64,000 nt of DNA from Lachnoclostridium sp. Marseille-P6806. GTDB taxonomy: Bacteria; Bacillota; Clostridia; Lachnospirales; Lachnospiraceae. Where the stretch lies: the NCBI RefSeq assembly GCF_900625025.1, contig NZ_LR130575.1:124001-188000 (forward strand). Direction: 5' to 3'. How positions within the stretch are numbered: position 1 is the stretch's first letter; each line of letters starts with the position of its first letter. The notes beneath the pieces were generated by a model. That model saw nothing but the letters and a program-made list of their open reading frames with translations. It was not told where the DNA came from and did not search any database. Positions 1-64,000 of the stretch are shown here, piece after piece. Position numbers and translations under genes: made by a program.

Positions 1-777
1 CTGGGCATCGCCTTTGACGGAACCGGATACGGCACGGACGGCGCGCTCTGGGGCGGTGAGTTTCTCCTTTGCCGCGGGGGGACGATGGAGAGGAGGGGGT
101 CGCTTTCTCCGGTTCTTCTTATGGGGGGCGACAGCGTTTCTTTCCGCGCGTCTCTGGCGGCGGACTGCTACCGCGCGGCGCTGGGAGAGAGGACGGCAGA
201 GCCTCTGACGGCTGCGGCCCTCCGAAGCGGCGAAAATACGATCCGCAGCACCAGCGCGGGACGGCTCTTTGACGCGATGAGCTCCCTCCTCGGGATACGG
301 CAGGAAAACAGCTATGAGGGAGAGTGTGCGTCCGCGCTTGAAAAGGCCGCGTGGGAATATGAAAGCCGCGGACCGGGCGGGGGAGGAAGAGAATATCCGC
401 TTCTTCCGGAGGTGAAGCTTTTTCGTTCTGCGGAGGACGGCCGCTGGCTTCTGGATCAGCTGTCGCTTGTGCATAGGATCCTCTCTCTTCGTGAATCCGG
501 CGCTACGGCCGGCGAGTGTGCTCTCGAGTTTCATGAGGCGCTTGCGCGCGCGGCGGGGGCGCTTGCGGAGCGCATTGCCGGTGAAGCGGGAGAGCGGCGG
601 ATTGTCCTTGGAGGCGGGGTGTTCGTCAACCGGCTGTTTTTAAGGCGGCTGTCGGCATATCTGCGGGGGCGGGGATTTTCCGTATACCGGAATGAACAGA
701 TTCCGGGAAACGACGGAGGACTGGCGCTCGGACAGGCGTGGCTCGCCGGTTTTTACAGCGGAGAAAAGGGAGAGTAG
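1..777 (+). CDS. hypF: Carbamoyltransferase HypF, C-terminal part (5' end outside window)
   Basis: The reading frame is open from base 1, so only the last 258 residues are present. HypF makes the cyanide ligands of [NiFe]-hydrogenase: it forms carbamoyl-AMP from carbamoyl phosphate and passes the carbamoyl group to the C-terminal cysteine of HypE. The visible part is the Kae1-like carbamoyltransferase domain. It opens in a GIAFDGTGYGTDG motif followed by WGGEFL, and has the GGGVFVNRLF nucleotide-binding motif near the end, as in HypF. The acylphosphatase, zinc-finger and YrdC domains must lie upstream. It is the first visible gene of a hypF-hypC-hypD-hypE operon, and hypC follows after only 5 bases. 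Identification is secure; the start is not visible. Confidence 0.93.
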   Translation: MGIAFDGTGYGTDGALWGGEFLLCRGGTMERRGSLSPVLLMGGDSVSFRASLAADCYRAALGERTAEPLTAAALRSGENTIRSTSAGRLFDAMSSLLGIRQENSYEGECASALEKAAWEYESRGPGGGGREYPLLPEVKLFRSAEDGRWLLDQLSLVHRILSLRESGATAGECALEFHEALARAAGALAERIAGEAGERRIVLGGGVFVNRLFLRRLSAYLRGRGFSVYRNEQIPGNDGGLALGQAWLAGFYSGEKGE

Positions 778-782
778 GACAT

Positions 783-1076
783 ATGTGCGTTTGTTATCCG
801 GGAATTGTCCGTGAAGTGCGTCCTCACAGCGCGGTTGTGGATTTCACGGGGACGGAGGTGGAGGCCCTCACCGGCCTTGTTCCGGTCCGCGCGGGGGATC
901 GGGTACTGGTGCACGCGGGCTGCATTATGCAGGTTCTTCCGCCGGAGGAGGCGGATGAGACGGAAAAGCTCTTTGCGGAGCTTGCGGCGCTGACGGAAGA
1001 GGATATGAAAGAAAGACCGGGACGGTATGGGGACCGGTCGGAGAACGGGGCCGTACATGATGCGTACGCTGGATGA
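783..1076 (+). CDS. hypC: Hydrogenase maturation chaperone HypC
   Basis: Small chaperone of 97 residues that holds the Fe(CN)2CO precursor together with HypD and carries it to the hydrogenase large subunit. The start is the ATG at 783 because HypC proteins begin Met-Cys (here MCVCYPG) and the iron-binding cysteine must be residue 2 after Met removal; GGAGAG lies 7 bases upstream. The OB-fold core shows the expected VDFTG and GDRVLVHAGCIM segments. The acidic C-terminal tail makes it slightly longer than the usual 75-90 residues. The last 20 bases overlap the hypD reading frame, which suggests translational coupling. Confidence 0.92.
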   Translation: MCVCYPGIVREVRPHSAVVDFTGTEVEALTGLVPVRAGDRVLVHAGCIMQVLPPEEADETEKLFAELAALTEEDMKERPGRYGDRSENGAVHDAYAG

Positions 1077-2109
1077 AATTACGGAATTTCTCCGGACGTA
1101 CGACGGTCCGGAGATGCGCATCATGGAGGTCTGCGGCTCCCACACGGCCGCCATTGCAAGAAACGGGATCCCCTCGCTCCTGTCTCCGGGGATCCGTCTG
1201 ATTTCGGGGCCGGGCTGTCCTGTCTGCGTGACGGTGTCGTCCTATATCGACCGCCTGACCGAGCTTGCCATGGAGCCGGACACGGTCGTTGTGTCCTTTG
1301 GCGATCTTCTCCGGGTGAAAGGCTCGGGAAGAAGCCTTGCGGAGACAAAGGCGGACGGAGGAAAGGTGATCGTGGTCTATTCCCCGGCGCAGATGCTCGA
1401 TCTTGCGGCGGCGGATCCCGGGCGCTGTTATGTTTTTGCCGCGGTGGGCTTTGAGACGACGGCTCCGGTCTATGCGCTGCTCCTCGAGGAGGCGGAGAGG
1501 AGGGGCATACGGAATATCCGGCTTCTGACCTCGCTGAAAACGATGCCGGCGGTCATGGAGCGTGTCTGCCTCGATGCCGGGGTCTCAATCGGCGGCTTTC
1601 TCGCGCCGGGACATGTCTGCGCCGTGACGGGCTATGAGCTGTTCCGGGGGACGGCGGAGCGCTTCGGCGTGCCTTTCGTCGTCTCGGGCTTTACGGGGGA
1701 GCAGCTTCTGGCCTCGATCTGCCGCCTTGTGCAGCTCCGGGGCAGGGGGACGGTCGAGAATCTGTACCGGACGGTGGTGAAGCCGGAGGGAAACCGGGAG
1801 GCGCAGCAGCTTATCCGGCGGTGGTTCCGGCCCTGTGACGCCGTGTGGCGCGGCATGGGAAACATTCCCGGCTCCGGACTCTGTCTCAGGGAGAGCGCCC
1901 GGGACAGGGATGCCGGCAGTGCGGGACTCGTGGAGGATCGGGCCGGGAACGGCTGTCAGTGCGCGTCGGTTCTTACGGGACGGATCCCGCCGACCGGCTG
2001 CCCGCTGTTCGGCGCGGCGTGTACGCCGCAGGATCCCCGCGGGGCCTGCATGGTCTCGCAGGAGGGGGCCTGCTTCAATTACTTCATTTCGGGAAGAAAG
2101 GGGAAATAA
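1057..2109 (+). CDS. hypD: Hydrogenase maturation iron-sulfur protein HypD
   Basis: HypD is the [4Fe-4S] scaffold on which HypC and HypE assemble the Fe(CN)2CO unit. The 350 residues carry the family signatures: CGSHT with Cys26, GPGCPVC with Cys54 and Cys57, the GFETTAP segment, and a cysteine-rich C-terminal region (CPLFGAACTP, ACMVSQEGAC) that holds the cluster ligands. The start at 1057 is chosen because the family aligns from a short helix before CGSHT and a GGAG lies about 11 bases upstream. An ATG at 1027 in the same frame would add 10 residues and overlap hypC more. It is followed 4 bases later by hypE. Confidence 0.93.
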   Translation: MMRTLDEITEFLRTYDGPEMRIMEVCGSHTAAIARNGIPSLLSPGIRLISGPGCPVCVTVSSYIDRLTELAMEPDTVVVSFGDLLRVKGSGRSLAETKADGGKVIVVYSPAQMLDLAAADPGRCYVFAAVGFETTAPVYALLLEEAERRGIRNIRLLTSLKTMPAVMERVCLDAGVSIGGFLAPGHVCAVTGYELFRGTAERFGVPFVVSGFTGEQLLASICRLVQLRGRGTVENLYRTVVKPEGNREAQQLIRRWFRPCDAVWRGMGNIPGSGLCLRESARDRDAGSAGLVEDRAGNGCQCASVLTGRIPPTGCPLFGAACTPQDPRGACMVSQEGACFNYFISGRKGK

Positions 2110-2113
2110 GGTC

Positions 2114-3148
2114 ATGCAGGAGCCGGTGATCACCATGGCGCACGGGAGCGGAGGCGATGCGACGGGCCGCCTCATTGCGGAGCTGTTCGCAGAGGCCTTT
2201 CACAACGAATATCTTGACCGCATGGAGGATGCGAGCGTTCTTCCCGGCTCTGGCAGGATTGCCATGACGACCGACAGCTTTGTGGTGTCGCCGCACCGCT
2301 TTCCGGGCGGCGATATCGGGAGACTGAGCGTCTGCGGCACCGTCAACGATCTTCTGACGAGCGGTGCGGAGCCCCGGTATCTCACGGCCGGCTTTATTCT
2401 TGAGGAGGGACTGGCGCTTTCCGAGCTCCGGGCCGTCGTGCAGTCCATGGCGGAGACCGCGAGGGAGGCCGGCGTTCTGATTGTGACGGGGGATACTAAG
2501 GTGGTCGAGCCCCGGCGGCAGCGGGGCGGGATTTTGCAGAGCGGACTTATGATCAACACGGCGGGTGTCGGCTTTATCCCGGAGGGACGGACCGAGCTCG
2601 GCGCGGCGCATATCGAGGACGGCGACGTCATTCTGGTGTCGGGGACGCTGGGGGAGCATCACGCGGCGATCATGGCCGGACGGATGGGACTGGAGAACGC
2701 TTCTCTTTTCAGCGACAACGCGCCGCTCGGGGATATGGCAGGGCGTCTCCTCCGCTCCGGAGTGCGGGTCCATGCGATGCGCGACGTGACGCGCGGCGGA
2801 CTGGCGACGGTGCTCGGCGAATCGGCACGGGCCGCAGGTCTCCAGATCACGGTGGAGGAAAACCGGCTGCCTGTGCAGCGCGAGGTTGCAGATTTCTGCG
2901 GGATCATGGGCCTTGATCCGCTGTATATGGGCAACGAGGGAAAGCTGGTGATCGCCGTCGCTCCCGAGGACGCGGAGCGAGCGCTGGCGCTTGTCCGCGG
3001 CAGCCGGTACGGGGAGCGCGCGGAGCGGATCGGCTTTTGCCGTGCGGTCCCCGAGGGAGAGGAGCCGCTTCTCCTCCTGCAGACAGCGATCGGGGGGCGC
3101 AGAGTCCTCGGCCCGCTCTACGGGGAGGGACTGCCCCGGATCTGCTGA
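2114..3148 (+). CDS. hypE: Hydrogenase maturation dehydratase HypE
   Basis: ATP-dependent enzyme that dehydrates a carbamoylated C-terminal cysteine to thiocyanate, the source of the cyanide ligands. The 344-residue protein ends exactly in the diagnostic PRIC motif, so the acceptor is Cys344. The N-terminus has the HGSGG motif of the PurM/HypE ATP-binding fold, followed by TTDSFVV and GDTKVVE, and MRDVTRGGLATVL lies in the C-terminal half. The ATG at 2114 follows AAGGGGAAATAAGG. It is the last hyp gene visible: a consensus promoter for hisS begins 34 bases after its stop. Confidence 0.95.
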   Translation: MQEPVITMAHGSGGDATGRLIAELFAEAFHNEYLDRMEDASVLPGSGRIAMTTDSFVVSPHRFPGGDIGRLSVCGTVNDLLTSGAEPRYLTAGFILEEGLALSELRAVVQSMAETAREAGVLIVTGDTKVVEPRRQRGGILQSGLMINTAGVGFIPEGRTELGAAHIEDGDVILVSGTLGEHHAAIMAGRMGLENASLFSDNAPLGDMAGRLLRSGVRVHAMRDVTRGGLATVLGESARAAGLQITVEENRLPVQREVADFCGIMGLDPLYMGNEGKLVIAVAPEDAERALALVRGSRYGERAERIGFCRAVPEGEEPLLLLQTAIGGRRVLGPLYGEGLPRIC

Positions 3149-3181
3149 CAGAGTCTGTCCGGAGCTTCCGGCGGGCAGGCG

Positions 3182-3210
3182 TTGCACCGGCCGGAAAATC
3201 ATTGTAATAT
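3182..3210 (+). promoter_or_regulatory. Predicted sigma-A promoter for hisS-aspS
   Basis: TTGCAC at 3182-3187 and TAATAT at 3205-3210 are separated by 17 bases, close to the vegetative consensus. The start of hisS is 75 bases downstream. The leader between them holds the palindrome GTCCGCGGAC (3219-3228) and can fold with GCGGCGGAC further on. It is too short for a canonical T-box leader and lacks the T-box sequence. Confidence 0.7.
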
Positions 3211-3284
3211 AGTACGGTGTCCGCGGACCGGCGTTGTGCGTAGCGCCGCGGCGGACTGGTTCTGTTTTCTGGAAGAGGGTGGAA

Positions 3285-4553
3285 ATGGCATTGACGAAAA
3301 AGCCGGTCACCGGCATGAAAGATATTATGCCCGGAGAGATGGAGATCCGGGATTATTGTATTTCTGTCATCAAGAAAACCTACGCGGAATTCGGCTTTCA
3401 GGGCATTGAAACGCCCTGCGTGGAAAGCATTGAGAACCTGACGAGCAAGAGCGGCGGCGACAATGAGAAGCTGATTTTCAAGATTCTCAAGAGAGGCGAA
3501 AAGCTGAAGCTCGATGCGCAGCCGACGGAGCAGGAGCTTGTGGACGGGGGACTTCGCTATGATCTCACGGTTCCGCTGGTCCGCTACTTTTCGGCGCATG
3601 AAAATGAGCTGCCGTCCCCGTTCAAGGCACTGCAGATGGGAAATGTCTGGCGTGCTGACCGGCCGCAGAAAGGCAGATACCGTCAGTTTATGCAGTGCGA
3701 TATCGACATCATCGGCGAGCCGACGAATCTTGCGGAAATCGAGCTGATTCTCGCCACGACGACGACGCTCGGGCGTCTCGGCTTCCGGGGGTTCCAGATC
3801 CGCATCAATGAGCGCCGCATCCTGAAAGCGATGGCCGGATACAGCGGCTTTCCGGAGGACCGCTGTGACGAGGTGTTCATCATCCTCGATAAAATGGATA
3901 AGATCGGACGGGACGGCGTGCGGGAGGAGCTGATCGCGGGGGGCTTCGGCGAGGAGAGCGCGAACCGCTATATCGCGCTGTTCTGCGGGATGGACGGCCT
4001 TGAGAGCGCGGCGGATAAGCTCGCTTTTCTGGAGAGAGAGCTCGCGGGCTGCATCGGCGGGGATGTGATACCGAATCTCCGGGAGACCATCGAGACGGTT
4101 GAGGCGACCCGGCAGGCGGAGTTTTCGCTGGTATTTGACCCCACGATCGTCCGGGGGATGAGCTATTACACGGGAACGATCTTCGAGATCGCCATGCCGG
4201 AGCTCGGCATAAGCTGCGGCGGGGGCGGGCGCTACGACGGCATGGTCGGGAAATTCATCGGGCGGGAGGTTCCGGCCTGCGGCTTTTCCATCGGCTTTGA
4301 GCGGATCATCCTGATTCTGATGGAACGGAATTTCAAAATCCCGGGAGCCGCGGAAAAGATCTGCTATCTGCTGGAAAAGGGGCTTCCGGTGGAAAAGCTC
4401 CGGGAGGCGATAGCCCGGGCGCAGAAAGAGCGGGAGGCCGGACGGAGCGTTCTGGTTGTCCGCATGAACAAGAACAAGAAGTTCCAGAAGCAGGCGCTCA
4501 CGGAGCAGGGCTATACCGGCTTTGAGGAATTCTATGCGGATCCGATCCGCTGA
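3285..4553 (+). CDS. hisS: Histidyl-tRNA synthetase
   Basis: Class II aminoacyl-tRNA synthetase that charges tRNA-His. The 422 residues show GMKDIMPGE near the N-terminus, DLTVPLVRY, motif 2 around GNVWRADRPQKGRYRQF, the histidine-binding MSYYTGTIFE, and motif 3 in CGGGGRYDG and GFSIGFERI, followed by a short anticodon-binding domain. Length matches the bacterial family. The start at 3285 follows GAGGGTGG; an in-frame ATG-type codon 51 bases upstream has no ribosome binding site. It lies 30 bases before aspS, the hisS-aspS arrangement common in Firmicutes. Confidence 0.95.
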   Translation: MALTKKPVTGMKDIMPGEMEIRDYCISVIKKTYAEFGFQGIETPCVESIENLTSKSGGDNEKLIFKILKRGEKLKLDAQPTEQELVDGGLRYDLTVPLVRYFSAHENELPSPFKALQMGNVWRADRPQKGRYRQFMQCDIDIIGEPTNLAEIELILATTTTLGRLGFRGFQIRINERRILKAMAGYSGFPEDRCDEVFIILDKMDKIGRDGVREELIAGGFGEESANRYIALFCGMDGLESAADKLAFLERELAGCIGGDVIPNLRETIETVEATRQAEFSLVFDPTIVRGMSYYTGTIFEIAMPELGISCGGGGRYDGMVGKFIGREVPACGFSIGFERIILILMERNFKIPGAAEKICYLLEKGLPVEKLREAIARAQKEREAGRSVLVVRMNKNKKFQKQALTEQGYTGFEEFYADPIR

Positions 4554-4583
4554 AAAACCGCTGTTGTCAAGGAGGAGAAAGCA

Positions 4584-6371
4584 GTGCAGAGCAGAACACA
4601 TACATGCGGAGAGCTGCGCATGGCCGATGCGGGAAAGGAAGTCGCGCTCGTCGGATGGCTCGAAAATATGCGTGCCGTCGCGGGAACGCTGGCGTTTATC
4701 GTTCTGCGTGATTTTTACGGAACCACACAGATCGTCGCGGAGACACCCGAAATGATGGAGGCGTTCCGCGACATCACGAAAGAATCCACAATTCAGGTGA
4801 CGGGGACGGTCCGGGAGCGCTCCAGCAAGAATCCGAAGCAGGCGACCGGAGATATTGAGGTGCTGCCCTCGTCCGTAAAGGTTCTCGGGCGCTGCCGCAA
4901 TGCGGAGCTTCCTTTTGAAATCAATCACAGCCGTGAGGCGGATGAGTCGCTTCGTCTTCGCTATCGCTATCTCGATCTGCGCAACCCGGAGGTGAAGAAA
5001 AACATTCTGCTTCGCTGCCGGGTGGTTTCTGCGCTCCGGCAGGCCATGACGGAGCACGGCTTTCTGGAAATCACGACGCCGATTCTCACGGCAAGCTCTC
5101 CGGAGGGGGCGCGGGATTATCTCGTGCCGGCCCGCAAGCACCCGGGAAAGTTCTATGCTCTGCCGCAGGCGCCGCAGCAGTTCAAGCAGCTTCTTATGAC
5201 GGCGGGCTTCGACCGCTATTTTCAGATCGCTCCCTGCTTTAGGGATGAGGATGCGCGGGGGGATCGTTCGCCGGGAGAGTTTTATCAGCTCGATATGGAG
5301 ATGGCGTTCGCCTCGCAGGAGGATGTCTTTTCCGTGATCGAGGATGTTCTTCCCCCGATCTTTGCGGAATATGGGATTTATGACCGCGCGTCCGGCGCGC
5401 CGTTCCGGAGGATTCCGTATCTTGAGGCGATGGAGAAGTACGGCTCGGACAAGCCGGATCTGCGTATCGATCTGACCGTGCAGGATGCCACGGAGCTTCT
5501 TTCGGGCTGCGGCTTCGGGCCCTTTGATGAGCCGGGTGCCGTGATCAAGGCGGTCGTCGTCTCCGGCTTTGAGGGGACGCGCAAATTCATTGACAGGACG
5601 CTGGGCGAGGTCGAGGTGCAGGCCGGCGCGAAGCCTTACTGGTTCCGTGTGGACGAAAACGGCGTTCTGACAGGGGGCGTCGCCAAATTTGCGGAGCCTG
5701 TAAAGGATGCCGTTATTCGGGCGCTCGGCCTGAAAAACGGTGATTTTGTCGCGCTCTCCGCAGGAAAGCGCACGCAGGCGCAGAAGACGGCCGGCGTGCT
5801 TGTCAAAACGCTGGGAGCGGCCGTGCCCGGCCATATGGACAAGGAACAGTACGCATTCTGCTGGATCGTCGATTTCCCGATGTATGAAATGGGAGAGGAG
5901 TCCGGCGAGCTGGAATTCTGTCACAATCCGTTCTCCATGCCGAGCGGCGGCCTTGAGACGCTGCTGCGGGCGGAGCGCGGGGAAATCGATCCGCTTGCGA
6001 TCACGGCGGATCAGTACGATCTGGTTGTGAACGGCGTGGAGCTGTCCTCCGGCGCCGTGCGGAACCATGATCCGGAGATCATGGTCAGGGCTTTTGAGAT
6101 GGTGCGGCTCGGAGAGGAGGATGTCCGGCAGAAGTTCCCGGCCATGTATCATGCGTTCACCTACGGCGCTCCGCCGCACGCCGGCATTGCTCCCGGAGTG
6201 GACCGGATGGTCATGCTGCTGGCGGGTGAGGATTCCATCCGCGAGATCATTCCGTTCCCGATGAACAAAAACGCGCAGGATATCATGATGGGAGCCCCGT
6301 CGGAGGTTACGGACGAGCAGCTCCGCGAGCTTCATATCCGCTGTGCGGACGACGGAGCAGAGGAGCTTTGA
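4584..6371 (+). CDS. aspS: Aspartyl-tRNA synthetase
   Basis: Class II synthetase of 595 residues that charges tRNA-Asp (and tRNA-Asn in organisms using indirect amidation; that point cannot be settled here). It starts at a GTG preceded by GGAGGAG 6 bases upstream. Visible are the N-terminal OB anticodon domain (VGWLENMR), motif 2 (QIAPCFRDEDARGDRSPGEF), the GAD insertion domain typical of bacterial AspRS in the middle, and motif 3 (GIAPGVDRMVML) near the C-terminus. secDF follows 67 bases later. Confidence 0.95.
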   Translation: MQSRTHTCGELRMADAGKEVALVGWLENMRAVAGTLAFIVLRDFYGTTQIVAETPEMMEAFRDITKESTIQVTGTVRERSSKNPKQATGDIEVLPSSVKVLGRCRNAELPFEINHSREADESLRLRYRYLDLRNPEVKKNILLRCRVVSALRQAMTEHGFLEITTPILTASSPEGARDYLVPARKHPGKFYALPQAPQQFKQLLMTAGFDRYFQIAPCFRDEDARGDRSPGEFYQLDMEMAFASQEDVFSVIEDVLPPIFAEYGIYDRASGAPFRRIPYLEAMEKYGSDKPDLRIDLTVQDATELLSGCGFGPFDEPGAVIKAVVVSGFEGTRKFIDRTLGEVEVQAGAKPYWFRVDENGVLTGGVAKFAEPVKDAVIRALGLKNGDFVALSAGKRTQAQKTAGVLVKTLGAAVPGHMDKEQYAFCWIVDFPMYEMGEESGELEFCHNPFSMPSGGLETLLRAERGEIDPLAITADQYDLVVNGVELSSGAVRNHDPEIMVRAFEMVRLGEEDVRQKFPAMYHAFTYGAPPHAGIAPGVDRMVMLLAGEDSIREIIPFPMNKNAQDIMMGAPSEVTDEQLRELHIRCADDGAEEL

Positions 6372-6438
6372 GACGGACGGCGCGGCAGCGCGTCCCATAT
6401 ATCGCATCAACATTTTGTACCGGAAATGGAGACTGGAA

Positions 6439-8754
6439 ATGAAAAAGAGAAATGCAGTCATCGCTCTGCTTCTTGCGGTTGTGCTCTTTATCGGCGCGGG
6501 ATATCTTGCGCTCGTGGGTATCGGCCTCGAGGGCAGCGGATCCATCTATGACATCAGGCTCGGCCTCGATCTGGCGGGCGGCGTCAGCATCACCTATCAG
6601 GCGGTGGGGGAGGAAACGCCCTCGGCCGAGGATATGGATGACACCGTCTACAAGCTCCAGAAGCGTGTGGAGCAGTACAGCACGGAGGCGCAGGTCTACA
6701 AGGAGGGTGACGACCGGGTCAATATTGAGATCCCGGGCGTGACGGATGCAAACTCCATTCTGGAGGATCTGGGAAAGCCGGGCTCGCTGTATTTTATCCG
6801 GCAGACGGACGCGGACGGAAACGCCAACTACCAGATGAATTCGTCGACCTATCAGTACGAGCTGACGCGAAGCCTTGACGATATCATCGAGACCGGCGAC
6901 GCCGTTCTCTCCGGGACGGATGTCGCGGATGCGCAGGCGGGATATCAGAACGACTCCATGAGCAATCAGGAAATTGTCGTGGAGCTGACCTTTACCGACG
7001 ACGGCGCGAAGAAGTTCGCGGACGCGACTACGAGCGCGTACGGAAAAGGCGAATCCATCGGCATTTATTATGATGGGGAATTCATCAGCGTTCCGAGAGT
7101 GCAGGCGGCCATCACGAACGGGCAGGCGGTGATCACCGGCGAATCCACCATCGAGGACGCGAGGGAGCTGGCGTCCACCATCCGCATCGGCGGTCTCAAG
7201 GTGGAGCTGGAGGAGCTTCGATCCAACGTAGTCGGCGCGCAGCTCGGTCAGAACGCGATTGATACCTCTCTCAAAGCGGGCGTCGTGGGACTCATTCTGG
7301 TCGTGGTGTTCATGTGCGTGGTGTACTGGCTGCCGGGACTGTGCGCAAGTCTCGCCCTGCTGTTTTATACGTTCCTGATGATTCTGATTCTCAATGCCTT
7401 TGAGGTGACGCTGACCCTCCCCGGCATAGCGGGAATCCTGCTTTCCATCGGTATGGCGGTCGACGCGAACTGCATTATCTTCGCCCGCATCCGCGAGGAG
7501 CTGGCAACCGGCAAGACGGTGTCCTCCGCGATGAACATCGGTTACAGCAAGGCGCTGTCCGCCATCATTGACGGCAATGTCACAACGCTGATCGCGGCGG
7601 CTGTGCTGGGACTGCGCGGCTCCGGAACGGTCAAGGGCTTTGCACAGACGCTTGCCATCGGTATCATCCTTTCCATGTTCACCGCTCTGTTTGTGACAAA
7701 GCTCCTGATGAAAGCCGCTTATGCGCTGGGCTTTAAGGATCTCCGTTTCTACGGCGTCGGCAGAGAGCACGATCCGGTGAAATTCATCGGCAGACGCAGG
7801 ATATTCTTTGCGGCCTCCGCGCTGGTCATTCTGGCCGGCTTTGCCGGCATGTTCTTCCATGCGGCAAGAGGGGAACGGGCGCTGAATTACAGTCTGGATT
7901 TTGTCGGCGGAACCAGCACCAGCGTCACCTTTGACAGACAATACACGCTGGACGAGTTGGATGCCGAGGTTGTTCCGGTTTTCCAGAGCGTGACTGGAGA
8001 CGCCAATGTGCAGGTGCAGACGGTGGCGAACAGCAATCAGGTCATCTTCAAGACCCGCACGCTGCGTGTGGAGGAACGCGAGAAGCTCGATTCCGCGCTG
8101 GAGGAGCAGTTCTCTATTCCGGAGACGGATATCCAGTCCGAGACCATCAGCTCGACCATCAGCAGGGAGATGAAGAGCGACGCACTCTCGGCGGTTCTGA
8201 TTGCCATGGCCCTGATGCTGCTCTATATCTGGTTCCGCTTTAAGGATGCGAGGTTCGGCGTCTCATCGGTGGCGGCTCTTGCGCATGATGTTCTGGTCGT
8301 GCTTGCCTGCTATGCGCTGCTCCGGGTTCCGGTCGGCAGCACCTTTATCGCCTGCATGCTGACCATCGTCGGATATTCCATCAACGCCACGATCGTCATC
8401 TTCGACCGTGTCCGCGAGAACCTGCAGATTTACGGCAGCGGAGATCTTGAGACCATCGCGGACAGAAGCATCACGCAGACGCTCTCGCGGAGTATTTTCA
8501 CCTCGCTGACGACGTTCTTCATGGTCTTTGTGCTGTATATTTTCGGTGTGTCCTCCATCCGTGAATTTGCACTCCCGATCGGTGTCGGCGTGATCAGCGG
8601 AACCTATTCCTCCATCTGTCTGGCGAGCGCGTTCTGGTTTGTGCTTCGGCGTCATGCGGCGAAAGTCAGGGCAAAGAAGCCGGCCGCGGTCGCTGCTTCG
8701 GGAGAAGCCGGCGCAGGCGGAAAAGACGGCAGGAAAGATAAGAAAACAAAGTAA
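6439..8754 (+). CDS. secDF: SecD-SecF fusion protein-export subunit
   Basis: Membrane protein of 771 residues that uses the proton gradient to help pull secreted proteins through SecYEG. The first half is SecD: one N-terminal membrane helix, GLDLAGGV, a large extracytoplasmic P1 region, then five helices containing GMAVDANCIIFARI. The second half is SecF: it restarts near residue 450 with a helix, the DFVGGTS motif and a helix bundle containing NATIVIFDRVREN. The two are fused, as in Bacillus and clostridia. The start at 6439 (MKKRNAVIALLL) gives a normal first helix and follows GGAGACTGG. The C-terminal tail is lysine-, alanine- and glycine-rich. Confidence 0.93.
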   Translation: MKKRNAVIALLLAVVLFIGAGYLALVGIGLEGSGSIYDIRLGLDLAGGVSITYQAVGEETPSAEDMDDTVYKLQKRVEQYSTEAQVYKEGDDRVNIEIPGVTDANSILEDLGKPGSLYFIRQTDADGNANYQMNSSTYQYELTRSLDDIIETGDAVLSGTDVADAQAGYQNDSMSNQEIVVELTFTDDGAKKFADATTSAYGKGESIGIYYDGEFISVPRVQAAITNGQAVITGESTIEDARELASTIRIGGLKVELEELRSNVVGAQLGQNAIDTSLKAGVVGLILVVVFMCVVYWLPGLCASLALLFYTFLMILILNAFEVTLTLPGIAGILLSIGMAVDANCIIFARIREELATGKTVSSAMNIGYSKALSAIIDGNVTTLIAAAVLGLRGSGTVKGFAQTLAIGIILSMFTALFVTKLLMKAAYALGFKDLRFYGVGREHDPVKFIGRRRIFFAASALVILAGFAGMFFHAARGERALNYSLDFVGGTSTSVTFDRQYTLDELDAEVVPVFQSVTGDANVQVQTVANSNQVIFKTRTLRVEEREKLDSALEEQFSIPETDIQSETISSTISREMKSDALSAVLIAMALMLLYIWFRFKDARFGVSSVAALAHDVLVVLACYALLRVPVGSTFIACMLTIVGYSINATIVIFDRVRENLQIYGSGDLETIADRSITQTLSRSIFTSLTTFFMVFVLYIFGVSSIREFALPIGVGVISGTYSSICLASAFWFVLRRHAAKVRAKKPAAVAASGEAGAGGKDGRKDKKTK

Positions 8755-8809
8755 GCGGAGGCTGCCGGCAGAGAGCAGCGCATCCGCAGAACACATGGAC
8801 TGTCGGTAC

Positions 8810-8839
8810 GGGGGATGCAGCTTCTGCAGCCCCCTTTTT
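8810..8839 (+). terminator. Rho-independent terminator after secDF
   Basis: GGGGGATGCAG at 8810-8820 pairs with CTGCAGCCCCC at 8824-8834 across a 3-base loop, with one A-G mismatch. TTTTT follows at 8835-8839. It sits 55 bases after the secDF stop and only 16 bases before the recJ start, so recJ expression must depend on read-through or on a promoter inside this short gap. Confidence 0.85.
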
Positions 8840-8855
8840 ACCGTAAAGGAGGAGC

Positions 8856-10718
8856 ATGGCCAAATGGTTTATCGCCCGCCGGGGCGGCGACTTTGCGGCG
8901 ATCGGCGCAGCCTGCGGAATTTCGCCGGTGCTGGCAAGACTGATACGGAACCGGGGAGCGGTCGGTGAGGAGGAAACCCGCCGCTATCTGGAGGGTGGGA
9001 CGGAGGCTCTGATTGATCCGCTGCGGCTTCCGGACATACCTTCCGCCGTGCGCCTGCTCAGGGAAAAAATAAGCGCCGGGGAGCCGGTCCGCATCATCGG
9101 AGACTACGATGTGGACGGGATCTGTTCATCCTACATACTGCTGCGCGGGCTCCGGGAGCAGGGAGCCCGCGCAGACGCAGTGCTTCCGGACCGTATCCGG
9201 GACGGCTACGGCCTGAATACGGAAATGATCGAGCGGGCGGCCGGCGAGGGCATACGCATGATCATCACCTGCGACAACGGAATTGCGGCGGCAGAGGCAG
9301 TTCATCGGGCAAAGGAGCTCGGCATGACGGTGATTGTGACGGATCACCATGAGATTCCTTTTGTGACCGATGCGGACAGGCAAAGGGAGTACTGTCTGCC
9401 GGAGGCCGATGTCATCGTCGAGCCGAAGCTCAAAAAGCCCGGGACCGAAGAAAATCTCTATCCGTTTCCGGAGCTCTGCGGCGCGGCCGTGGCATGGAAA
9501 CTCATCTGCGCGCTGCGGGGAGAGAGCGCGGGACAGGCGGGAGCCCAGGGACTTATGCGGGAGCTGCTCGCATTCTGTGCGATCGCGACGGTCTGTGACG
9601 TCATGCCGCTCCGGGGAGAAAACCGCATTCTTGTCCGGGAGGGGCTGCGGGCGGCGGAAGAGACGGAAAATCCGGGCCTCCGGGCGCTGCTTCGGGCCAA
9701 TGAGCTGGAGGAGAGCACGCTTCGCCCGTTTCATGCGGGCTTTATCCTCGGCCCCTGCCTCAACGCCTCCGGAAGACTGGACTCGGCGCAGCGCGCCCTC
9801 AATTTGTTTGACAGTAAGGAGAGCGGCGTCGATCCGGTGACGGCTGCCGCAGAACTTCGCAGGCTCAATGAGGAGCGTCGTGCCATGCAGGAAAAGAGCA
9901 TGGAGAGCGCGGAGGAGTACATTAAGAGAAAGCGGCTGCTCCGGGATTTTGTGCTGGTGCTTGTTCTGCCGGACTGCCATCAGTCCCTCGCGGGGATCGT
10001 CGCCGGGAAGCTGCGCGAGCGCTACGAAAGACCGGTGTTTGTTCTCACGGACAGTGCGGAGGAGGGAATGCTCAAAGGCTCGGGGCGCTCCATCGAGGCC
10101 TATGACATGTATGCGGGAATGCAGGCCTGCAGGGAGCTCCTGATTCAGTTTGGAGGGCACAGAAAGGCCGGCGGACTCACGCTCCGGGCGGAAAACGCCG
10201 AAGCGCTCCGCCTCCGTCTGAACGAATGCTGCGGCCTTTCCGAGGACGATCTGTGCACGGAGCTGCATCTCGATCTGGAGCTGCCGCCCGGGCAGGTCAC
10301 GCCTGCGCTGGCGGAGGAGCTGGGGCGGCTGGAGCCCTGCGGGAATGAGAATTCTCCGGCGCTTTTTGTCTGCCGGAATATCCGTATCATCGGCGCGGCG
10401 CTCCTCGGGCACTCCGAGCGGGCGGTGCGCTTCTTAGCCCGGGACGAGGGCGGGGAGGCGAGAGAGTTCATCTTTTTCGGCAATGCCGGGATGCTTGCCG
10501 CGCGCTTTGACGGCGCCTGCGGGCAGGGCGCGTGGGAGAGGCTGCTTTCTTTTTCGTCTCCATCCGCTTTCGCTTCGCGCGGGCAGGGAGACGGTGCGGT
10601 CTGCGCCGCCAATCTTGCCTATGAGCCCCGCATCAACGAATGGAGGGGGCGCCGATCGGTTCAGCTTGTGGTGAAAGACTTTCAGTTTTTAGACAGGAAA
10701 CAGGCAGACAGGGTATAA
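8856..10718 (+). CDS. recJ: Single-stranded-DNA-specific exonuclease RecJ
   Basis: 5'-3' exonuclease of the DHH phosphoesterase family used in recombination and repair. The 620 residues show the catalytic motifs in order: DYDVDG (motif I), ITCDNGIAA (motif II), TDHHE (the DHH motif), a CDVMPL-type motif and FQFGGH-like IQFGGHRKAGG for DHHA1. An OB-like domain follows near the C-terminus. The start at 8856 has AAAGGAGG about 6 bases upstream. The C-terminus ends with a VVKDF segment typical of RecJ OB domains. Confidence 0.92.
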   Translation: MAKWFIARRGGDFAAIGAACGISPVLARLIRNRGAVGEEETRRYLEGGTEALIDPLRLPDIPSAVRLLREKISAGEPVRIIGDYDVDGICSSYILLRGLREQGARADAVLPDRIRDGYGLNTEMIERAAGEGIRMIITCDNGIAAAEAVHRAKELGMTVIVTDHHEIPFVTDADRQREYCLPEADVIVEPKLKKPGTEENLYPFPELCGAAVAWKLICALRGESAGQAGAQGLMRELLAFCAIATVCDVMPLRGENRILVREGLRAAEETENPGLRALLRANELEESTLRPFHAGFILGPCLNASGRLDSAQRALNLFDSKESGVDPVTAAAELRRLNEERRAMQEKSMESAEEYIKRKRLLRDFVLVLVLPDCHQSLAGIVAGKLRERYERPVFVLTDSAEEGMLKGSGRSIEAYDMYAGMQACRELLIQFGGHRKAGGLTLRAENAEALRLRLNECCGLSEDDLCTELHLDLELPPGQVTPALAEELGRLEPCGNENSPALFVCRNIRIIGAALLGHSERAVRFLARDEGGEAREFIFFGNAGMLAARFDGACGQGAWERLLSFSSPSAFASRGQGDGAVCAANLAYEPRINEWRGRRSVQLVVKDFQFLDRKQADRV

Positions 10719-10719
10719 T
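10714..10719 (+). promoter_or_regulatory. Possible -10 element for the sugar kinase gene
   Basis: A perfect TATAAT overlaps the recJ stop codon, 35 bases before the next start. The best upstream -35 candidate, TTAGAC at 10689-10694, is 19 bases away and weak, so this is only a possible promoter. Confidence 0.35.
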
Positions 10720-10753
10720 TTCTCTTGAAGACGCCACAGAGCGGGAGAGCGCT

Positions 10754-11728
10754 ATGATTACGACGGTTACGCTGAATCCGGCGATTGACAGAACCATGAC
10801 GGGAGCATCGCTCCTCCCCGGCAGGGTGAACCGCATGGAAACCGTGCGGGAATATGCGGGCGGCAAGGGAGTCAATGTCACCAAGATGCTCCGCCGGCTC
10901 GGGGAGGAGGTCACGGGCGTGGGCTTTCTCGGGGGCTTTACAGGGCGGTTTATTCTGCATTACCTGAGAGAGCTCGGCGTCCTCTGCGACTACACGGAGG
11001 TTCCGGGTGCGACCCGGACGACGCTTAATCTTCTCACGGCGGACGGCTACGTGACGGAAATTCTGGAGCCGGGAGCGTCGGTTCCCGCGAACTGCGAGGA
11101 GCGCTTTCAGCGCTCCTTCAAGAGAGCGCTTGCCGGTTCGCGGGCGGCGGTTCTGTCCGGGAGCCTCCCGGCCGGTCTTCCGGAGGATTATTACGCGGGG
11201 CTGATCCGCTTCGGAAAGGAGCAGGGCGTGCGCATGTTTCTTGATGCGAGCGGCGCGGCGCTGGCAAAGGGCGTGCGGGCGGCGCCGTTTCTCATTAAGC
11301 CGAACACAAAGGAGCTGGAATACCTGATGGGAAAGCCGCTCCGGCGGCAGGAGGAGCTGGCGGAGGCCATTGTCACGCTGATGGAGAGAGGACTTCCCTG
11401 CGTCGTGGTCTCCCGCGGCTCCCGCGGACTGATGACGGCGGTGAAGCAGCCGGAGGGCTATGAAATCATCACCGCGTCAGCGCCGGAAGTTCCGGTTGTC
11501 AACACGGTGGGGAGCGGGGACGTCTCGGTGGCGCTTCTTGTGCAGGAACTCGCGGACGCGCCGGACAGGCCGGACGCGGTGCGGATGGAGAGAGCGCTTC
11601 GCCGGGCGGCGGCCTATGCCTCCGCGAATGTGACGACCATGGAGAGCGGTGTTGTTTCAGAGGAGACTGCGGAGCGGCTCATGGGTGACGTGAAGACGGA
11701 ACGGTTTCCGTTTTGCGGGAAGAGCTGA
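10754..11728 (+). CDS. PfkB-family sugar kinase, 1-phosphofructokinase type
   Basis: ATP-dependent kinase of 324 residues in the 1-phosphofructokinase/tagatose-6-phosphate kinase branch. It opens with ITTVTLNPAIDRT, has the GGKGVNV substrate motif, and near the C-terminus has VNTVGSGDVSVALL in place of the usual VGAGDSxVAGF. The catalytic aspartate is kept, but the serine after it is replaced by valine. No PTS fructose transporter or regulator is adjacent, so the substrate is uncertain. The start at 10754 follows GCGGGAGAG. Codon use resembles the neighbours. Confidence 0.82.
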   Translation: MITTVTLNPAIDRTMTGASLLPGRVNRMETVREYAGGKGVNVTKMLRRLGEEVTGVGFLGGFTGRFILHYLRELGVLCDYTEVPGATRTTLNLLTADGYVTEILEPGASVPANCEERFQRSFKRALAGSRAAVLSGSLPAGLPEDYYAGLIRFGKEQGVRMFLDASGAALAKGVRAAPFLIKPNTKELEYLMGKPLRRQEELAEAIVTLMERGLPCVVVSRGSRGLMTAVKQPEGYEIITASAPEVPVVNTVGSGDVSVALLVQELADAPDRPDAVRMERALRRAAAYASANVTTMESGVVSEETAERLMGDVKTERFPFCGKS

Positions 11729-11735
11729 ATACCAC

Positions 11736-11765
11736 GAGAGCCACCCGGAAGTCCGGATGGCTCTC
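11736..11765 (+). terminator. Probable terminator hairpin after the sugar kinase
   Basis: GAGAGCCA (11736-11743) pairs with TGGCTCTC (11758-11765), with further CCGG/CCGG pairing inside. It begins 7 bases after the stop codon. The tract that follows (AATGGTTTC) is only weakly T-rich. Confidence 0.6.
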
Positions 11766-11790
11766 AATGGTTTCTTATGAGGGGGGAGAT

Positions 11791-11803
11791 AGTGAATTTC
11801 ACT
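11791..11803. repeat. Short palindrome in the AT-rich gap before murE
   Basis: AGTGAATTTCACT is a perfect 13-base palindrome. It lies in a 189-base AT-rich gap that also holds a TATAAT at 11830-11835 and a cluster of A/T tracts before murE. It could be a regulator site; no -35 with good spacing is visible. Confidence 0.35.
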
Positions 11804-11917
11804 TCAACTATCTGATTAATACAATATCCTATAATTGTGACGCAGTTGTGTACATGAGATAACGATTCCCTAAAATTTCTAAAGTATTTATAAAAATAAC
11901 ACAGGATGGGACGACGG

Positions 11918-13444
11918 ATGAAGAAACTTTCAGAACTGCTTGAGACATTGGAATACCGGCTTGAGAGAGCGGACGGCAGCCCGCTTTCGGGGAGCGCGGC
12001 GAAGGAGGCCCTTGGCGCCGGAATCATCGATATCACGAACGATTCCCGAAGCGCTGCGGAGGGCACGCTGTTTTTCTGCATCGCCGGGGCGAACCGGAAC
12101 GGTCATGATTTTGCCGCCGAGGTGACGGAGCGGGGGGCGAGAGCACTGGTGATCGGGAGGGATGTCGAGCTTGCCTCGGTTTCCGAGGAGAAAAAAAGAG
12201 ATCTGATTCTCGTAAGAGTACCGGATACCCGCTATGCCATGGCGTTTATATCCGCCGCGTGGTTCGGACATCCGGCGGAGCGGCTGCGTGTCATCGGCGT
12301 GACCGGAACCAAGGGAAAGACGACGACGACCTATCTCATCAAAAGCATTCTGGAGAAGGCGGGGCGCCGGGTCGGGCTCATCGGAACCATCGAGACTGTG
12401 ATTGGGGACAGACATATCCCCGCGGCCAATACGACGCCGGAATCGCTGGTTTTGCAGAGAACCTTTGCGGAGATGGCGGAGGCCGGGATGGAGATTGTCG
12501 TGATGGAGGTCTCCTCGCAGGCGCTCATGCTCCACCGGACGCAGGGCTTCCGCTTTGATATCGGCGTATTCACGAATCTGGAGCCGGATCATATCGGGCC
12601 GAACGAGCACCGGGATTTCCATGAATATATGCACTGCAAGAGCCTGCTGTTCCGTCAGTGCCGCATCGGCATTGTCAACGGGGACGACGGGCATCTCCCC
12701 GGAATTCTGGAGGGACATCTCTGTGAGGTGGAGACGTTCGGACTGGGGGAGGGAAATGATCTGCGGGCAAAAGATCTGCGCCTCCTGCACCGGCCGGGCG
12801 AGCTGGGGATCGCCTTTTCTACGGAGGGCCTGCTCGCCCTTTCGGCGGAGGTTCCGACGCCGGGACGCTTCAGTGTGTATAATGCGCTGTGCGCGATCGC
12901 CGTGGCGCGCCGTTTCGGCGTCTCGGCGGAGGAGATCCGGGCGGCTCTCCCCGGCGTGAGAGTGCGGGGACGGATCGAGATGATTCCGGTGAGCGATACG
13001 TTCACGCTGATGATTGACTATGCGCACAACGCGATGGCGCTGGAGAGCCTCCTCACCACGCTCCGGGCCTATCAGCCGCACCGGCTGGTCTGTCTCTTCG
13101 GCTGCGGGGGCAACCGGAGCCGCCAGCGGCGCTATGAGATGGGGGAGGTGAGCGGGCGGCTCTCGGACCTCACGGTCATCACCTCCGACAATCCCCGGAA
13201 CGAGGAGCCCATGGCGATCATTGCGGATATCCGCACGGGCATCGGGCGGACGGACGGCGCGTTTGTGGAAATTCCCGACCGACGGGAGGCGATCCGCTAT
13301 GTGATAGAGCACGGGGAGCCGGGAGATATCATCGTGCTTGCGGGCAAGGGACATGAGGATTATCAGGAGATCCGCGGAGTGAAATACCCGATGGATGAAA
13401 GGGAGATCATCGCGGAGATCCTTAAGGAAAAGCCGGAGGAGTGA
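11918..13444 (+). CDS. murE: UDP-MurNAc-tripeptide synthetase MurE
   Basis: Cytoplasmic Mur ligase that adds the third residue of the peptidoglycan stem peptide. The 508 residues have the three Mur-ligase domains. The ATP-binding loop is GVTGTKGKTTTTY, and the C-terminal domain carries DNPRNEEP. DNPR is the known signature for meso-diaminopimelate recognition, rather than lysine or ornithine. The start at 11918 is preferred over an in-frame ATG 12 bases upstream because AGGATGG lies 8 bases before it. It stands outside a dcw cluster, so a second MurE-like gene elsewhere is possible. priA follows after 57 bases. Confidence 0.9.
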   Translation: MKKLSELLETLEYRLERADGSPLSGSAAKEALGAGIIDITNDSRSAAEGTLFFCIAGANRNGHDFAAEVTERGARALVIGRDVELASVSEEKKRDLILVRVPDTRYAMAFISAAWFGHPAERLRVIGVTGTKGKTTTTYLIKSILEKAGRRVGLIGTIETVIGDRHIPAANTTPESLVLQRTFAEMAEAGMEIVVMEVSSQALMLHRTQGFRFDIGVFTNLEPDHIGPNEHRDFHEYMHCKSLLFRQCRIGIVNGDDGHLPGILEGHLCEVETFGLGEGNDLRAKDLRLLHRPGELGIAFSTEGLLALSAEVPTPGRFSVYNALCAIAVARRFGVSAEEIRAALPGVRVRGRIEMIPVSDTFTLMIDYAHNAMALESLLTTLRAYQPHRLVCLFGCGGNRSRQRRYEMGEVSGRLSDLTVITSDNPRNEEPMAIIADIRTGIGRTDGAFVEIPDRREAIRYVIEHGEPGDIIVLAGKGHEDYQEIRGVKYPMDEREIIAEILKEKPEE

Positions 13445-13501
13445 GGGCGGCCCGTTTCCGGGTCCTCCGGGACGGACGCCGGAGCCGGAGAAAGGTGCGG
13501 G

Positions 13502-15820
13502 ATGAAGCGGATGGAAGAGCGGGAAGAATTTGCGGATATCATCATTGACATATCGCACGAGCGGCTGGATCATCCGTTTACCTACCGCGTGCCGGAGGCT
13601 CTCCGGGGGCGTCTTTCTCCCGGAGACCGCGTCCGCATTCCGTTCGGAAGAGGGAATACGGAGCGGTTCGGCTACTGCATTGAATTAAAGAGCGAGTGCG
13701 GATATCCGGCATCCGGAATCAAGGAAATCCTCTCCGTCTGCGAAGACGGCGGGAATGCGCCGGACGGGGCGGGAGCCCGGGATCCGAGAGAGACGGCGCT
13801 GCGGCTCGCGCTGTGGATGAAAGAGACCTATGGGAGCACAGCCATCACGGCGCTGAAAACCGTTCTCCCGATCCGGCGTGCGGCCCGCCCCGAGGAGCGC
13901 CGCAGGGTGTGTCTCCTCCTTTCCCGAAAGGAGGCTGGGCAGGCTCTGGAGCTCTGCCGCAAAAAACATCAGACGGCAAGAGCGCGTCTTCTCGAGGGGC
14001 TTCTCCTGTCGCCGGAGCAGCCGTATTCCCTCCTTGTTTCTCGGCTTCATCTCACTGCGGCGGTGATCCGGGCGGCGGAAAAGGCGGGACTCATACAGAT
14101 TGAGACGGAGCGGTCGCTGCGGAATCCGGTCCGCGGGATGGAGGCAGCGCGGACGGCGGAGGTGCTGAGCGCCGGCCAGCAGGCGGCGGCGGACGGCGTG
14201 CTCGCGGATCTGGATGCGGGAAAGACGACGGTGTCTCTGCTTCACGGCATCACGGGCAGCGGCAAGACAGAGGTCTACATCCGGATCATCGAGGGTGCCG
14301 TGGCAAGAGGACGGCAGGCGATCATGTTGATTCCGGAGATCGCGCTCAGCTACCAGACGCTGCTGCGTTTTTACGGACACTTTGGCGACCGGGTCACGGT
14401 TATGAACTCCACGCTGTCCGACGGGGAAAAATACGATCAGTTTGAGCGGGCCCGCCGCGGGGAGGTCGATGTCGTGATCGGCCCCCGCTCCGCGCTGTTT
14501 ACACCGTTTCCGAATCTGGGGGTCATTGTCCTCGACGAGGAGCATGCGGGGAGCTACAAGAACGAGACGATGCCGAAATACCATGCGCGGGAGACGGCGA
14601 TCCGGCTCGCCGGGCTGTGCGGTGCCTGCGTCGTGCTGGGGTCGGCGACGCCCTCCATGGAATCCCGCTACCAGGCAGAGTGCGGCAGCTACCGGATGTA
14701 CCGCCTCGGGGAGCGCCTGACGGGAGGGAGTCTTCCGGCGGTCCGGATTGCGGATATGCGGCGCGAGCTGGCGCAGGGGAACCGGACGATTTTCTCGGAG
14801 GAGCTGCAATCCCTCATGGAGGACCGGCTTCGCAGAAATGAGCAGATCATGCTGTTTCTCAACCGGAGAGGGGTGGTCGGCTCCGTCTCGTGCAGGGCCT
14901 GCGGGCATGTTCTGCTCTGCCCGCACTGCGCCGTCTCGCTTACGGAGCACGGCAGGGACCGGCATCTGGTCTGTCACTACTGCGGCTATACGCAGCCGGC
15001 AGTCCGGCGCTGTCCGGAGTGCGGCTCTCCCTATATCGCGGGCTTCCGTATCGGCACGGAGCGCGTGGAGGAGAACGTGCGGGAGCTCTTTCCCGGGACG
15101 CGGGTGCTGCGGATGGACGCCGATACGACGGCGCAGAAGCATTCCCATGAGCAGATTCTCTCCCGCTTCGCGGACGGCGAAGCGGATATTCTCATCGGGA
15201 CGCAGATGATCGTCAAGGGACACGATTTCTCCGGGGTCACGCTGGTCGGCGTTCTGATGGCTGATCTCTCGCTGCATGCGGGCGATTACCGGGCGGCGGA
15301 AAGAACCTTTCAGCTTCTCACGCAGGCTGCGGGACGCGCAGGCCGGGGAGAGCGCCCGGGTGAGGTGGTGATCCAGACATACGATCCCGGAAATTATGCG
15401 GTGCGCTACGCGGCGAAGCATGACTACGAGGGCTTTTACCGGGAGGAAATGGGCTACCGCAGGCTCCTTGGCTATCCGCCGGTCTGCCATATGCTGGCCG
15501 TGCAGGTGCAGGGCGAGGATGCGGATGCCGCCCTCGCCATGGCCGGAGAGATCCGGGCTGCGGCGGAGCGGGAGAGGGAGGAGAGCGGCGGGGCAGATGC
15601 CGTGCTGCTCGGGCCGTCGGAGGCCGCGCTCGCCCGTGCGCGCGACCTGTACCGCTATGTGGTCTATATCAAACACCCGAAATATGATACACTTGTTCGG
15701 TATAAGGACAGGATTGAGAGCCGTCTGGGAACAGGCGGAGAGGGCGGCAACGTCACGTGCGCTCCCCGCGGCAGAGCCTGCCAGATCCAGTTTGATTTTG
15801 ATCCGATGAATCCGTTCTGA
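13502..15820 (+). CDS. priA: Primosomal helicase PriA
   Basis: Replication-restart helicase of 772 residues. The N-terminal 3'-end-binding domain is followed by a superfamily 2 helicase core with Walker A GITGSGKTEVY, Walker B DEEHAGSYK, and SATPSME. A zinc module comes next with four cysteine pairs in CRACGHVLLCPHC and CHYCGY...CPECGS. The C-terminal helicase lobe has GTQMIVKGHDF and QAAGRAGRG. A second in-frame ATG at 13511 would remove three residues. It lies 50 bases before def, the usual priA-def-fmt order of Firmicutes. Confidence 0.94.
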   Translation: MKRMEEREEFADIIIDISHERLDHPFTYRVPEALRGRLSPGDRVRIPFGRGNTERFGYCIELKSECGYPASGIKEILSVCEDGGNAPDGAGARDPRETALRLALWMKETYGSTAITALKTVLPIRRAARPEERRRVCLLLSRKEAGQALELCRKKHQTARARLLEGLLLSPEQPYSLLVSRLHLTAAVIRAAEKAGLIQIETERSLRNPVRGMEAARTAEVLSAGQQAAADGVLADLDAGKTTVSLLHGITGSGKTEVYIRIIEGAVARGRQAIMLIPEIALSYQTLLRFYGHFGDRVTVMNSTLSDGEKYDQFERARRGEVDVVIGPRSALFTPFPNLGVIVLDEEHAGSYKNETMPKYHARETAIRLAGLCGACVVLGSATPSMESRYQAECGSYRMYRLGERLTGGSLPAVRIADMRRELAQGNRTIFSEELQSLMEDRLRRNEQIMLFLNRRGVVGSVSCRACGHVLLCPHCAVSLTEHGRDRHLVCHYCGYTQPAVRRCPECGSPYIAGFRIGTERVEENVRELFPGTRVLRMDADTTAQKHSHEQILSRFADGEADILIGTQMIVKGHDFSGVTLVGVLMADLSLHAGDYRAAERTFQLLTQAAGRAGRGERPGEVVIQTYDPGNYAVRYAAKHDYEGFYREEMGYRRLLGYPPVCHMLAVQVQGEDADAALAMAGEIRAAAEREREESGGADAVLLGPSEAALARARDLYRYVVYIKHPKYDTLVRYKDRIESRLGTGGEGGNVTCAPRGRACQIQFDFDPMNPF

Positions 15821-15870
15821 GGCTTCGGGCGCTCTGCGGGACGGCTTGTTTTGAAAAGGAGAGTATGATT

Positions 15871-16416
15871 ATGGCAATTCGCAGTATCCGTGAGGAGGGG
15901 GACCCGGTTTTGTCCAAGCGGGCAAAGGAAGTGGCGGAGATCACGCCCCGCATCCGTGAGATGGCGGCGGATATGCTGGAGACCATGTATGACGCGGGCG
16001 GGGTCGGCCTCGCCGCGCCGCAGATCGGCGTGCTGAAGCGCATGGTGGTGATCGACTGCTCGGAGGAGCAGGATCAGCCGCTTGTCCTGATCAATCCCGT
16101 GATCGTGGAATCCAGCGGGGAGCAGACCGGCTATGAGGGCTGTCTTTCCGTTCCGGGAAAGTCCGGGGTGGTCACGCGGCCGTCTTATGTCAGGGTAAAG
16201 GCTATGGACCTCGAGGGCAGGCCGCTTGAGCTCGAGGGCACGGAGCTTCTGGCGAGGGCGTTCTGTCATGAGATCGATCATCTGGACGGTCATATGTACA
16301 CAGAGCTGGTCGAGGGTGAGCTCATCGACAATGAGCTGCTTACGCGGCAGAACGAGGCGCAGGAACAGAATTCGGAGCAGAATCAGGCTCAGCAGCAAAA
16401 TCAGAATCAGGAGTAA
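15871..16416 (+). CDS. def: Peptide deformylase
   Basis: Metalloenzyme that removes the formyl group from nascent proteins. All three signature motifs are present: GVGLAAPQIG (residues 44-53), EGCLSVPG with metal ligand Cys91, and HEIDHLDG with ligands His133 and His137 and catalytic Glu134. The start at 15871 lies 8 bases after AAAGGAGAG; an ATG at 15865 is too close to that site. The last 22 or so residues are a low-complexity Gln/Asn/Glu tail not needed for the fold. fmt follows directly, so this operon adds and removes the formyl group. Confidence 0.95.
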   Translation: MAIRSIREEGDPVLSKRAKEVAEITPRIREMAADMLETMYDAGGVGLAAPQIGVLKRMVVIDCSEEQDQPLVLINPVIVESSGEQTGYEGCLSVPGKSGVVTRPSYVRVKAMDLEGRPLELEGTELLARAFCHEIDHLDGHMYTELVEGELIDNELLTRQNEAQEQNSEQNQAQQQNQNQE

Positions 16417-16434
16417 GGGCAGAGAGGTCAGCAA

Positions 16435-17370
16435 ATGAGAATCATCTTTATGGGAACGCCGGATTTTGCCGTGGCGCCCCTCGAGGCCCTGATGCAGGCG
16501 GGAGAGGAAGTCTGCCTTGTCGTCACGCAGCCGGATCGGGCGCGGGGACGGGGGCGTGAAATGGAGAAGACGCCGGTCAAGCGCTGTGCGGAGAAGTGGG
16601 GCATTCCGGTTTTTCAGCCGGACCGCATCAGGAATCCTGAGGCGGCGGCGCGTCTCCGGGAGGAGGACTGCGATCTCATTGTGGTCGCAGCATTCGGTCA
16701 GATTCTTTCGCAGGAAATTCTGAATATTCCGCCGCGGGGGGCGGTCAATGTACACGCCTCGCTCCTGCCGAAATACCGGGGTGCGGCGCCGATTCAGCAG
16801 GCTGTCATCGACGGGGAGAAAGAGTCCGGCGTGACCATCATGCAGATGGACGCGGGGCTCGACACGGGGGATATCCTGTTTCAGGAGAGGATCCCGCTTG
16901 CACCGAAAGAGACCGGTGAGAGCCTGTATGAAAAACTGGCGGCGCTCGGCGGGGAGCTTCTTGTGAAAGCCCTCCCGGCCATCGCCGCGGGGGAGCTTAC
17001 GCGGATTCCGCAGGATGAAAGGCTCTCGAGCTACGCCGGAATGCTGCGCAGGGATATGGGGACGGTGGACTGGAACGAGTCCGCCGCCGTCATCGAGCGG
17101 CGGATCCGTGGGCTCAATCCGTGGCCCTGCGCCTGCACGGTGTTCCGGGGGAAGAAGCTCAAGCTCTGGGCGGGAGATGCGGGAGAGCAGACGGAAGAGG
17201 ATGCGCTTCTGCCCGGGACGGTCGCCGGAACCGACCGCGGGCACATCTATGTCAGCACCAGCGACGGCGTGCTTGCGCTCACGGAGGTGCAGCTTGAGGG
17301 GAAAAAGCGGATCTCCGCGGAGGAGTTTCTGAGGGGATACCCGGTGAAGCGGGGAGAACGGCTCGGCTGA
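16435..17370 (+). CDS. fmt: Methionyl-tRNA formyltransferase
   Basis: Transfers a formyl group from 10-formyl-tetrahydrofolate to initiator Met-tRNA. The 311 residues begin MRIIFMGTPDFAV and show VNVHASLLPKYRGAAPI, which contains the catalytic Asn, His and the SLLP folate motif, then the conserved aspartate in MDAGLDTGD. A C-terminal tRNA-binding OB domain follows (RIRGLNPWP, KLKLW). Length is typical. It sits 18 bases after def and 34 bases before rsmB. Confidence 0.95.
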   Translation: MRIIFMGTPDFAVAPLEALMQAGEEVCLVVTQPDRARGRGREMEKTPVKRCAEKWGIPVFQPDRIRNPEAAARLREEDCDLIVVAAFGQILSQEILNIPPRGAVNVHASLLPKYRGAAPIQQAVIDGEKESGVTIMQMDAGLDTGDILFQERIPLAPKETGESLYEKLAALGGELLVKALPAIAAGELTRIPQDERLSSYAGMLRRDMGTVDWNESAAVIERRIRGLNPWPCACTVFRGKKLKLWAGDAGEQTEEDALLPGTVAGTDRGHIYVSTSDGVLALTEVQLEGKKRISAEEFLRGYPVKRGERLG

Positions 17371-17404
17371 CCGCGGGAAACAAGAGAAAGCGGAGAGAGG
17401 ACTC

Positions 17405-18820
17405 ATGGAACGGAACAGCAGAAATACGGTTCTCCGCATTTTGATGGAGACGGAGCGCGATCCGGTTCGCTTCTCCGCGGAGCTCCGGCGGGCGCTCGAT
17501 GAGCGCGCGGAGCTGCCGGAGAACCAGAGAGCGTTTCTCAAGCGGCTTGCGGAGGGGTGCCTCGGCGACCGCCTGCGCCTTGATGCGGTGATCGATCGCT
17601 TTTCAAGGCAGCCTGCGGCTCGACTCCGGCCCGCCATACGCTGGATTCTGCGCATGGGAATCTATCAGATTCTTTATATGGACGCGGTGCCCGATGCGGC
17701 GGCCTGCAACGAGCAGGTGAAGCTCGCGAGGCGGTATGGCTTTGGAAACCTCGCCGGCTTCGTCAATGCGGTGCTGCGGCGCGTGGCCGCCGAAAAAGAG
17801 AGCCTGCGCGCGGAACTCTCCTCCGGGCGGACGGATATCCGCTATTCGATTCCGGACTGGATCCTTGCGCTCTGGCGGGAACAGCAGGGCGGGCAGCGCG
17901 CAGAGGAGATTGCGGAGATGATGAACCGGATCCGCCCCGTCACGATACGGCTCCGGGAATTTCTGTCTCCCGCCCGACGGGAGCGTCTCCTTGCAGAGCT
18001 CGCGGCAGCCGGTGCGGAGCCCGTCCCCTCCCGCTGGCTCCCGTATGCCTTTTCTCTGCGCGGCACAGCGGATATCCGGAGGCTCCCGGGCTTTGCCGAG
18101 GGGGCTTTCACGGTGCAGGACGAGAGCTCGCAGCTCTGCGCGGAGGCGGCGGGCATACGGGGCGGGGAGACCGTCTATGACGTCTGTGCGGCGCCGGGCG
18201 GCAAAGCCATGCACTGCGCGGATAAGCTCCTTGCCTGTGCGGCGGCAGGCAAGGACGGCGGAGGCCTTTCCGGCGCGGGTGGACTTCCGGCGGGCGCTTT
18301 GCATGCGGGCCGGGTGTTTGCCTTTGATCAGTACCCGGGAAAGCTTCGCCGCATCGAGGAAAATCTGGAGCGCATGGGGCTTTCGTCTCTGGTTACGGCG
18401 GGAATACGGGATGCGCGTGCCAAAATCCCGGAGAGCGAGAGGAAAACTGCGGATCTTGTGATCTGCGACGCTCCCTGCTCCGGGCTTGGCGTCATGGGGC
18501 GCAAGCAGGGTATCCGCTACCGCGTGACGCGGGAGGATCTGGATGTACTGGCGCACCTGCAGAGGGAGATTCTGCGCCGGGCCGCCGGCTACGGAAAGCC
18601 GGGCGGCGTTCTGATTTACAGCACCTGCACGATCAACAGGATGGAGAATGAGGAGAACGCGGAGTTTATCGAGCGCGAGCTGGGACTGCTCCCGGATCCG
18701 CTGAAAGGGCTGCTGCCGGAGGGACTTCCAGGGATCCGGGGCAATACCGTGCAGCTTATGCCGGATATTCACGGGACAGACGGCTTTTTCATCGCCAGAT
18801 TCCGTTTTCCGGAACGGTAG
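17405..18820 (+). CDS. rsmB: 16S rRNA m5C967 methyltransferase RsmB
   Basis: SAM-dependent methyltransferase that modifies 16S rRNA C967. It has an N-terminal NusB-like RNA-binding domain (about residues 1-140) and a Rossmann methyltransferase domain with APGGK, DAPCSGLG (one catalytic cysteine) and YSTCTI (the second). At 471 residues it is about 25 longer than usual: just after APGGK there is a Gly/Ala-rich insertion (about residues 275-300) before the conserved acidic strand VFAFDQ. No frame break accompanies it. The ATG at 17405 follows GGAGAGG. Confidence 0.92.
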   Translation: MERNSRNTVLRILMETERDPVRFSAELRRALDERAELPENQRAFLKRLAEGCLGDRLRLDAVIDRFSRQPAARLRPAIRWILRMGIYQILYMDAVPDAAACNEQVKLARRYGFGNLAGFVNAVLRRVAAEKESLRAELSSGRTDIRYSIPDWILALWREQQGGQRAEEIAEMMNRIRPVTIRLREFLSPARRERLLAELAAAGAEPVPSRWLPYAFSLRGTADIRRLPGFAEGAFTVQDESSQLCAEAAGIRGGETVYDVCAAPGGKAMHCADKLLACAAAGKDGGGLSGAGGLPAGALHAGRVFAFDQYPGKLRRIEENLERMGLSSLVTAGIRDARAKIPESERKTADLVICDAPCSGLGVMGRKQGIRYRVTREDLDVLAHLQREILRRAAGYGKPGGVLIYSTCTINRMENEENAEFIERELGLLPDPLKGLLPEGLPGIRGNTVQLMPDIHGTDGFFIARFRFPER

Positions 18821-18844
18821 GGCCGCTCCGCTGTGGAGATGCGT

Positions 18845-19873
18845 ATGACGGATATCAAATCACTGACGCCCGGGGAGCTCCGGCTCTATCTGGAGAGCTT
18901 TCATATGCCGCGGTACCGCGCGGATCAGATTTTTCGCTGGATCCATGTGCAGCTTGCGCGGAATTTTGATGAGATGACCAATCTTCCCGCTACGCTTCGG
19001 ACGGGGCTCCGGGAGAGCTTTGCGTGGAACACGCTCCGCATGGAGGACAGGCAGATCTCGGCGCTTGACGGTACGCAGAAGTTTCTGTTCGCCCTTCCCG
19101 ACGGAAATTTTGTCGAGAGCGTGTTCATGCGCTACCGCTTCGGCAACAGCGTCTGCATCTCCTCGCAGGTCGGCTGCCGCATGGGGTGCCGGTTCTGTGC
19201 GTCCACGCTGAACGGCTGGGAGCGGAACCTCGCCGCCTCCGAGATGCTGGAGCAGATCTATGAAATACGGCGGATCACCGGGGAGAAAATATCGCATGTG
19301 GTGGTGATGGGAACCGGGGAGCCTCTGGACAATTACGACAATCTGGTCCGCTTTCTCCGTCTTCTTTGCTGTGAGGAGGGGATGAATCTCAGCCAGAGGA
19401 GCATCACCGTCTCTACCTGCGGCATTGTTCCCCGGATCCGGAAGCTTGCCCGCGAGGGGCTGCAGATCACGCTGGCGCTCTCCCTGCATGCGGTGACGGA
19501 TGAGAGGCGGCGGGAAATCATGCCGGTCGCGGAGACCTATACCATCGAGGAGACGATGTCCGCGCTGCGCTTTTATTATGAGACGACCGGCAGGCAGGTG
19601 ACGTTTGAGTACACGCTGATCCGGGGCGTGAACGATTCCGTCTCCGATGCGGAGGGACTGTCCGCGCTGGCGCTCTCCCTGCGGGCGCATGTCAACCTGA
19701 TCCCGGTCAACCCCGTAAAGGAGCGCGGCTATGTGGAAACGGGCGCAGAGGCCGTGCAGGCGTTCAAAAACAGACTTGAAAAAAGCGGCGTTAATGTTAC
19801 TATTAGGAGAGAGATGGGCAGAGACATTGACGGTGCTTGCGGGCAGTTAAGACGCAGGCACATTTTGTCGTAA
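18845..19873 (+). CDS. rlmN: Dual-specificity RNA methyltransferase RlmN
   Basis: Radical-SAM enzyme that methylates C2 of A2503 in 23S rRNA and A37 in some tRNAs. The 342 residues have the CxxxCxxC cluster motif in GCRMGCRFCAS, the GTGEP SAM motif, and the catalytic C-terminal cysteine in GACGQL. The start at 18845 (MTDIKSL) is chosen because GTGGAG lies 6 bases upstream; GTG at 18833 and ATG at 18839 are in frame but lack a site. It lies 9 bases before prpC. Confidence 0.94.
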   Translation: MTDIKSLTPGELRLYLESFHMPRYRADQIFRWIHVQLARNFDEMTNLPATLRTGLRESFAWNTLRMEDRQISALDGTQKFLFALPDGNFVESVFMRYRFGNSVCISSQVGCRMGCRFCASTLNGWERNLAASEMLEQIYEIRRITGEKISHVVVMGTGEPLDNYDNLVRFLRLLCCEEGMNLSQRSITVSTCGIVPRIRKLAREGLQITLALSLHAVTDERRREIMPVAETYTIEETMSALRFYYETTGRQVTFEYTLIRGVNDSVSDAEGLSALALSLRAHVNLIPVNPVKERGYVETGAEAVQAFKNRLEKSGVNVTIRREMGRDIDGACGQLRRRHILS

Positions 19874-19882
19874 CGGAGAATT

Positions 19883-20626
19883 ATGCTGAAATCGGCCGCG
19901 ATCACCAATATCGGACAGAAACGAAAACTGAATCAGGACAGCTTCTACACCTCGGATGCCCCGGTGGGCAGATTTCCAAATCTGTATATCGTGGCGGACG
20001 GCATGGGCGGCCATCGGGCCGGGGACTTTGCCTCCCGCTATGCGGTGGACCGGGTGGTGGAGGCGATCCGCAGCTCCGACCGCGGGGAGCCGCGGGAACT
20101 GGTGCAGCGGGCGTTGGCAGAGGCAAACCGCGGACTTCGCGATACGGCGGCCGAGCATGAGGAATATTACGGCATGGGAACGACCTTTGTGCTGTGCACG
20201 GTGGACGGGGACCGGATGATGGCCGTCAACGTCGGGGACAGCAGGCTGTACATTGTCTCGGCGGACGGAACGATCCGGCAGGTGACGGTGGATCACTCTC
20301 TTGTGGAGGAAATGGTTCTTGCCGGGGGGCTTGATAAGCGGGTTGCGAGAACGCACCCGGACAAGAACATCATCACCCGGGCGGTCGGCGCGGAGGAGGA
20401 GCTTATGCTCGACTATTTTTCCGAGACGATCCGCAGCGGCGACACCATACTGATGTGTACCGACGGCCTCACCAACATGGTCGAGGATGAACGGATCGCG
20501 CAGATTGTTCATGAGGACGGCACGGAGGACGAGCGGGCCAGAGAGCTGGTGAATGAGGCGAACCGGAACGGGGGACGGGATAATATTACGGTAATTCTGA
20601 TTGAACCATATCCGATGGGAGAGTAG
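19883..20626 (+). CDS. prpC: PP2C-type protein phosphatase PrpC/Stp
   Basis: Metal-dependent Ser/Thr phosphatase of 247 residues that reverses the action of the PASTA kinase encoded next. The PPM signature is complete: NQDSF with Asp19, ADGMGGH with metal ligands Asp39 and Gly40, GDSRLY, CTDGLTN and the final GGRDNITV with the last metal-binding aspartate. It lies between rlmN and prkC, the standard Firmicute arrangement. The stop is followed by a 68-base gap before the kinase. Confidence 0.95.
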   Translation: MLKSAAITNIGQKRKLNQDSFYTSDAPVGRFPNLYIVADGMGGHRAGDFASRYAVDRVVEAIRSSDRGEPRELVQRALAEANRGLRDTAAEHEEYYGMGTTFVLCTVDGDRMMAVNVGDSRLYIVSADGTIRQVTVDHSLVEEMVLAGGLDKRVARTHPDKNIITRAVGAEEELMLDYFSETIRSGDTILMCTDGLTNMVEDERIAQIVHEDGTEDERARELVNEANRNGGRDNITVILIEPYPMGE

Positions 20627-20694
20627 CCCTGCCGTTTCTGCGGGAGGCAGCAGAAGAGCCGGCGCTGCACAGCAGCCGCGCAATGAGGTTTTGA

Positions 20695-22875
20695 ATGATT
20701 AAGATAGGAATGTTGATCGCCGATCGTTATGAGGTTCTTGAAAAAATCGGAACGGGCGGGATGTCGGATGTCTATAAGGCGAAAGACCACAAGCTGAACC
20801 GCTTTGTCGCCGTCAAGGTCATGAAGCAGGAGTTTGCGGACAATGCGAATTTCGTCTCCAAATTCCGCGTGGAGGCGCAGGCGGCCGCCGGGCTGATGCA
20901 CCCGAATATTGTCAATGTCTATGACGTCGGAGAGGAAAAGGGCGTCTATTACATTGTCATGGAGCTGGTCGACGGGATCACGCTCAAAAAATATATCGAA
21001 AAAAAGGCCAGACTCTCGGTCCGGGAGGCGGTCAGCATCGCGATACAGGTCTCCATGGGACTGGACGCGGCGCACAGAAATCATGTCATTCACCGGGATA
21101 TCAAGCCCCAGAACATCATCATTTCCAAAGACGGCAAGGTCAAGGTCACGGATTTCGGCATTGCGAAAGCGGCGACCAGCAATACGATCACATCCAATGT
21201 CATGGGCTCCGTTCACTACACCTCGCCCGAGCAGGCGCGCGGTGGGTACAGCGACGAGAAGAGCGACATTTATTCTCTCGGCATCACGCTGTTTGAAATG
21301 CTGACCGGGCGTGTCCCTTTCAACGGGGAGACGACGGTGGCGATCGCCATCAAGCACATCCAGCAGCCGATGCCCTCTCCCTGCGGCTTTGTCCCGGAAA
21401 TCCCCCGCAGCGTGGAACAGATTGTCCTGAAATGCTGCGAGAAGAGTCCGGACCGCCGCTATCAGAGCATGCCGGAGCTCATTGCGGATCTGAAAGAATC
21501 GCTCCTCCATCCGGAGGAGGACTTTGTTCAGCGCGTGGATCCCGATGAGGAATCGGCGACACGCATGGCGACGGAGCGCGACCGCAGAGATATCCGCGGA
21601 CAGTATGACCGGCGTCCCGAGCGTCCCGCTCCGGAGGAGCTGGACGACCCGGAGGAGATCGCACCCAGACGGCCGCGCGAGGGACGGCCGCGCAGCGCAG
21701 AGCCGATGCGGCTTGAGCGCGATGTGCGCCGCCGCTACGAAAAGGATGATTACGGGGACGACTTTAATGACGACGAGGACGATTACAGCCCCCGCATGGA
21801 GCGGCTTACCACCATTCTTTCCGTGCTGGCGGCGCTTCTCATCGGTCTTGTGATCATTTTCCTCGCGGGCCGCGCCATGGGCTTTTGGGGAAATGCCTCC
21901 GGGACGGATGACACCCGTGCGGAATCCGGCATGGTGGTCTTCCCGGACGGGATCGTCGGCAAGGATGTGGAAACGGCGAAAACAGAGCTTGAAAATCTGG
22001 GGCTTGTGCCGCAGGTGATCTATGCGCAGTCTTCGGAGTACGAATCCGGGAAAGTCATCTCCGCAAGCGCGGAGGCGGGGGCGGAGCTTGCCTCCGGCAC
22101 GGCGGTGGAGCTGACGGTAAGCGCCGGGACAGACGGAACCATGGTCGACGTTCCGGATGTAAAGGGACAGGACAAGGCGGTCGCCAAGTCCCAGCTTGCG
22201 CAGAAAGGCTTTAAGGTCAATGTGCAGGAGCTGCCGAGCGCGGATGTAGAGGCAGGCATCGTGATATCGCAGGATCCGGAGGGGAACAGCACCGCGCTGA
22301 GCGGAACGGTGGTTACGATCACTGTCAGCTCCGGCGAGGATACGACCGGCAAGGTGGCGGTGCCTACGCTCACGGGAATGACGGAGGAGGACGCTATGGC
22401 GCTCCTCGTGGAATCCGGTCTGGCGCTCGGCGAGGTCACGGAGGTGGACAGCGACGACAACAATCTGAAAGGGCTTGTGACGGAGCAGAGCGAGAAGCCG
22501 CGCAGCTATGTCGAGGAGGGGACGAAAGTCAACATCACGGTCGTCCGGGACAAGGCTGCGACATACAGTTACAGCGGAGACATCGCGGCGCCCTCCGCGG
22601 CGGAGAATCCGAATTACCGCCCGGGAACGCCGGTCTATGTCGTGATCATTGCGGCGGACGGTACGACGCTGCTCAATACGACCTACGACAGCTTCCCGCA
22701 GGCGTTCAGCATTCTCCATGTCTCCTCCGCCACGGCGACGCTTCAGATGACATGGGCCTATACGGCGGATTCGACGGTGACGACGGATCCCTCCACCGGT
22801 GCGGCGGTCACGGCGCCGGGCGGCACCAGTCAGCAGACAATCACCCGGGCGCTGACATTTACACCGGATACCTGA
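20695..22875 (+). CDS. prkC: PASTA-domain Ser/Thr protein kinase PrkC
   Basis: Membrane kinase of 726 residues that senses cell-wall fragments and controls growth and wall synthesis. The kinase domain (about 1-270) has GTGGMSDVYK, the lysine in AVKVM, HRDIKPQN (about 133-140) and DFG (about 153). A charged juxtamembrane stretch rich in Arg/Asp/Glu follows, then one membrane helix (about 370-393) and three extracellular PASTA repeats ending near residue 620. A threonine-rich C-terminal domain of about 100 residues continues beyond the PASTA repeats. ATG 20695 follows TGAGGTT; an alternative ATG at 20710 is less likely. Confidence 0.94.
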   Translation: MIKIGMLIADRYEVLEKIGTGGMSDVYKAKDHKLNRFVAVKVMKQEFADNANFVSKFRVEAQAAAGLMHPNIVNVYDVGEEKGVYYIVMELVDGITLKKYIEKKARLSVREAVSIAIQVSMGLDAAHRNHVIHRDIKPQNIIISKDGKVKVTDFGIAKAATSNTITSNVMGSVHYTSPEQARGGYSDEKSDIYSLGITLFEMLTGRVPFNGETTVAIAIKHIQQPMPSPCGFVPEIPRSVEQIVLKCCEKSPDRRYQSMPELIADLKESLLHPEEDFVQRVDPDEESATRMATERDRRDIRGQYDRRPERPAPEELDDPEEIAPRRPREGRPRSAEPMRLERDVRRRYEKDDYGDDFNDDEDDYSPRMERLTTILSVLAALLIGLVIIFLAGRAMGFWGNASGTDDTRAESGMVVFPDGIVGKDVETAKTELENLGLVPQVIYAQSSEYESGKVISASAEAGAELASGTAVELTVSAGTDGTMVDVPDVKGQDKAVAKSQLAQKGFKVNVQELPSADVEAGIVISQDPEGNSTALSGTVVTITVSSGEDTTGKVAVPTLTGMTEEDAMALLVESGLALGEVTEVDSDDNNLKGLVTEQSEKPRSYVEEGTKVNITVVRDKAATYSYSGDIAAPSAAENPNYRPGTPVYVVIIAADGTTLLNTTYDSFPQAFSILHVSSATATLQMTWAYTADSTVTTDPSTGAAVTAPGGTSQQTITRALTFTPDT

Positions 22876-22884
22876 GGAGGCGCT

Positions 22885-23787
22885 TTGCAGGGAAAGATCA
22901 TCCGAAGCCTCTCCGGCTTTTATGAAGTGCATACCGGGACGGAGCAGTACCGCTGCCGGGCGAGGGGTGTGTTCCGTTCGATGGGCGTAAAGCCGTTAGT
23001 GGGGGACGATGTTCTTTTTGACGTGACGGATCTTGCTTCCGAGCCGAAAGAGGGGAATGTGACGCGCATCCTGCCCCGGAGGAATCAGCTTCTGCGTCCG
23101 AGCGTGGCAAATGTCGATCAGGCGCTTCTTGTCTTTGCCATTACCCGGCCTGCGCCGAGCTATAATATGCTTGACCGTTTTCTTATCGCGATGCAGGAGG
23201 CGGGGCTGCCCGCCATGCTCTGCTTCAATAAGGCCGATCTCGCCGGTGAGGCGGAGAGGAATGAGCTGCGCGAGATTTATGAGCACTGCGACGCGTCCGT
23301 CCTGTTCATGAGCACGCGGGATCCGGCGGACGTAGAGCGGCTCCGGGAGCGGCTCGCGGGAAAGACGACCGTTTTTACCGGTCCCTCCGGCGTCGGAAAG
23401 TCGACGCTGATCAATCTTTTGTGCCCTGACGCGCAGATGGAGACCGGCGAGCTCACACGCAAGATTCAGAGAGGAAAGAATACCACGCGTCATGTGGAGA
23501 TTTTCTCGGCGGGGGACGGCGCCTATGTCTGCGATACGCCGGGCTTTACCTCGCTTTTTCTCGAGGGGATCGGCGCAGAGCAGCTGCGGGACTGCTATCC
23601 GGAGTTCGAGGGACCGGCGGCGCAGTGCCGCTTTCACGGCTGCCGGCATCTGGAGGAGCCCGGATGTGCCGTGCGGCAGGCCGCCCGGGAGGGAGCGATT
23701 TCAAGAATCCGCTACGAGAATTACCGTGAGCTGTATGAGGAACTGAAAAGCAGAAAACCGGTATACCGGAAAGATGCGCCGCGCTGA
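22885..23787 (+). CDS. rsgA: Ribosome small-subunit GTPase RsgA
   Basis: Circularly permuted GTPase that checks 30S subunit maturation. The motif order shows the permutation: NKAD (G4) comes before GPSGVGKST (G1) and DTPGF (G3). An N-terminal OB domain and a C-terminal zinc motif (CRFHGCRHLEEPGC) complete the 300 residues. The start is a TTG at 22885, supported by GAGGAGG 4 bases upstream and by the family-typical MQGKIIRSLSGFY opening. It begins 9 bases after prkC ends and is the last gene of the housekeeping block; a terminator follows. Confidence 0.93.
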   Translation: MQGKIIRSLSGFYEVHTGTEQYRCRARGVFRSMGVKPLVGDDVLFDVTDLASEPKEGNVTRILPRRNQLLRPSVANVDQALLVFAITRPAPSYNMLDRFLIAMQEAGLPAMLCFNKADLAGEAERNELREIYEHCDASVLFMSTRDPADVERLRERLAGKTTVFTGPSGVGKSTLINLLCPDAQMETGELTRKIQRGKNTTRHVEIFSAGDGAYVCDTPGFTSLFLEGIGAEQLRDCYPEFEGPAAQCRFHGCRHLEEPGCAVRQAAREGAISRIRYENYRELYEELKSRKPVYRKDAPR

Positions 23788-23829
23788 CCGCCCTGAGGGG
23801 GACGCCGTCCGCGCCGGGCTGCGAATGCG

Positions 23830-23882
23830 AAAATTCTGAATGTAAAAGTTCTAAATATAAAAGCTCTGAATGTGAAAGCTCT
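23830..23882. repeat. Degenerate 15-base tandem repeat, about 3.5 copies
   Basis: Units at 23830-23843, 23844-23858, 23859-23873 and 23874-23882 follow the pattern AAAAGYTCTGAATGT with a few changes. It lies between rsgA and its terminator and has no plausible coding role on either strand. Confidence 0.65.
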
Positions 23883-23902
23883 CCCTGCGGGGAGGGTTTT
23901 TT
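23877..23902 (+). terminator. Rho-independent terminator after rsgA
   Basis: AGCTCTCCC (23877-23885) pairs with GGGAGGGTT (23890-23898), allowing two G-T wobbles, across the 4-base loop TGCG. A run of T residues follows (23897-23902). It closes the def-to-rsgA operon. Confidence 0.8.
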
Positions 23903-23965
23903 GCGGCTTACAGGACAAAACGGGCTTATAGGAAAAATGTGCCGGCAATTTTTTACGTATCGCTG

Positions 23966-23995
23966 TTGACGAATACTTTCCTAGCGCACTAATAT
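23966..23995 (+). promoter_or_regulatory. Promoter of the GntR-ABC operon
   Basis: TTGACG at 23966-23971 and TAATAT at 23990-23995 are 18 bases apart; a second -10 reading, TATAAT at 23993-23998, overlaps it. The -10 lies inside the palindromic operator described next, so a bound repressor would block polymerase. Confidence 0.75.
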
Positions 23996-24012
23996 AATAG
24001 TGCACTAGGAAA
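23977..24012. promoter_or_regulatory. Palindromic operator of the YtrA-type GntR regulator
   Basis: The left arm TTTCCTAGCGCACTA (23977-23991) and the right arm TAGTGCACTAGGAAA (23998-24012) are inverted copies with 14 of 15 positions matching, around a 6-base centre. The site covers the -10 region and ends 15 bases before the regulator start. YtrA-subfamily GntR proteins are known to repress their own operons through such sites; binding here is inferred. Confidence 0.8.
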
Positions 24013-24026
24013 GAGAGGAGGACAGA

Positions 24027-24407
24027 ATGAATTATGACGCATCCATTCCGATCTACCTGCAGGTCGTGACCGCGATCCGAAAGGACATTGCATCCGGCGT
24101 GCTTCGGGCCGGCGACAAGCTGCCGTCCGGGCGCGATCTGGCAATCCGCTATCGGATCAATCCCAACACTTCCGTCCGGGTATATCAGGTACTCGAGCAG
24201 GAGGGAATCTGTCACACAAAGCGGGGGCTGGGAACCTTTGTCAATGAGGATCCCGGTCTGGTCGACAGGATAAGGCAGGAGATGGCGGATGAGCTGCTCG
24301 CATACTTCATGCAGAATATGCGGGAGCTCGGCTTTACGACAGAGGAAATTACGGACATGATACGGGAGGAGGAAAACAACGATGCTGGAAAGCAGAGCAA
24401 TCAGTAA
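24027..24407 (+). CDS. GntR-family regulator, YtrA subfamily
   Basis: Repressor of 126 residues. The N-terminal winged helix-turn-helix covers about residues 8-75 (PIYLQVVTAIRKDI, KLPSGRDLA, NPNTSVRVYQVLEQEG, GLGTFV). Only a short helical tail follows instead of a full effector domain, which is the YtrA layout. It starts after AGAGGAGG and overlaps the next ABC ATPase gene by 26 bases. YtrA-type regulators normally control the ABC transporter they precede, often in response to cell-wall-active compounds; the inducer here is unknown. Confidence 0.9.
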   Translation: MNYDASIPIYLQVVTAIRKDIASGVLRAGDKLPSGRDLAIRYRINPNTSVRVYQVLEQEGICHTKRGLGTFVNEDPGLVDRIRQEMADELLAYFMQNMRELGFTTEEITDMIREEENNDAGKQSNQ

Positions 24408-25068
24408 ATATTTTTTGAATAAGAGGGCGCTGGAGGATGTGACGCTTCGGATCGAGCCGGGCAGAATCTATGCGCTTCTCGGACCGAACGGGAGCGGAAA
24501 AACGACATGGATGAAGATCGCCGCCTCGCTCACAAAGCCGAGCGCGGGAGAGATGCTCTTTGACGGAGATCCGGTCGGGATCTGCAGCCGCCGTTCTGTC
24601 GCCTATATGTCCACAGAGCCGTATTTCTATTCATGGATGACAATCCGCGACGTCGGGCGCTACTATGAGGACTTTTTCGAGGACTTTTCCATGGAGCTCT
24701 TCCGTGAGCTTTTGGGGAAAATGGAGCTCTCAGAGGAGCTGAAAGTAAAGAATCTTTCTTCGGGAATGATGGCAAAGCTGAAAATCGCCGTCACGATTGC
24801 ACGGCGTGCGAGGGTATATCTTCTGGACGAGCCGCTGAACGGCATCGATCTGATCGCCAGAGACCGCATTATGGAGACGATTGTCGGCTCTCTCGAAGAG
24901 GGCGTCTCGCTGGTGCTGTCGAGCCATCTGGTCGAGGAAATCGAGACGGTTGTGGATACAGCGGTATTTATCCGCGGCGGGAAAATTGTGGAAATCTGTG
25001 ATACGGAGAATCTGCGCTCGGAGCACGGGCAGTCGCTTGCGGACCGCTACCGGGAAATCATGCAGTGA
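24382..25068 (+). CDS. ABC transporter ATP-binding protein
   Basis: ATPase subunit of 228 residues, likely working with the membrane protein encoded next. Walker A is GPNGSGKTT and Walker B LLDEPLNGID, with H-loop histidine in SSHLVEE. The signature motif is LSSGMMAK rather than LSGGQ, a form common in YtrB-like ATPases. The start overlaps the regulator by 26 bases, which implies translational coupling. The permease follows 31 bases later. Confidence 0.9.
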   Translation: MLESRAISKYFLNKRALEDVTLRIEPGRIYALLGPNGSGKTTWMKIAASLTKPSAGEMLFDGDPVGICSRRSVAYMSTEPYFYSWMTIRDVGRYYEDFFEDFSMELFRELLGKMELSEELKVKNLSSGMMAKLKIAVTIARRARVYLLDEPLNGIDLIARDRIMETIVGSLEEGVSLVLSSHLVEEIETVVDTAVFIRGGKIVEICDTENLRSEHGQSLADRYREIMQ

Positions 25069-25099
25069 GACGCTTCGGCGGATACAAAGGAGGATGTTT

Positions 25100-25864
25100 A
25101 TGTTAACGCTGTTCAAATATGAGGTTCGGAAAACCCTGTCTCTTAAAATCGCTGTCATCGTGCTGACCTTTGTCATGGAAGCGATCTTTCTGATCGGTTT
25201 TCTGTCGGGAAAGGGGACGAATTTTCAGAACGACGGGAGTTATGTGGGATTCCTTATGGCGGGAACCATAGGGCTGATGTTCTGCGGACTGCTGGGGCCG
25301 CAGCTCTGGGCCCTGCAGAGTATTCAGCTTCTTTACAGGGAACTGAATTCCAAGCAGAGCTATATGCTGTTCATGACGCCGAACAGCAGCTACTCGATTC
25401 TCGGGGCGAAGTTCCTTGAGAGCATGCTTTCTGCTGTTGCCGGCGGTCTTTTCTTCATCGCGCTCGCCGCTGTCGATGTACTTCTTCTTGTTGTGAATAC
25501 GGCGGGTATTCCGGGAGAGGCGTACCGCATGCTGCGGCTCGAGCTCGCTTCCGAGGGCCTGACGGCAAATGCGGCGCTCAGCGCTGCTCTGGGAATCCTT
25601 GTGTGGTGGATCAGCGTCATTGCAGCGGCATTTTTCTCCGTCGTTCTGCAGGCGGCGATTATGAACGGGAAGCGCTTCGGGGCGCTGATCAGCTTTGCCT
25701 TTTTTGTGGCCGTGTCCGTGCTCTGGGGATATCTGAAAGGCTTTGTGCTTCCGCACGGAAACGGACTGTCGGGACTGCTTCTTTTCATCGGCTTTGATGT
25801 TGTCATTGTGATCGCGCTTTACCTCTCGGCCGGCTGGATTATGGACCGGAAGCTGAGCGTATAA
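25100..25864 (+). CDS. ABC transporter membrane protein
   Basis: Integral membrane protein of 254 residues with about six hydrophobic helices, starting MLTLFKYEVRKT, an opening typical of ABC-2-like permeases. It has no ATPase motifs of its own and is the partner of the preceding ATPase. ATG 25100 lies 6 bases after AAAGGAGG; the in-frame ATG at 25094 touches the binding site and is unlikely. Function of the GntR-ATPase-permease group is probably export or defence against membrane-active compounds, by analogy with Ytr systems; the substrate cannot be told. Confidence 0.82.
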   Translation: MLTLFKYEVRKTLSLKIAVIVLTFVMEAIFLIGFLSGKGTNFQNDGSYVGFLMAGTIGLMFCGLLGPQLWALQSIQLLYRELNSKQSYMLFMTPNSSYSILGAKFLESMLSAVAGGLFFIALAAVDVLLLVVNTAGIPGEAYRMLRLELASEGLTANAALSAALGILVWWISVIAAAFFSVVLQAAIMNGKRFGALISFAFFVAVSVLWGYLKGFVLPHGNGLSGLLLFIGFDVVIVIALYLSAGWIMDRKLSV

Positions 25865-26299
25865 GCGTTCGGAGAACGGCGGTTTGGGCCCGCGCCGGAA
25901 GAAGCTGCCGAGAGCCGCCCGAAACAGAAGCTCATCGGCAGCCGGAACCAGAGGCTGCCGCCGCGGCGCAGGACCGCCGTTTACCTCTGCGCGGCGGTAA
26001 GACCGGCTGTTGTGCGGAGAGAAAGACTATGTTATTTTATAGACATATGGCAGAGGCGGGGAGACAGCGGTCTGTTTTTCCGCTGTCGGCGGAAAGGAAA
26101 TCACATAGAATAGATGGAATATCACAGCAGGACAGAGCAGGCAATGGATCATTTCATAAAATGTCTGAATTTTTCGGGGGGGGGGTGGGCAGAATTGTAA
26201 GATTTTGCGCCTTGTTTTGTGTCTCTTTCTTTGCGAATCGAAAGCTTCCTGTGCAGAATTTCTGGATGCGCGGAAACAAAGCTGAGAGGGAGACGGGAA
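25865..26299 (+). other. Structured 435-base gap before the EAL gene
   Basis: No convincing gene. AACGGCGGT (25875-25883) is a perfect inverted repeat of ACCGCCGTT (25973-25981), enclosing a second perfect hairpin GCTGCCGA (25904-25911) with TCGGCAGC (25935-25942). The segment ACCGCCG (25973-25979) can instead pair with CGGCGGT (25992-25998), so two alternative folds exist. A further hairpin, GACAGCGG (26063-26070) with CCGCTGTC (26080-26087), lies downstream. I could not match it to a c-di-GMP, TPP, cobalamin or glycine riboswitch core. A reading frame at 26029-26325 has no recognisable product. Confidence 0.55.
26176..26185 (+). repeat. G10 homopolymer upstream of the EAL gene
   Basis: Ten consecutive G residues followed by TGGG, 115 bases before the EAL protein start. 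Adding or removing one G does not join any upstream frame to the EAL frame, because stops intervene in both shifted frames; any effect would be on the leader or promoter. Confidence 0.9.
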
Positions 26300-28204
26300 A
26301 TGATCTTTCTATTTGCTGCGATTGATGTTCTGGTCATGCTGGCGCTTTTTGCAGATCGCTTTATGCGCAGAAAGCTGCCGGTCCGCCGCAGCCGGGTTTT
26401 TAATATTCTGATGTACAGTCATGTTCTCACCATGACGGCCAATCTGCTGTCCGCGCACATGAATGCCGGGCACAGACAACATTCTGTTGCACTTCTTGTT
26501 TTTCTGAATACTCTGTACATTCTCTGCATCGTGTTCAGGGCATACTTTTTTTATTACTATTCCATTCTGCTCTTCGGTCTGACTGCGCGGACGGAACGAA
26601 TATTTGAACGAGCGGGACAGCTTCTGCTCGTCCTGCCGATTTTTGTGACGCTGGCGGACATGTGGAGGACGAGGGTATTTTATTTTGATCCTCTGGGTTA
26701 CCGGCGCGGCAGCTTGATGTATCTGATTTTTTCCCAGACGATACTCTATGTTCTGATCTGCATTGTTCTGCTCTGGAAGCAGAGGAAACGCTTTACCGTA
26801 TTCCAGATATATTTTGCCGCGCTGTATCTGCTGACGCTCTTTGTCGGGACTCTTGTGCGCGCGATGATGGAGCGGAACGTCGGCATGGGAATGTTCGGGA
26901 ATCTGGCGATCGCCTTTGTATTCATCGCCTTTGAAAACCCGGATATTTATCAGCAGGGCAATACGGAGATGTTCAACGAGGATGCGCTGGAGGAAGCCCT
27001 TGAGGAGAGGCTGCCACGGGGCGCATACTGCTTTTTTGCGTTTAAGATAAGTCTCTATTACGAGAATATCGAGATCTGCGGGAAGGCGCAGGTCGACGCC
27101 GCCGTCATGGAGGTGGGACGCTTCCTGCAGGACCGCTATCCCGATGTCAGCATGTTCTATGCGGAGGGCAGGTTCTGCCTGCTCGGAGGGGCGGACTTTG
27201 ATGCGGGAAAGACGGTGACGGAGCTGAAAGAGCGCTTCCGCCGTCCGTGGCGCTTCGGAAACTGGGAGTTTTATCTGACGCCGGTGTTTGCCGTGACCGA
27301 TGATCGCTGCGGGATAACGTCTCATCTGGAGCTGATTCAGAGCATGAAGTCGATTCTGCTCCGGAGAGAGCGCGCCGGCTGCCGGGGATTCATGGTGACG
27401 CCGGAGGAGCTCGCAGAGGTCAAGCGGGACTGGCATGTCAAGCAGCTTCTTGCGGGCGCGGCACGGCAGAATATTGTGGAGATGTTCCTGCAGCCCATTG
27501 TGGATGCAAGGACGAGGAAGCTTGCGGGTGCAGAAGCTCTGATGCGCCTGCGTGATACAGACGGGAGCTGTGTGCTCCCGGATCAGTTTATTTCCCTGGC
27601 GGAGCAGAACGGAGCAATCGAGAGTCTCGGAAAACAGATTTTTGACCGCGCCTGCGCGTTCTTTGCGGAGCACAGCGAGAGACTCGGACTGCAGTGGATC
27701 AACGTCAATCTTTCCCCGGTGCAGTGCCTGAATCCGACGGTGCCCGGCGAGTTCCGCGCGATTGCCGGCCGATACGGGGTTCAGCCGGGACGGATTCATC
27801 TGGAAATTACCGAGGAGTCCTGCATTGACCGGCAGCGGCTCCTCCGGTTCATGAAGCAGATGGAGGAGGCGGGATTTATTTTTGCGCTGGATGATTACGG
27901 CAGTGGGTATTCCAATGCGTGCCGGATCAAGGAACTGCCTTTCCGTAACATCAAGCTGGATAAAGAGCTGGTATGGGATCATTTCCGGCAGCCGGACGCG
28001 ATTCTCGAGATGACAATCAGCGCGTTTCGGAGTCTTAGCTACACCGTCACAGCGGAGGGCGTGGAGACGCGGGAGGCCGCGGATGAACTGGAACGGCTGG
28101 GCGTCGACTTCCTTCAGGGCTTTCTCTTTTCCAGACCGCTTCCGGTGGAAGAATTTCTGAGCGCCTGTGAGTCGCTTCATGCTCATACCTGTTGTCGTCG
28201 CTGA
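26300..28204 (+). CDS. Membrane c-di-GMP phosphodiesterase (EAL domain)
   Basis: Protein of 634 residues. About six or seven membrane helices (residues 1-215) form a sensor region, followed by a degenerate GGDEF-like region without a GGDEF motif (about 225-370) and a full EAL domain (about 385-625). The catalytic set looks complete: AEALMRL (about 411-418), NVNLSP, EITEE, LDDYGSGYSN (about 530), IKLDKEL, AEGVET and QGFLFSRP. It should therefore hydrolyse c-di-GMP to pGpG. ATG 26300 follows GAGGGAGACGGG; a GTG 81 bases upstream is open but would add a non-family extension. It is transcribed alone. Confidence 0.88.
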   Translation: MIFLFAAIDVLVMLALFADRFMRRKLPVRRSRVFNILMYSHVLTMTANLLSAHMNAGHRQHSVALLVFLNTLYILCIVFRAYFFYYYSILLFGLTARTERIFERAGQLLLVLPIFVTLADMWRTRVFYFDPLGYRRGSLMYLIFSQTILYVLICIVLLWKQRKRFTVFQIYFAALYLLTLFVGTLVRAMMERNVGMGMFGNLAIAFVFIAFENPDIYQQGNTEMFNEDALEEALEERLPRGAYCFFAFKISLYYENIEICGKAQVDAAVMEVGRFLQDRYPDVSMFYAEGRFCLLGGADFDAGKTVTELKERFRRPWRFGNWEFYLTPVFAVTDDRCGITSHLELIQSMKSILLRRERAGCRGFMVTPEELAEVKRDWHVKQLLAGAARQNIVEMFLQPIVDARTRKLAGAEALMRLRDTDGSCVLPDQFISLAEQNGAIESLGKQIFDRACAFFAEHSERLGLQWINVNLSPVQCLNPTVPGEFRAIAGRYGVQPGRIHLEITEESCIDRQRLLRFMKQMEEAGFIFALDDYGSGYSNACRIKELPFRNIKLDKELVWDHFRQPDAILEMTISAFRSLSYTVTAEGVETREAADELERLGVDFLQGFLFSRPLPVEEFLSACESLHAHTCCRR

Positions 28205-28286
28205 TGTCCCTGTCCGCCGGTGAGCAGGGCCTCCGTGGGTCAGGATCATCGCGGCTGGACTTTCACCGTAAATTGCGGCAGCAGTA

Positions 28287-28315
28287 TTGAAATTTGAAGC
28301 GGATCGATGTATTAT
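28287..28315 (+). promoter_or_regulatory. Promoter of the LacI-family regulator gene
   Basis: TTGAAA at 28287-28292 and TATTAT at 28310-28315 with a 17-base spacer, a good match to the vegetative consensus, 34 bases before the regulator start. Confidence 0.72.
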
Positions 28316-28317
28316 CA

Positions 28318-28333
28318 ATTTAACCGATTAAAT
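28318..28333. promoter_or_regulatory. Probable LacI-type operator (autoregulation)
   Basis: ATTTAACCGATTAAAT has perfect 6-base inverted arms around CCGA, with a central CG as in LacI/GalR-family operators. It starts 2 bases after the -10 element, where binding would block transcription of the regulator and the sugar operon. Confidence 0.6.
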
Positions 28334-28348
28334 AAGTGAGGATACAGC

Positions 28349-29374
28349 ATGAAACGAGCCACACTGAAAGATGTTGCCGAGAGGGCGGGCGTATCGAAAG
28401 CGACAGTGTCATATATTCTGAACAATGCCGATAGGCCGATCACGGAAGAGACGAGAGCAAAAGTAAAAAAGGCAGTCGAGGAGCTCCAGTATGTTCCCGA
28501 CCTCGGCGCGGCCTCGTTGACGAATAAGATGTCGAGAATGGTGGGCGTGGTGATACCGCAGACAGAGCCCGGCAGTCAGCTGATGTTTCAGAACAGCTTT
28601 TACAGCGAGATCATCAGCGCGATCGAGTATCACGCCCGAAAGATCGGATATCACATACTGATTTCCGGGACGGATGTGGATGAATCCTACCGGAAGCTCG
28701 TGTATGAAAGAAATCTGGACGCGGTGATCGCCATCGGCGTTTATCCCGACGAATTTTTCGAGCAGTTCAAAAAAATAGGGATTCCAGCCGTGCTGATTGA
28801 CAGTTACTGCAAGGATGAGCATTTTCACAACATCAGGATTGACGATGAGCTCGGCGGGTATATGACCACAAAGTATATGCTGGAAAAGCATCATACAAAA
28901 ATCGGCTTTTTGTCCGGGAGGATGAAAGAGGACGGCGTGATCAAGAAGCGCCATGAAGGGTATAAAAGAGCGTTGTCTGAGTGCGGGATTCCATATGACG
29001 AGGCTCTGATTTTTGAGGGGGAGGTTGACTTTGACAGCGGAGTGGAAGCGGCGGAAAAAATCGTAAGGGACGGAATACCGGTCACGGGGATTGTCACGAC
29101 GGCGGATGTTTTAGCCATCGGCGCCATCAAGGGCTTTTACCGGATGGGGAAGCATGTTCCCGCTGATTACTCGGTGATCGGCTTTGATGATCTGGAAATA
29201 TCCGGATATATCACGCCTGGACTGACCACAATCAGGCAGGATATTTATGGCAAAGGGAGAATGGCGGTCGAGATTTTGGCAAGAACTCTCGAGAACAGGT
29301 CTTATCCAAGGCAGGATATCGCCATGCAGTTTGAGGTGGTGGAAAGAGAAAGCGTGAGGGAGCCGGTGCGATAA
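28349..29374 (+). CDS. LacI-family transcriptional regulator
   Basis: Sugar-responsive repressor of 341 residues. The N-terminal helix-turn-helix is TLKDVAERAGVSKATVSYIL (residues 5-24), followed by the hinge and a periplasmic-binding-like effector domain with GFDDLEISGYITPGLTTIRQ near the C-terminus, typical of the family. It precedes ABC sugar permeases and a GH31 glycosidase, so it most likely controls uptake of an alpha-linked sugar. The ATG lies 9 bases after GTGAGGA. Confidence 0.92.
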   Translation: MKRATLKDVAERAGVSKATVSYILNNADRPITEETRAKVKKAVEELQYVPDLGAASLTNKMSRMVGVVIPQTEPGSQLMFQNSFYSEIISAIEYHARKIGYHILISGTDVDESYRKLVYERNLDAVIAIGVYPDEFFEQFKKIGIPAVLIDSYCKDEHFHNIRIDDELGGYMTTKYMLEKHHTKIGFLSGRMKEDGVIKKRHEGYKRALSECGIPYDEALIFEGEVDFDSGVEAAEKIVRDGIPVTGIVTTADVLAIGAIKGFYRMGKHVPADYSVIGFDDLEISGYITPGLTTIRQDIYGKGRMAVEILARTLENRSYPRQDIAMQFEVVERESVREPVR

Positions 29375-29390
29375 ATCCCGCGGCGCCTTT

Positions 29391-29430
29391 CGGCATGGCG
29401 ATATTCATGACGGCATGGTGATATTCATGA
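29391..29430. repeat. 20-base tandem duplication
   Basis: CGGCATGGCGATATTCATGA (29391-29410) is followed directly by the same 20 bases with one C-to-T change (29411-29430). It lies between the regulator stop and the decayed GH31 fragment and fits a recent replication-slippage or rearrangement scar. Confidence 0.85.
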
Positions 29431-29915
29431 TACGACTCGATACAGGAAAAAGCAGCGAAACAATTAAAACAGGCAAAAGGGACACAGCTGTATCAATCGG
29501 GTTGAGGAAAAGTTCTGCAATCAGGGAGAGAAGACTTATTGCAGCATCCCGTTCTTTTTTACGGATTCCGGGTGGGGACTGTTTGTCGAGACGGATTGCG
29601 AGACGGCCTTTGCGTTTGACGATGACATTCAATGCAGCGTTCCGCTGAGCGCTTCGCTGCTTTTGTTTCAGGGGGACCCGGCGGATATTGTCAGGGAATT
29701 TAACCGCTATATCGGCGGGATAAAGGCGCCCCCCCAAATATGCCTTTGGTCCATGGGTCTCGGCAAATCGGTGGAATTCGCAGAGGGCTGTGGAGGAGGT
29801 CGTCAAAAATCTGGGAAAATACGATCTTCCCGCCACGGTCATGGTTCTCGAGGCGTGGAGTGATGAGGCCACATTTTATATATGGAACGGGGCGAGGTAT
29901 AAAGAAAAATGGACT
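29431..29915 (+). pseudogene. Decayed internal fragment of a GH31 alpha-glycosidase
   Basis: Translation in three successive frames gives one continuous GH31-like sequence. From 29501 one reads VEEKFCNQGEKTYCSIPFF, then SGWGLFVET, FQGDPADIVREFNRYIGG and IKAPP. After a run of seven C residues (29729-29735) the frame changes and one reads KYAFGPWVSANRW, KYDLPATVMVLEAWSDE and FYIWNGARY. A one-base insertion at GGG (29499-29501) appears to separate an earlier piece, KGTQLYQS, from VEEKF. Both breaks are repaired by removing one base. The gene lacks its N-terminus and everything after about 29915, including the catalytic region, so it cannot make an active enzyme. It differs from the intact GH31 gene at 31711. 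Confidence 0.85.
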
Positions 29916-29988
29916 GCAGGCTCATTTTTTACACGGCTGCCCCGCTGCGTGGTGCCTCTTCGGGGGCACTTCGGCATTGGAGAATACT

Positions 29989-30888
29989 ATGTCAAAGGAA
30001 AAGCAAAAAATAGTTCAGGCGATACCGTTCATGCTTCCGAGCATCGTGGGAATGATGATATTCAGTTTTTTCCCGATTCTTATGGCGACCGCGCTCAGCC
30101 TGACAGACTGGAGCGGTCTGGAAAAATTCACGATTCACACGATACCGGATCATTTTGTGGGATTTCAAAACTATATCCGGCTGCTGACGCATAAGGAGTT
30201 CTGGAATACGCTTCTGCATGTTCTGTATTATATCGTGCTGTATATTCCTCTCGGATTTATTTTTTCCATGATCATTGCGCTTATTTTGCATACGGACAAA
30301 AAGCTGACAGGCGTCATGCGAGTCCTTTTTTATGTCCCGGTTTTAACCTCATGGGTGGCGGCCAGTCTCATTTGGAAGTGGGTGCTCAGCTCGCAGTATG
30401 GGGTTATCAATTCCATCATAGGGATATTCGGGATGAAAGGGCCGGACTGGCTGACCAATCGATATTGGGCTATGCCCGGCATCGTGCTGGCTTCCGTATG
30501 GAAAGACATGGGATATTACGGGTTATACATTTTCAGAGGCCTCAGAGGAATCGATCCGACCTATTACGAGGCGGCCAAGGTGGACGGCGCAGGAAAACTG
30601 AGAACCTTGTTCAGCGTGACGATGCCCCTTTTGTCTCCGACGTTATTCTATTGCCTGATTATGTCCCTGATCAACGCCTTTCAGCTGTTCCCGCAGGTGC
30701 TGATTATGACGGAGGGAGGACCGAACGGCGCGACGCAGGTAATGGTTGAACGAATCTATACATACGCATTCAGCTATTTCAAAATGGGATATGCCGCGGC
30801 ATACTCGTGGCTGCTGTTTGTGATCATACGGATATTGACTCTGGCCCAGCTTAAAATGCAGAAAGTGTGGGTGCATTATGAATCGTAA
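29989..30888 (+). CDS. Sugar ABC transporter permease, MalF/UgpA type
   Basis: Inner-membrane subunit of 299 residues with six predicted helices and the EAA loop YYEAAKVDGAGKLRTLFSVT that contacts the ATPase. It starts at ATG 29989 (MSKEKQKIV), with TTGGAG about 6 bases upstream; the open frame extends farther upstream only through the GH31 remnant. It overlaps the next permease gene by 11 bases. A substrate-binding protein is normally encoded just upstream in such operons, but here that position holds the GH31 remnant. No ATPase gene is nearby, so a shared MsmK/MalK-type ATPase is presumably used. Confidence 0.9.
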   Translation: MSKEKQKIVQAIPFMLPSIVGMMIFSFFPILMATALSLTDWSGLEKFTIHTIPDHFVGFQNYIRLLTHKEFWNTLLHVLYYIVLYIPLGFIFSMIIALILHTDKKLTGVMRVLFYVPVLTSWVAASLIWKWVLSSQYGVINSIIGIFGMKGPDWLTNRYWAMPGIVLASVWKDMGYYGLYIFRGLRGIDPTYYEAAKVDGAGKLRTLFSVTMPLLSPTLFYCLIMSLINAFQLFPQVLIMTEGGPNGATQVMVERIYTYAFSYFKMGYAAAYSWLLFVIIRILTLAQLKMQKVWVHYES

Positions 30889-31711
30889 GACACAGAAGGC
30901 AGTTTATAATATCTTATTTTACATAGGGGCAGCCGCATTGACGGTTATCGTCACCATTCCTCTGTACTGGATGATTTCGACCTCGCTGAAATCAAAGGGA
31001 GCCCTGATGGCTCTTCCCATCCAATGGATTCCCGAGCATCCCTCGCTTAATTCGTATAAGAAAGTGTTTACCCTGTTCCCTTTTGCCAGAGCCATCGCGA
31101 ACAGCGCGTTCATTACCGTCATGTATGTTGCGATCACCGTGCTGTCCGCGTCTATGGCGGCGTTTGCGATCGCCAAAATCAGATTCCGGGGAGCAAAGCT
31201 GATCTTTGCATTATATTTGACCTCGATGATGATCCCGGTTCAGATAACGCTTATCCCGATGTTCATCATTATGAACAGGCTTTCGCTGATCAATACCTAT
31301 ACAAGCGTCATTTCTCCGCCTGTTTTCAAAGCGTTTGCAGTATTTTTGCTTGTGCAGAATATGAGGGCGCTGCCGGATGATTACATGGAGGCCGGCAGGA
31401 TCGACGGTGCGGGGCTGTTTCAAATCTATAAGGATATTATCATGCCGATGATGCTTCCTGCGCTGGCGACGCTTTCCATTACTACGTTTATGGAAGCATG
31501 GAATGATTATTTATGGCCGCTTGTCATGCTGTCCGACAAAAATAAAATGACGCTCACTTTGGCGTTAAATACGCTGAACGGACAGTATGATACGGAGTAT
31601 AATGTTCTGATGGCAGGCAGTCTGATGTCTATGCTGCCCATCATTATGATATATATCGCCGCACAGACGCAGATGAAGCGGGGAATCACAGTAGGAGGAG
31701 TGAAAGGATAA
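30878..31711 (+). CDS. Sugar ABC transporter permease, MalG/UgpE type
   Basis: Second membrane subunit, 277 residues, six predicted helices, with the EAA loop DYMEAGRIDGAGLFQIYKDI. The N-terminal segment TIPLYWMISTSLK and the C-terminal AQTQMKRGITVGGVKG are typical of CUT1-family MalG-like permeases. It overlaps the preceding permease by 11 bases and its TAA stop shares one base with the ATG of the glycosidase, so the three genes are translationally coupled. Confidence 0.92.
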   Translation: MNRKTQKAVYNILFYIGAAALTVIVTIPLYWMISTSLKSKGALMALPIQWIPEHPSLNSYKKVFTLFPFARAIANSAFITVMYVAITVLSASMAAFAIAKIRFRGAKLIFALYLTSMMIPVQITLIPMFIIMNRLSLINTYTSVISPPVFKAFAVFLLVQNMRALPDDYMEAGRIDGAGLFQIYKDIIMPMMLPALATLSITTFMEAWNDYLWPLVMLSDKNKMTLTLALNTLNGQYDTEYNVLMAGSLMSMLPIIMIYIAAQTQMKRGITVGGVKG

Positions 31712-33672
31712 TGATCAGAAAATACCGTATTGGGAATCCGATAGAGACAGACTCTGTCGTCGCCGATCTGCCTGTCGAGGACGGGCCGGTTCCTTATTAT
31801 GAAAAAGTAAACGGAAAGAACGAAATGGTTCTTCCGATGGATAAAAAGGACAGAGTATACGGTCTTGGTGAAACCGTACGGGGAATGAACAAAAGGGGCT
31901 TCATTTATACAAGCAACTGCTCGGATGATCCCGTTCATACAGAGGATAAACGGTCCCTGTACGCGGCGCAGAACTTTTTTGTCTTATGGGGAAAGGACAG
32001 AGGCTTCGGAATGTATGTGGATACTCCGGGGCAGGTATCCTTTGATATCGGATATACGGCAAAGGATTTCTTTTCCATATGCTTTGAGGATTTCGATGCG
32101 TATCTATATGTCATCGAGGGCAGAAGCATACTGGACATTGTAAAACAATTCAGGGCGATCATCGGGAAAAGCTATGTTCCTCCCCTGTGGGCTTTCGGCT
32201 TCGGGCAGAGCAGGTGGAGCTACATGAATGAGCAGCAGGTCCGGGAGGTCGTCGATCAGTATGAAAAAGCGGATATCCCGATAGACAGCGTTTACTTGGA
32301 CATTGATTATATGGACGGCTACAAGGATTTTTCCGTAAGCGAGGAGAGATTCCCTGATTTTGAAGCGTTTGTAAAGGAGATGGCGGAGAAGAATATCCAT
32401 CTTGTTCCGATTATCGACGCCGGAGTAAAAATTGAAAAGGGCTACGATATTTACGAGGAGGGCATAGCGGGCGATTATTTCTGCAAAAAAGAAAACGGGG
32501 AGAATCTGGTCGCGGCCGTCTGGCCGGGCAAGGTTCATTTTCCGGATTTTCTGAATGAAAAGGCCAGACGATGGTTCGGGGATAAGTACAAGCTTCTTTT
32601 AGACTGCGGAATAGACGGCTTCTGGAACGATATGAACGAGCCGGCCGTTTTTTACACGGAGGATCACCTGCATGAGGTGTTTGAACAGATCAGGGAGCTT
32701 GAGGGAAAAAATCTGGATATCCGGTCCTTTTTCAGGCTGCAGGATATGGTGACCAGCCTTGCGAACAACGAGGCGGACTATAAACGCTTTTATCATGACT
32801 ACAAGGGCGCAAGATACCGGCATGACAAGGTTCATAATATATTCGGCTACAACATGACGAGAGCGGCGGGAGAGGCGTTTGAGAGGCTGTCCCCTGATAA
32901 GAGAATACTGATGTTTTCCCGCTCCTCCTATATCGGGATGCATCGTTATGGCGGCGTATGGTGCGGCGATAATAAGTCGTGGTGGAGCCATCTGCTCCTG
33001 AATATCCAGCAGATGCCCGCGCTGAATATGTGCGGATTTCTGTACAGCGGCGCGGATGTGGGAGGCTTTGGAGCGGATGTCACGGAAGACCTGCTGATGC
33101 GATGGACGGAATTCGGGATTTTCACCCCTCTTTTCCGGAATCATTCTGCGGAGGGCACACGGAGACAGGAGCTCTACCGGTTTACGGATACGGAGAGCTT
33201 CCGGAACATCGTGAGGCTCAGATACTCGCTGATTCCGTATCTCTATTCGGAGTTTATGAAAGCCGTAAGCAATGACGACATGCTGTTTAAGCCGCTGTGC
33301 TTTGCCTATCCGGAGGACGATATGGCGTATGAGACGGAGGATCAGCTGCTTGTCGGCGAGAGCCTTATGATAGCGCCTGTCTATAAACAGAATGCCGGCG
33401 GAAGATATGTGTATGTTCCGGAGGAGATGAAGCTGTGCCGGTTCAGGAGCTATGACGACTATGATACGGAAATTGTGGAAAAGGGACATCATTACATTGC
33501 CGCGGCGTTAAACGAGGTTCTGGTGTTTATCAGAAAGGGACATGCTCTTCCCATGGCGGTTCCGGCGGGCAGAACCGGTCGGATTGATTATTCCGCTCTT
33601 CGGTATGAATGCTTTGACTGCGGGAGCGATGCGTACAGCCTGTTTGCGGACGACGGGATTTCCCGGTTATAA
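31711..33672 (+). CDS. GH31 family alpha-glycosidase
   Basis: Retaining alpha-glucosidase-type enzyme of 653 residues without a signal peptide, so it likely cleaves imported oligosaccharides in the cytoplasm. The N-terminal beta-sandwich has RVYGLGE and GFGMYVDT. The TIM barrel has SRWSY, DIDYMDGYKDFS, nucleophile Asp307 in DGFWNDMNEP, and acid/base Asp420 in WCGDNKSWW, with FLYSGADVGGF and PLFRNHSAEG following. Substrate could be an alpha-glucoside or alpha-galactoside; GH31 is too broad to tell. Overlapping ATG with the permease stop supports the operon. Confidence 0.92.
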   Translation: MIRKYRIGNPIETDSVVADLPVEDGPVPYYEKVNGKNEMVLPMDKKDRVYGLGETVRGMNKRGFIYTSNCSDDPVHTEDKRSLYAAQNFFVLWGKDRGFGMYVDTPGQVSFDIGYTAKDFFSICFEDFDAYLYVIEGRSILDIVKQFRAIIGKSYVPPLWAFGFGQSRWSYMNEQQVREVVDQYEKADIPIDSVYLDIDYMDGYKDFSVSEERFPDFEAFVKEMAEKNIHLVPIIDAGVKIEKGYDIYEEGIAGDYFCKKENGENLVAAVWPGKVHFPDFLNEKARRWFGDKYKLLLDCGIDGFWNDMNEPAVFYTEDHLHEVFEQIRELEGKNLDIRSFFRLQDMVTSLANNEADYKRFYHDYKGARYRHDKVHNIFGYNMTRAAGEAFERLSPDKRILMFSRSSYIGMHRYGGVWCGDNKSWWSHLLLNIQQMPALNMCGFLYSGADVGGFGADVTEDLLMRWTEFGIFTPLFRNHSAEGTRRQELYRFTDTESFRNIVRLRYSLIPYLYSEFMKAVSNDDMLFKPLCFAYPEDDMAYETEDQLLVGESLMIAPVYKQNAGGRYVYVPEEMKLCRFRSYDDYDTEIVEKGHHYIAAALNEVLVFIRKGHALPMAVPAGRTGRIDYSALRYECFDCGSDAYSLFADDGISRL

Positions 33673-33751
33673 ATCAGCATAAGAAAGCCACTGTGGCCGC
33701 TTCCGGTACGGAACGATGTCCGCAATACTTTTTGAATGCGGCAATAAACTG

Positions 33752-33780
33752 TTGTTAGCTAAGACAAACCGTGTTATTCT
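33752..33780 (+). promoter_or_regulatory. Possible promoter for the ATC-hydrolase operon
   Basis: TTGTTA at 33752-33757 and TATTCT at 33775-33780 with a 17-base spacer, 142 bases before the first gene. The 250-base gap holds no recognisable gene; a small hairpin TTCCG/CGGAA lies at its beginning. Confidence 0.5.
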
Positions 33781-33922
33781 GAAGCATATAGAGACGCTTC
33801 ACGATAAGGATGCGGCAATATGGGAGCATGGAGAAAGCATCTCTGTGCTCCTTTTTGCGTGGACAGGGCGCGAGAGCGGATAAGAGAGCTCATCGCTGTC
33901 AGGTGCGGAGGTGCGCAGACAA

Positions 33923-34687
33923 ATGCTGAGCGAAAAAGAGAAGCAAAGGATCACAAAGAAGTATCAGAGGATGATGGAGCCTGCGTGCCGGAATGCGCTT
34001 GCAAAGCGGTATGGAGCGGATAAGGCTGATTTCTACTGGCATAAGACAAAGCAGACGTACAGCCGCATTTTGAGCGAAGCACCGGATATCGGCGGGGCGG
34101 CCAACAGGATGAGCCATAACCTGTATCAGGCCGCATGGATGCTTGCTCTCTATGAGGTGATGGAACGAAAGCTCAGCGAAGAGGAAATCAATGCCCTCAT
34201 GCACGGCGTGATGGATAAGCATTTGAATCTGCTGCGAAAGCTCCCGGGCCGGTTTCTGATCAGCAGAAAGCTCTCGCGGAAGCTGTTTATCAGGCGTCTG
34301 GAACGCTACCAGATAAAACTGAAGCCCCATCTTCATAAGGACTGGCATAACACATGGGGGATGGAAGTATACCGCGATACAGGCGAGGGGATTCATTTCG
34401 GACTTCGAGGCTGTCCGATCTGCGATTACTGCAGGGAGCATGATATGATGGCAATTCTGCCGTATCTCTGCAACATGGATCATTGGCTGATACAGGCGAT
34501 GCATCTGTATCTGATCCGTCCGACGACCTGCTCGAACGGGGATGCGGTGTGCGATTACATGATCGTTGCGGACAATAGTCCCTTGGCAGGGACAAATCCC
34601 GTCGCGGAGATGGACAACGGACTGCTGCTGACGAAAGAGGACAGAACGCATGTGATTTCAGGAATACGGAGGAGGCCGGCAAAGTGA
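33923..34687 (+). CDS. L-2-amino-thiazoline-4-carboxylate hydrolase family protein
   Basis: Protein of 254 residues resembling the ATC-hydrolase family, whose founding member opens a thiazoline ring on the way to cysteine. The recognisable part is the C-terminal half: GCPICDYCREHD, LCNMDHWLIQAM, LIRPTTCSNGDAVCDYMI. The conserved cysteines and aspartates there are likely metal- or substrate-binding. The N-terminal half is helical and basic. The start is ATG 33923, about 11 bases after GGAGG; a GTG at 33911 is also in frame. It overlaps the methyltransferase gene by four bases. The real substrate in gut Firmicutes is not established. Confidence 0.72.
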   Translation: MLSEKEKQRITKKYQRMMEPACRNALAKRYGADKADFYWHKTKQTYSRILSEAPDIGGAANRMSHNLYQAAWMLALYEVMERKLSEEEINALMHGVMDKHLNLLRKLPGRFLISRKLSRKLFIRRLERYQIKLKPHLHKDWHNTWGMEVYRDTGEGIHFGLRGCPICDYCREHDMMAILPYLCNMDHWLIQAMHLYLIRPTTCSNGDAVCDYMIVADNSPLAGTNPVAEMDNGLLLTKEDRTHVISGIRRRPAK

Positions 34688-35445
34688 AAGCGGATTATAA
34701 AAACTGGATGCCGAAAGGGATGATTTTGATTGTCGCGGCGGCCGCAGCATTGGCGGCTGTGACCGGCATATGGGTTTCATACGTTCCCGCACGGATCGCG
34801 GCAGGTATTCTATGTATTGTTTTTTCGGCTGTACTGCTGTGGATGATTGCCATGTACAGAGCATTTGATTACCGGGGAAAAAGGCAGATGTCCCGTCAGA
34901 TCATTGAGGGGATTGCGGAATATGTCAACGTGCCTGCCGGCGGAGCCTTGCTGGATGTCGGATGCGGGAGCGGTGCGCTGACAATCGCCTGTGCAAAGAG
35001 AAATCCGGCTGCGGTGATCACGGGGCTTGACCGCTGGGGAAAGGACTATGCTTCTTTCAGCCGGGAGCTCTGTGAGAGAAATGCAGAGGCGGAAAGCGTG
35101 ACAAATACCCGCTTTGTGCAAGGGGATGCCGTCTCGCTGAACTTCCCGGATGAAAGCTTTGATGCCGTCGCCAGCAATTATGTGTATCACAATATTCCCT
35201 CAAAAAACCGGCAGGAGCTTCTTCTGGAGGCGCTGCGCATATTGAAGAAAGGCGGTACCTTTGCCATTCATGACATTTTCTCGAAGTCAAAATATGGCGA
35301 TATGGATGCCTTTGTGGAGAAGCTGAAAGATATGGGCTGCAGCGAAGTGCGGTTGATCCCGACGACGGACGGGCTGTTTATGACCCACTCGGAGTCGCGG
35401 TGGATGGGACTTGGCGGCTCGGCTCTTCTGCTCGGGAGAAAATAA
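34684..35445 (+). CDS. Membrane-anchored SAM-dependent methyltransferase
   Basis: Protein of 253 residues with two N-terminal membrane helices (about residues 10-58) and a class I methyltransferase domain: LLDVGCGSGALTIACA (motif I), GLDRWG, FPDESFDAVASNYVYHNI (motif IV) and LKKGGTFAIHD. It starts at GTG 34684, overlapping the stop of the preceding gene as GTGA. The membrane anchor suggests a lipid or membrane-proximal substrate, which cannot be named from sequence. The MBL-fold gene follows 19 bases later. Confidence 0.85.
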   Translation: MKADYKNWMPKGMILIVAAAAALAAVTGIWVSYVPARIAAGILCIVFSAVLLWMIAMYRAFDYRGKRQMSRQIIEGIAEYVNVPAGGALLDVGCGSGALTIACAKRNPAAVITGLDRWGKDYASFSRELCERNAEAESVTNTRFVQGDAVSLNFPDESFDAVASNYVYHNIPSKNRQELLLEALRILKKGGTFAIHDIFSKSKYGDMDAFVEKLKDMGCSEVRLIPTTDGLFMTHSESRWMGLGGSALLLGRK

Positions 35446-35464
35446 GAAAGGGGGGGAAGAGGCC

Positions 35465-36340
35465 ATGTCAAAGAAAGCGACGGAGTTCCAGAGAAAAGCG
35501 ATGTCCCGCAGCTACCGGGGAAAAGGAATTTTCAAGCCCCTGAATACGGGATGGATCGACGGCCGTGTCTGCACGGTCCGGGAGTGGGTCGCAAATATTT
35601 TCTTTTACAGGAAAGGCGGTCAGCTGCTGATGATCGACGCCGGGTACAATTATGACCGGCTGGAAGAAAAGATGGGCTGGCTTGATCTGAAGCCATCCAT
35701 GGTTCATGAGATCCTGATCACTCATCAGGACACCGACCATGTCGGTGCAGTGGAGCGCGACAGCCCGGGCTTGTTTCGCGGCGCAGCGCTGTATATCGGC
35801 GAGACGGAGAACCGATATCTGACAGGGGAAGAGAAGCGCCGGGTTCTGTTTCATCTGTACACGCTTCCTCCGGTTGTCATCGACAACCGCAAGAGCCTTT
35901 TGAAAGATGGAGATATATTTCGCATCGGAGACATCAAGGCGGAAGCGATTCTGTGCCCGGGGCACACCAAAGGCCATATGGTTTACCTTGTGGATGACAG
36001 CTATCTTTTTACCGGAGATGCGTTATGGCTTGGCGCCGATGGAGGATATGGCTTTATTAATGGGCTGGCCGATGATATAGAGGAACAGAGCCGCTCATTA
36101 TTCAAGCTGCGGTCTATTCTGCGTTCCCGCAATTTACGGCCGGTCATATGCACAGGCCATACAGGCTGGACGGACGACTTCGATTTTGCCTTTCGCCATA
36201 TCGACAAGGCCTGCAGCGTATGGAAGAGAAAGCAGAAGCCGATCGATCCGACAGCTCCCTTTGACGGTTACGATGAATCGGACGATACAGAGGAAAAAGC
36301 GAGAACCATACGTCTTCCCAAAGCGTATGAAGCCGGGTGA
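35465..36340 (+). CDS. Metallo-beta-lactamase-fold hydrolase
   Basis: Protein of 291 residues with the MBL metal motif in the form THQDTDHVG (HxDxDH rather than the usual HxHxDH), then CPGHTKGHMVYLVDD, LFTGDALW and a late GHTGWTD histidine. It therefore likely binds two metals but with Gln-Asp in place of the second histidine. Start ATG 35465 follows AGGGGGGGAAGAGG. No signal peptide is visible. It is the third gene of a tight group with the ATC-hydrolase-like protein and the methyltransferase; a role on a shared small molecule is possible but inferred. Confidence 0.85.
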   Translation: MSKKATEFQRKAMSRSYRGKGIFKPLNTGWIDGRVCTVREWVANIFFYRKGGQLLMIDAGYNYDRLEEKMGWLDLKPSMVHEILITHQDTDHVGAVERDSPGLFRGAALYIGETENRYLTGEEKRRVLFHLYTLPPVVIDNRKSLLKDGDIFRIGDIKAEAILCPGHTKGHMVYLVDDSYLFTGDALWLGADGGYGFINGLADDIEEQSRSLFKLRSILRSRNLRPVICTGHTGWTDDFDFAFRHIDKACSVWKRKQKPIDPTAPFDGYDESDDTEEKARTIRLPKAYEAG

Positions 36341-36411
36341 AGCCTATGGCGCGCCGCCGGGCGGCGTACTTCTTTCCGGAGTCGGGTGAGGAGAGGCAAA
36401 AAGGTACGTAT

Positions 36412-36825
36412 ATGAAAATGCCGAGACAGGATATTCAGAGTGGATCAGAATCCGTAATCAGGCTTGAGGGAATGAGCAGCAAGCAGATAGAGGAAATTTC
36501 CCGTCAGGTTGCGGACGCTTTTTATGAATACAGATATAACGAAGAAGATACCGGCCTGATCGGCTTCCTCCCCACAAGAGAGGCCGTGTTTACCTATATC
36601 CATGCGATCGTGCAGGCTGCGTATAAGGGCGGCGTTCTCTATGCCGCGTCGGATCATCATGAGGGATATCTCATACTGTCCGGAGAGGGGGCCGGCGGCA
36701 GAATCGGCTTTTTTGATGGAATGAGGATGATCTTTGCAGAGAAGAAAGCGCTCGGCGGGTTCAGGAACATGAAAAAGTTCATCCGCGCCTGCTTCAGCGA
36801 TGGCGGAACGATTGAAACATATTGA
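36412..36825 (+). pseudogene. Truncated GNAT-family acetyltransferase
   Basis: A 137-residue product that resembles the N-terminal half of a Firmicute GNAT protein: ADAFYEYRYNEED, REAVFTYIHAIVQAAYKGGVLYAAS, EGYLILSG, LGGFRNMKKFIRA. It ends before the acetyl-CoA binding motif (Q/RxxGxG/A) expected in the second half, and complete relatives are about 200 residues or more. Its stop lies one base before the end of the convergent ATPase gene at 36827, so an insertion or deletion there probably removed the 3' half. It is unlikely to be an active acetyltransferase. RBS GAGGAG precedes the start. Confidence 0.65.
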
Positions 36826-36826
36826 A

Positions 36827-38212
36827 TCAGTCTTGATACATTTCCCGCAGTGAAATTAACTTGATTCTGGCATCTTCTGATTCGTCAGCATCATATCCGC
36901 TTCGGGAAAAGAAGCCATAACGATACGCTTTTAATCCGCTATGATTCACCTGCTCGATTTCCTTTTTAATGATCTGCTCTGTAATAGGCTTTGTTCTGAA
37001 TTTTGCTTCATAGAAGAAGTATCCGTTTTTGTCTTCCGTGACTACATCGAATTCCCCGTTCTTTCGTTCTTTTGGCAAATCATAGTAGTATTTGCCGATC
37101 CTCTCAAACGATTCTTCTATGGTTCCCATTTTATTCTGCCGGATCAGATATTGCCTGCAGATGATCTCAAACCGGTTTGGTACATATCTGGATTCAAAAT
37201 CTTCTGAGATATATCTGTCATAAAAAATATCCGGGTTCATAATACTTCTTTGAGAGGCGAAACGAAAAATATAACGGAAGAAGAACAGTGAGAGATTATC
37301 ACTGATATGGTAACTGGTTTTCTTCCTGTTATTTTCGTCATTGATCGGCGTTTCTTTGACGACGACCTCCATATGTACAAGCCGTTTCAGTACATCGGCA
37401 AGAGCAGGTCCGCTGGATACGTGCGACTGGTCAAGAATGTCTTTGTACTTGGAATATCCTTTTGCAAGAGTCTCGAACACTTCGTTCGCATTTTCGATTT
37501 TGCCTATTTCTGTCTGCAGATAATTTGTAACCTCATCTTCAAACCGCGATCCCGGCTCTACGATCAGATTCATCATATTCTCACGTACGCTCAGCGAATC
37601 ATCGATCTGTCTGTTGTAATATGGGATACCGCCAAAGACGCTGAATATGCGAACCTTATCCTCTGGAGAATAGCGCGGATAAAATTTCTGTGTATCAAAG
37701 TAGTCCATTGATTTTAGTTCAATGGCAGTCATTCTTCCGTATAGCGGATTTTCTTTTTCAATCATAGAACGCATGATATCTACAAATGAACCGCAGATAA
37801 TCAGCTTCATTTTTGAAGTATCTTTATATTGATCGATCAGCACCTGAAAGATGCTGTCCAGCCCCTCTGTCTTTGCCCGAAGATAGGGATATTCATCGAT
37901 CACAAGAATAAATGGGTCGATTTGCGATTTCTGAAAAAGAAAATGCAGAGTATCCTCCATGGTTGCGAAACCGAGCGGCGGCATATTCATTTTTTCAGAA
38001 ATAATGGATAAAAGGCTTACAATATTGTTCTTCTCGGAAGTCTGTTTGCACTCATAATAAATTCCCATAAGATCTGAATCACGCAATGCCTGTTTGATTA
38101 ATTCACTTTTGCCTATTCTTCGGCGGCCATAAATTATGAAAGCATCAAATGCATTCTTTTTGAATGCCTTGGATAATTTGGTAAGCTCCTGCGTACGTCC
38201 AATAAATTTCAT
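36827..38212 (-). CDS. ATPase of the DUF234 / prokaryotic-ATPase 2 family
   Basis: Protein of 461 residues and the only clear minus-strand gene. The N-terminal AAA-type ATPase has GRTQELTKL, Walker A YGRRRIGKSELI, Walker B LVIDEYPYL and ICGSFVDIM. The C-terminal part is a DUF234-like restriction-nuclease fold: GEFDVVTEDKNGYFFYEAKF contains the E/D...ExK nuclease pattern. The start codon at 38212 has AAAGGA 9 bases upstream; 27 further in-frame residues upstream lack a binding site. Base composition is visibly AT-richer than its neighbours, and it abuts a truncated GNAT gene, which suggests transfer. Function of the family is unknown; defence or selfish roles have been proposed. Confidence 0.85.
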   Translation of the reverse strand: MKFIGRTQELTKLSKAFKKNAFDAFIIYGRRRIGKSELIKQALRDSDLMGIYYECKQTSEKNNIVSLLSIISEKMNMPPLGFATMEDTLHFLFQKSQIDPFILVIDEYPYLRAKTEGLDSIFQVLIDQYKDTSKMKLIICGSFVDIMRSMIEKENPLYGRMTAIELKSMDYFDTQKFYPRYSPEDKVRIFSVFGGIPYYNRQIDDSLSVRENMMNLIVEPGSRFEDEVTNYLQTEIGKIENANEVFETLAKGYSKYKDILDQSHVSSGPALADVLKRLVHMEVVVKETPINDENNRKKTSYHISDNLSLFFFRYIFRFASQRSIMNPDIFYDRYISEDFESRYVPNRFEIICRQYLIRQNKMGTIEESFERIGKYYYDLPKERKNGEFDVVTEDKNGYFFYEAKFRTKPITEQIIKKEIEQVNHSGLKAYRYGFFSRSGYDADESEDARIKLISLREMYQD

Positions 38213-38228
38213 TTTAGTCAATCCTTTC

Positions 38229-38288
38229 TGACTCAATGAGCTCTGACTAAAGCATACGCTTAGTCCTGCAAAAATGCAAGTTGAGTCA
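38229..38288. repeat. Nested inverted repeats over the ATPase promoter
   Basis: TGACTCAA (38229-38236) is inverted as TTGAGTCA (38281-38288), and GACTAA (38245-38250) as TTAGTC (38260-38265). Both pairs flank the predicted -10 or -35 and may be operator sites, perhaps for autoregulation. Confidence 0.5.
38251..38279 (-). promoter_or_regulatory. Promoter of the DUF234 ATPase gene
   Basis: On the minus strand TTGCAT (38279-38274) and TATGCT (38256-38251) are 17 bases apart, 38 bases before the start codon. Confidence 0.6.
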
Positions 38289-38355
38289 GCCATGGGAACG
38301 CTTCGGGAATCATCCGTTTGGCGGATGCCGCCGGGCGCAACGCGATTTTATACTG

Positions 38356-38361
38356 TATAAT
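38356..38361 (+). promoter_or_regulatory. Possible -10 element for the CAP-protein operon
   Basis: Perfect TATAAT 139 bases before the CAP-domain gene; no -35 at normal spacing is visible, so confidence is low. Confidence 0.3.
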
Positions 38362-38426
38362 GAAGTAGCGTATGTTATAGCCCGCTGCGAGGGGAAACGG
38401 ATCTGATCTGCGGCGGCTATGAGGGG

Positions 38427-38460
38427 CATGCAGGCATGACGCTGACCTGCTGCCTGCATG
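38427..38460. repeat. Perfect 10-base inverted repeat in the CAP-gene leader
   Basis: CATGCAGGCA (38427-38436) and TGCCTGCATG (38451-38460) enclose a 14-base loop. It lies 40 bases before the start codon. No T run follows, so it is not a standard terminator; a leader hairpin or regulator site is more likely. Confidence 0.7.
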
Positions 38461-38499
38461 TGAATCAATCGGCATGGCTGCGGCCGGAAAGGTGAAGAG

Positions 38500-39069
38500 A
38501 TGAAAACGGCGGGAAAGAGGAGAATGCTTATCATCAGCATCCTTGCGGCGATGTTGATTTTCTTTGCCGCGCTGATCATATGGAATGTGGCCCATGGGAG
38601 CGCGGGCCGGGCCGACGATGAGGCGGCCCGCCGGAAAAAGACCAAGACGCCGGGCGCGGTGACGATGGATTCCGGCGCCCTCACCGGCGCCGTCTGGCAG
38701 AGCGATGCGTATTACGGCGCCGGAACGGCGGCGCTGACGCTGGTCAATGAGCAGCGGGCTGCGGCGGGACTATCACAGCTTGCATGGAGTGATCCGCTCG
38801 CGCAGTGCGGACTGGTGCGCTCGGCGGAGCTGCCGGCGGCATTCTCTCACACACGGCCGGACGGAACAGACTGGTATACGGTGAACAGCGATCTCATGTA
38901 CGGGGAAAATCTGGCCATGGGATACAACAGTGCGGCGGAGGTCGTCGCGGCGTGGATGGCTTCGCCCACCCATCGGGACAATATCCTCACGCCCGGCTTC
39001 AAGACCTGCGGAATCGGCGTAATAGAGATCGGAGGGGTCTGGTACTGGTCGCAGGAATTCGGATATTGA
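38500..39069 (+). CDS. Secreted or membrane-anchored CAP-domain (SCP-like) protein
   Basis: Protein of 189 residues. An N-terminal hydrophobic helix (about residues 9-31) serves as signal or anchor. A basic linker follows, then a CAP domain (about 70-189) with LVNEQRAAAGLSQLAWS, FSHTRPDG, GENLAMGY, WMASPTHRDNIL and WYWSQEFG. This matches bacterial YkwD-like CAP proteins. The conserved His and Glu of the CAP cavity are visible. The function of bacterial CAP proteins is mostly unknown. It is followed within about 20 bases by a clostripain-like gene, so the two are probably co-transcribed and both act outside the membrane. Confidence 0.9.
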   Translation: MKTAGKRRMLIISILAAMLIFFAALIIWNVAHGSAGRADDEAARRKKTKTPGAVTMDSGALTGAVWQSDAYYGAGTAALTLVNEQRAAAGLSQLAWSDPLAQCGLVRSAELPAAFSHTRPDGTDWYTVNSDLMYGENLAMGYNSAAEVVAAWMASPTHRDNILTPGFKTCGIGVIEIGGVWYWSQEFGY

Positions 39070-39086
39070 ACGCCCGGGAGAAAAAT

Positions 39087-41147
39087 GTGGATATGAGAAA
39101 AGCGCAAATGACGGATATACCGGGGATCGTAATGTTTCTGCTGATGATGAGTCTGCTGCTGTCCTCCTGCGGGAGGAGCGCAGGCTCTTTGCATGAAGCG
39201 CCGGGGGCGCCGTCTGCCGATGCGGCGGTTTCTTCGGACGGCACAGCGGGGGCGCCCTCCTTTACGCTGCTGGTGTATATGATCGGGTCGGATCTCGAGT
39301 CGGAATACGGAGCAGCCTCCGAGGATCTCATGGAGATGCTTGCGGCCCCGGCTCCTGACTTGGGTGCGAATGCGGCCGAGGAGACAGGGGAAGATGAGGG
39401 AGGACTGCATATTCTGATTCAGACCGGTGGCGCAAAAAAGTGGCTGTCGCAGGGAATCGCCCCCGAGGTGCAGCGCTATCAGGTCAGAGACGGAAAGCTG
39501 GAGCTGCTCGAAACGGTCGGAGACCGGAGCATGGCGGATGCGGAAACGCTCTCGGACTTTATCACATTTTCCAGAGAGAAATATCCCGCGGAGCGCTATG
39601 GGATCATACTCTGGAATCACGGCTGCGGCACACTGAACGGCTACGGCTACGATGAGCGGTATCCGCAGGAGATGCTCTCTCTTTCGGCGCTTCGTCAGGC
39701 GTTTTCAGACGGCGGCGTGCATTTTGATTTTATCGGCTTTGACGCCTGCCTCATGGGGACGCTGGAGACAGCCATGGCGGTTTCACCCTATGCGGACTAT
39801 CTGATCGCCTCGGAGGAGACGGAGCCCGGAACGGGATGGAGCTATACCGGTATTCTTGAGGCTCTGCGGGAGAATACGGGGATGGAGACAGAAGCGCTCG
39901 GACGGAGGATCGTGAATGATTTTGTCCGCGGAGAGGATGTCAGCATCTGGGACGGGAATACGCTCTCCGTGATCCGGCTGGCGAAGATACCGGCGCTCTG
40001 CGGCATGCTCTCGGACTATCTGCAGGAGGCGGCCGGGGATCTGGACGGGGGTTATCCGGCCTACTCGCATGCGAGGGGAACGATCCGGGGCTTCGGAGAG
40101 GGAAAGTTTGAGCAGATCGATCTGATCGGCTGCCTTGAACAGATGCCGGGTGAGCCGGAGAAACGGGATGCCGTGATCGAGGCGGTAAAGAGCGCGGTTG
40201 TGTACAGCGATGCGCTGGAGGAGGGGATTCACGGTCTGGCATTCTATTTTCCCTATGAACAGCCGGAGCGCTTTGAAGAGCTGACGGGAATGCTGAGAGG
40301 GCTGGGCTTTGAAGAAAGCTATTTTGACTTCTACACGCGCTTTCTCAATTCCATGCTTGTAGGACAGGCGGCGGCAGGCGGGGGCAGCGCCTTGGGCGCG
40401 GATAGCCCCGCGCAGGCGTTCCGGACGGCGGACTGGTATGATCCGGAGGCCGCAGCGGCGGTCGAGGAAGAGGCGCTTCTTGACGCCGCGGTTCTGCGCA
40501 TCACGAAAAAGGACGCCGACTACGCTCTTGACCTGCCGGACCGGCAATGGGAATACATCAATGACATCCGCATGGACTGCTATCTCGACAATGGGCAGGG
40601 GCTGATCGATATGGGGACGGATGTGCGGTATCATATTGATTACGACGGAGATATCGTGTTCGATTACGACGGGAGGTGGCTGGCGCTGAACGGCCTGAAC
40701 GTTCCGTTCTATTTTGAATACGAAAGGAGCGAAAGCGAGGGAGGACACTGGTATCAGTACGGCTACGTGCCGGCGATGCTCGGGGAAGAGCATATTCTGA
40801 TCATGCTCTGCTGGGACGAGGATCACCCGGACGGAACGGTGGCCGGGTACCGAAAGAGCGGCGAGGATATGCCGGAGGTTCCGTCCAAGGGACTCCGTAC
40901 GTTCAAGGAGGGAGACGAGCTTCGCTTCTACTATTATTTCATTGATTATGAAAACAGCGCTTATCAGGCGTATTACATCAATGACGAGCCGCTGATCTAC
41001 GACGGGCTGCTTGAGGTTTCCTACGAGCCGGTCACGGAGCAGGAAGCGACGTGCTATCAGGGACTTGCGGGATATCAGGTTCAGTTTGAGCTGACGGATA
41101 TTTATCGGAACCGGTATGATACGGAGTCGCTGTGGATGGGATTCTGA
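39087..41147 (+). CDS. Clostripain-family (C11) cysteine peptidase, lipoprotein
   Basis: Predicted secreted lipoprotein of 686 residues with signal helix and lipobox LLLSSC near residue 27. The C11 caspase-like core has LLVYMIGSDLES, GIILWNHGCG with the catalytic His, and FDFIGFDACLMG with the catalytic Cys. LIASEETEPGTGWSY follows as in clostripains. The C-terminal 250 residues are a beta-rich acidic domain of unknown role. The start is GTG 39087, which sits 6 bases after GGGAG; ATG 39093 is in frame and would shorten it by two residues. Substrate preference for Arg or Lys is known for the family, not tested here. Confidence 0.88.
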   Translation: MDMRKAQMTDIPGIVMFLLMMSLLLSSCGRSAGSLHEAPGAPSADAAVSSDGTAGAPSFTLLVYMIGSDLESEYGAASEDLMEMLAAPAPDLGANAAEETGEDEGGLHILIQTGGAKKWLSQGIAPEVQRYQVRDGKLELLETVGDRSMADAETLSDFITFSREKYPAERYGIILWNHGCGTLNGYGYDERYPQEMLSLSALRQAFSDGGVHFDFIGFDACLMGTLETAMAVSPYADYLIASEETEPGTGWSYTGILEALRENTGMETEALGRRIVNDFVRGEDVSIWDGNTLSVIRLAKIPALCGMLSDYLQEAAGDLDGGYPAYSHARGTIRGFGEGKFEQIDLIGCLEQMPGEPEKRDAVIEAVKSAVVYSDALEEGIHGLAFYFPYEQPERFEELTGMLRGLGFEESYFDFYTRFLNSMLVGQAAAGGGSALGADSPAQAFRTADWYDPEAAAAVEEEALLDAAVLRITKKDADYALDLPDRQWEYINDIRMDCYLDNGQGLIDMGTDVRYHIDYDGDIVFDYDGRWLALNGLNVPFYFEYERSESEGGHWYQYGYVPAMLGEEHILIMLCWDEDHPDGTVAGYRKSGEDMPEVPSKGLRTFKEGDELRFYYYFIDYENSAYQAYYINDEPLIYDGLLEVSYEPVTEQEATCYQGLAGYQVQFELTDIYRNRYDTESLWMGF

Positions 41148-41169
41148 TAAAGCGAAGCAGGCGGGACAG

Positions 41170-41230
41170 TTCAGCCGCACAGGAGAAGTCTGGCTGATAG
41201 CAAGAGTCAGATTCATAAAATGCGGCTGAA
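41170..41230. repeat. Inverted repeat upstream of an extended -10
   Basis: TTCAGCCGCA (41170-41179) and TGCGGCTGAA (41221-41230) are perfect 10-base inverted copies with a 41-base loop. Inside, TCTGGCT and AGTCAGA can form a second stem. The right arm ends 4 bases before the TGATATAAT promoter element. Confidence 0.7.
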
Positions 41231-41233
41231 ATA

Positions 41234-41242
41234 TGATATAAT
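41234..41242 (+). promoter_or_regulatory. Extended -10 promoter element
   Basis: TGATATAAT fits the TGnTATAAT extended -10. A weak TTCATA lies 19 bases upstream of it. The small membrane protein gene starts 44 bases downstream. Confidence 0.55.
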
Positions 41243-41285
41243 GCTGCAAGTATTGAGTGAAATCCCGGCTTGTGGAGATGAAGCT

Positions 41286-41765
41286 ATGATTGTATTGGAA
41301 TTAGTCTTGTACTGCCTTTTATTTACCATAATGGTGAGATATGCTGTGAGAGGCGGAGCGATTGATGTGCTGTATTTTTATCCGAAGACGGTGCAGGATC
41401 GGGCCATTGCAATAGGCCTGACCACAAAAGAAGCGATGCGGCGCAAACAGAAGATCTTCATGACGGAATTCTGCATTGTTATGCTGGCTGCGCTGGTGCT
41501 TATCATCGGTGTGCGGCACAGAGCATCAGATTTCAAAACAGCGTATCTGCTGGCATTGTTGTTTTTAGAGGTGATGAACTGGTATGATGGCATCGTAATT
41601 GACAAACTGTGGGTAGGGCACAGCAGGTTCTGGATACTGGCAGGCTGCGAAGAACTGCCGTTTGTTCAGACTTGGAAGCAGGTGTTGAAAAAGCGAGGCT
41701 TTCTTACCTTGATTTGGGCTGCCGGTGCAGCAATTGTCGCAGGAATCGTCGTGCTGGTTTTTTAG
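41286..41765 (+). CDS. Small membrane protein of unknown function
   Basis: Protein of 159 residues with about four hydrophobic helices (near residues 3-18, 55-75, 84-98 and 136-158). Between helices 1 and 2 is a cytoplasmic-type loop VDVLYFYPKTVQDRAIAIGLT-like with several charged residues. I recognise no enzymatic motif. ATG 41286 lies about 9 bases after GGAG. It has its own extended -10 promoter and is followed 41 bases later by the first glycosyltransferase, so it may head the glycan operon or be separate from it. Confidence 0.72.
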   Translation: MIVLELVLYCLLFTIMVRYAVRGGAIDVLYFYPKTVQDRAIAIGLTTKEAMRRKQKIFMTEFCIVMLAALVLIIGVRHRASDFKTAYLLALLFLEVMNWYDGIVIDKLWVGHSRFWILAGCEELPFVQTWKQVLKKRGFLTLIWAAGAAIVAGIVVLVF

Positions 41766-41806
41766 CATATCGCGGGAATAAAATTGCGGGACAGAGGGGC
41801 GGAGCA

Positions 41807-42838
41807 ATGCAGCGGGTCGGCGTAGTGGTTCTTAATTTCAACAATTATGAGGAGACAATCCGCTGCACGGACAGTCTTCTTGCGCAGAGAGGGATTGTGC
41901 TGTCCCTCGTCATCGTGGACAACGGCTCGGCCAATGATTCCTGCGGCCGCCTGCGGGAGCGCTATGAAATGCCGGCCGCCCGGGAAGCGCGGACGGATGA
42001 AGAAAAGCAGCCTTGTCATGAAATTCCGGCGGAGCACAGGGCGGCTGTCACGCTGATTCATTCCCCGGAGAATCTGGGCTTTGCCGGCGGAATGAACCTT
42101 GGAATCGACGAGCTGCGCGGACGCAGAAGACGCACAGATACGGAAATTCGTCAGCTCCGTCTTCCGGAGACGGTACTTCGGGAGAGCGGGGAGCCGGCGG
42201 ATTTTATTTTTCTGGCCAATTCGGATCTTGTCTTTTCCGATCCGTATATTCTGCAGCAGATGGTGCGCGCATGGGAGCCGGGGGTCGGCGTCGTCAATCC
42301 GATGGTGGTGAACACGGACGGCTCGCCGGCGCTGCGCGTGCATTTCAGGGCAAAGTACCTCTGCCTCCGGATGCTGAAGACGTATTTTCCTGTACTGGAA
42401 ACACTTCGGAGCAGGCGGAGGAGAACGGCGGAAAAGGAGGCCGGAAAAGAGGCCGGAAGAAGCCGGATCGAGCGGGGAGAATATACGGTCGTCGGCTGCG
42501 GCTATATGTATGGCCCGGACTTCTTCCGCCATTATGACCGCATGTACCCGGAGACCTTTCTTTACGGGGAGGAATACGCCACGATCCTGTATCTTCATAA
42601 GGCAGGTCTTTGCACGATGCTGGCGGAGACCGCGCCGATCATACACCGGCACGGCGCGTCGACGCCCGCTGATCTTCACAGCGACCCGGCATTCCGGGAG
42701 AAAATGAGGCGGCGCGGGCATAATGTGCTCGTCCGTCTCATGCTGCGGAGCGAGCAGTCGATACAGAAAAAATACGGCAGCGTATCGCGGAAAGAAAGTG
42801 GCGGCGAACGGTGGGAGAGCAGCGGGGAGTGGCGGTGA
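41807..42838 (+). CDS. Glycosyltransferase family 2
   Basis: GT-A fold sugar transferase of 343 residues. It opens VGVVVLNFNNYEETI, has IVDNGSANDS, SPENLGFAGGMNLGI and FLANSDLVF (the metal-binding region), then YGEEYATILYL. This resembles rhamnosyltransferase-type GT2 proteins. The stretch between residues 55 and 80 and the basic stretch near 205-225 are longer than usual. Start ATG 41807 follows GGGGCGGAG. It is the first gene of the glycan locus; the sugar transferred cannot be inferred. Confidence 0.88.
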   Translation: MQRVGVVVLNFNNYEETIRCTDSLLAQRGIVLSLVIVDNGSANDSCGRLRERYEMPAAREARTDEEKQPCHEIPAEHRAAVTLIHSPENLGFAGGMNLGIDELRGRRRRTDTEIRQLRLPETVLRESGEPADFIFLANSDLVFSDPYILQQMVRAWEPGVGVVNPMVVNTDGSPALRVHFRAKYLCLRMLKTYFPVLETLRSRRRRTAEKEAGKEAGRSRIERGEYTVVGCGYMYGPDFFRHYDRMYPETFLYGEEYATILYLHKAGLCTMLAETAPIIHRHGASTPADLHSDPAFREKMRRRGHNVLVRLMLRSEQSIQKKYGSVSRKESGGERWESSGEWR

Positions 42839-42886
42839 GTTCCTCGGAGAATAAAAGCGGAATCAGACTTCACGGCGGATTTGTTC

Positions 42887-42915
42887 TGTCAATTTCAGGA
42901 CAAAAAAGGTATAGT
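42887..42915 (+). promoter_or_regulatory. Possible promoter before the sugar-phosphate transferase
   Basis: TGTCAA (42887-42892) and TATAGT (42910-42915) with 17 bases between; the -35 is a poor match and the start is only 10 bases from the -10, so the site may not be real. Confidence 0.25.
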
Positions 42916-42924
42916 AATAGAGAT

Positions 42925-44346
42925 ATGAAACGGAGAGCCGGACTGGAGGGAAAATATATATATCGTCGGATCTGCTATCTGATCCTTTCCGCGCTGGCTG
43001 CTGTCGGCTTTTTTGCGGTATGGTTTTCGTTTGTTGAAGAGAATAACCAGACGGGACATCTTACCGGGACTGGCAACCTTGCAATGGCGGTGGGAATTTA
43101 CATTGCAACGTATCTCTATATCGGACGCGGACTGAATGCGTTCCGGATCGGGGTGGAAAGAAAGACGAATTTGTTGGCATCGCAGGTGATGACGCTGTTC
43201 TGTGTCGATGTTCTGGAGCTGTTCGTCTCGATGGCTATTACCGGTCAGTTCCGTTTTTTTAATGAATTTCTCATTAGATATCTTCCGCTCTGGCTGCTGC
43301 AGTCGTTCGTGCTGTGTATTTTGATTCTCCCCATGGTGAACCTCTATCGAAAGCTCTTTCCTCCGCTTCAGGTACTGGAGATCATCGGCGATCATCCAAA
43401 CAAGCTTTTCGGAAAAATGAACAACCGGCCGGATAAGTATCATATTGCAAGGACGATCAGCTTTCATGAAGAGGAGGCGGAGTTCCGCCGGGAATTTGAG
43501 CGGTACGATGCGGTTCTGATCAATGATATCCCGTCGTCGGCAAGAAACCGGCTTCTCAAGCTCTGCTTTGATATGGACAAACGGGTATATTTTACGCCCA
43601 AGATATCGGACATCATCGTGAAGAGCTCGGAGGAGCTCAACCTGTTTGATACGCCCCTGTATCTTTGCCGGAACCGGGGAATGGGCATCATACATGCAGG
43701 GATCAAGAGACTGTCGGATATCGTGTTGTCCGGGCTGGCGCTGATTGTTCTGAGTCCCGTCATGCTTGTTGTCGCTGCGGCGATATATTTTGAGGACAAA
43801 GGCCCTGTATTCTTCCGGCAGCAGAGACAGACGGCCGGGGGCAGGGAGTTTTCGATCATCAAGTTTCGTTCCATGGTTGTGGATGCGGACAAGAGCGGGG
43901 GTGTTCGTCCTGCAGGAGCAGAGGACGACCGCATCACGCGCGTGGGTCGCGTGATCCGTCCGGTACGTCTCGATGAGCTGCCGCAGCTTATCAATATTTT
44001 CCGGGGAGAGATGAGTCTTGTCGGTCCGCGTCCGGAAGCGCTTCCCATGATGGAGCAGTATACCAGAAGCATCCCGGAGTTCAGCTATCGTCTCAAGGTC
44101 AAGGGCGGGCTGACGGGGTATGCGCAGGTGTATGGAAAGTACAATACGCTGCCGCTTGATAAGATTAAAATGGATCTGTTCTACATCATGAATTATTCTG
44201 TTCTGCTCGATGTACAGATCATGTTTGAGACGCTCCGCATTCTGTTCCAGAAAGAGAGTACAGAGGGCTTTGCCTCGCAGCAGACGGCAGCAGGTGCGGA
44301 AGCCGGCAGAGCGAATGACGAAAGGGAGACGGACGGGAATGAGTGA
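42925..44346 (+). CDS. Polyprenyl-phosphate sugar-1-phosphate transferase
   Basis: Initiating enzyme of glycan assembly: moves a sugar-1-phosphate from a nucleotide sugar to undecaprenyl phosphate in the membrane. The 473 residues contain about four N-terminal helices, a degenerate CoA-binding-like domain, and the catalytic C-terminal WbaP/EpsL domain with KRLSDIVLSGLALI, FRQQRQTAGGREFSIIKFRSM, DELPQLINIFRGEMSLVGPRPE and the lysine-rich KVKGGLTGYAQV. DELPQ and VGPRPE hold the catalytic Asp-Glu pair. It overlaps the next gene by 8 bases. Substrate is not evident; the neighbouring CapE/CapF genes make a UDP-amino sugar plausible. Confidence 0.9.
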   Translation: MKRRAGLEGKYIYRRICYLILSALAAVGFFAVWFSFVEENNQTGHLTGTGNLAMAVGIYIATYLYIGRGLNAFRIGVERKTNLLASQVMTLFCVDVLELFVSMAITGQFRFFNEFLIRYLPLWLLQSFVLCILILPMVNLYRKLFPPLQVLEIIGDHPNKLFGKMNNRPDKYHIARTISFHEEEAEFRREFERYDAVLINDIPSSARNRLLKLCFDMDKRVYFTPKISDIIVKSSEELNLFDTPLYLCRNRGMGIIHAGIKRLSDIVLSGLALIVLSPVMLVVAAAIYFEDKGPVFFRQQRQTAGGREFSIIKFRSMVVDADKSGGVRPAGAEDDRITRVGRVIRPVRLDELPQLINIFRGEMSLVGPRPEALPMMEQYTRSIPEFSYRLKVKGGLTGYAQVYGKYNTLPLDKIKMDLFYIMNYSVLLDVQIMFETLRILFQKESTEGFASQQTAAGAEAGRANDERETDGNE

Positions 44347-45382
44347 ATTCAGAGGGAAAACACTTCTGATTACGGGAGGAACCGGAAGCTTCGGTCACTG
44401 TGTTCTGAAACGCTTTCTTTCCGGAGATATCGGTGAAATTCGGATCTTTTCAAGAGATGAGAAGAAGCAGGACGATATGCGGCATGAGCTGCAGGCAAAT
44501 TATCCGGATTATTACGGGAAAGTCAGGTTCTATATCGGCGACGTCCGGAATATGCAGAGCCTGCGAGACTGCATGACCGGGGTCGATTATGTTTTTCATG
44601 CGGCGGCTCTGAAGGAGGTGCCGAGCTGTGAGTTCTTTCCGATGGAGGCGGTCCGGACGAACATTGAGGGCACGGACAATATGATCCACGCTGCGGTCGA
44701 GAACGGGGTCAGGCATGTGGTCTGTCTCTCTACGGATAAGGCGGCATATCCGATTAACGCCATGGGAATTTCCAAGGCGATGATGGAGCATGTGGTTTAT
44801 GCAAACGCACGGATGGCAGCGCTGAAAGGCACCATACTGAGCTGTACCCGTTACGGTAATGTAATGTGCAGCCGGGGCAGCGTGATTCCTCTGTTTATAG
44901 AGCAGATCCGAAACGGGCATCCGATTACCATCACTGACCCGAACATGACGCGGTTTATGATGAATCTGGATGAAGCGGTTGAGCTTGTGCTGTTTGCATT
45001 CCGGCACGGCAATCCGGGTGATCTGTTCATTCAGAAAGCAGATGCCAGCAGCATCGGAGATCTGGCCTGTGCAGTGCAGAGGCTTTTCGGTGATACCGGT
45101 ACCCGCGTCATTGGCTCCCGGCACGGCGAGAAGCTTTATGAAACGCTGATGACGAGGGAGGAAAGGCTTCGGGCCGAGGACATGGGCGGCTATTATCGCG
45201 TCTGTGCAGACGGCCGGGATCTCAATTACGACAAATTTTATGTCGACGGAGATGTGCAGACAGCGGCGGAGGAGGCATATACCAGCCATAATACAACGCG
45301 GCTGGACGTGGATGGGACGGTGCAGAAGCTCCTTACCGCGGAGTATGTTACGGAGCAGCTGAAACGGATGAAGAGTATCTGA
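44339..45382 (+). CDS. UDP-GlcNAc 4,6-dehydratase/5-epimerase, CapE-like
   Basis: Short-chain dehydrogenase-type enzyme of 347 residues related to CapE/PseB/FlaA1: it converts UDP-GlcNAc to a 4-keto-6-deoxy sugar. Visible are the NAD loop GGTGSFG, AALKEVPSCE, LSTDKAAYPINAMGISKAMME (a modified catalytic region with Ser/Thr-Lys) and RYGNVMCSRGSVIPLF. It ends with a C-terminal helix as in CapE. It is 1.3 kb upstream of a CapF-like gene, and together these are the first two steps of UDP-L-FucNAc synthesis in Staphylococcus capsules. A CapG-type 2-epimerase is not visible in the window. Confidence 0.88.
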   Translation: MSEFRGKTLLITGGTGSFGHCVLKRFLSGDIGEIRIFSRDEKKQDDMRHELQANYPDYYGKVRFYIGDVRNMQSLRDCMTGVDYVFHAAALKEVPSCEFFPMEAVRTNIEGTDNMIHAAVENGVRHVVCLSTDKAAYPINAMGISKAMMEHVVYANARMAALKGTILSCTRYGNVMCSRGSVIPLFIEQIRNGHPITITDPNMTRFMMNLDEAVELVLFAFRHGNPGDLFIQKADASSIGDLACAVQRLFGDTGTRVIGSRHGEKLYETLMTREERLRAEDMGGYYRVCADGRDLNYDKFYVDGDVQTAAEEAYTSHNTTRLDVDGTVQKLLTAEYVTEQLKRMKSI

Positions 45383-45385
45383 TTC

Positions 45386-46702
45386 ATGAGAGAGGAAAGC
45401 AGGAAAGCAGACAATCGGACCGGCTCCGCAGCGCTTCGCATTCTTGTCGTTACGGAATGCTTTTATCCGGATATCTATGCGGTTAATGACATTGTGGCGG
45501 CTATGGTGCGGCGCGGGCATCGCGTCACGGTTCTCACGGGACTCCCGGATTATACGACCTCCCGGATCCCCGAGGAATATCGACACGGACGTAACCGTCA
45601 CGAGCATTACAGGGGAGCGGATGTCTATCGTGTTAAAACCATTGCGAGGCGCCGCGGCCCAATCTGGCGAAGCCTCAGCTATCTGTCCTTTGTGGTATCG
45701 GGGAGCGTTCGGGCAAGAATGCAGGACTGGCTCCATACGGAAGCATGGGGAATGGAGGGCTCCGAAGAATGTGGAGACTTTGATGTTGTCTATGTCTGGG
45801 AGGTTTCTCCCGTCACGATGGCGGTTCCAGCCATTGTATTGAAAAAGCGGTATCATAAGCCTCTGTTTCTGTACTGCATGGATATCTGGCCCGAGTGTGT
45901 CAAGGCGATGAATATACGAGAGGGCAGCTTGGCTTATCGCCTGATCCATCAATGGAGCAGTCATATTTACCGTCAGTGTGACCATATTGCCGTATCGTCC
46001 CGGCCTTTTTTTCAATATATGGAGGAGATGAACAGAGTTCCGGCGGACCGCATGAGCTACCTGCCGCAGTATGCGGGAGAGGAAATGCTGGAGAGGGATT
46101 TCCGGCGCAAAAGATTTCCGAAAGAAGAGGCCGTCGTTTCCTTTCTTTTTATCGGAAACATCGGCAGGGCGCAGAATCTCGATACGCTGATACAGGCCAT
46201 GACGGTGTTCCGGGATCGGACGGATGCCGTGCTGCATATGGTAGGAGGGGGCTCGGAGTTGGAGCGGATCCGAAAGCTGGTTTGTGACCTGAGGCTTGAT
46301 CGGCAGGTGTTCTTTTATGGACCGCGACCGGGAGCGGAAGCGCAGAAATTTTATGAAAAGGCGGACGCCTGCGTGCTTACGCTCGACGGGAGCACGCATA
46401 TCGGAGATACTCTGCCGGGAAAGCTCCAGACCTATATGGCGGCGGGCAAAACGGTGCTGGCGGCGGCAAACGGAGCGGCAGCCGAGGTGATCGCCGAGAG
46501 CGGCTGCGGGGCCTGTGTTCCGGCAGGAGACGCCACAGCGCTGGGAGAGCTTCTTCTTGATTATGCGGAGCAGCCGGAGAAATACGAGGCCTGCGGAGAA
46601 AAAGCAAGAGAGTATTTCAAAAAGCATTTTACGGAAGAAAAGCATTTCCGGGAGCTGGAACAGAAGCTTTATCAGCTGGCAGAGAACGGACGAGGGCTGT
46701 GA
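45386..46702 (+). CDS. Glycosyltransferase family 4
   Basis: GT-B fold transferase of 438 residues. The N-terminal Rossmann domain begins ILVVTECFYPDIYAVND and the C-terminal donor domain has FLFIGNIGRAQNLDTLI, VGGGSELERI, FYGPRP and LPGKLQTYMAAGK. This is like WbuB/L-FucNAc transferases, which would match the neighbouring CapE and CapF genes; that pairing is inferred from context. It starts 3 bases after the dehydratase gene and overlaps the open frame of capF by a few bases only if an upstream GTG is used. Confidence 0.87.
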   Translation: MREESRKADNRTGSAALRILVVTECFYPDIYAVNDIVAAMVRRGHRVTVLTGLPDYTTSRIPEEYRHGRNRHEHYRGADVYRVKTIARRRGPIWRSLSYLSFVVSGSVRARMQDWLHTEAWGMEGSEECGDFDVVYVWEVSPVTMAVPAIVLKKRYHKPLFLYCMDIWPECVKAMNIREGSLAYRLIHQWSSHIYRQCDHIAVSSRPFFQYMEEMNRVPADRMSYLPQYAGEEMLERDFRRKRFPKEEAVVSFLFIGNIGRAQNLDTLIQAMTVFRDRTDAVLHMVGGGSELERIRKLVCDLRLDRQVFFYGPRPGAEAQKFYEKADACVLTLDGSTHIGDTLPGKLQTYMAAGKTVLAAANGAAAEVIAESGCGACVPAGDATALGELLLDYAEQPEKYEACGEKAREYFKKHFTEEKHFRELEQKLYQLAENGRGL

Positions 46703-46737
46703 TCAGGATGCCGCAGAAAATGCGGCGGAGGATGGGG

Positions 46738-47961
46738 ATGAAAATACTGGTGACCGGTGCCAGGGGCTTTGTCGGGAAAAATCTTGTGGAGAATCTGAAG
46801 AATATCCGGGATGGCAAGGATCGGACCAGACCGGGTCTGGAAATAGAGGGAATTTTTGAATATGACAAAGATACCGATCCGCTGCTTTTGCAGGACTGGT
46901 GCCGGGAGGCAGATTTTGTGTTTCACCTCGCGGGGGTAAACAGGCCTGAGGATCCGAAGGAATTCATGGAGGGAAATTTTGATTTTTCTTCAAAGCTTCT
47001 GGACACGCTGCGAAAATTTGGCAGTCAGGCTCCGGTGATGCTGGCGTCGTCGGTTCAGGCATCCCTGACGGGACGTTTTGCAGAGTCTGCATACGGGAAG
47101 TCCAAGAGGGAGGGGGAGAATGCCTTTTTCCGCTACGGGGACGAACAGCATGTAAAGGTGCTGGTGTACCGTTTTCCCAACCTTTTTGGGAAATGGTGCC
47201 GTCCGAATTACAATTCTGTCATTGCGACGTTCTGTCATAATATTGCGCGCGGGCTTCCGATTCAGATCAATGATCCGGGCACGGTACTTGAGCTTGTATA
47301 TATCGACGACCTGATCCATGAGATGCTGGATGCCCTGGAGGGGAATGAGCACTGCTGCGAGTATGACGGTGTTCGTGCGCTGCCCAGAGAGGACGGCCGC
47401 TATTGCTTTGTTCCGGTGTCTCATGAGGTGAATCTGGGGCAGATTGCAGAGCTTCTGTATCAGTTTGAAGACATGCCGAGAACCCTGATGATGCCCGATA
47501 TTCCGGAGGGAAGCTTTGCAAAGAAGCTGTATTCCACCTACCTGTCATATCTTCCGGAGGAGAAAGCGCTCTATGATATTCCTATGGCGATCGATGAGAG
47601 GGGGAGCTTTAACGAGCTGCTGAAATCAAAGAGCTTTGGACAGGTCAGCATCAATATTTCCAAGCCGGGGAAGACCAAGGGACAGCACTGGCATAACAGC
47701 AAGTGGGAGATTTTTATTGTTGTGGCGGGGCATGGCCTGATACAGGAGAGGAAAATCGGCACGGATCCGGAAACGGGAGCGCCCTATCCGGTGCTCAATT
47801 TTGAAGTCAGAGGGGAACGTCTTCAGGCGGTGCAGATGCTGCCCGGTTATACGCATAATATTATCAATCTTTCCGAGACGGAAGATCTGGTTACGGTGAT
47901 GTATGCCAATGAAATTTTTGACCCGGACAGGCCGGAGACGTATCGGGAGATTGTGGAATAA
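46738..47961 (+). CDS. capF: CapF-like reductase/epimerase with C-terminal cupin
   Basis: Bifunctional enzyme of 407 residues that acts after CapE on the way to UDP-L-FucNAc: the C-terminal cupin epimerises C3 and the N-terminal NADPH-dependent domain reduces C4. The N-terminus has MKILVTGARGFVGKNL and SAYGKSKREGE (YxxxK), and the cupin has KSFGQVSINISKPGKTKGQ, HWHNSKWE and MLPGYTHNIINL with the zinc-ligand histidines. The start at 46738 follows GGAGG 6 bases upstream; ATG 46732 and GTG 46699 are in frame but less well placed. Confidence 0.9.
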   Translation: MKILVTGARGFVGKNLVENLKNIRDGKDRTRPGLEIEGIFEYDKDTDPLLLQDWCREADFVFHLAGVNRPEDPKEFMEGNFDFSSKLLDTLRKFGSQAPVMLASSVQASLTGRFAESAYGKSKREGENAFFRYGDEQHVKVLVYRFPNLFGKWCRPNYNSVIATFCHNIARGLPIQINDPGTVLELVYIDDLIHEMLDALEGNEHCCEYDGVRALPREDGRYCFVPVSHEVNLGQIAELLYQFEDMPRTLMMPDIPEGSFAKKLYSTYLSYLPEEKALYDIPMAIDERGSFNELLKSKSFGQVSINISKPGKTKGQHWHNSKWEIFIVVAGHGLIQERKIGTDPETGAPYPVLNFEVRGERLQAVQMLPGYTHNIINLSETEDLVTVMYANEIFDPDRPETYREIVE

Positions 47962-48006
47962 CCCGGAATGCAGTATAAAGACGGGATGAGCTGACGAGAA
48001 CAAAAT

Positions 48007-49875
48007 ATGTGTGGAATAGCGGGATATATCAGTAAAGAGCATATAGATCCTCAGATTCTGGTTAGAATGGCGGATCGCCTTGCCCGCCGCGGACCGGATG
48101 GGAGCGGATATTATTATGACAGCGATGCGGGCTGTGAGATAGGTATCGCGCACAGACGGCTTTCTGTTATGGATCCCTCAGAAAACGGAAGTCAGCCGAT
48201 GGTGTCGGAGAACGGCGCGGTCGTACTCAGCTTTAATGGTGAGATATATAATTTTAAGGATCTTCGCAGAGGACAGCAGGCCAGAGGGTGCTCTTTCCGA
48301 TCCGAATGCGATACAGAAGTTCTTCTGAATTCTTATCTGGAGGATGGGATCCGCAGCGCAGAGAATTTTCATGGGATGTTTGCATATGCTGTTTATGATA
48401 AAGAGCAGAAGAAGCTGTTTCTCGTCCGGGACAGAATGGGAGAAAAACCTCTCTATTACAGCTTTTCGAGCCGATATTTTTGCTTTGCGTCTGATTTGAA
48501 TGCTCTTCGGGAATTTTCTTTGTATCGTCCCGAGTTGAATGTTCAAGCACTTCAAAGCTATATGTGGAATCAGTATATCCCCGCGCCGCAGACGATCTAT
48601 CAGAATACCTACAAATTACGCTCCGGGAGTATTCTGTCCTTCGATATGAAAACGGGAAAAGTCAAGGAAGAAGTGTACTGGGATCTGCTGCGGCTTCATG
48701 AAGAGACAGAGCCATGCAGGAGAGAGAAGAAGAACGAGACATACTATATCGACGGCCTTCATGAAGTTTTGAAAAAAGCGGTAAGAGAGAGAATGGCAGC
48801 GGATGTTCCGTTAGGAGTGTACCTGAGCGGAGGCATCGACAGCTCTCTGGTTTCAGCACTGGCCAGACAGCGCGGAAAACAGATCGATACCTATTCCATC
48901 GGTTTTAGGGAAGAAGGCTATGATGAAGCGGGATATGCCAGACAAGTGGCCGGGGCCTTGGGAACCAGACATCATGAGCTGTATATTTCCATGCAGGACG
49001 CGATGGAACTGGTGCAGCAGACTGCGGAATGTTATTCGGAGCCGTTTGCGGATAACTCGCAGCTGCCGACCATGCTTTTGAGCCGGTTTGCGAGACAGGA
49101 TGTCACGGTGGCTCTTTCGGGGGATGGAGGAGATGAGCTTTTTTGCGGATATCCGAATTTCATTCAAAAGCAGCGGATGTATCTGACGAGGCATGCGTCA
49201 AAATTGCTTCGGGCAACGACAGGCAGAGAGCGGATGAAAAAACCGTATGCCTACCGGGACTGGATTCTGGCCAAAGCGTGTACGGCGTACAGTGCGGAGA
49301 ATATTATTAATCTTGATTACATAACGGCAGAGCAGATTACAGGCGGGCTTTTTCTTGAAAGAGAGGAGAAAAATCAAAGATATTTTGATGCTATTCCGGA
49401 TTCCGGGAAGCTGGCGGAGCGTTGCATGACACAATTCATGCAGTTATATCTTCAGGAAGATATCATGGCGAAAGTGGATCGTGCCAGTATGTATTATTCA
49501 TTGGAAATGCGCGCTCCTTTTTTGGATCAGGATGTTGTGGAATTCAGCCTCGGGATGCCGCTTTCCATGAAATACAGGAAGGGAGAGCTGAAGTATCCGC
49601 TGAAGAAAATTTTGTGTCAGTATATTTCAAAAGAGCTTATTGACAGACCCAAGAAAGGCTTTGGCGTCCCGATCAGTCTATGGCTGCACGGGGAATTTCA
49701 GAAGCTGCTTTCCGGATTCTTCGACAGGGATTTTCTGCGGAGTCAGAATATTTTCAATGTCGAAGAAATGGAGTGCTTCTATCGTGCTTTTATGGAAAAA
49801 CCGACGGTGATACTGGACCGTATCATGTGGTCGGTCATGCTGTTTCAGCTTTGGTACGGGAAACAACATTTGTGA
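48007..49875 (+). CDS. asnB: Glutamine-hydrolysing asparagine synthase family protein
   Basis: AsnB-type amidotransferase of 622 residues. Cys2 is the nucleophile of the N-terminal glutaminase domain (MCGIAGYIS), followed by RRGPDGSG, SFNGEIYN and GMFAYAVYD. The synthetase domain has the PP-loop YLSGGIDSS, ALSGDGGDELF and AKVDRASMYYSLEMRAPFLD. AsnB homologues inside polysaccharide clusters often amidate a uronic acid or amino-acid side group rather than making free asparagine; that is the likely use here, but ordinary asparagine synthesis is not excluded. It is followed by a structured intergenic segment. Confidence 0.9.
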   Translation: MCGIAGYISKEHIDPQILVRMADRLARRGPDGSGYYYDSDAGCEIGIAHRRLSVMDPSENGSQPMVSENGAVVLSFNGEIYNFKDLRRGQQARGCSFRSECDTEVLLNSYLEDGIRSAENFHGMFAYAVYDKEQKKLFLVRDRMGEKPLYYSFSSRYFCFASDLNALREFSLYRPELNVQALQSYMWNQYIPAPQTIYQNTYKLRSGSILSFDMKTGKVKEEVYWDLLRLHEETEPCRREKKNETYYIDGLHEVLKKAVRERMAADVPLGVYLSGGIDSSLVSALARQRGKQIDTYSIGFREEGYDEAGYARQVAGALGTRHHELYISMQDAMELVQQTAECYSEPFADNSQLPTMLLSRFARQDVTVALSGDGGDELFCGYPNFIQKQRMYLTRHASKLLRATTGRERMKKPYAYRDWILAKACTAYSAENIINLDYITAEQITGGLFLEREEKNQRYFDAIPDSGKLAERCMTQFMQLYLQEDIMAKVDRASMYYSLEMRAPFLDQDVVEFSLGMPLSMKYRKGELKYPLKKILCQYISKELIDRPKKGFGVPISLWLHGEFQKLLSGFFDRDFLRSQNIFNVEEMECFYRAFMEKPTVILDRIMWSVMLFQLWYGKQHL

Positions 49876-49969
49876 TGTAATCGACAGGGAGTATAGGTTT
49901 GAACGTTCTGCTGATGCAGAACGTTCAAACCCCGACATCGGTGCGGGGTACCGAGTCGCAGATTACATC
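49874..49969 (+). repeat. Nested hairpins between asnB and the DUF115 gene
   Basis: GGTTTGAACGTTCTG (49896-49910) and CAGAACGTTCAAACC (49917-49931) form a perfect 15-base hairpin with a 6-base loop. CCCCG (49930-49934) and CGGGG (49944-49948) form a second. GATGTAATC (49874-49882) and GATTACATC (49961-49969) enclose both as a 9-base outer stem. There is no T run, so it is not an ordinary terminator. It could be a structured RNA element, a processing site or the remains of a palindromic mobile repeat. Confidence 0.75.
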
Positions 49970-50006
49970 GGCGAATCCGAAATTCGCCTCGCGGAAAAGA
50001 GGAAAA

Positions 50007-50849
50007 ATGAATCTGAAAAGCTGTCTCAGAAAGATTCCGGGACTTATGCAGCTCAGAAATATACAGCTGGCGTTTCATGCGCCGTTATCTGAGCAGATCA
50101 GGAGTCACAGGGTAATTTGTCAGTATAGAAATCTGTATGAGGGAAAACGCTGCTTTATTATCGGGAACGGACCCAGCCTTTCTGCTGAGGATCTGGATAA
50201 GCTGCGGGATGAGATTACTTTTGGTTTTAATAAGATATATCTGATCTTCCCGAAAACGGAATGGAGGCCCACCTTTTACTGCGTACAGGATGAGCAGGTT
50301 CTTTGCGGAATCGAGGATCACATGCTGGCGGAGGTTTCCGGGAGGAGTCAGGCGACCTTTGTCCGGATGCAGTCTTTCGGGAAAATTTCCGGACGGGGCA
50401 TCCGGGCGGAAAAGCTGATCAGTGTTCCGATTTGGAATCGTATCTCCGGGGATGGCAGAATTCGTTTTTCAAAACGTGCAGATCGTTTCACCTATGACGG
50501 CTCCACGGTCTCCTATTTTGCTTTGCAGCTGGCGGCGTACATGGGGTTCCGGGAAATATATCTTCTGGGTGTTGACAACAATTTTCCATATCGGATGAAA
50601 CGAACAGGGGAGATTGTGGCCAACGATACGAGTCTTAAGGCGCATTTTTTTGATGGAACAAAGGATGATTTTGCCAGGGATTCTCTGATCAATCGATCCA
50701 ACAATTATGAGGTCGTAAACAGTGCATACCGGTCTGCGGAGGCGTTTAGCAGAGCTGACGGCAATTTCCGGATATTTAATGCCACCAGGGGAGGGATACT
50801 CGAGACTTTTGAAAGGGTGGATATGGACGAGGTGCTGAGGAACAGATGA
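50007..50849 (+). CDS. DUF115-like glycan-locus protein
   Basis: Protein of 280 residues. The key features are CFIIGNGPSL, GFNKIYLIF, RPTFYCVQD, DGSTVSYFALQLAAYMGFREIYLLGVDNNF-type spacing, matching the DUF115 (MptE-like/motility-associated) fold found in polysaccharide and flagellin-glycosylation loci. Those relatives handle nonulosonic acid or sugar transfer in some systems, but no reaction is proven. ATG 50007 with AGAGG upstream is preferred; a TTG at 49899 in the same frame lies inside the hairpin segment. It overlaps the next gene by four bases (ATGA). Confidence 0.72.
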   Translation: MNLKSCLRKIPGLMQLRNIQLAFHAPLSEQIRSHRVICQYRNLYEGKRCFIIGNGPSLSAEDLDKLRDEITFGFNKIYLIFPKTEWRPTFYCVQDEQVLCGIEDHMLAEVSGRSQATFVRMQSFGKISGRGIRAEKLISVPIWNRISGDGRIRFSKRADRFTYDGSTVSYFALQLAAYMGFREIYLLGVDNNFPYRMKRTGEIVANDTSLKAHFFDGTKDDFARDSLINRSNNYEVVNSAYRSAEAFSRADGNFRIFNATRGGILETFERVDMDEVLRNR

Positions 50850-51838
50850 ATATCGTCAGGCGAGGTGTATATAAGCTGCTCCGCATCCGGGAGTTTCTAA
50901 AAGACAGAGCGGTGTACTGGTGCCTGCTTCATGATGCGGGCAGAAAGTACAGCTTGTCTCACTTTGTGCTGTGGCTGCTCCGCAGAGGCAGAAAGCTGGT
51001 TTATTTCTACGGCGAATGCCATATCAATATTTATCGGGAAGCGCTTGGACATAATGCGGAATTCAGAAAGCGCTATCTGATGGTGGGAGCGCGGGACACG
51101 GAGTATCTTGCCGCAAAGCACGGGGATCGTCTTCTGCGGAGAGAGTCGTGGAGTAAAGCAGACGTTCTGATTTATAATTTCGGCGTACCGGAGCGGCCGG
51201 ATGTGCCGGCTCTTTCGTCTGTACTTGAATGGATTCCGGAAACCTGTTTTCAAATTTCCGTTACGAATGCAGTATTTAAGGGATATATGCCGCAGCATAC
51301 GGAGCGGGTATTTGCAAATGAAGGGTATTTCGTATGGGGTGACAAAAATCTGAACCATATTCTGTCGTCAGAGGAAGATCCGGAGGAGGAGCTCTCTCAT
51401 CTGGCCGGGGAGGATTTTTATGATCCGGATTATGTCGATCGCTATTTCTCTAAGTCTCTCAGACATTTGAAGCTGTATGAAAAGGGGTGCGATATCGGGA
51501 TTGCCGATTATATTGAAGAGCATGGAAAAGAAAGGATTCTGTATTATTCCGTCACGCATCCGGAGCAGGAGATCATGCTGGAGATATCGCGCCGTCTCGC
51601 GCTGAAGCTGGGGATTGCTCCGGCAGGGAACGGCGGGCCTGACGCGGCGGATATCATGGAGCTGCACAGCCATGGTGAGGTGGTATATCCGAGTGTCTGC
51701 AAAGCTCTCGGGCTGCCCGGGGAATGTAAAAAAAGGGCGATCAATCCGGGAAACTATAATGCTCTCTATACATTTTCAGAATATATGAGAGAATATGTTC
51801 GGGCATATAGGGAGAGTGCTTTCGTCGGAAGCGAGTGA
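50846..51838 (+). CDS. WcbI-like polysaccharide biosynthesis protein
   Basis: Protein of 330 residues. FYGECHINIYREAL resembles the GNCQ-type opening of WcbI proteins, and NFGVPERPDVP plus ISVTNAVFKGYMPQH match the rest of that fold. WcbI of Burkholderia is needed for capsule and has been proposed to bind CoA as an acetyltransferase. Four-base ATGA overlap with the preceding gene indicates coupling. A 120-base gap follows before the carrier-protein gene; it holds a TATAAT at 51935-51940 without a clear -35. Confidence 0.6.
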   Translation: MNIVRRGVYKLLRIREFLKDRAVYWCLLHDAGRKYSLSHFVLWLLRRGRKLVYFYGECHINIYREALGHNAEFRKRYLMVGARDTEYLAAKHGDRLLRRESWSKADVLIYNFGVPERPDVPALSSVLEWIPETCFQISVTNAVFKGYMPQHTERVFANEGYFVWGDKNLNHILSSEEDPEEELSHLAGEDFYDPDYVDRYFSKSLRHLKLYEKGCDIGIADYIEEHGKERILYYSVTHPEQEIMLEISRRLALKLGIAPAGNGGPDAADIMELHSHGEVVYPSVCKALGLPGECKKRAINPGNYNALYTFSEYMREYVRAYRESAFVGSE

Positions 51839-51958
51839 GACGAAAAACAGGAGAAAAGGAGTACGGAATAAGGATGCGCCGGCCGAAAGAAGCACCGAAG
51901 CAAAACATTATGGAACTGCGGACGAGATTGACGCTATAATAAACGGAGCGGATGTACA

Positions 51959-52201
51959 ATGAGCAGAGCGGAGATACTTGAAAAACTGATTCCGATTTTT
52001 CGCGATATTTTTGATGATGATGACCTTACTGTCACAGAGGAAACCAGACGGGAGGATATAGAGGATTGGGACAGCATGGGACATATTTATCTGATTGTTG
52101 AGATTGAGGATGTTCTTGGTGTCAAGCTGGAAGACAGTGCAGCTGCAAAGATTAGGAATGTGAGCGATATGATTGATTTGCTGTTGAAGCAAGGGATTTA
52201 A
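51959..52201 (+). CDS. Discrete acyl/peptidyl carrier protein
   Basis: Acidic 80-residue carrier protein with the phosphopantetheine site WDSMGH (Ser39) at the start of helix 2, the position expected for ACP/PCP domains. It must be converted to the holo form by a 4'-phosphopantetheinyl transferase encoded elsewhere. The next gene, 23 bases downstream, is an adenylating enzyme, the arrangement of DltC-DltA and of free NRPS A/PCP pairs, so the cargo is more likely an amino acid than a fatty acid. Confidence 0.9.
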   Translation: MSRAEILEKLIPIFRDIFDDDDLTVTEETRREDIEDWDSMGHIYLIVEIEDVLGVKLEDSAAAKIRNVSDMIDLLLKQGI

Positions 52202-52224
52202 CTGCCGGTCAGCGCGGAGGAAAG

Positions 52225-53775
52225 ATGGCTAGAATCGTGACGGATTATCTGGAGGAGGCGTATAGCCGGTATCCGGATAAGATTGTAATTGCAGAGGAAG
52301 GAAGAGCGGTTTCTTTCCGGGAACTCAGGGACAGCGCAATGCGCATGGCTTCTTTTTTTATTTCGGCGAAGATATTCAAGAAGCCGATTGCGGTCTACCT
52401 TGATAAAGGTGCGGATGTGGTCTCCTCGTTCATGGGCTGTGCGTACAGTGGAAATTATTATACGGCGATTGATCCGCAGATGCCACCGGCAAGAGTGCAG
52501 AGCATTATACATACGCTGCATCCGGAGTATATAATTACCAGTCGGAAATATGCAGATTGTGTCCGGGAGCTTGTTCCGGGAACTTCTCTTTTACTGTTTG
52601 AAGAGGCGCAGGAGCTGGAGGCTGATGAGCAGGAAGTAAGGCAGTGTACGGCTCGTATTATTGATACAGACGTGCTTTATGTTTTGTTTACATCCGGGTC
52701 TACCGGCGTGCCGAAAGGTGCCATTATCAGTCATCGGGCAGTTATCACTTATATCGAATGGGCCTCTGAGACATTTTCCATTCATTCCGATGAAATTCTG
52801 GCCAATCAGACACCGTTCTATTTCAGCATGTCTGTATTTGATATTTATGTGAGTCTCAGGAATGCCTGCACGATGTTTCTTGTTCCGCGACAGCTTTTTT
52901 CGGAACCGCTTGCTCTGCTTGAATATCTTGACGTCAATCGCATCAGTCTTCTGTATTGGGTTCCGTCAGCCCTTATTCCGGTCGCGAATTCCGGGGCTTT
53001 GAAGCAAAAGTCTCTCCCCTGCCTTAAAAAGGTGCTGTTTGCGGGAGAAGTAATGCCGATGCGGCAGCTCAATCTATGGAGGGAAAGCCTGCCGGAAGTT
53101 TTGTTTGCCGATTTATTCGGTCCGACAGAGGTGACAGATATCTGCACTTATTTTGTGGTGAATCGACAATTCGCGGATGAGGAGTCGCTTCCCATTGGTT
53201 TCCCCTGCAGAAATTCAGATATTCTGGTGCTTACGGATAAGGACTGTCTTGTGGAGAGCAGCCGGACGGATCTTATCGGAGAGCTGTGTGTGCGGGGGAG
53301 TACGCTTGCATACGGTTATTACAATGATCCGCTCAGGACGGCGGAGGTTTTTGTGCAGAATCCGTTGAATCCGTTTTATCCTGAGACAATATACAGAACA
53401 GGAGATCTTGTCCGTTATAATGACAGGGGAGAACTGGAATATATCGGCAGGAAAGATTTTCAGATCAAAATAAACGGTTATCGGATTGAGCTTGGAGAAA
53501 TTGAGACCGCGATATCCTCACTCTCAGAAATTGAAGAAAGCTGCTGTGTTTTTGATGATGAAAATAAGCTTATTATATGTATTTATTCTGGAAAGGCAGA
53601 GAAGCAGAGTATTCGGAAGAAGCTGCGGGGATTGCTGCCGAGATATATGATGCCCCATCGTTATATGAAGCTTGATCATATGCCGCATAACAGCAATGGA
53701 AAAATTGACAGGACGCTGCTAAAGCAAAAGGCAGTCAGTGACGGTTTGTCTCGAATGGGAGAACAAGAATTATGA
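52225..53775 (+). CDS. Amino-acid adenylating enzyme (AMP-binding, DltA-like)
   Basis: ANL-superfamily enzyme of 516 residues that should activate a carboxylic acid as AMP-ester and load it on the carrier protein encoded upstream. Core motifs are visible in order: LFTSGSTGVPKGA (A3), NQTPFYFSMSVFD (A4), FGPTEVTDICTYF (A5), GELCVRGSTLAYGY, YRTGDLVRYNDRG (A7), GRKDFQIKINGYRIELGE (A8) and the catalytic lysine near the C-terminus in NSNGKIDR (A10). The FD in A4 fits amino-acid activation. It is single-domain, without condensation or thioesterase partners in the window. The substrate cannot be read from the motifs by eye. Confidence 0.88.
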   Translation: MARIVTDYLEEAYSRYPDKIVIAEEGRAVSFRELRDSAMRMASFFISAKIFKKPIAVYLDKGADVVSSFMGCAYSGNYYTAIDPQMPPARVQSIIHTLHPEYIITSRKYADCVRELVPGTSLLLFEEAQELEADEQEVRQCTARIIDTDVLYVLFTSGSTGVPKGAIISHRAVITYIEWASETFSIHSDEILANQTPFYFSMSVFDIYVSLRNACTMFLVPRQLFSEPLALLEYLDVNRISLLYWVPSALIPVANSGALKQKSLPCLKKVLFAGEVMPMRQLNLWRESLPEVLFADLFGPTEVTDICTYFVVNRQFADEESLPIGFPCRNSDILVLTDKDCLVESSRTDLIGELCVRGSTLAYGYYNDPLRTAEVFVQNPLNPFYPETIYRTGDLVRYNDRGELEYIGRKDFQIKINGYRIELGEIETAISSLSEIEESCCVFDDENKLIICIYSGKAEKQSIRKKLRGLLPRYMMPHRYMKLDHMPHNSNGKIDRTLLKQKAVSDGLSRMGEQEL

Positions 53776-54467
53776 TCAATGGGAAAAAAGTGGTGTCGAT
53801 GATACCGATTAAACTGAACAGCGAAAGAGTAAAAGACAAAAATATCCGCAGATTTTTTGACGGAAAATATCTGGTAGAATTTATTGCCTCTGCTGCAATG
53901 GGAAGCCGATATCTTGATGAGGTATATGTATATTGCAGTGATGAGCGCATCAGGAATTATATTCCCCAAGAGGTGCGCTTCCTGCAAAGACCCGGATTTC
54001 TGGACGGCAATGACCGGAACTGCAATGACATCATCCGTGAATTCATCAAAGCTGTCGATGCGGATATTTACTGTGTCAACCATGCCACGGCGCCGTTCAC
54101 ATGCAGCGGCAGCATTGATCGATGCATAGAAGCAGTGGGGAATGATAATGAATATGATTCTGCTTTTCTTGTAAGAAAAATACAGACATTTTTCTGGAGC
54201 GACGGAAAACCGGTCAATTTTGATCTGCAGCATTTTCCGAGGACACAGGATCTGGAACCGGTGTATACGGAGACATCCGGAGCGCATGTTTTCACAAGAG
54301 AGGTATTTGAGCGTTTTGACAGAAGAGTAGGGGAGCATCCCTGCCTTGTGGAGACAGGTGAGCTTGAGAGCCTTGACATTGATACAGAGGAGGAGATGAC
54401 AGAGGCACAGGCGATCTATTGGTATATGCAGCAGCAGAAAAAACAGCAGGGGAGGAGCGCAAGGTGA
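53772..54467 (+). CDS. Cytidylyltransferase of the NeuA/KdsB superfamily
   Basis: Protein of 231 residues that probably activates an acidic sugar or related 2-keto acid with CTP. It opens with SMIPIKLNSERVKDKNIR, the NeuA-type nucleotide-binding loop, and continues with CVNHATAPFTCSGSIDRCIEAV, YDSAFLVRKIQTFFW, NFDLQHFPRTQDLEPVYTETSGAHVF and DIDTEEEMTEAQ, closely following CMP-N-acetylneuraminate synthetase-like proteins. NeuB-type synthase genes are not adjacent; instead a DRE-TIM aldolase gene overlaps by 4 bases. The stop of the adenylating gene and this start also overlap by 4 bases. Confidence 0.85.
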   Translation: MINGKKVVSMIPIKLNSERVKDKNIRRFFDGKYLVEFIASAAMGSRYLDEVYVYCSDERIRNYIPQEVRFLQRPGFLDGNDRNCNDIIREFIKAVDADIYCVNHATAPFTCSGSIDRCIEAVGNDNEYDSAFLVRKIQTFFWSDGKPVNFDLQHFPRTQDLEPVYTETSGAHVFTREVFERFDRRVGEHPCLVETGELESLDIDTEEEMTEAQAIYWYMQQQKKQQGRSAR

Positions 54468-55495
54468 GCATACAGATATCGGACTGCACAATTCGCGACG
54501 GCGGATATCTTCTTGCAAAAAATTCAGATCCGGAATTTGTCAAAGGCGTAATTGAGGGTCTTACAGCGGCAGGAATAGATTATATTGAAACCGGATTTCT
54601 GCAGGACGTTGTCATGGGGGAATCCATTGTCTATGAAAATTCAAAGGGAGCCAGGCGATATATCCCGGACGATCGCAGACGCTCGGAATTCGTGGGCTTC
54701 TGTGATAACAGCAGGTATTCGAACAGAAATCTGGATCTTTGTGACGGCAGCTCTTTTACGAATCTTCGTATTTCCTTTGCAAAGCACGAATGTGATGATG
54801 CACTCCGATTCTGCGCAGAGGCAAAAGCAAAGGGATATCATGTATTTGTGCAGCCGATGGATGCGGTCGGCTATTCTTCAAAAGAGCGGGAGCAATTAAT
54901 AAAAACGGTGAATGAGTTTCAGCCGGAGGCTTTGGCCATCGTAGATACGTTCGGTGCGATGTACATGGAAGATCTGGAGAGCATTTTCCGGCAGATGGAT
55001 AAATATTTAGATAAGAATGTGAAGATTGGTCTTCATACGCATAATAATCTTCAGCTGTCCAGTGCTCTGGCGGAAAGGCTGATTGCCATGGCGGCAGAGA
55101 CAGATAGAAGCGTTGCGGTTGACGGCTCCCTGCTCGGGATGGGCAGGGGGGCCGGAAACGCTCACACCGAGATTGTGGCGGATTATATCAATAAATATTA
55201 CGGCGGCCATTATGATATGGAGCTGCTGCTGGAGACAATCGAGAGATATGTTGCGCCGCTTAAAGCGACTGTTCAGTGGGGGTATGATATCCCCATGTTT
55301 ATCTGCGGAACAGAGGGCGCTCATGTTGATAACGTAGAATATCTCAAAAAGCACACGGATTGTAACTGGGTTGATATTCTTCGCGTGATCGACCGGCTGG
55401 ATAAGGATAAGAGAAAGCGGTACGGTAAAGGCTATTCAAAAACGGATTTTTCTTTGATAGCGGAGGAGTACAGGCGGCTCAGGAATCATGAGTGA
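54464..55495 (+). CDS. DRE-TIM metallolyase family aldolase
   Basis: Aldolase of 343 residues in the HMG-CoA lyase / 4-hydroxy-2-oxovalerate aldolase / isopropylmalate synthase superfamily. The DCTIRDGG motif near residue 7 supplies catalytic Asp and Arg, YIETGF follows, the metal-binding LHTHNN is near residue 190 and GMGRGAGNAHTE near 230. It starts at GTG 54464, overlapping the preceding stop as GTGA, with GGGGAGGAG 8 bases upstream. Superfamily chemistry is cleavage or formation of a C-C bond next to a carbonyl or carboxyl group; the actual substrate is unknown. Position between a cytidylyltransferase and a ThDP enzyme suggests a shared keto-acid pathway. Confidence 0.85.
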   Translation: MSIQISDCTIRDGGYLLAKNSDPEFVKGVIEGLTAAGIDYIETGFLQDVVMGESIVYENSKGARRYIPDDRRRSEFVGFCDNSRYSNRNLDLCDGSSFTNLRISFAKHECDDALRFCAEAKAKGYHVFVQPMDAVGYSSKEREQLIKTVNEFQPEALAIVDTFGAMYMEDLESIFRQMDKYLDKNVKIGLHTHNNLQLSSALAERLIAMAAETDRSVAVDGSLLGMGRGAGNAHTEIVADYINKYYGGHYDMELLLETIERYVAPLKATVQWGYDIPMFICGTEGAHVDNVEYLKKHTDCNWVDILRVIDRLDKDKRKRYGKGYSKTDFSLIAEEYRRLRNHE

Positions 55496-56039
55496 GGCGG
55501 GATGGATGAATTGCTCAGAATATTTGGTGGATTTTCTGATACATAAAGGCGTGACGGATGTCTTCGGGTATGCCGGAGGGTATATCGTACCGTTTATGGA
55601 TGCTCTCCATGATCGGAAGGAAGAGATTACCGCGCATGTCTGTTACAATGAACAGGGGTGTTCTTTCGCGGCGAATGGCTATGCACGTCTCAAGGGCGAG
55701 CTGGGAGTGTATTTTACGACTTCCGGTCCCGGAGCGGTCAATGCGCTGGGAGGTTTGGCGGATGCCTGGTTTGACAGCGTCCCCCTGCTTGGAATATGCG
55801 GAAATATTCCCACAAATGAACAGAAAGGCTATTCCGGAATACGCCAGAACGGTTTTCAGGAAATGGATATTGTTTCTGTGACACGAACGATAACAAAGTA
55901 TGCGGTTACGCCCAATAGTGCGGCTGAGTTTCCGGAAATTATAGAGCGGGCATACAATATAGCGACTCTGGGCAGAAAGGGAGGAGTTATCATTGATTTT
56001 CCATTTGACATCCAAAAAGCCGATATTAGTTGTCGGTAA
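55488..56039 (+). CDS. ThDP-dependent enzyme, N-terminal (Pyr) domain piece
   Basis: First part of an acetolactate-synthase-like enzyme: 183 residues covering the pyrimidine-binding domain. Catalytic Glu55 is in CYNEQGCSFAANGYAR, followed by TSGPGAVNALGGLADAW, PLLGICG and GGVIIDFPFDIQKA. The frame then stops at 56039, where relatives continue through a linker into the central domain. The rest is encoded in another frame from 55993. An ATG at 55506 is an alternative start. Alone it cannot be active, since the cofactor binds between this domain and the diphosphate domain. Either it pairs with the next product or the gene is broken. Confidence 0.8.
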   Translation: MSEAGWMNCSEYLVDFLIHKGVTDVFGYAGGYIVPFMDALHDRKEEITAHVCYNEQGCSFAANGYARLKGELGVYFTTSGPGAVNALGGLADAWFDSVPLLGICGNIPTNEQKGYSGIRQNGFQEMDIVSVTRTITKYAVTPNSAAEFPEIIERAYNIATLGRKGGVIIDFPFDIQKADISCR

Positions 56040-57102
56040 CGGCGTTCGCTCTGCGGAGGCAAAGAAGCTACTGCTGGAATTTGCCGAAAAGACGTCGATC
56101 CCTGTTCTGACGACAATGAACGGGGTCGATCTGATACAGGATGAACTCAGAATCGGATTTATAGGCGTTTACGGCAATCGCGCAGCCAATATGATCGTTA
56201 ATTCAGCGGATCTTGTCATCGCGGTCGGTGCTCGATTGGGACTCAGACAGGTTGGAAATGCGAAAGCCTTTTTTGCGCCGAACGCAAGGCTGATCCGTGC
56301 AGATATTGATCAGTATGAGCTTTCGCGATCCATTAAGGAAGATGAAGAAAAATATCTGATTGATGCCGCAAAGTTTCTTCAGGAGCTGCTTGGGGAGGAA
56401 ATTCCTCGCTACGATGCGTGGAAGAGAAGATGCTTTGCGGTGAAAGAGCTCCTGGCTGAAACAGATCAGGAGCCCGGCAATCTGTGTATTAGAAAAATAG
56501 CGGAGCTGCTTCCGCCGGATCCGGTGATTGCAGTCGATGTCGGACAGAACCTTTGCTGGTCGGCACAGTCTTTTTCGCTCAAGGGGCAGAGGGGACGGAT
56601 ACTGATCGGCGGAGGATATGGCTCCATGGGCTGCGCATTACCGTTTGCGATCGGCGCATCCATTGCGGAAAGTAAAGGGACCGTATATTGCGTTACCGGT
56701 GATGGCGGTCTTCAGATGAATATTCAGGAGCTGCAGGTGGTTGTGCGGGAGCAGCTTCCGATCAAAATTCTTGTGCTTAATAATCATGTTCTCGGAAAGA
56801 TAAGCGAGATTCAGCAGTTTTCCTATGACTGCCGTTATGCTCAGACGACGCGGGAGAGCGGATACACGGTGCCGGATTTCAGGAGAATTGCCGAAGCCTA
56901 CGGGATCAGGGCGGTTTCTGTTGACAGTTTCATGGAACTGGAAAATTATCGCGCGTGGCTGTCGGATAAAACGCCCTGCCTGATTGATATCTGTCTGGAA
57001 GAGGACAGCCGGTTGATTCCTAAAGTCAACTGGAACTCCAATCAGATTCTGCCCGAAATTGATGCGATGCTGCAAAAAAAGGCAGAGGAACTTTTGATGT
57101 GA
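55993..57102 (+). CDS. ThDP-dependent enzyme, central and PP domain piece
   Basis: Second part of the same enzyme, 369 residues: central domain from KKPILVVGNGVRSAEAKK, then the diphosphate domain with GGGYGSMGCALPFAIGA and the metal motif GDGGLQMNIQEL to LNNHVLG (about residues 235-265). Translation could begin at TTG 55993, which has AAAGGGAGGAG (55976-55986) 6 bases upstream, so it may be made as a separate subunit. The 14 bases AAAAAGCCGATATT (56014-56027) are read as QKADI in the first frame and KKPIL in this one. About 40 linker residues found in relatives are missing at that point. Confidence 0.8.
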   Translation: MIFHLTSKKPILVVGNGVRSAEAKKLLLEFAEKTSIPVLTTMNGVDLIQDELRIGFIGVYGNRAANMIVNSADLVIAVGARLGLRQVGNAKAFFAPNARLIRADIDQYELSRSIKEDEEKYLIDAAKFLQELLGEEIPRYDAWKRRCFAVKELLAETDQEPGNLCIRKIAELLPPDPVIAVDVGQNLCWSAQSFSLKGQRGRILIGGGYGSMGCALPFAIGASIAESKGTVYCVTGDGGLQMNIQELQVVVREQLPIKILVLNNHVLGKISEIQQFSYDCRYAQTTRESGYTVPDFRRIAEAYGIRAVSVDSFMELENYRAWLSDKTPCLIDICLEEDSRLIPKVNWNSNQILPEIDAMLQKKAEELLM

Positions 57103-57108
57103 GGATAT

Positions 57109-58191
57109 ATGAAAATCGTTTCTTCTACAGGACAAGGGTTTACCGGATCTACGGCAATTACCGATCTGATCAGTGAATATTCTTCGGCAAGAACATGTGA
57201 AAGCCATGGCTATGAACTGAAATTTTTTCATGATCCGCAGGGGATTTTCCATCTGTATCAATATCTTGTAAAGTGCTCGATTCCGGGAGCAAGGTATGCG
57301 GCTGTTAGAGATTATTACCATAGGTGCCAGACATGGGCAGCTTCCGGAGCGCGCATGAATTACGAGATTTTTTTTGATGGGCATTTTATGGAGTACACAA
57401 AAGCTTATTTAGAGGATCTCGGAGGTGAGAGCTACTACCTGATTCATGACACGTCGGGGATGACACAGTTGCAGCAATTCATATCCAGAGTTGTAAATAA
57501 ACTGTATTACCTGCTGGCCGGGCTGCGCTATAAGAAAGAATATGGAAAACAGCCGATCAGACCCTTGAATCTCTTTTCCCGAATGGAAAAGAATTATATG
57601 TATCTTCTGGATGAAAAATCCTTCGAGGAAAAGACGCGAGCATATATGATGCGCCTGTTTGAAAATATTTCCGACAGGGAGTTTTTTAATATTCATGAAT
57701 TGATCCCGGTACATATGATTGACGAATGCGGCAGATATTTCCGCGATCTGTATGTTATTGCGACAGAACGGGACCCGAGAGATATTTTTCTGACGGCGCG
57801 GCATCTCTGGCTGACGCCGGATTATCCCTGCTACGATGTTGAGGTATTTTGCAAATATTACCGCTGGACAAGAACTTTGATTCGGAAAGCGGAAAATATC
57901 AGAGTTCTGTATGTACAGTTTGAGGACCTCGTTTTTGCATATGATGCGACAGTGAAACAGATTGAGAATTTTCTCGGGCTCAGGGCAGAGGATCATATTT
58001 ATCCTAAAAAATTTTTCATTCCGGAGGCCTCGGGCAGAAATTGCAATCTGAAAAACAAATTTCCGGAGGAAGCGGAGAATATACGGATCATTGAACGGGA
58101 ATTATCGGAATGGCTGTATAATTTTGACGAGCAGAATACGACGGATGCTGCCGTAGGGGAAAATAATGATGCTGATTCGCGTTTTAAATAA
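57109..58191 (+). CDS. Sulfotransferase-like protein
   Basis: Protein of 360 residues with features of PAPS-dependent sulfotransferases: an N-terminal P-loop-like SSTGQGFTGSTAITDL, a later VIATERDPRDIFLTARH resembling the 3'-phosphate-binding region, and VLYVQFEDLVF, followed by an Asn/Lys-rich C-terminal segment. The rest is helical with many Tyr and Phe. If correct it would put a sulfate group on the glycan or lipid-linked intermediate. Distant kinase-like P-loop proteins are an alternative. It starts 6 bases after the ThDP gene and overlaps the ABC flippase by 26 bases. Confidence 0.65.
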   Translation: MKIVSSTGQGFTGSTAITDLISEYSSARTCESHGYELKFFHDPQGIFHLYQYLVKCSIPGARYAAVRDYYHRCQTWAASGARMNYEIFFDGHFMEYTKAYLEDLGGESYYLIHDTSGMTQLQQFISRVVNKLYYLLAGLRYKKEYGKQPIRPLNLFSRMEKNYMYLLDEKSFEEKTRAYMMRLFENISDREFFNIHELIPVHMIDECGRYFRDLYVIATERDPRDIFLTARHLWLTPDYPCYDVEVFCKYYRWTRTLIRKAENIRVLYVQFEDLVFAYDATVKQIENFLGLRAEDHIYPKKFFIPEASGRNCNLKNKFPEEAENIRIIERELSEWLYNFDEQNTTDAAVGENNDADSRFK

Positions 58192-59971
58192 ATTCAGGCG
58201 CATTCTTTCCGGAAAACAAAAGAAATATATCATATTTCTTGTATTGATTATGATCCTGGGGAGTTTTTTGGAGACGGTTTCCGTCTCGTTTATTCTTCCC
58301 TTTGTAGAGGCGATCATGAGCCCGCAGGAGATCATGTCAAATCCTGCTGTCCGTTCCTTCTGCAACCTGTTTTCTGTCAGGGATTACCGGCAGCTGCTGA
58401 TGCTTATGTCGCTGGGGATGGCGCTGGTTTATCTTTTGAAAAATGCCTTTCTTCTGTTTCAGCTTACCATTCAGAATCGTTTTGTATTCGGCAGTATGTT
58501 TGAAATGCAGAAAGAATTGCTGCGCACTTATTTGGCACGTCCTTACGAATATTATCTGGGGGTCAATTCGGGAGAAATTCTCCGGGTCATCGGAAAGGAT
58601 ACCGAATTCGCGTTCAATAATCTCTCATATGGTCTGACACTTCTTTCGGAGCTGGTTGTTTCTTTTGCTCTGATGCTGACAGTTTTTGTGATTTCTCCGA
58701 AGATTACACTTGCAATCGGCGGCCTGATCCTGCTTTTGGTGCTTCTGCTTCACAGAATTATCCGGCCCTTTTTGAAGAGTGCGGGTGTCACATATCAAAA
58801 TTCTTATGCCGGGATGTATCAGTGGATACTGCAGTCAATTCAGGGGATCAAAGAGGTTAAAATTTCTCAGAGTGAAAACTATTTTGAGAAGAAATTCGAG
58901 CAGGATGGGAGAGCTTATGTAAGAAGCCGGTATCTGCATCTGACACTGAGCGTTACCCCCCGCTATGCGATTGAAGCGATTGCCATGAGTGTTTTTTTTG
59001 TGGCGATGTATCTTATGATTGCGGATGGTGTTGTGGTGAAAGAAATCCTGCCGGTCATCTCTGTCATTGCGATGGTCGCGATACGGCTTTTGCCTGCGGC
59101 GAATAAAATTTCAAACAGCATGGCAGGAATGACGTTTGGCGAACCGGCTCTGGATAAGCTGCTGCTGAATCTTAACCGCATTGAAAGCTACAACTCGGAT
59201 AAGAAGCACGGATTCCGTGCGGGGGCAGGAGAGGAAAAAGAGCAGGGATCAGAGAGGAAAGCGAAGACGCAGAGAAGCATCTGCGGTTTTTCTGACAGGA
59301 TTGAGTTGCAGGATATCAGCTATGCTTATCCGTCGGGAGCAGAAAATGTATTGGAACATGTCAATGTCACGCTGAAGCGAGGGCTTTCTTTCGGCATTGT
59401 GGGTGCGTCGGGAGCGGGAAAGACTACGTTGATTGATATTGCCTTAGGTCTTTTGGAGCCCCAAAGCGGTCAGGTTATTGTCGATGGAACGGATATCCGG
59501 GAGGACATCAGCGGCTGGCTTGCGAGGATCGGCTATATTCCGCAGTCGATTTTTATGCTGGACGGGAGTATACGGGAGAACGTAGCGTTTGGCTGTTCTG
59601 AAGATGAGATCAGCGATGAGAAAATCTGGAGGGCGCTTCGGGAGGCCTCTCTTGAGACTTTTGTCCGTTCACTTCCCGACGGACTGGACACACAAATCGG
59701 AGAGCGGGGAACGCGCCTCTCAGGAGGGCAGAGGCAGAGAGTCGGCATTGCGAGGGCTCTTTATGCTGATCCGGAGATTCTGTTATTTGATGAAGCAACA
59801 TCTGCACTGGACAATGAAACCGAGTCAAATATCATGGAGGCTATCCATGCACTGCAGGGAAAAAAGACCATGATTATCATTGCCCACCGTCTTTCAACGA
59901 TTGAGGGCTGCGACGTGGTTTTACGGGTTGAGGGCAAAGGAATTCGGGTGGAACGGAAAGAAGAGCGATGA
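58166..59971 (+). CDS. ABC-type lipid-linked glycan flippase, PglK-like
   Basis: Fused transmembrane-ATPase half transporter of 601 residues. Six membrane helices cover about residues 15-320, followed by an ATPase with Walker A GASGAGKTT, signature LSGGQRQRV, Walker B ILLFDEATSALD and the H-loop in IIIAHRLST. Overall layout matches PglK-type flippases that move undecaprenyl-diphosphate-linked oligosaccharide across the membrane. A charged linker near residues 345-370 is longer than usual. The gene lies among glycan synthesis genes and no Wzx flippase is seen, which supports this role, although peptide export is possible. Confidence 0.82.
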   Translation: MMLIRVLNKFRRILSGKQKKYIIFLVLIMILGSFLETVSVSFILPFVEAIMSPQEIMSNPAVRSFCNLFSVRDYRQLLMLMSLGMALVYLLKNAFLLFQLTIQNRFVFGSMFEMQKELLRTYLARPYEYYLGVNSGEILRVIGKDTEFAFNNLSYGLTLLSELVVSFALMLTVFVISPKITLAIGGLILLLVLLLHRIIRPFLKSAGVTYQNSYAGMYQWILQSIQGIKEVKISQSENYFEKKFEQDGRAYVRSRYLHLTLSVTPRYAIEAIAMSVFFVAMYLMIADGVVVKEILPVISVIAMVAIRLLPAANKISNSMAGMTFGEPALDKLLLNLNRIESYNSDKKHGFRAGAGEEKEQGSERKAKTQRSICGFSDRIELQDISYAYPSGAENVLEHVNVTLKRGLSFGIVGASGAGKTTLIDIALGLLEPQSGQVIVDGTDIREDISGWLARIGYIPQSIFMLDGSIRENVAFGCSEDEISDEKIWRALREASLETFVRSLPDGLDTQIGERGTRLSGGQRQRVGIARALYADPEILLFDEATSALDNETESNIMEAIHALQGKKTMIIIAHRLSTIEGCDVVLRVEGKGIRVERKEER

Positions 59972-60873
59972 TTGAATACTTAGTGATGGATGTCGATGGG
60001 AGTTTGACAGACGGGAAAGTATATATCGGGAATGAGGGGGAGTTGTTTAAGGCGTTTTCCGTCAAAGACGGATATGCATTCCGCTATCTCTTAGAGCCGA
60101 GCGGGATAGAGCCGGTTGTCATTACTGCCCGGGAAAGCCGTATAGTAGAGAAGCGCTGTGCAGAGTTGGGAATACGACAGGTACTGCAGGGGAGAACTGA
60201 TAAGATGGAGGCTCTCAGGAGCGTTTTGCCCTCCGCAGAGGCGTTGCAGAGATGCGCATACTTCGGAGACGACAGTTTGGATCTCGTATGCATGAAAGTG
60301 CTCAGAGAGGCCGGGGGAGTATCAGGCTGTCCCGCGGATGCGATTCCGGAGGTGAGGGCTGCGGCCGACTATGTATGCTTTTCCAGGGCAGGAGACGGAG
60401 CGCTTCGTGAATTTGCCGAGTGGCTGGTTTCTCTTCGGGAAAAAACGAATGAAAGAAAGATATCTTCGCGAGTTGAACAGGCGATTTCTTTTCTGGGGAA
60501 TCTGGATCGGACGAAATTGCAGCCGGGTCGCTTCACAGTGAATGACGACTTTTATTATACAGTACAGGAGTATGATACACGGGAGAGTGCGGAGTGCCGG
60601 CTGGAGTCGCATCGGAAATATATTGATATTCAGTGGATTATCCGGGGAACTGAAGAAATTGATATTGCCCCTACATCGACACTTCAGAGGAAAACGCCAT
60701 ATGATCCGGAGAAAGATATCGAATTTTGGAACGAACCGGTAAGGATGGCACAAATTGTTCTCCGCGAGGAGGGATATGCTGTTTTTTATCCGGGAGATGC
60801 GCACAGAGGCTGCGTGAAGGTCGGAAAATCCTGCAGAATCCTGAAGCTGGTAGGCAAGGTGAGGTGCTGTTAA
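59968..60873 (+). CDS. Fusion of KdsC-like HAD phosphatase and YhcH domain
   Basis: Protein of 301 residues with two domains. Residues 1-155 are a HAD phosphatase of the KDO-8-phosphate phosphatase type: VMDVDGSLTDG with Asp8 and Asp10, FSVKDGYAF, VITARES, and YFGDDSLDL. Residues 163-300 are a YhcH/YjgK/YiaL domain: SRVEQAISFLGN, SHRKYIDIQWIIRG, FYPGDAHRG. KdsC acts in KDO and, with relatives, sialic-acid pathways, and YhcH is linked to sialic-acid anomer or catabolic steps, so the fusion points to an acidic 2-keto sugar. It overlaps the flippase gene by 4 bases. Confidence 0.85.
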   Translation: MIEYLVMDVDGSLTDGKVYIGNEGELFKAFSVKDGYAFRYLLEPSGIEPVVITARESRIVEKRCAELGIRQVLQGRTDKMEALRSVLPSAEALQRCAYFGDDSLDLVCMKVLREAGGVSGCPADAIPEVRAAADYVCFSRAGDGALREFAEWLVSLREKTNERKISSRVEQAISFLGNLDRTKLQPGRFTVNDDFYYTVQEYDTRESAECRLESHRKYIDIQWIIRGTEEIDIAPTSTLQRKTPYDPEKDIEFWNEPVRMAQIVLREEGYAVFYPGDAHRGCVKVGKSCRILKLVGKVRCC

Positions 60874-60900
60874 ATACCGGAAGAGGAGTGGTTTTATCGC

Positions 60901-61917
60901 ATGGAAAAATGTTTGTCAATCTGTATTCCGGCTTATAACAGACCGGCAGAGCTTTTGCGTCTTCTGCGTTCGATTGACTCTGTAATGTATCGGGATCGGA
61001 TTGAAGTGGTCATACGGGAGGATCAGTCTCCGAAAAGAGAGGAGATTCGGGCATCTGTGAAGAGCTTTCAGACGGAGAGCAGTCTGGAAGTTCGTTATAC
61101 GGAAAACCCTGAAAATTATGGCTATGACAAGAATCTCCGTACACTTGCAGGAAGTGCACAGGGGCGCTACGTCCTTATCATGGGAGATGACGATGTTTTC
61201 TGTCCGGGAGCATTGGATCCATACCTTTCATTCATTGAAGAGCACTCGGATATAGGATATATTCTGCGGAGATACCGGGCGCAGTATGCGGATGGCACGG
61301 TGGAGGATTACCGCTATGCAAAGCAGAATGTGTTTTTTGAGCCCGGTGAGGACAGCTATGTTGAGTTGTTTCGCAGAAGCCTGTTCATTTCGGGATTTAC
61401 TTTCAGAAAAGCGGATTTCAATGATTTCGGGCAAAAAGCATTTGATGGTACTCTGCTGTTTCAGCTCTATATAGAGGCGACGGTCTGTCTGAACAGGAGA
61501 GCGGCTTATTGTGATATCCCGCTTACCATGTCGATAGAGGGTGGTATTCCGTATTTCGGGAGCAGTAAAAACGAACAGGCACTTTACACCTCCGGTTCGA
61601 ATACGGTCGGCAACAGTATCAATTTCATGAAACAGGTGATATATACCTCGGAGCAAATTGATCGTATTTTTCAGATAAAATGCAGCCGGCGTATTGTGGA
61701 GAGCTACTCCCGCTATTCTTATGGATTTTTGCTGGAACACAGGCAGGAAGGAATACGGGTTTTTACTCGCTATGCACGGGAGCTACGCGAGCTCGGCTTT
61801 GGCTGTACACTGTATTTTTATCTTTATTACCTGATGCTGCTGTTTCTGGGCAGAAAAGGAACCAGAAAACTGATTGTTTTTGTAAAAAAGCTTTGGGGGA
61901 GGACTCCCCGCTTATAG
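60901..61917 (+). CDS. Glycosyltransferase family 2
   Basis: GT-A transferase of 338 residues. It opens LSICIPAYNRPAELLRLL, has EDQSPKREEI, NYGYDKNLRTL and the metal-binding IMGDDDVF. The C-terminal region has a hydrophobic segment (LYFYLYYLMLLFL) that probably associates with the membrane. The start at 60901 follows AGAGGAGTGG. Acceptor and donor are unknown. Confidence 0.88.
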   Translation: MEKCLSICIPAYNRPAELLRLLRSIDSVMYRDRIEVVIREDQSPKREEIRASVKSFQTESSLEVRYTENPENYGYDKNLRTLAGSAQGRYVLIMGDDDVFCPGALDPYLSFIEEHSDIGYILRRYRAQYADGTVEDYRYAKQNVFFEPGEDSYVELFRRSLFISGFTFRKADFNDFGQKAFDGTLLFQLYIEATVCLNRRAAYCDIPLTMSIEGGIPYFGSSKNEQALYTSGSNTVGNSINFMKQVIYTSEQIDRIFQIKCSRRIVESYSRYSYGFLLEHRQEGIRVFTRYARELRELGFGCTLYFYLYYLMLLFLGRKGTRKLIVFVKKLWGRTPRL

Positions 61918-61949
61918 CGTGATGAATCTGCCGCAGGCAGGGAGGAAAT

Positions 61950-63023
61950 ATGCGGAAGCTTGCAGAAACCGACCCGATTCTGATTGTCGGAGCCGGTGAT
62001 TATCCGATTTATGAGACGGCACTCTATGAGGGGCTGATTGCGCTGGGATATGCAAAGACCTCACTCTTCACATGGAATTCATATTATTCCGGAGACGGTA
62101 TATTACGCGCACTTATTAAAAGGGCGGAGATCAAGGCGTCATATGGATTCATTGCAGCAAGAATAAATAAAGAGCTTCTGGAATACTGTGTCCGGATTCA
62201 TCCTGCTCTGGTTTTTCTTTATACCTGCCGTCTGATTTATCCGGAGACGGCAAAGCGGATACATGACATGGGGATATGTCTTGTGAGCTATTGTAACGAT
62301 AATCCGTTCTCGGATTATTTTCCCTCGTATTTTTGGAGAAATTATATCAGGGCACTACCGTATTGTGACATCAATTACGGATATCGAAAGGAAAACTTGG
62401 AGGATATTCGGAAGAAAACAGGGAGAGCGGGAAAGCTGCTGCGATCCTATTATATTGCGGGCAAAAATTACCCGTGCATGGAAAAGGAGCTGCTTCCAGA
62501 TACGCCAGAGGTCATATTCCTCGGGCATTATGAGGATGATTACAGGAAAGAATATCTGGAGGCGCTGCGGGAGGCCGGTATTACGGTAGGACTTCCGAAG
62601 CAGGAGTTCTCTTCATGGGCAGAGGGCAAAAAGGGGATTATCCTGCTGGAGGATACGCGAAGACTGTACAATAATTATCTGTGCAGCTGTAAGGTTCCGA
62701 TTACCTTTCTTTCTACACTGAACAGGGATACGTATACCAGGCGCTGTTTTGAGATCCCCGCGGCAGGAGCGCTTCTTTTCAGCTTATATACAGAAGATCT
62801 GGCATCTCTTTTCGACGAAGACAAGGAGGCGGTTTTTTTTCGAGGGAAACAGGATTTTATTCAAAAGCTGCAATATTACCTGGTGCATGACGAGGAACGG
62901 AAACGCATCGCAGAGGTGGGCCGGCAGAGAATTCTGAAAGATGGCCATGAGGTAAGAGACCGGGCAAAGCAGATCCTGAGAGACGTCGGTGAGCTGCAGC
63001 AGAAAGGGCGCGGAAAAGAGTGA
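61950..63023 (+). CDS. CgeB-like glycosyltransferase
   Basis: Protein of 357 residues resembling CgeB/spore-maturation-type GT-B transferases. The N-terminus has ILIVGAGDYPIYETALYEGL, then VFLYTCRLIYPETAKRIHDMG and VSYCNDNPF. The C-terminal part has VIFLGHYEDD and the characteristic YTRRCFEIPAAGALLFS before DEERKRIAEVGRQRIL. The conserved Glu of the retaining GT-B donor site is in CFEIPA. It starts after AGGGAGG and overlaps the final gene by 4 bases (GTGA). Confidence 0.8.
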   Translation: MRKLAETDPILIVGAGDYPIYETALYEGLIALGYAKTSLFTWNSYYSGDGILRALIKRAEIKASYGFIAARINKELLEYCVRIHPALVFLYTCRLIYPETAKRIHDMGICLVSYCNDNPFSDYFPSYFWRNYIRALPYCDINYGYRKENLEDIRKKTGRAGKLLRSYYIAGKNYPCMEKELLPDTPEVIFLGHYEDDYRKEYLEALREAGITVGLPKQEFSSWAEGKKGIILLEDTRRLYNNYLCSCKVPITFLSTLNRDTYTRRCFEIPAAGALLFSLYTEDLASLFDEDKEAVFFRGKQDFIQKLQYYLVHDEERKRIAEVGRQRILKDGHEVRDRAKQILRDVGELQQKGRGKE

Positions 63024-64000
63024 GGCTTGTCATTATCAATTCTGTGTATGGTTATGGCAGTACCGGAAGAATTTGTGCGGCACTTGCAGAGGAGTACAGA
63101 AAAAAGGGCTATGAGGTCAGAGCGGCCTATGGTCGGAGCATGTCCGGAATGGTGCAACCGGAAGCGGAGACGGTTCGCATCGGAACGGATGCAGATGTAC
63201 GCCTGCATGGAGTTCTCACACGACTGACAGATCGCCATGGACTTGGTTCAGCGAGGGCGACGCGGAAATTTCTTCACTGGCTCGATGATTTTGCACCGGA
63301 TGAGCTCTGGCTTCATAATCTTCATGGCTATTATATTCATTATGAGCTTCTCTTTGCGTGGATAAAAAAACACCCGGGTCTTCGTGTGACGTGGACCTTA
63401 CATGACTGCTGGGCCTTTACCGGACATTGCTCACATTTTATGGCGGCAGACGGAGGACGCGAATGCGCCAAATGGAAGACCGGGTGCTCCTGCTGCCCGG
63501 CGAGGAAAGAGTATCCGGCGAGTCTGATGCTCGATCAGAGCCTGAGTAATTACATGCGAAAGAAAGCGGCATTTAGCGCTGTGGGCGGACTGCATCTGAT
63601 TGTTCCGTCGAAATGGCTCAGAGATCAGGTGAAGCAAAGCTTTCTCGGCGGATATCCTGTCGAGGTCTGCTATAACACGATCAATAAAGATGTTTTTCGC
63701 CCGCGCGGCAGCGATTTCCGAAAACATTATCATTTGGAAGACAGAATCATGATTCTGGGTGTGGCGAGCGTCTGGTCAGATAAAAAGGGTCTGGATGATT
63801 TTGTCCGTTTAAGTCGTTTTTTGGGAAACGAGGCCGGCCGTTTCTGCATTGTTCTGGTAGGTATCCCGAAAGAGCTTGCCAAGGTGCTCCCTCCGGACAT
63901 TCTTTGCATCGGGCGAACGGAAAGCGCAGAGACACTGGCGCAGATTTATTCTGCGGCTGATATATTTGTGAATCCGACCAGGGAAGATAATTATCCCACG
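63020..64000 (+). CDS. Glycosyltransferase family 4, 3' end outside window
   Basis: Partial gene; the frame is open to the last base (327 codons visible). It starts at GTG 63020, overlapping the previous stop as GTGA. The sequence begins VRLVIINSVYGYGSTGRICAALAEE, continues WLHNLHGYYIHYELLFAW and VTWTLHDCWAFTGHCSHF with a following cysteine cluster (GCSCCPARK), then IVPSKWLRDQ, CYNTINKDVFRP and GVASVWSDKKGLDDFV, and reaches the donor-site region NPTREDNYP. This matches WcaC-like GT4 proteins of exopolysaccharide loci. Confidence 0.87.
   Translation, partial: MRLVIINSVYGYGSTGRICAALAEEYRKKGYEVRAAYGRSMSGMVQPEAETVRIGTDADVRLHGVLTRLTDRHGLGSARATRKFLHWLDDFAPDELWLHNLHGYYIHYELLFAWIKKHPGLRVTWTLHDCWAFTGHCSHFMAADGGRECAKWKTGCSCCPARKEYPASLMLDQSLSNYMRKKAAFSAVGGLHLIVPSKWLRDQVKQSFLGGYPVEVCYNTINKDVFRPRGSDFRKHYHLEDRIMILGVASVWSDKKGLDDFVRLSRFLGNEAGRFCIVLVGIPKELAKVLPPDILCIGRTESAETLAQIYSAADIFVNPTREDNYPT

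Follow-up and report, generated by a model that had tools for sequence, protein, structure and literature searches.

In a polysaccharide locus of Lachnoclostridium sp. Marseille-P6806 we identified a conserved core of four genes, encoding a putative cytidylyltransferase (CMPT), an aldolase (ALD) and two parts of a ThDP enzyme (TDPn and TDPc), together with a KdsC-like phosphatase. We propose, at about an even chance of being right, that this core makes a CMP-activated acidic sugar without NeuB or KdsA, and that a two-chain YerE-like enzyme, its chains translated separately, adds a carbon branch. The features of the window, which is the whole 64,000-nucleotide stretch analyzed, are the following:

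49899..50849, + strand: MptE-like protein (PF01973, 40.2 bits, cut-off 34.6)
51959..52201, + strand: acyl/peptidyl carrier protein, accessory and outside the conserved unit (PF00550, 19.4 bits, just below the cut-off of 20.8)
52225..53775, + strand: adenylation enzyme of amino-acid type, DltA/NRPS-like, accessory (TIGR01733, 324 bits, cut-off 317)
53772..54467, + strand: CMPT, NeuA/PseF-like CMP-sugar-acid cytidylyltransferase (CTP_transf_3, PF02348, 63.5 bits, cut-off 22.6)
54464..55495, + strand: ALD, HMGL-like pyruvate aldolase of the DRE-TIM type, short form (PF00682, 75.7 bits)
55488..56039, + strand: TDPn, part of the ThDP enzyme with the PYR domain and the catalytic Glu (PF02776, 121 bits)
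55973..55995, + strand: purine run resembling a Shine-Dalgarno site, with the TTG start of TDPc, within TDPn (AGRAARGGRGGN)
55993..57102, + strand: TDPc, middle and PP-domain subunit of the ThDP enzyme (PF00205, PF02775)
57109..58191, + strand: sulfotransferase-like protein, accessory (Sulfotransfer_3, PF13469, 30.8 bits, cut-off 27)
58166..59971, + strand: ABC exporter, PglK/MsbA-like, accessory (PF00005, PF00664)
59968..60873, + strand: fusion of a KdsC-like HAD phosphatase (TIGR01670, 123.5 bits, cut-off 106.95) and YhcH, sugar-acid anomerase-like (PF04074, 108.9 bits)

All nine ORFs of the run at 51959-60873 lie on the forward strand and overlap at six of the eight junctions, with the GTG start of ALD (54464) overlapping the CMPT stop. 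Together with the domain matches, this confirmed the contiguous, mostly overlapping run of the original prediction. Every gene named there was located, but the PglK/MsbA-like ABC transporter between the sulfotransferase and the fusion had gone unmentioned. Scans of positions 49800-62000 for promoters (20 vs. 17.4 in shuffles) and terminators (16 vs. 11.0) stayed near the shuffle level. The GC content is 0.46-0.49 across 48-64 kb and 0.59-0.64 over the window's first 24 kb, a difference suggestive of a horizontal origin.

Proposed pathway and the aldolase

The most likely product is a sugar acid of the 3-deoxy-2-keto type, activated with CMP and bearing a carbon branch. We infer all reactions and their order from what was directly observed, i.e. 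the domain content, the gene set, the conserved split with its overlap, start and ribosome site, and the catalytic motifs divided between the ORFs. ALD, as a metal-dependent pyruvate aldolase, would couple pyruvate with a (probably phosphorylated) aldehyde sugar to yield the 3-deoxy-2-keto sugar acid, from which the KdsC-like phosphatase would remove the phosphate. The YhcH domain would set the anomer, CMPT would convert the sugar acid to the CMP-sugar, and a glycosyltransferase would pass it to the polymer. TDPn and TDPc together may transfer a decarboxylated 2-keto acid unit, in the simplest case acetyl from pyruvate, to one carbonyl of the intermediate, which would give the C-branched product.

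The Kdo (KdsA-KdsC-KdsB) and nonulosonic acid (NeuB/PseI-NeuA/PseF) pathways have a CMP-sugar cytidylyltransferase, a KdsC-like phosphatase and a YhcH domain in common with the window, which differs from them in lacking a PEP-dependent NeuB or KdsA and in carrying a ThDP enzyme together with a DRE-TIM aldolase of the pyruvate type. By its PF02348 match CMPT qualifies as a CMP-sugar-acid cytidylyltransferase of these pathways, and its 57 bits against the PseF model lie below the equivalog cut-off of 205.7. Likewise, the phosphatase is KdsC-type by TIGR01670 and below the KdsC equivalog NF007019 (134.7, cut-off 208), and the YhcH domain belongs to the general YhcH family and scores below the N-acetylneuraminate anomerase equivalog NF040884 (87.4 bits, cut-off 160).

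The absence of a NeuB/KdsA-type PEP synthase, as originally predicted, holds for the window but not for the genome, whose only NeuB-family match is a PseI. A KdsA or NeuB hidden elsewhere was considered and set aside, since this PseI lies on another contig (C4), where a PseF that exceeds its cut-off is located nearby. The ORF following PseI appeared PseG-like by eye, and the part of it that was scanned gave no Pfam match. The two DAHP_synth_1 matches of the genome are AroFGH enzymes outside the window.

The closest solved relative of ALD was 3dxi, a 'putative aldolase', followed by 4-hydroxy-2-oxovalerate aldolases. With these enzymes (DmpG/MhpE) ALD has the HMGL-like (DRE-TIM) family and its metal and substrate motifs (HxH, GAGN) in common. 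D7, R11-D12, H191/H193, N195 and G229-A-G-N232 were invariant in five aligned loci, and we take them to be the metal and substrate motifs of the family. In contrast, ALD scored below the curated cut-off of the 4-hydroxy-2-oxovalerate aldolase equivalog (TIGR03217, 84 bits, cut-off 286), lies in a polysaccharide context and carries Tyr15 in what is presumably the position of the catalytic His of DmpG, so that its chemistry may differ. A PDB search with the aldolase C-terminal domain gave a single match (E 0.81).

That an aldolase stands in for NeuB/KdsA, as had been proposed, gained independent support from relatives of ALD that adjoin a KdsB above the curated cut-off at three loci (L042, L058 and L072), in whose genomes (G108, G1093 and G158) no KdsA match was found; this combination supports the aldolase as a substitute for the 2-keto-acid synthase. 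At a further locus, L060, KdsB scored below the equivalog cut-off. In a survey of 20 fused-aldolase entries, with neighbors within 4 kb counted by tblastn, CMPT was present in 15. A KdsC-like HAD accompanied 12 of these 15 and no ThDP enzyme was found within 4 kb in 13, so that CMPT can apparently use the aldolase product without a ThDP enzyme. HAD occurred in none of the five entries lacking CMPT (12/20 overall), and these five, in which the fused aldolase lies near a ThDP enzyme, suit a different role of the aldolase and count against its role as synthase.

In a rival, ErwE-like reading, ALD would make a 4-hydroxy-2-oxo acid that is not the sugar but the donor: the ThDP enzyme would decarboxylate it and attach the remainder to a keto sugar, with CMPT acting elsewhere. 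4-Hydroxy-2-oxo acids are the preferred donors of ErwE and MMAR_2332 (PMC12247030), and two loci (L047 and L048) combine a fused aldolase with an intact YerE-like ThDP enzyme and an RfbF above the cut-off, L048 also with an RfbH above the cut-off. However, a NeuA-type CMPT is expected to require the carboxylate, which would be lost on decarboxylation, no RfbF-type enzyme was among the 23 window proteins scanned, and the CMPT-bearing fused-aldolase entries mostly combine HAD with no nearby ThDP enzyme. We consider this explanation unlikely.

Extent of the conserved unit

The neighborhood comparison proposed beforehand covered the eight loci found with an ALD-type short aldolase, i.e. the window and seven others, of which seven belong to Bacillota and one to a Bacteroidota MAG. 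CMPT, ALD, TDPn and TDPc were present in all eight and in the same gene order, with a HAD gene sitting between ALD and TDPn in L038, and the short aldolases formed a clade with 100/100 support. The cytidylyltransferase-aldolase-ThDP trio was thus recovered as a conserved unit. The KdsC-like phosphatase accompanies the quartet in six of the eight loci (a HAD homologue in 5/7 others); HAD was not found within the stretches examined of L031 and L058.

The remaining genes of the run were variable. Within the stretches examined, of which that of L033 was only 6.4 kb long, the adenylation enzyme occurred in three of the eight loci (window, L031 with 47% identity followed by a 91-aa ORF, and L039 with 30% identity), the sulfotransferase in two (window and L038, 50% identical) and the ABC transporter in three (a homologue in 2/7 others). 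The original view of the nine genes as one pathway, in which the carrier protein and adenylation enzyme would load an amino acid on the acidic sugar and the sulfotransferase would add sulfate, draws on the tight operon and on these scattered homologues, yet the adenylation enzyme is missing from five and the sulfotransferase from six of the seven other loci, and the carrier protein likewise from most of them. We regard it as improbable and did not retain it. Alanylation of the Dlt type as part of the core was rejected because of the same variability of the adenylation enzyme, which scored 291.9 bits against the DltA equivalog TIGR01734 (cut-off 559.85).

With respect to the transfer of the CMP-sugar, the MptE-like protein (PF01973) is a possible transferase. 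Homologues were found in 10 of 26 loci examined, L031 being the sole split locus with one, and a PDB sequence search gave no relative. Another protein family is present in three of the eight split loci, and its member in L039 exceeded the Pfam cut-off for polysialyltransferase, which supports CMP-sugar transfer.

Outside these loci, no relatives were found in viral contigs, and matches in plasmid and phage records were all below 60% identity. In a separate draw of 220 genomes of the family, no similarly split TDPn relative was detected except that of the window itself.

The divided ThDP enzyme

The ThDP enzyme of the original prediction is present, but as two ORFs in different frames that overlap by 47 nt, and not as the one that had been assumed. 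The length of the overlap, the TTG start of TDPc inside TDPn and in the +1 frame, and the TDPn stop position were identical in 8/8 split loci, which form a monophyletic clade (support 100/100). TDPn carries the catalytic Glu (EQG motif) in all eight, and TDPc carries GDG...NN in the seven loci with an intact copy, the PP domain being lost in L058. Judged from these sequences, TDPn and TDPc seem to be one YerE-like ThDP enzyme in two pieces.

The best solved relatives of TDPc were 5ahk (4e-49), which we take to be PpYerE, and 8rph (1e-46). The latter is JanthE, a YerE-like enzyme (PMC12188165), and the YerE-like enzyme that had been suggested therefore fits. Like YerE, ErwE and JanthE, the divided enzyme has the Glu and GDG...NN, lies in a polysaccharide context and lacks the Trp of acetohydroxyacid synthase (AHAS). 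It differs from these lyases, single chains of ~550-600 residues, by its two out-of-frame overlapping ORFs, by the missing linker of 39-44 residues (measured in 5/7 intact relatives) and by adjoining a CMP- instead of a CDP-sugar enzyme. AHAS (IlvB/IlvG) has the same domain order, and TDPc showed 34-36% identity among the ten plasmid matches listed. The Trp of the RQWQ motif of AHAS lies at the acceptor site; RQWQ was present in all three AHAS references and replaced by SEIQ in six and VEIQ in one of the seven intact TDPc. An AHAS for amino acid synthesis was rejected since TDPc has Ile in place of this Trp; the enzyme is also split, and no IlvN-type small subunit was among the window proteins scanned. 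Sulfopyruvate decarboxylase (ComDE) is a two-subunit ThDP enzyme with PYR and PP on separate chains, as in TDPn and TDPc, but it belongs to a different family, and in the window the middle domain is joined to the PP part and the two genes have an out-of-frame overlap.

At first the ThDP gene was read as broken. It is not, because the overlap, the TTG start and the purine-rich ribosome site are common to all eight loci. TDPc would be made from its own Shine-Dalgarno site and TTG, separately from TDPn. The site (AGRAARGGRGGN) ends 7 nt before the TTG in 8/8 loci, its Arg codon is always AGR and its first Gly codon always GGR, and the residue encoded there is Gly in all eight split loci, whereas seven intact relatives have Pro (6) or Ala (1). 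The Gly codon that creates the TDPn stop was GGT in 8/8, compared with a background of 22%. Conserved degenerate positions used on average 1.62 codons in the overlap (8 positions) and 2.95 outside it (92 positions; permutation 0.00035, with related sequences treated as independent).

Programmed +1 frameshifting within the overlap, which would give a single polypeptide, is quite improbable on this evidence. GAT TTT CC is kept in 8/8 loci, a +1 slip would re-pair as UUC, and conserved parts flank the overlap on either side. The GATTTT codons are, however, also constrained by the start codon and first residues of TDPc, and a ribosome site at fixed spacing from a TTG, as well as the GGT choice that preserves the TDPn stop, speak against frameshifting. 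Slippage at the A-run of the junction was rejected, as no A-run is present there in L033. The fixed out-of-frame overlap clearly exemplifies an ancestral gene split, one that selection has apparently maintained.

A random patchwork of genes had been named as one outcome that would overturn the original prediction. A patchwork of unrelated genes with a ThDP pseudogene, which the low GC content would suit, is scarcely credible and is contradicted for the four-gene core, whose genes, order and split are common to eight loci in two phyla with third codon positions 34-53% alike (28 pairs).

Implications

Among the titles and abstracts searched, mostly of non-subscription journals, neither this gene set nor a split enzyme of this kind was described. 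We tentatively suggest, at somewhat less than even confidence, that CMP-activated sugar acids of a new, C-branched class are made via a pyruvate aldolase in place of NeuB/KdsA. Their branch would be introduced by a YerE-like ThDP enzyme of two chains, the first of its kind, with subunits encoded in a conserved out-of-frame overlap, and the four-gene cassette would have spread between Bacillota and Bacteroidota. If this is true, C-C bond chemistry could draw on mixtures of the separate PYR and PP chains of a two-chain ThDP carboligase, and the cassette would be a tractable one predicted to make a new glycan. Gut bacteria would have a way of making acidic surface sugars that does not involve the usual diagnostic enzymes, and current annotation would therefore miss it.

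Setting of the cassette

The genome is 3.13 Mb in size and 96.7% complete, and the window lies on its contig C2 (124001-188000). The GC content is 0.59-0.64 across the first 24 kb of the window and 0.46-0.49 beyond 48 kb, and a polysaccharide locus encoding a polyprenyl glycosylphosphotransferase, FnlA-like and WbcJ-like enzymes and a glycosyltransferase starts at about 42.8 kb. Upstream of it, an AAA ATPase with DUF234 (36827-38293, minus strand) lies in a GC dip and matches the PADLOC candidate defence family PDC-S27 (E 2e-42), while at 38500-41147 the ORF of a CAP-domain protein overlaps that of a clostripain-family (C11) peptidase. The run of nine tightly packed ORFs predicted at 51959-60873 was borne out, with overlaps at six of its eight junctions, and includes the following features:

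53772-54467, cytidylyltransferase (CMPT)
54464-55495, short HMGL-like (DRE-TIM) aldolase (ALD)
55488-56039, first ORF of the ThDP enzyme (TDPn), PYR domain by Pfam
55993-57102, second ORF of the ThDP enzyme (TDPc), middle and PP domains by Pfam
59968-60873, KdsC-like phosphatase (HAD) fused to YhcH, 2.9 kb downstream of TDPc

As originally predicted, the window lacks a NeuB/KdsA-type synthase, the NeuB-family and DAHP_synth_1 genes of the genome all being located outside it. Both DAHP_synth_1 genes are AroFGH, and the single NeuB-family gene (PseI above its cut-off) is on contig C4 in the same stretch as PseF (above its cut-off), a gene different from the window CMPT. Since PseI and PseF occur together, this stretch seems to be a pseudaminic acid route of its own. 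At L069:6163-8147, a gene for a carrier protein of 81 residues (PF00550) follows another adenylation gene that shares 35% identity with the window's; the pair is perhaps the genome's own dlt operon.

A ThDP enzyme in two ORFs

The predicted ThDP enzyme is present in the run, not as one gene but as TDPn and TDPc, which overlap by 47 nt with TDPc in the +1 frame (its TTG, listed as -46 with respect to the stop of TDPn, marks the same place). A gene broken by a frameshift was rejected as the explanation, given the identical split in all eight short-aldolase loci found (split loci), where overlap, TTG start and TDPn stop are the same. The split ThDP rows form one clade (100/100) among the 17 rows of the tree. 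Searching 220 family genomes with TDPn (E<=1e-45) returned, besides the own genome, three matches, all of them intact frames of 572-592 residues.

The catalytic Glu is encoded by TDPn in 8/8 split loci and the ThDP-binding GDG...NN by TDPc in 7/7, L058 carrying an unrelated tail instead, and neither ORF alone holds the whole active site. TDPc of L058 (L058:7090-7983) retains its first 168 residues, continues into the unrelated acidic tail and lacks the PP domain. Among solved structures, the best relatives of TDPc are 5ahk and 8rph; PMC12188165 identifies 8rph as JanthE. According to PMC12247030, YerE-like enzymes transfer acyl units onto lipopolysaccharide keto sugars, with 4-hydroxy-2-oxo acids as preferred donors of ErwE and MMAR_2332. 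In contrast to the three AHAS references, which all keep RQWQ, the split enzymes are without this motif.

Judged from codon patterns, the two-ORF split with its fixed overlap looks to be under selection. Third codon positions of TDPn are 34-53% alike (median 44%, 28 pairs). At conserved degenerate codons, the mean number of different codons used was 1.62 in the overlap versus 2.95 outside (8 versus 92 positions; permutation test 0.00035) and fully identical codons numbered 3/8 versus 6/92 (Fisher 0.023), p-values that are rough because related sequences are not independent. Upstream of the TDPc TTG lies AGRAARGGRGGN. At this ribosome site all eight split loci use AGR for the Arg codon (pooled use 98/178) and GGR for the first Gly codon (184/355), and the Gly codon creating the TDPn stop is GGT in 8/8 (78/355). 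The second Gly of GRKGGV in the split proteins is Pro (6) or Ala (1) in seven intact, single-ORF relatives; its codon contributes to the G-rich site, though L073, one of the intact relatives, has a run of G as well. In the five intact relatives measured, a linker of 39-44 residues occupies the split position.

Distribution of the cassette and of fused aldolases

The cytidylyltransferase-aldolase-ThDP trio of the original prediction held as a unit, with CMPT, ALD, TDPn and TDPc in 8/8 split loci and the HAD in 6/8 (in L038 between ALD and TDPn). The nine-gene run did not hold as one set, the adenylation enzyme being found, within the stretches examined, in only 3/8 and the sulfotransferase in 2/8. 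An ABC transporter is present in 3/8; gene absences in L033 mean little, this contig being just 6.4 kb long. One further protein family occurs in three split loci (L032, L039 and L058); in L039 its member scores above the alpha-2,8-polysialyltransferase cut-off of Pfam (35.4 over 23.3), and those of L032 and L058 have no Pfam match. This would fit a CMP-sugar-acid donor. Two of the split loci have a second CMPT-like gene, at L031:19645-20310 (45% identical to the window CMPT) and L033:3509-4168 (34%).

The short aldolase is rare. The aldolase scan yielded four MAG contigs (L031-L034), one from Paludibacteraceae (Bacteroidota) and three from Lachnospiraceae or Eubacterium, and genome searches added L038, L039 and L058 (genomes G454, G522 and G1093). 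Among draws that overlap one another, it was found in 3/392 genomes of the order (E<=1e-90, own included), in the own genome alone at better than 1.6e-84 among 397 of the family, in 1/61 of the own genus, and among 398 of the phylum in the own genome only, plus two fused forms. The class draw of 391 (E<=1e-70) gave four matches, two of them short (own and G454). The genus of G454 has it in 2/79 genomes; the family of G522 (48 genomes) gave two aldolase matches, one short. The short aldolases form one clade (8 rows, 100/100).

The 20 remaining aldolase rows, mostly best matches of the family draw of 397 and thus not random, some near stretch ends, have an additional domain, roughly 200 residues long (for example L043:8852-9490). 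This domain had no Pfam match in the three scanned and no PDB match for the one searched, and weakly resembles the MptE-like family (hhalign probability 83). By tblastn within 4 kb, a CMPT-like gene accompanies 15/20, 12 of these 15 also having a KdsC-like HAD, while a ThDP enzyme is absent from 13/15; in the two exceptions (L049 and L058) it belongs to an adjoining split cassette. The other five rows (L047, L048, one of L049, L071 and L075) have a ThDP enzyme without CMPT or HAD. With the HAD in 12/15 rows with CMPT versus 0/5 without, the phosphatase goes with CMPT. Fused aldolases of L047 and L048 are partnered by an intact ThDP enzyme together with an RfbF that scores over its cut-off; L048 adds an RfbH, likewise over its cut-off.

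KdsB cleared its curated cut-off in L042, L058 and L072 but fell short of it in L060. KdsA was above cut-off in none of ten genomes searched; five, including those of L042 (G108), L058 (G1093) and L072 (G158), gave no KdsA match whatsoever, and the sub-cut-off matches in the other five are probably DAHP synthases. L058 also holds another set, made up of KdsB and a fused aldolase. In L060, a protein with weak BNR-repeat likeness (L060:11948-13702; 31.3 bits, cut-off 31.4) adjoins a KdsB-like/aldolase/phosphatase set.

Proposed route

Every part of the cassette belongs to known families; a targeted literature search at title/abstract level found neither the two-ORF YerE-like enzyme nor the cassette described. 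An MptE-like protein (49899-50849), which had no PDB relative by sequence search, may be a transferase; presumably it resembles CMP-sugar transferases. The first 36 codons of its gene (49899-50006) have a 75% identical copy at L068:12468-12575, some 26 kb further downstream and outside the window, perhaps a trace of recombination.

The best supported mechanism, for which we infer both order and product, is one in which ALD would make a 3-deoxy-2-keto sugar acid, a phosphatase step would be followed by CMP activation of the sugar acid, and the two-chain ThDP enzyme would add a carbon branch.
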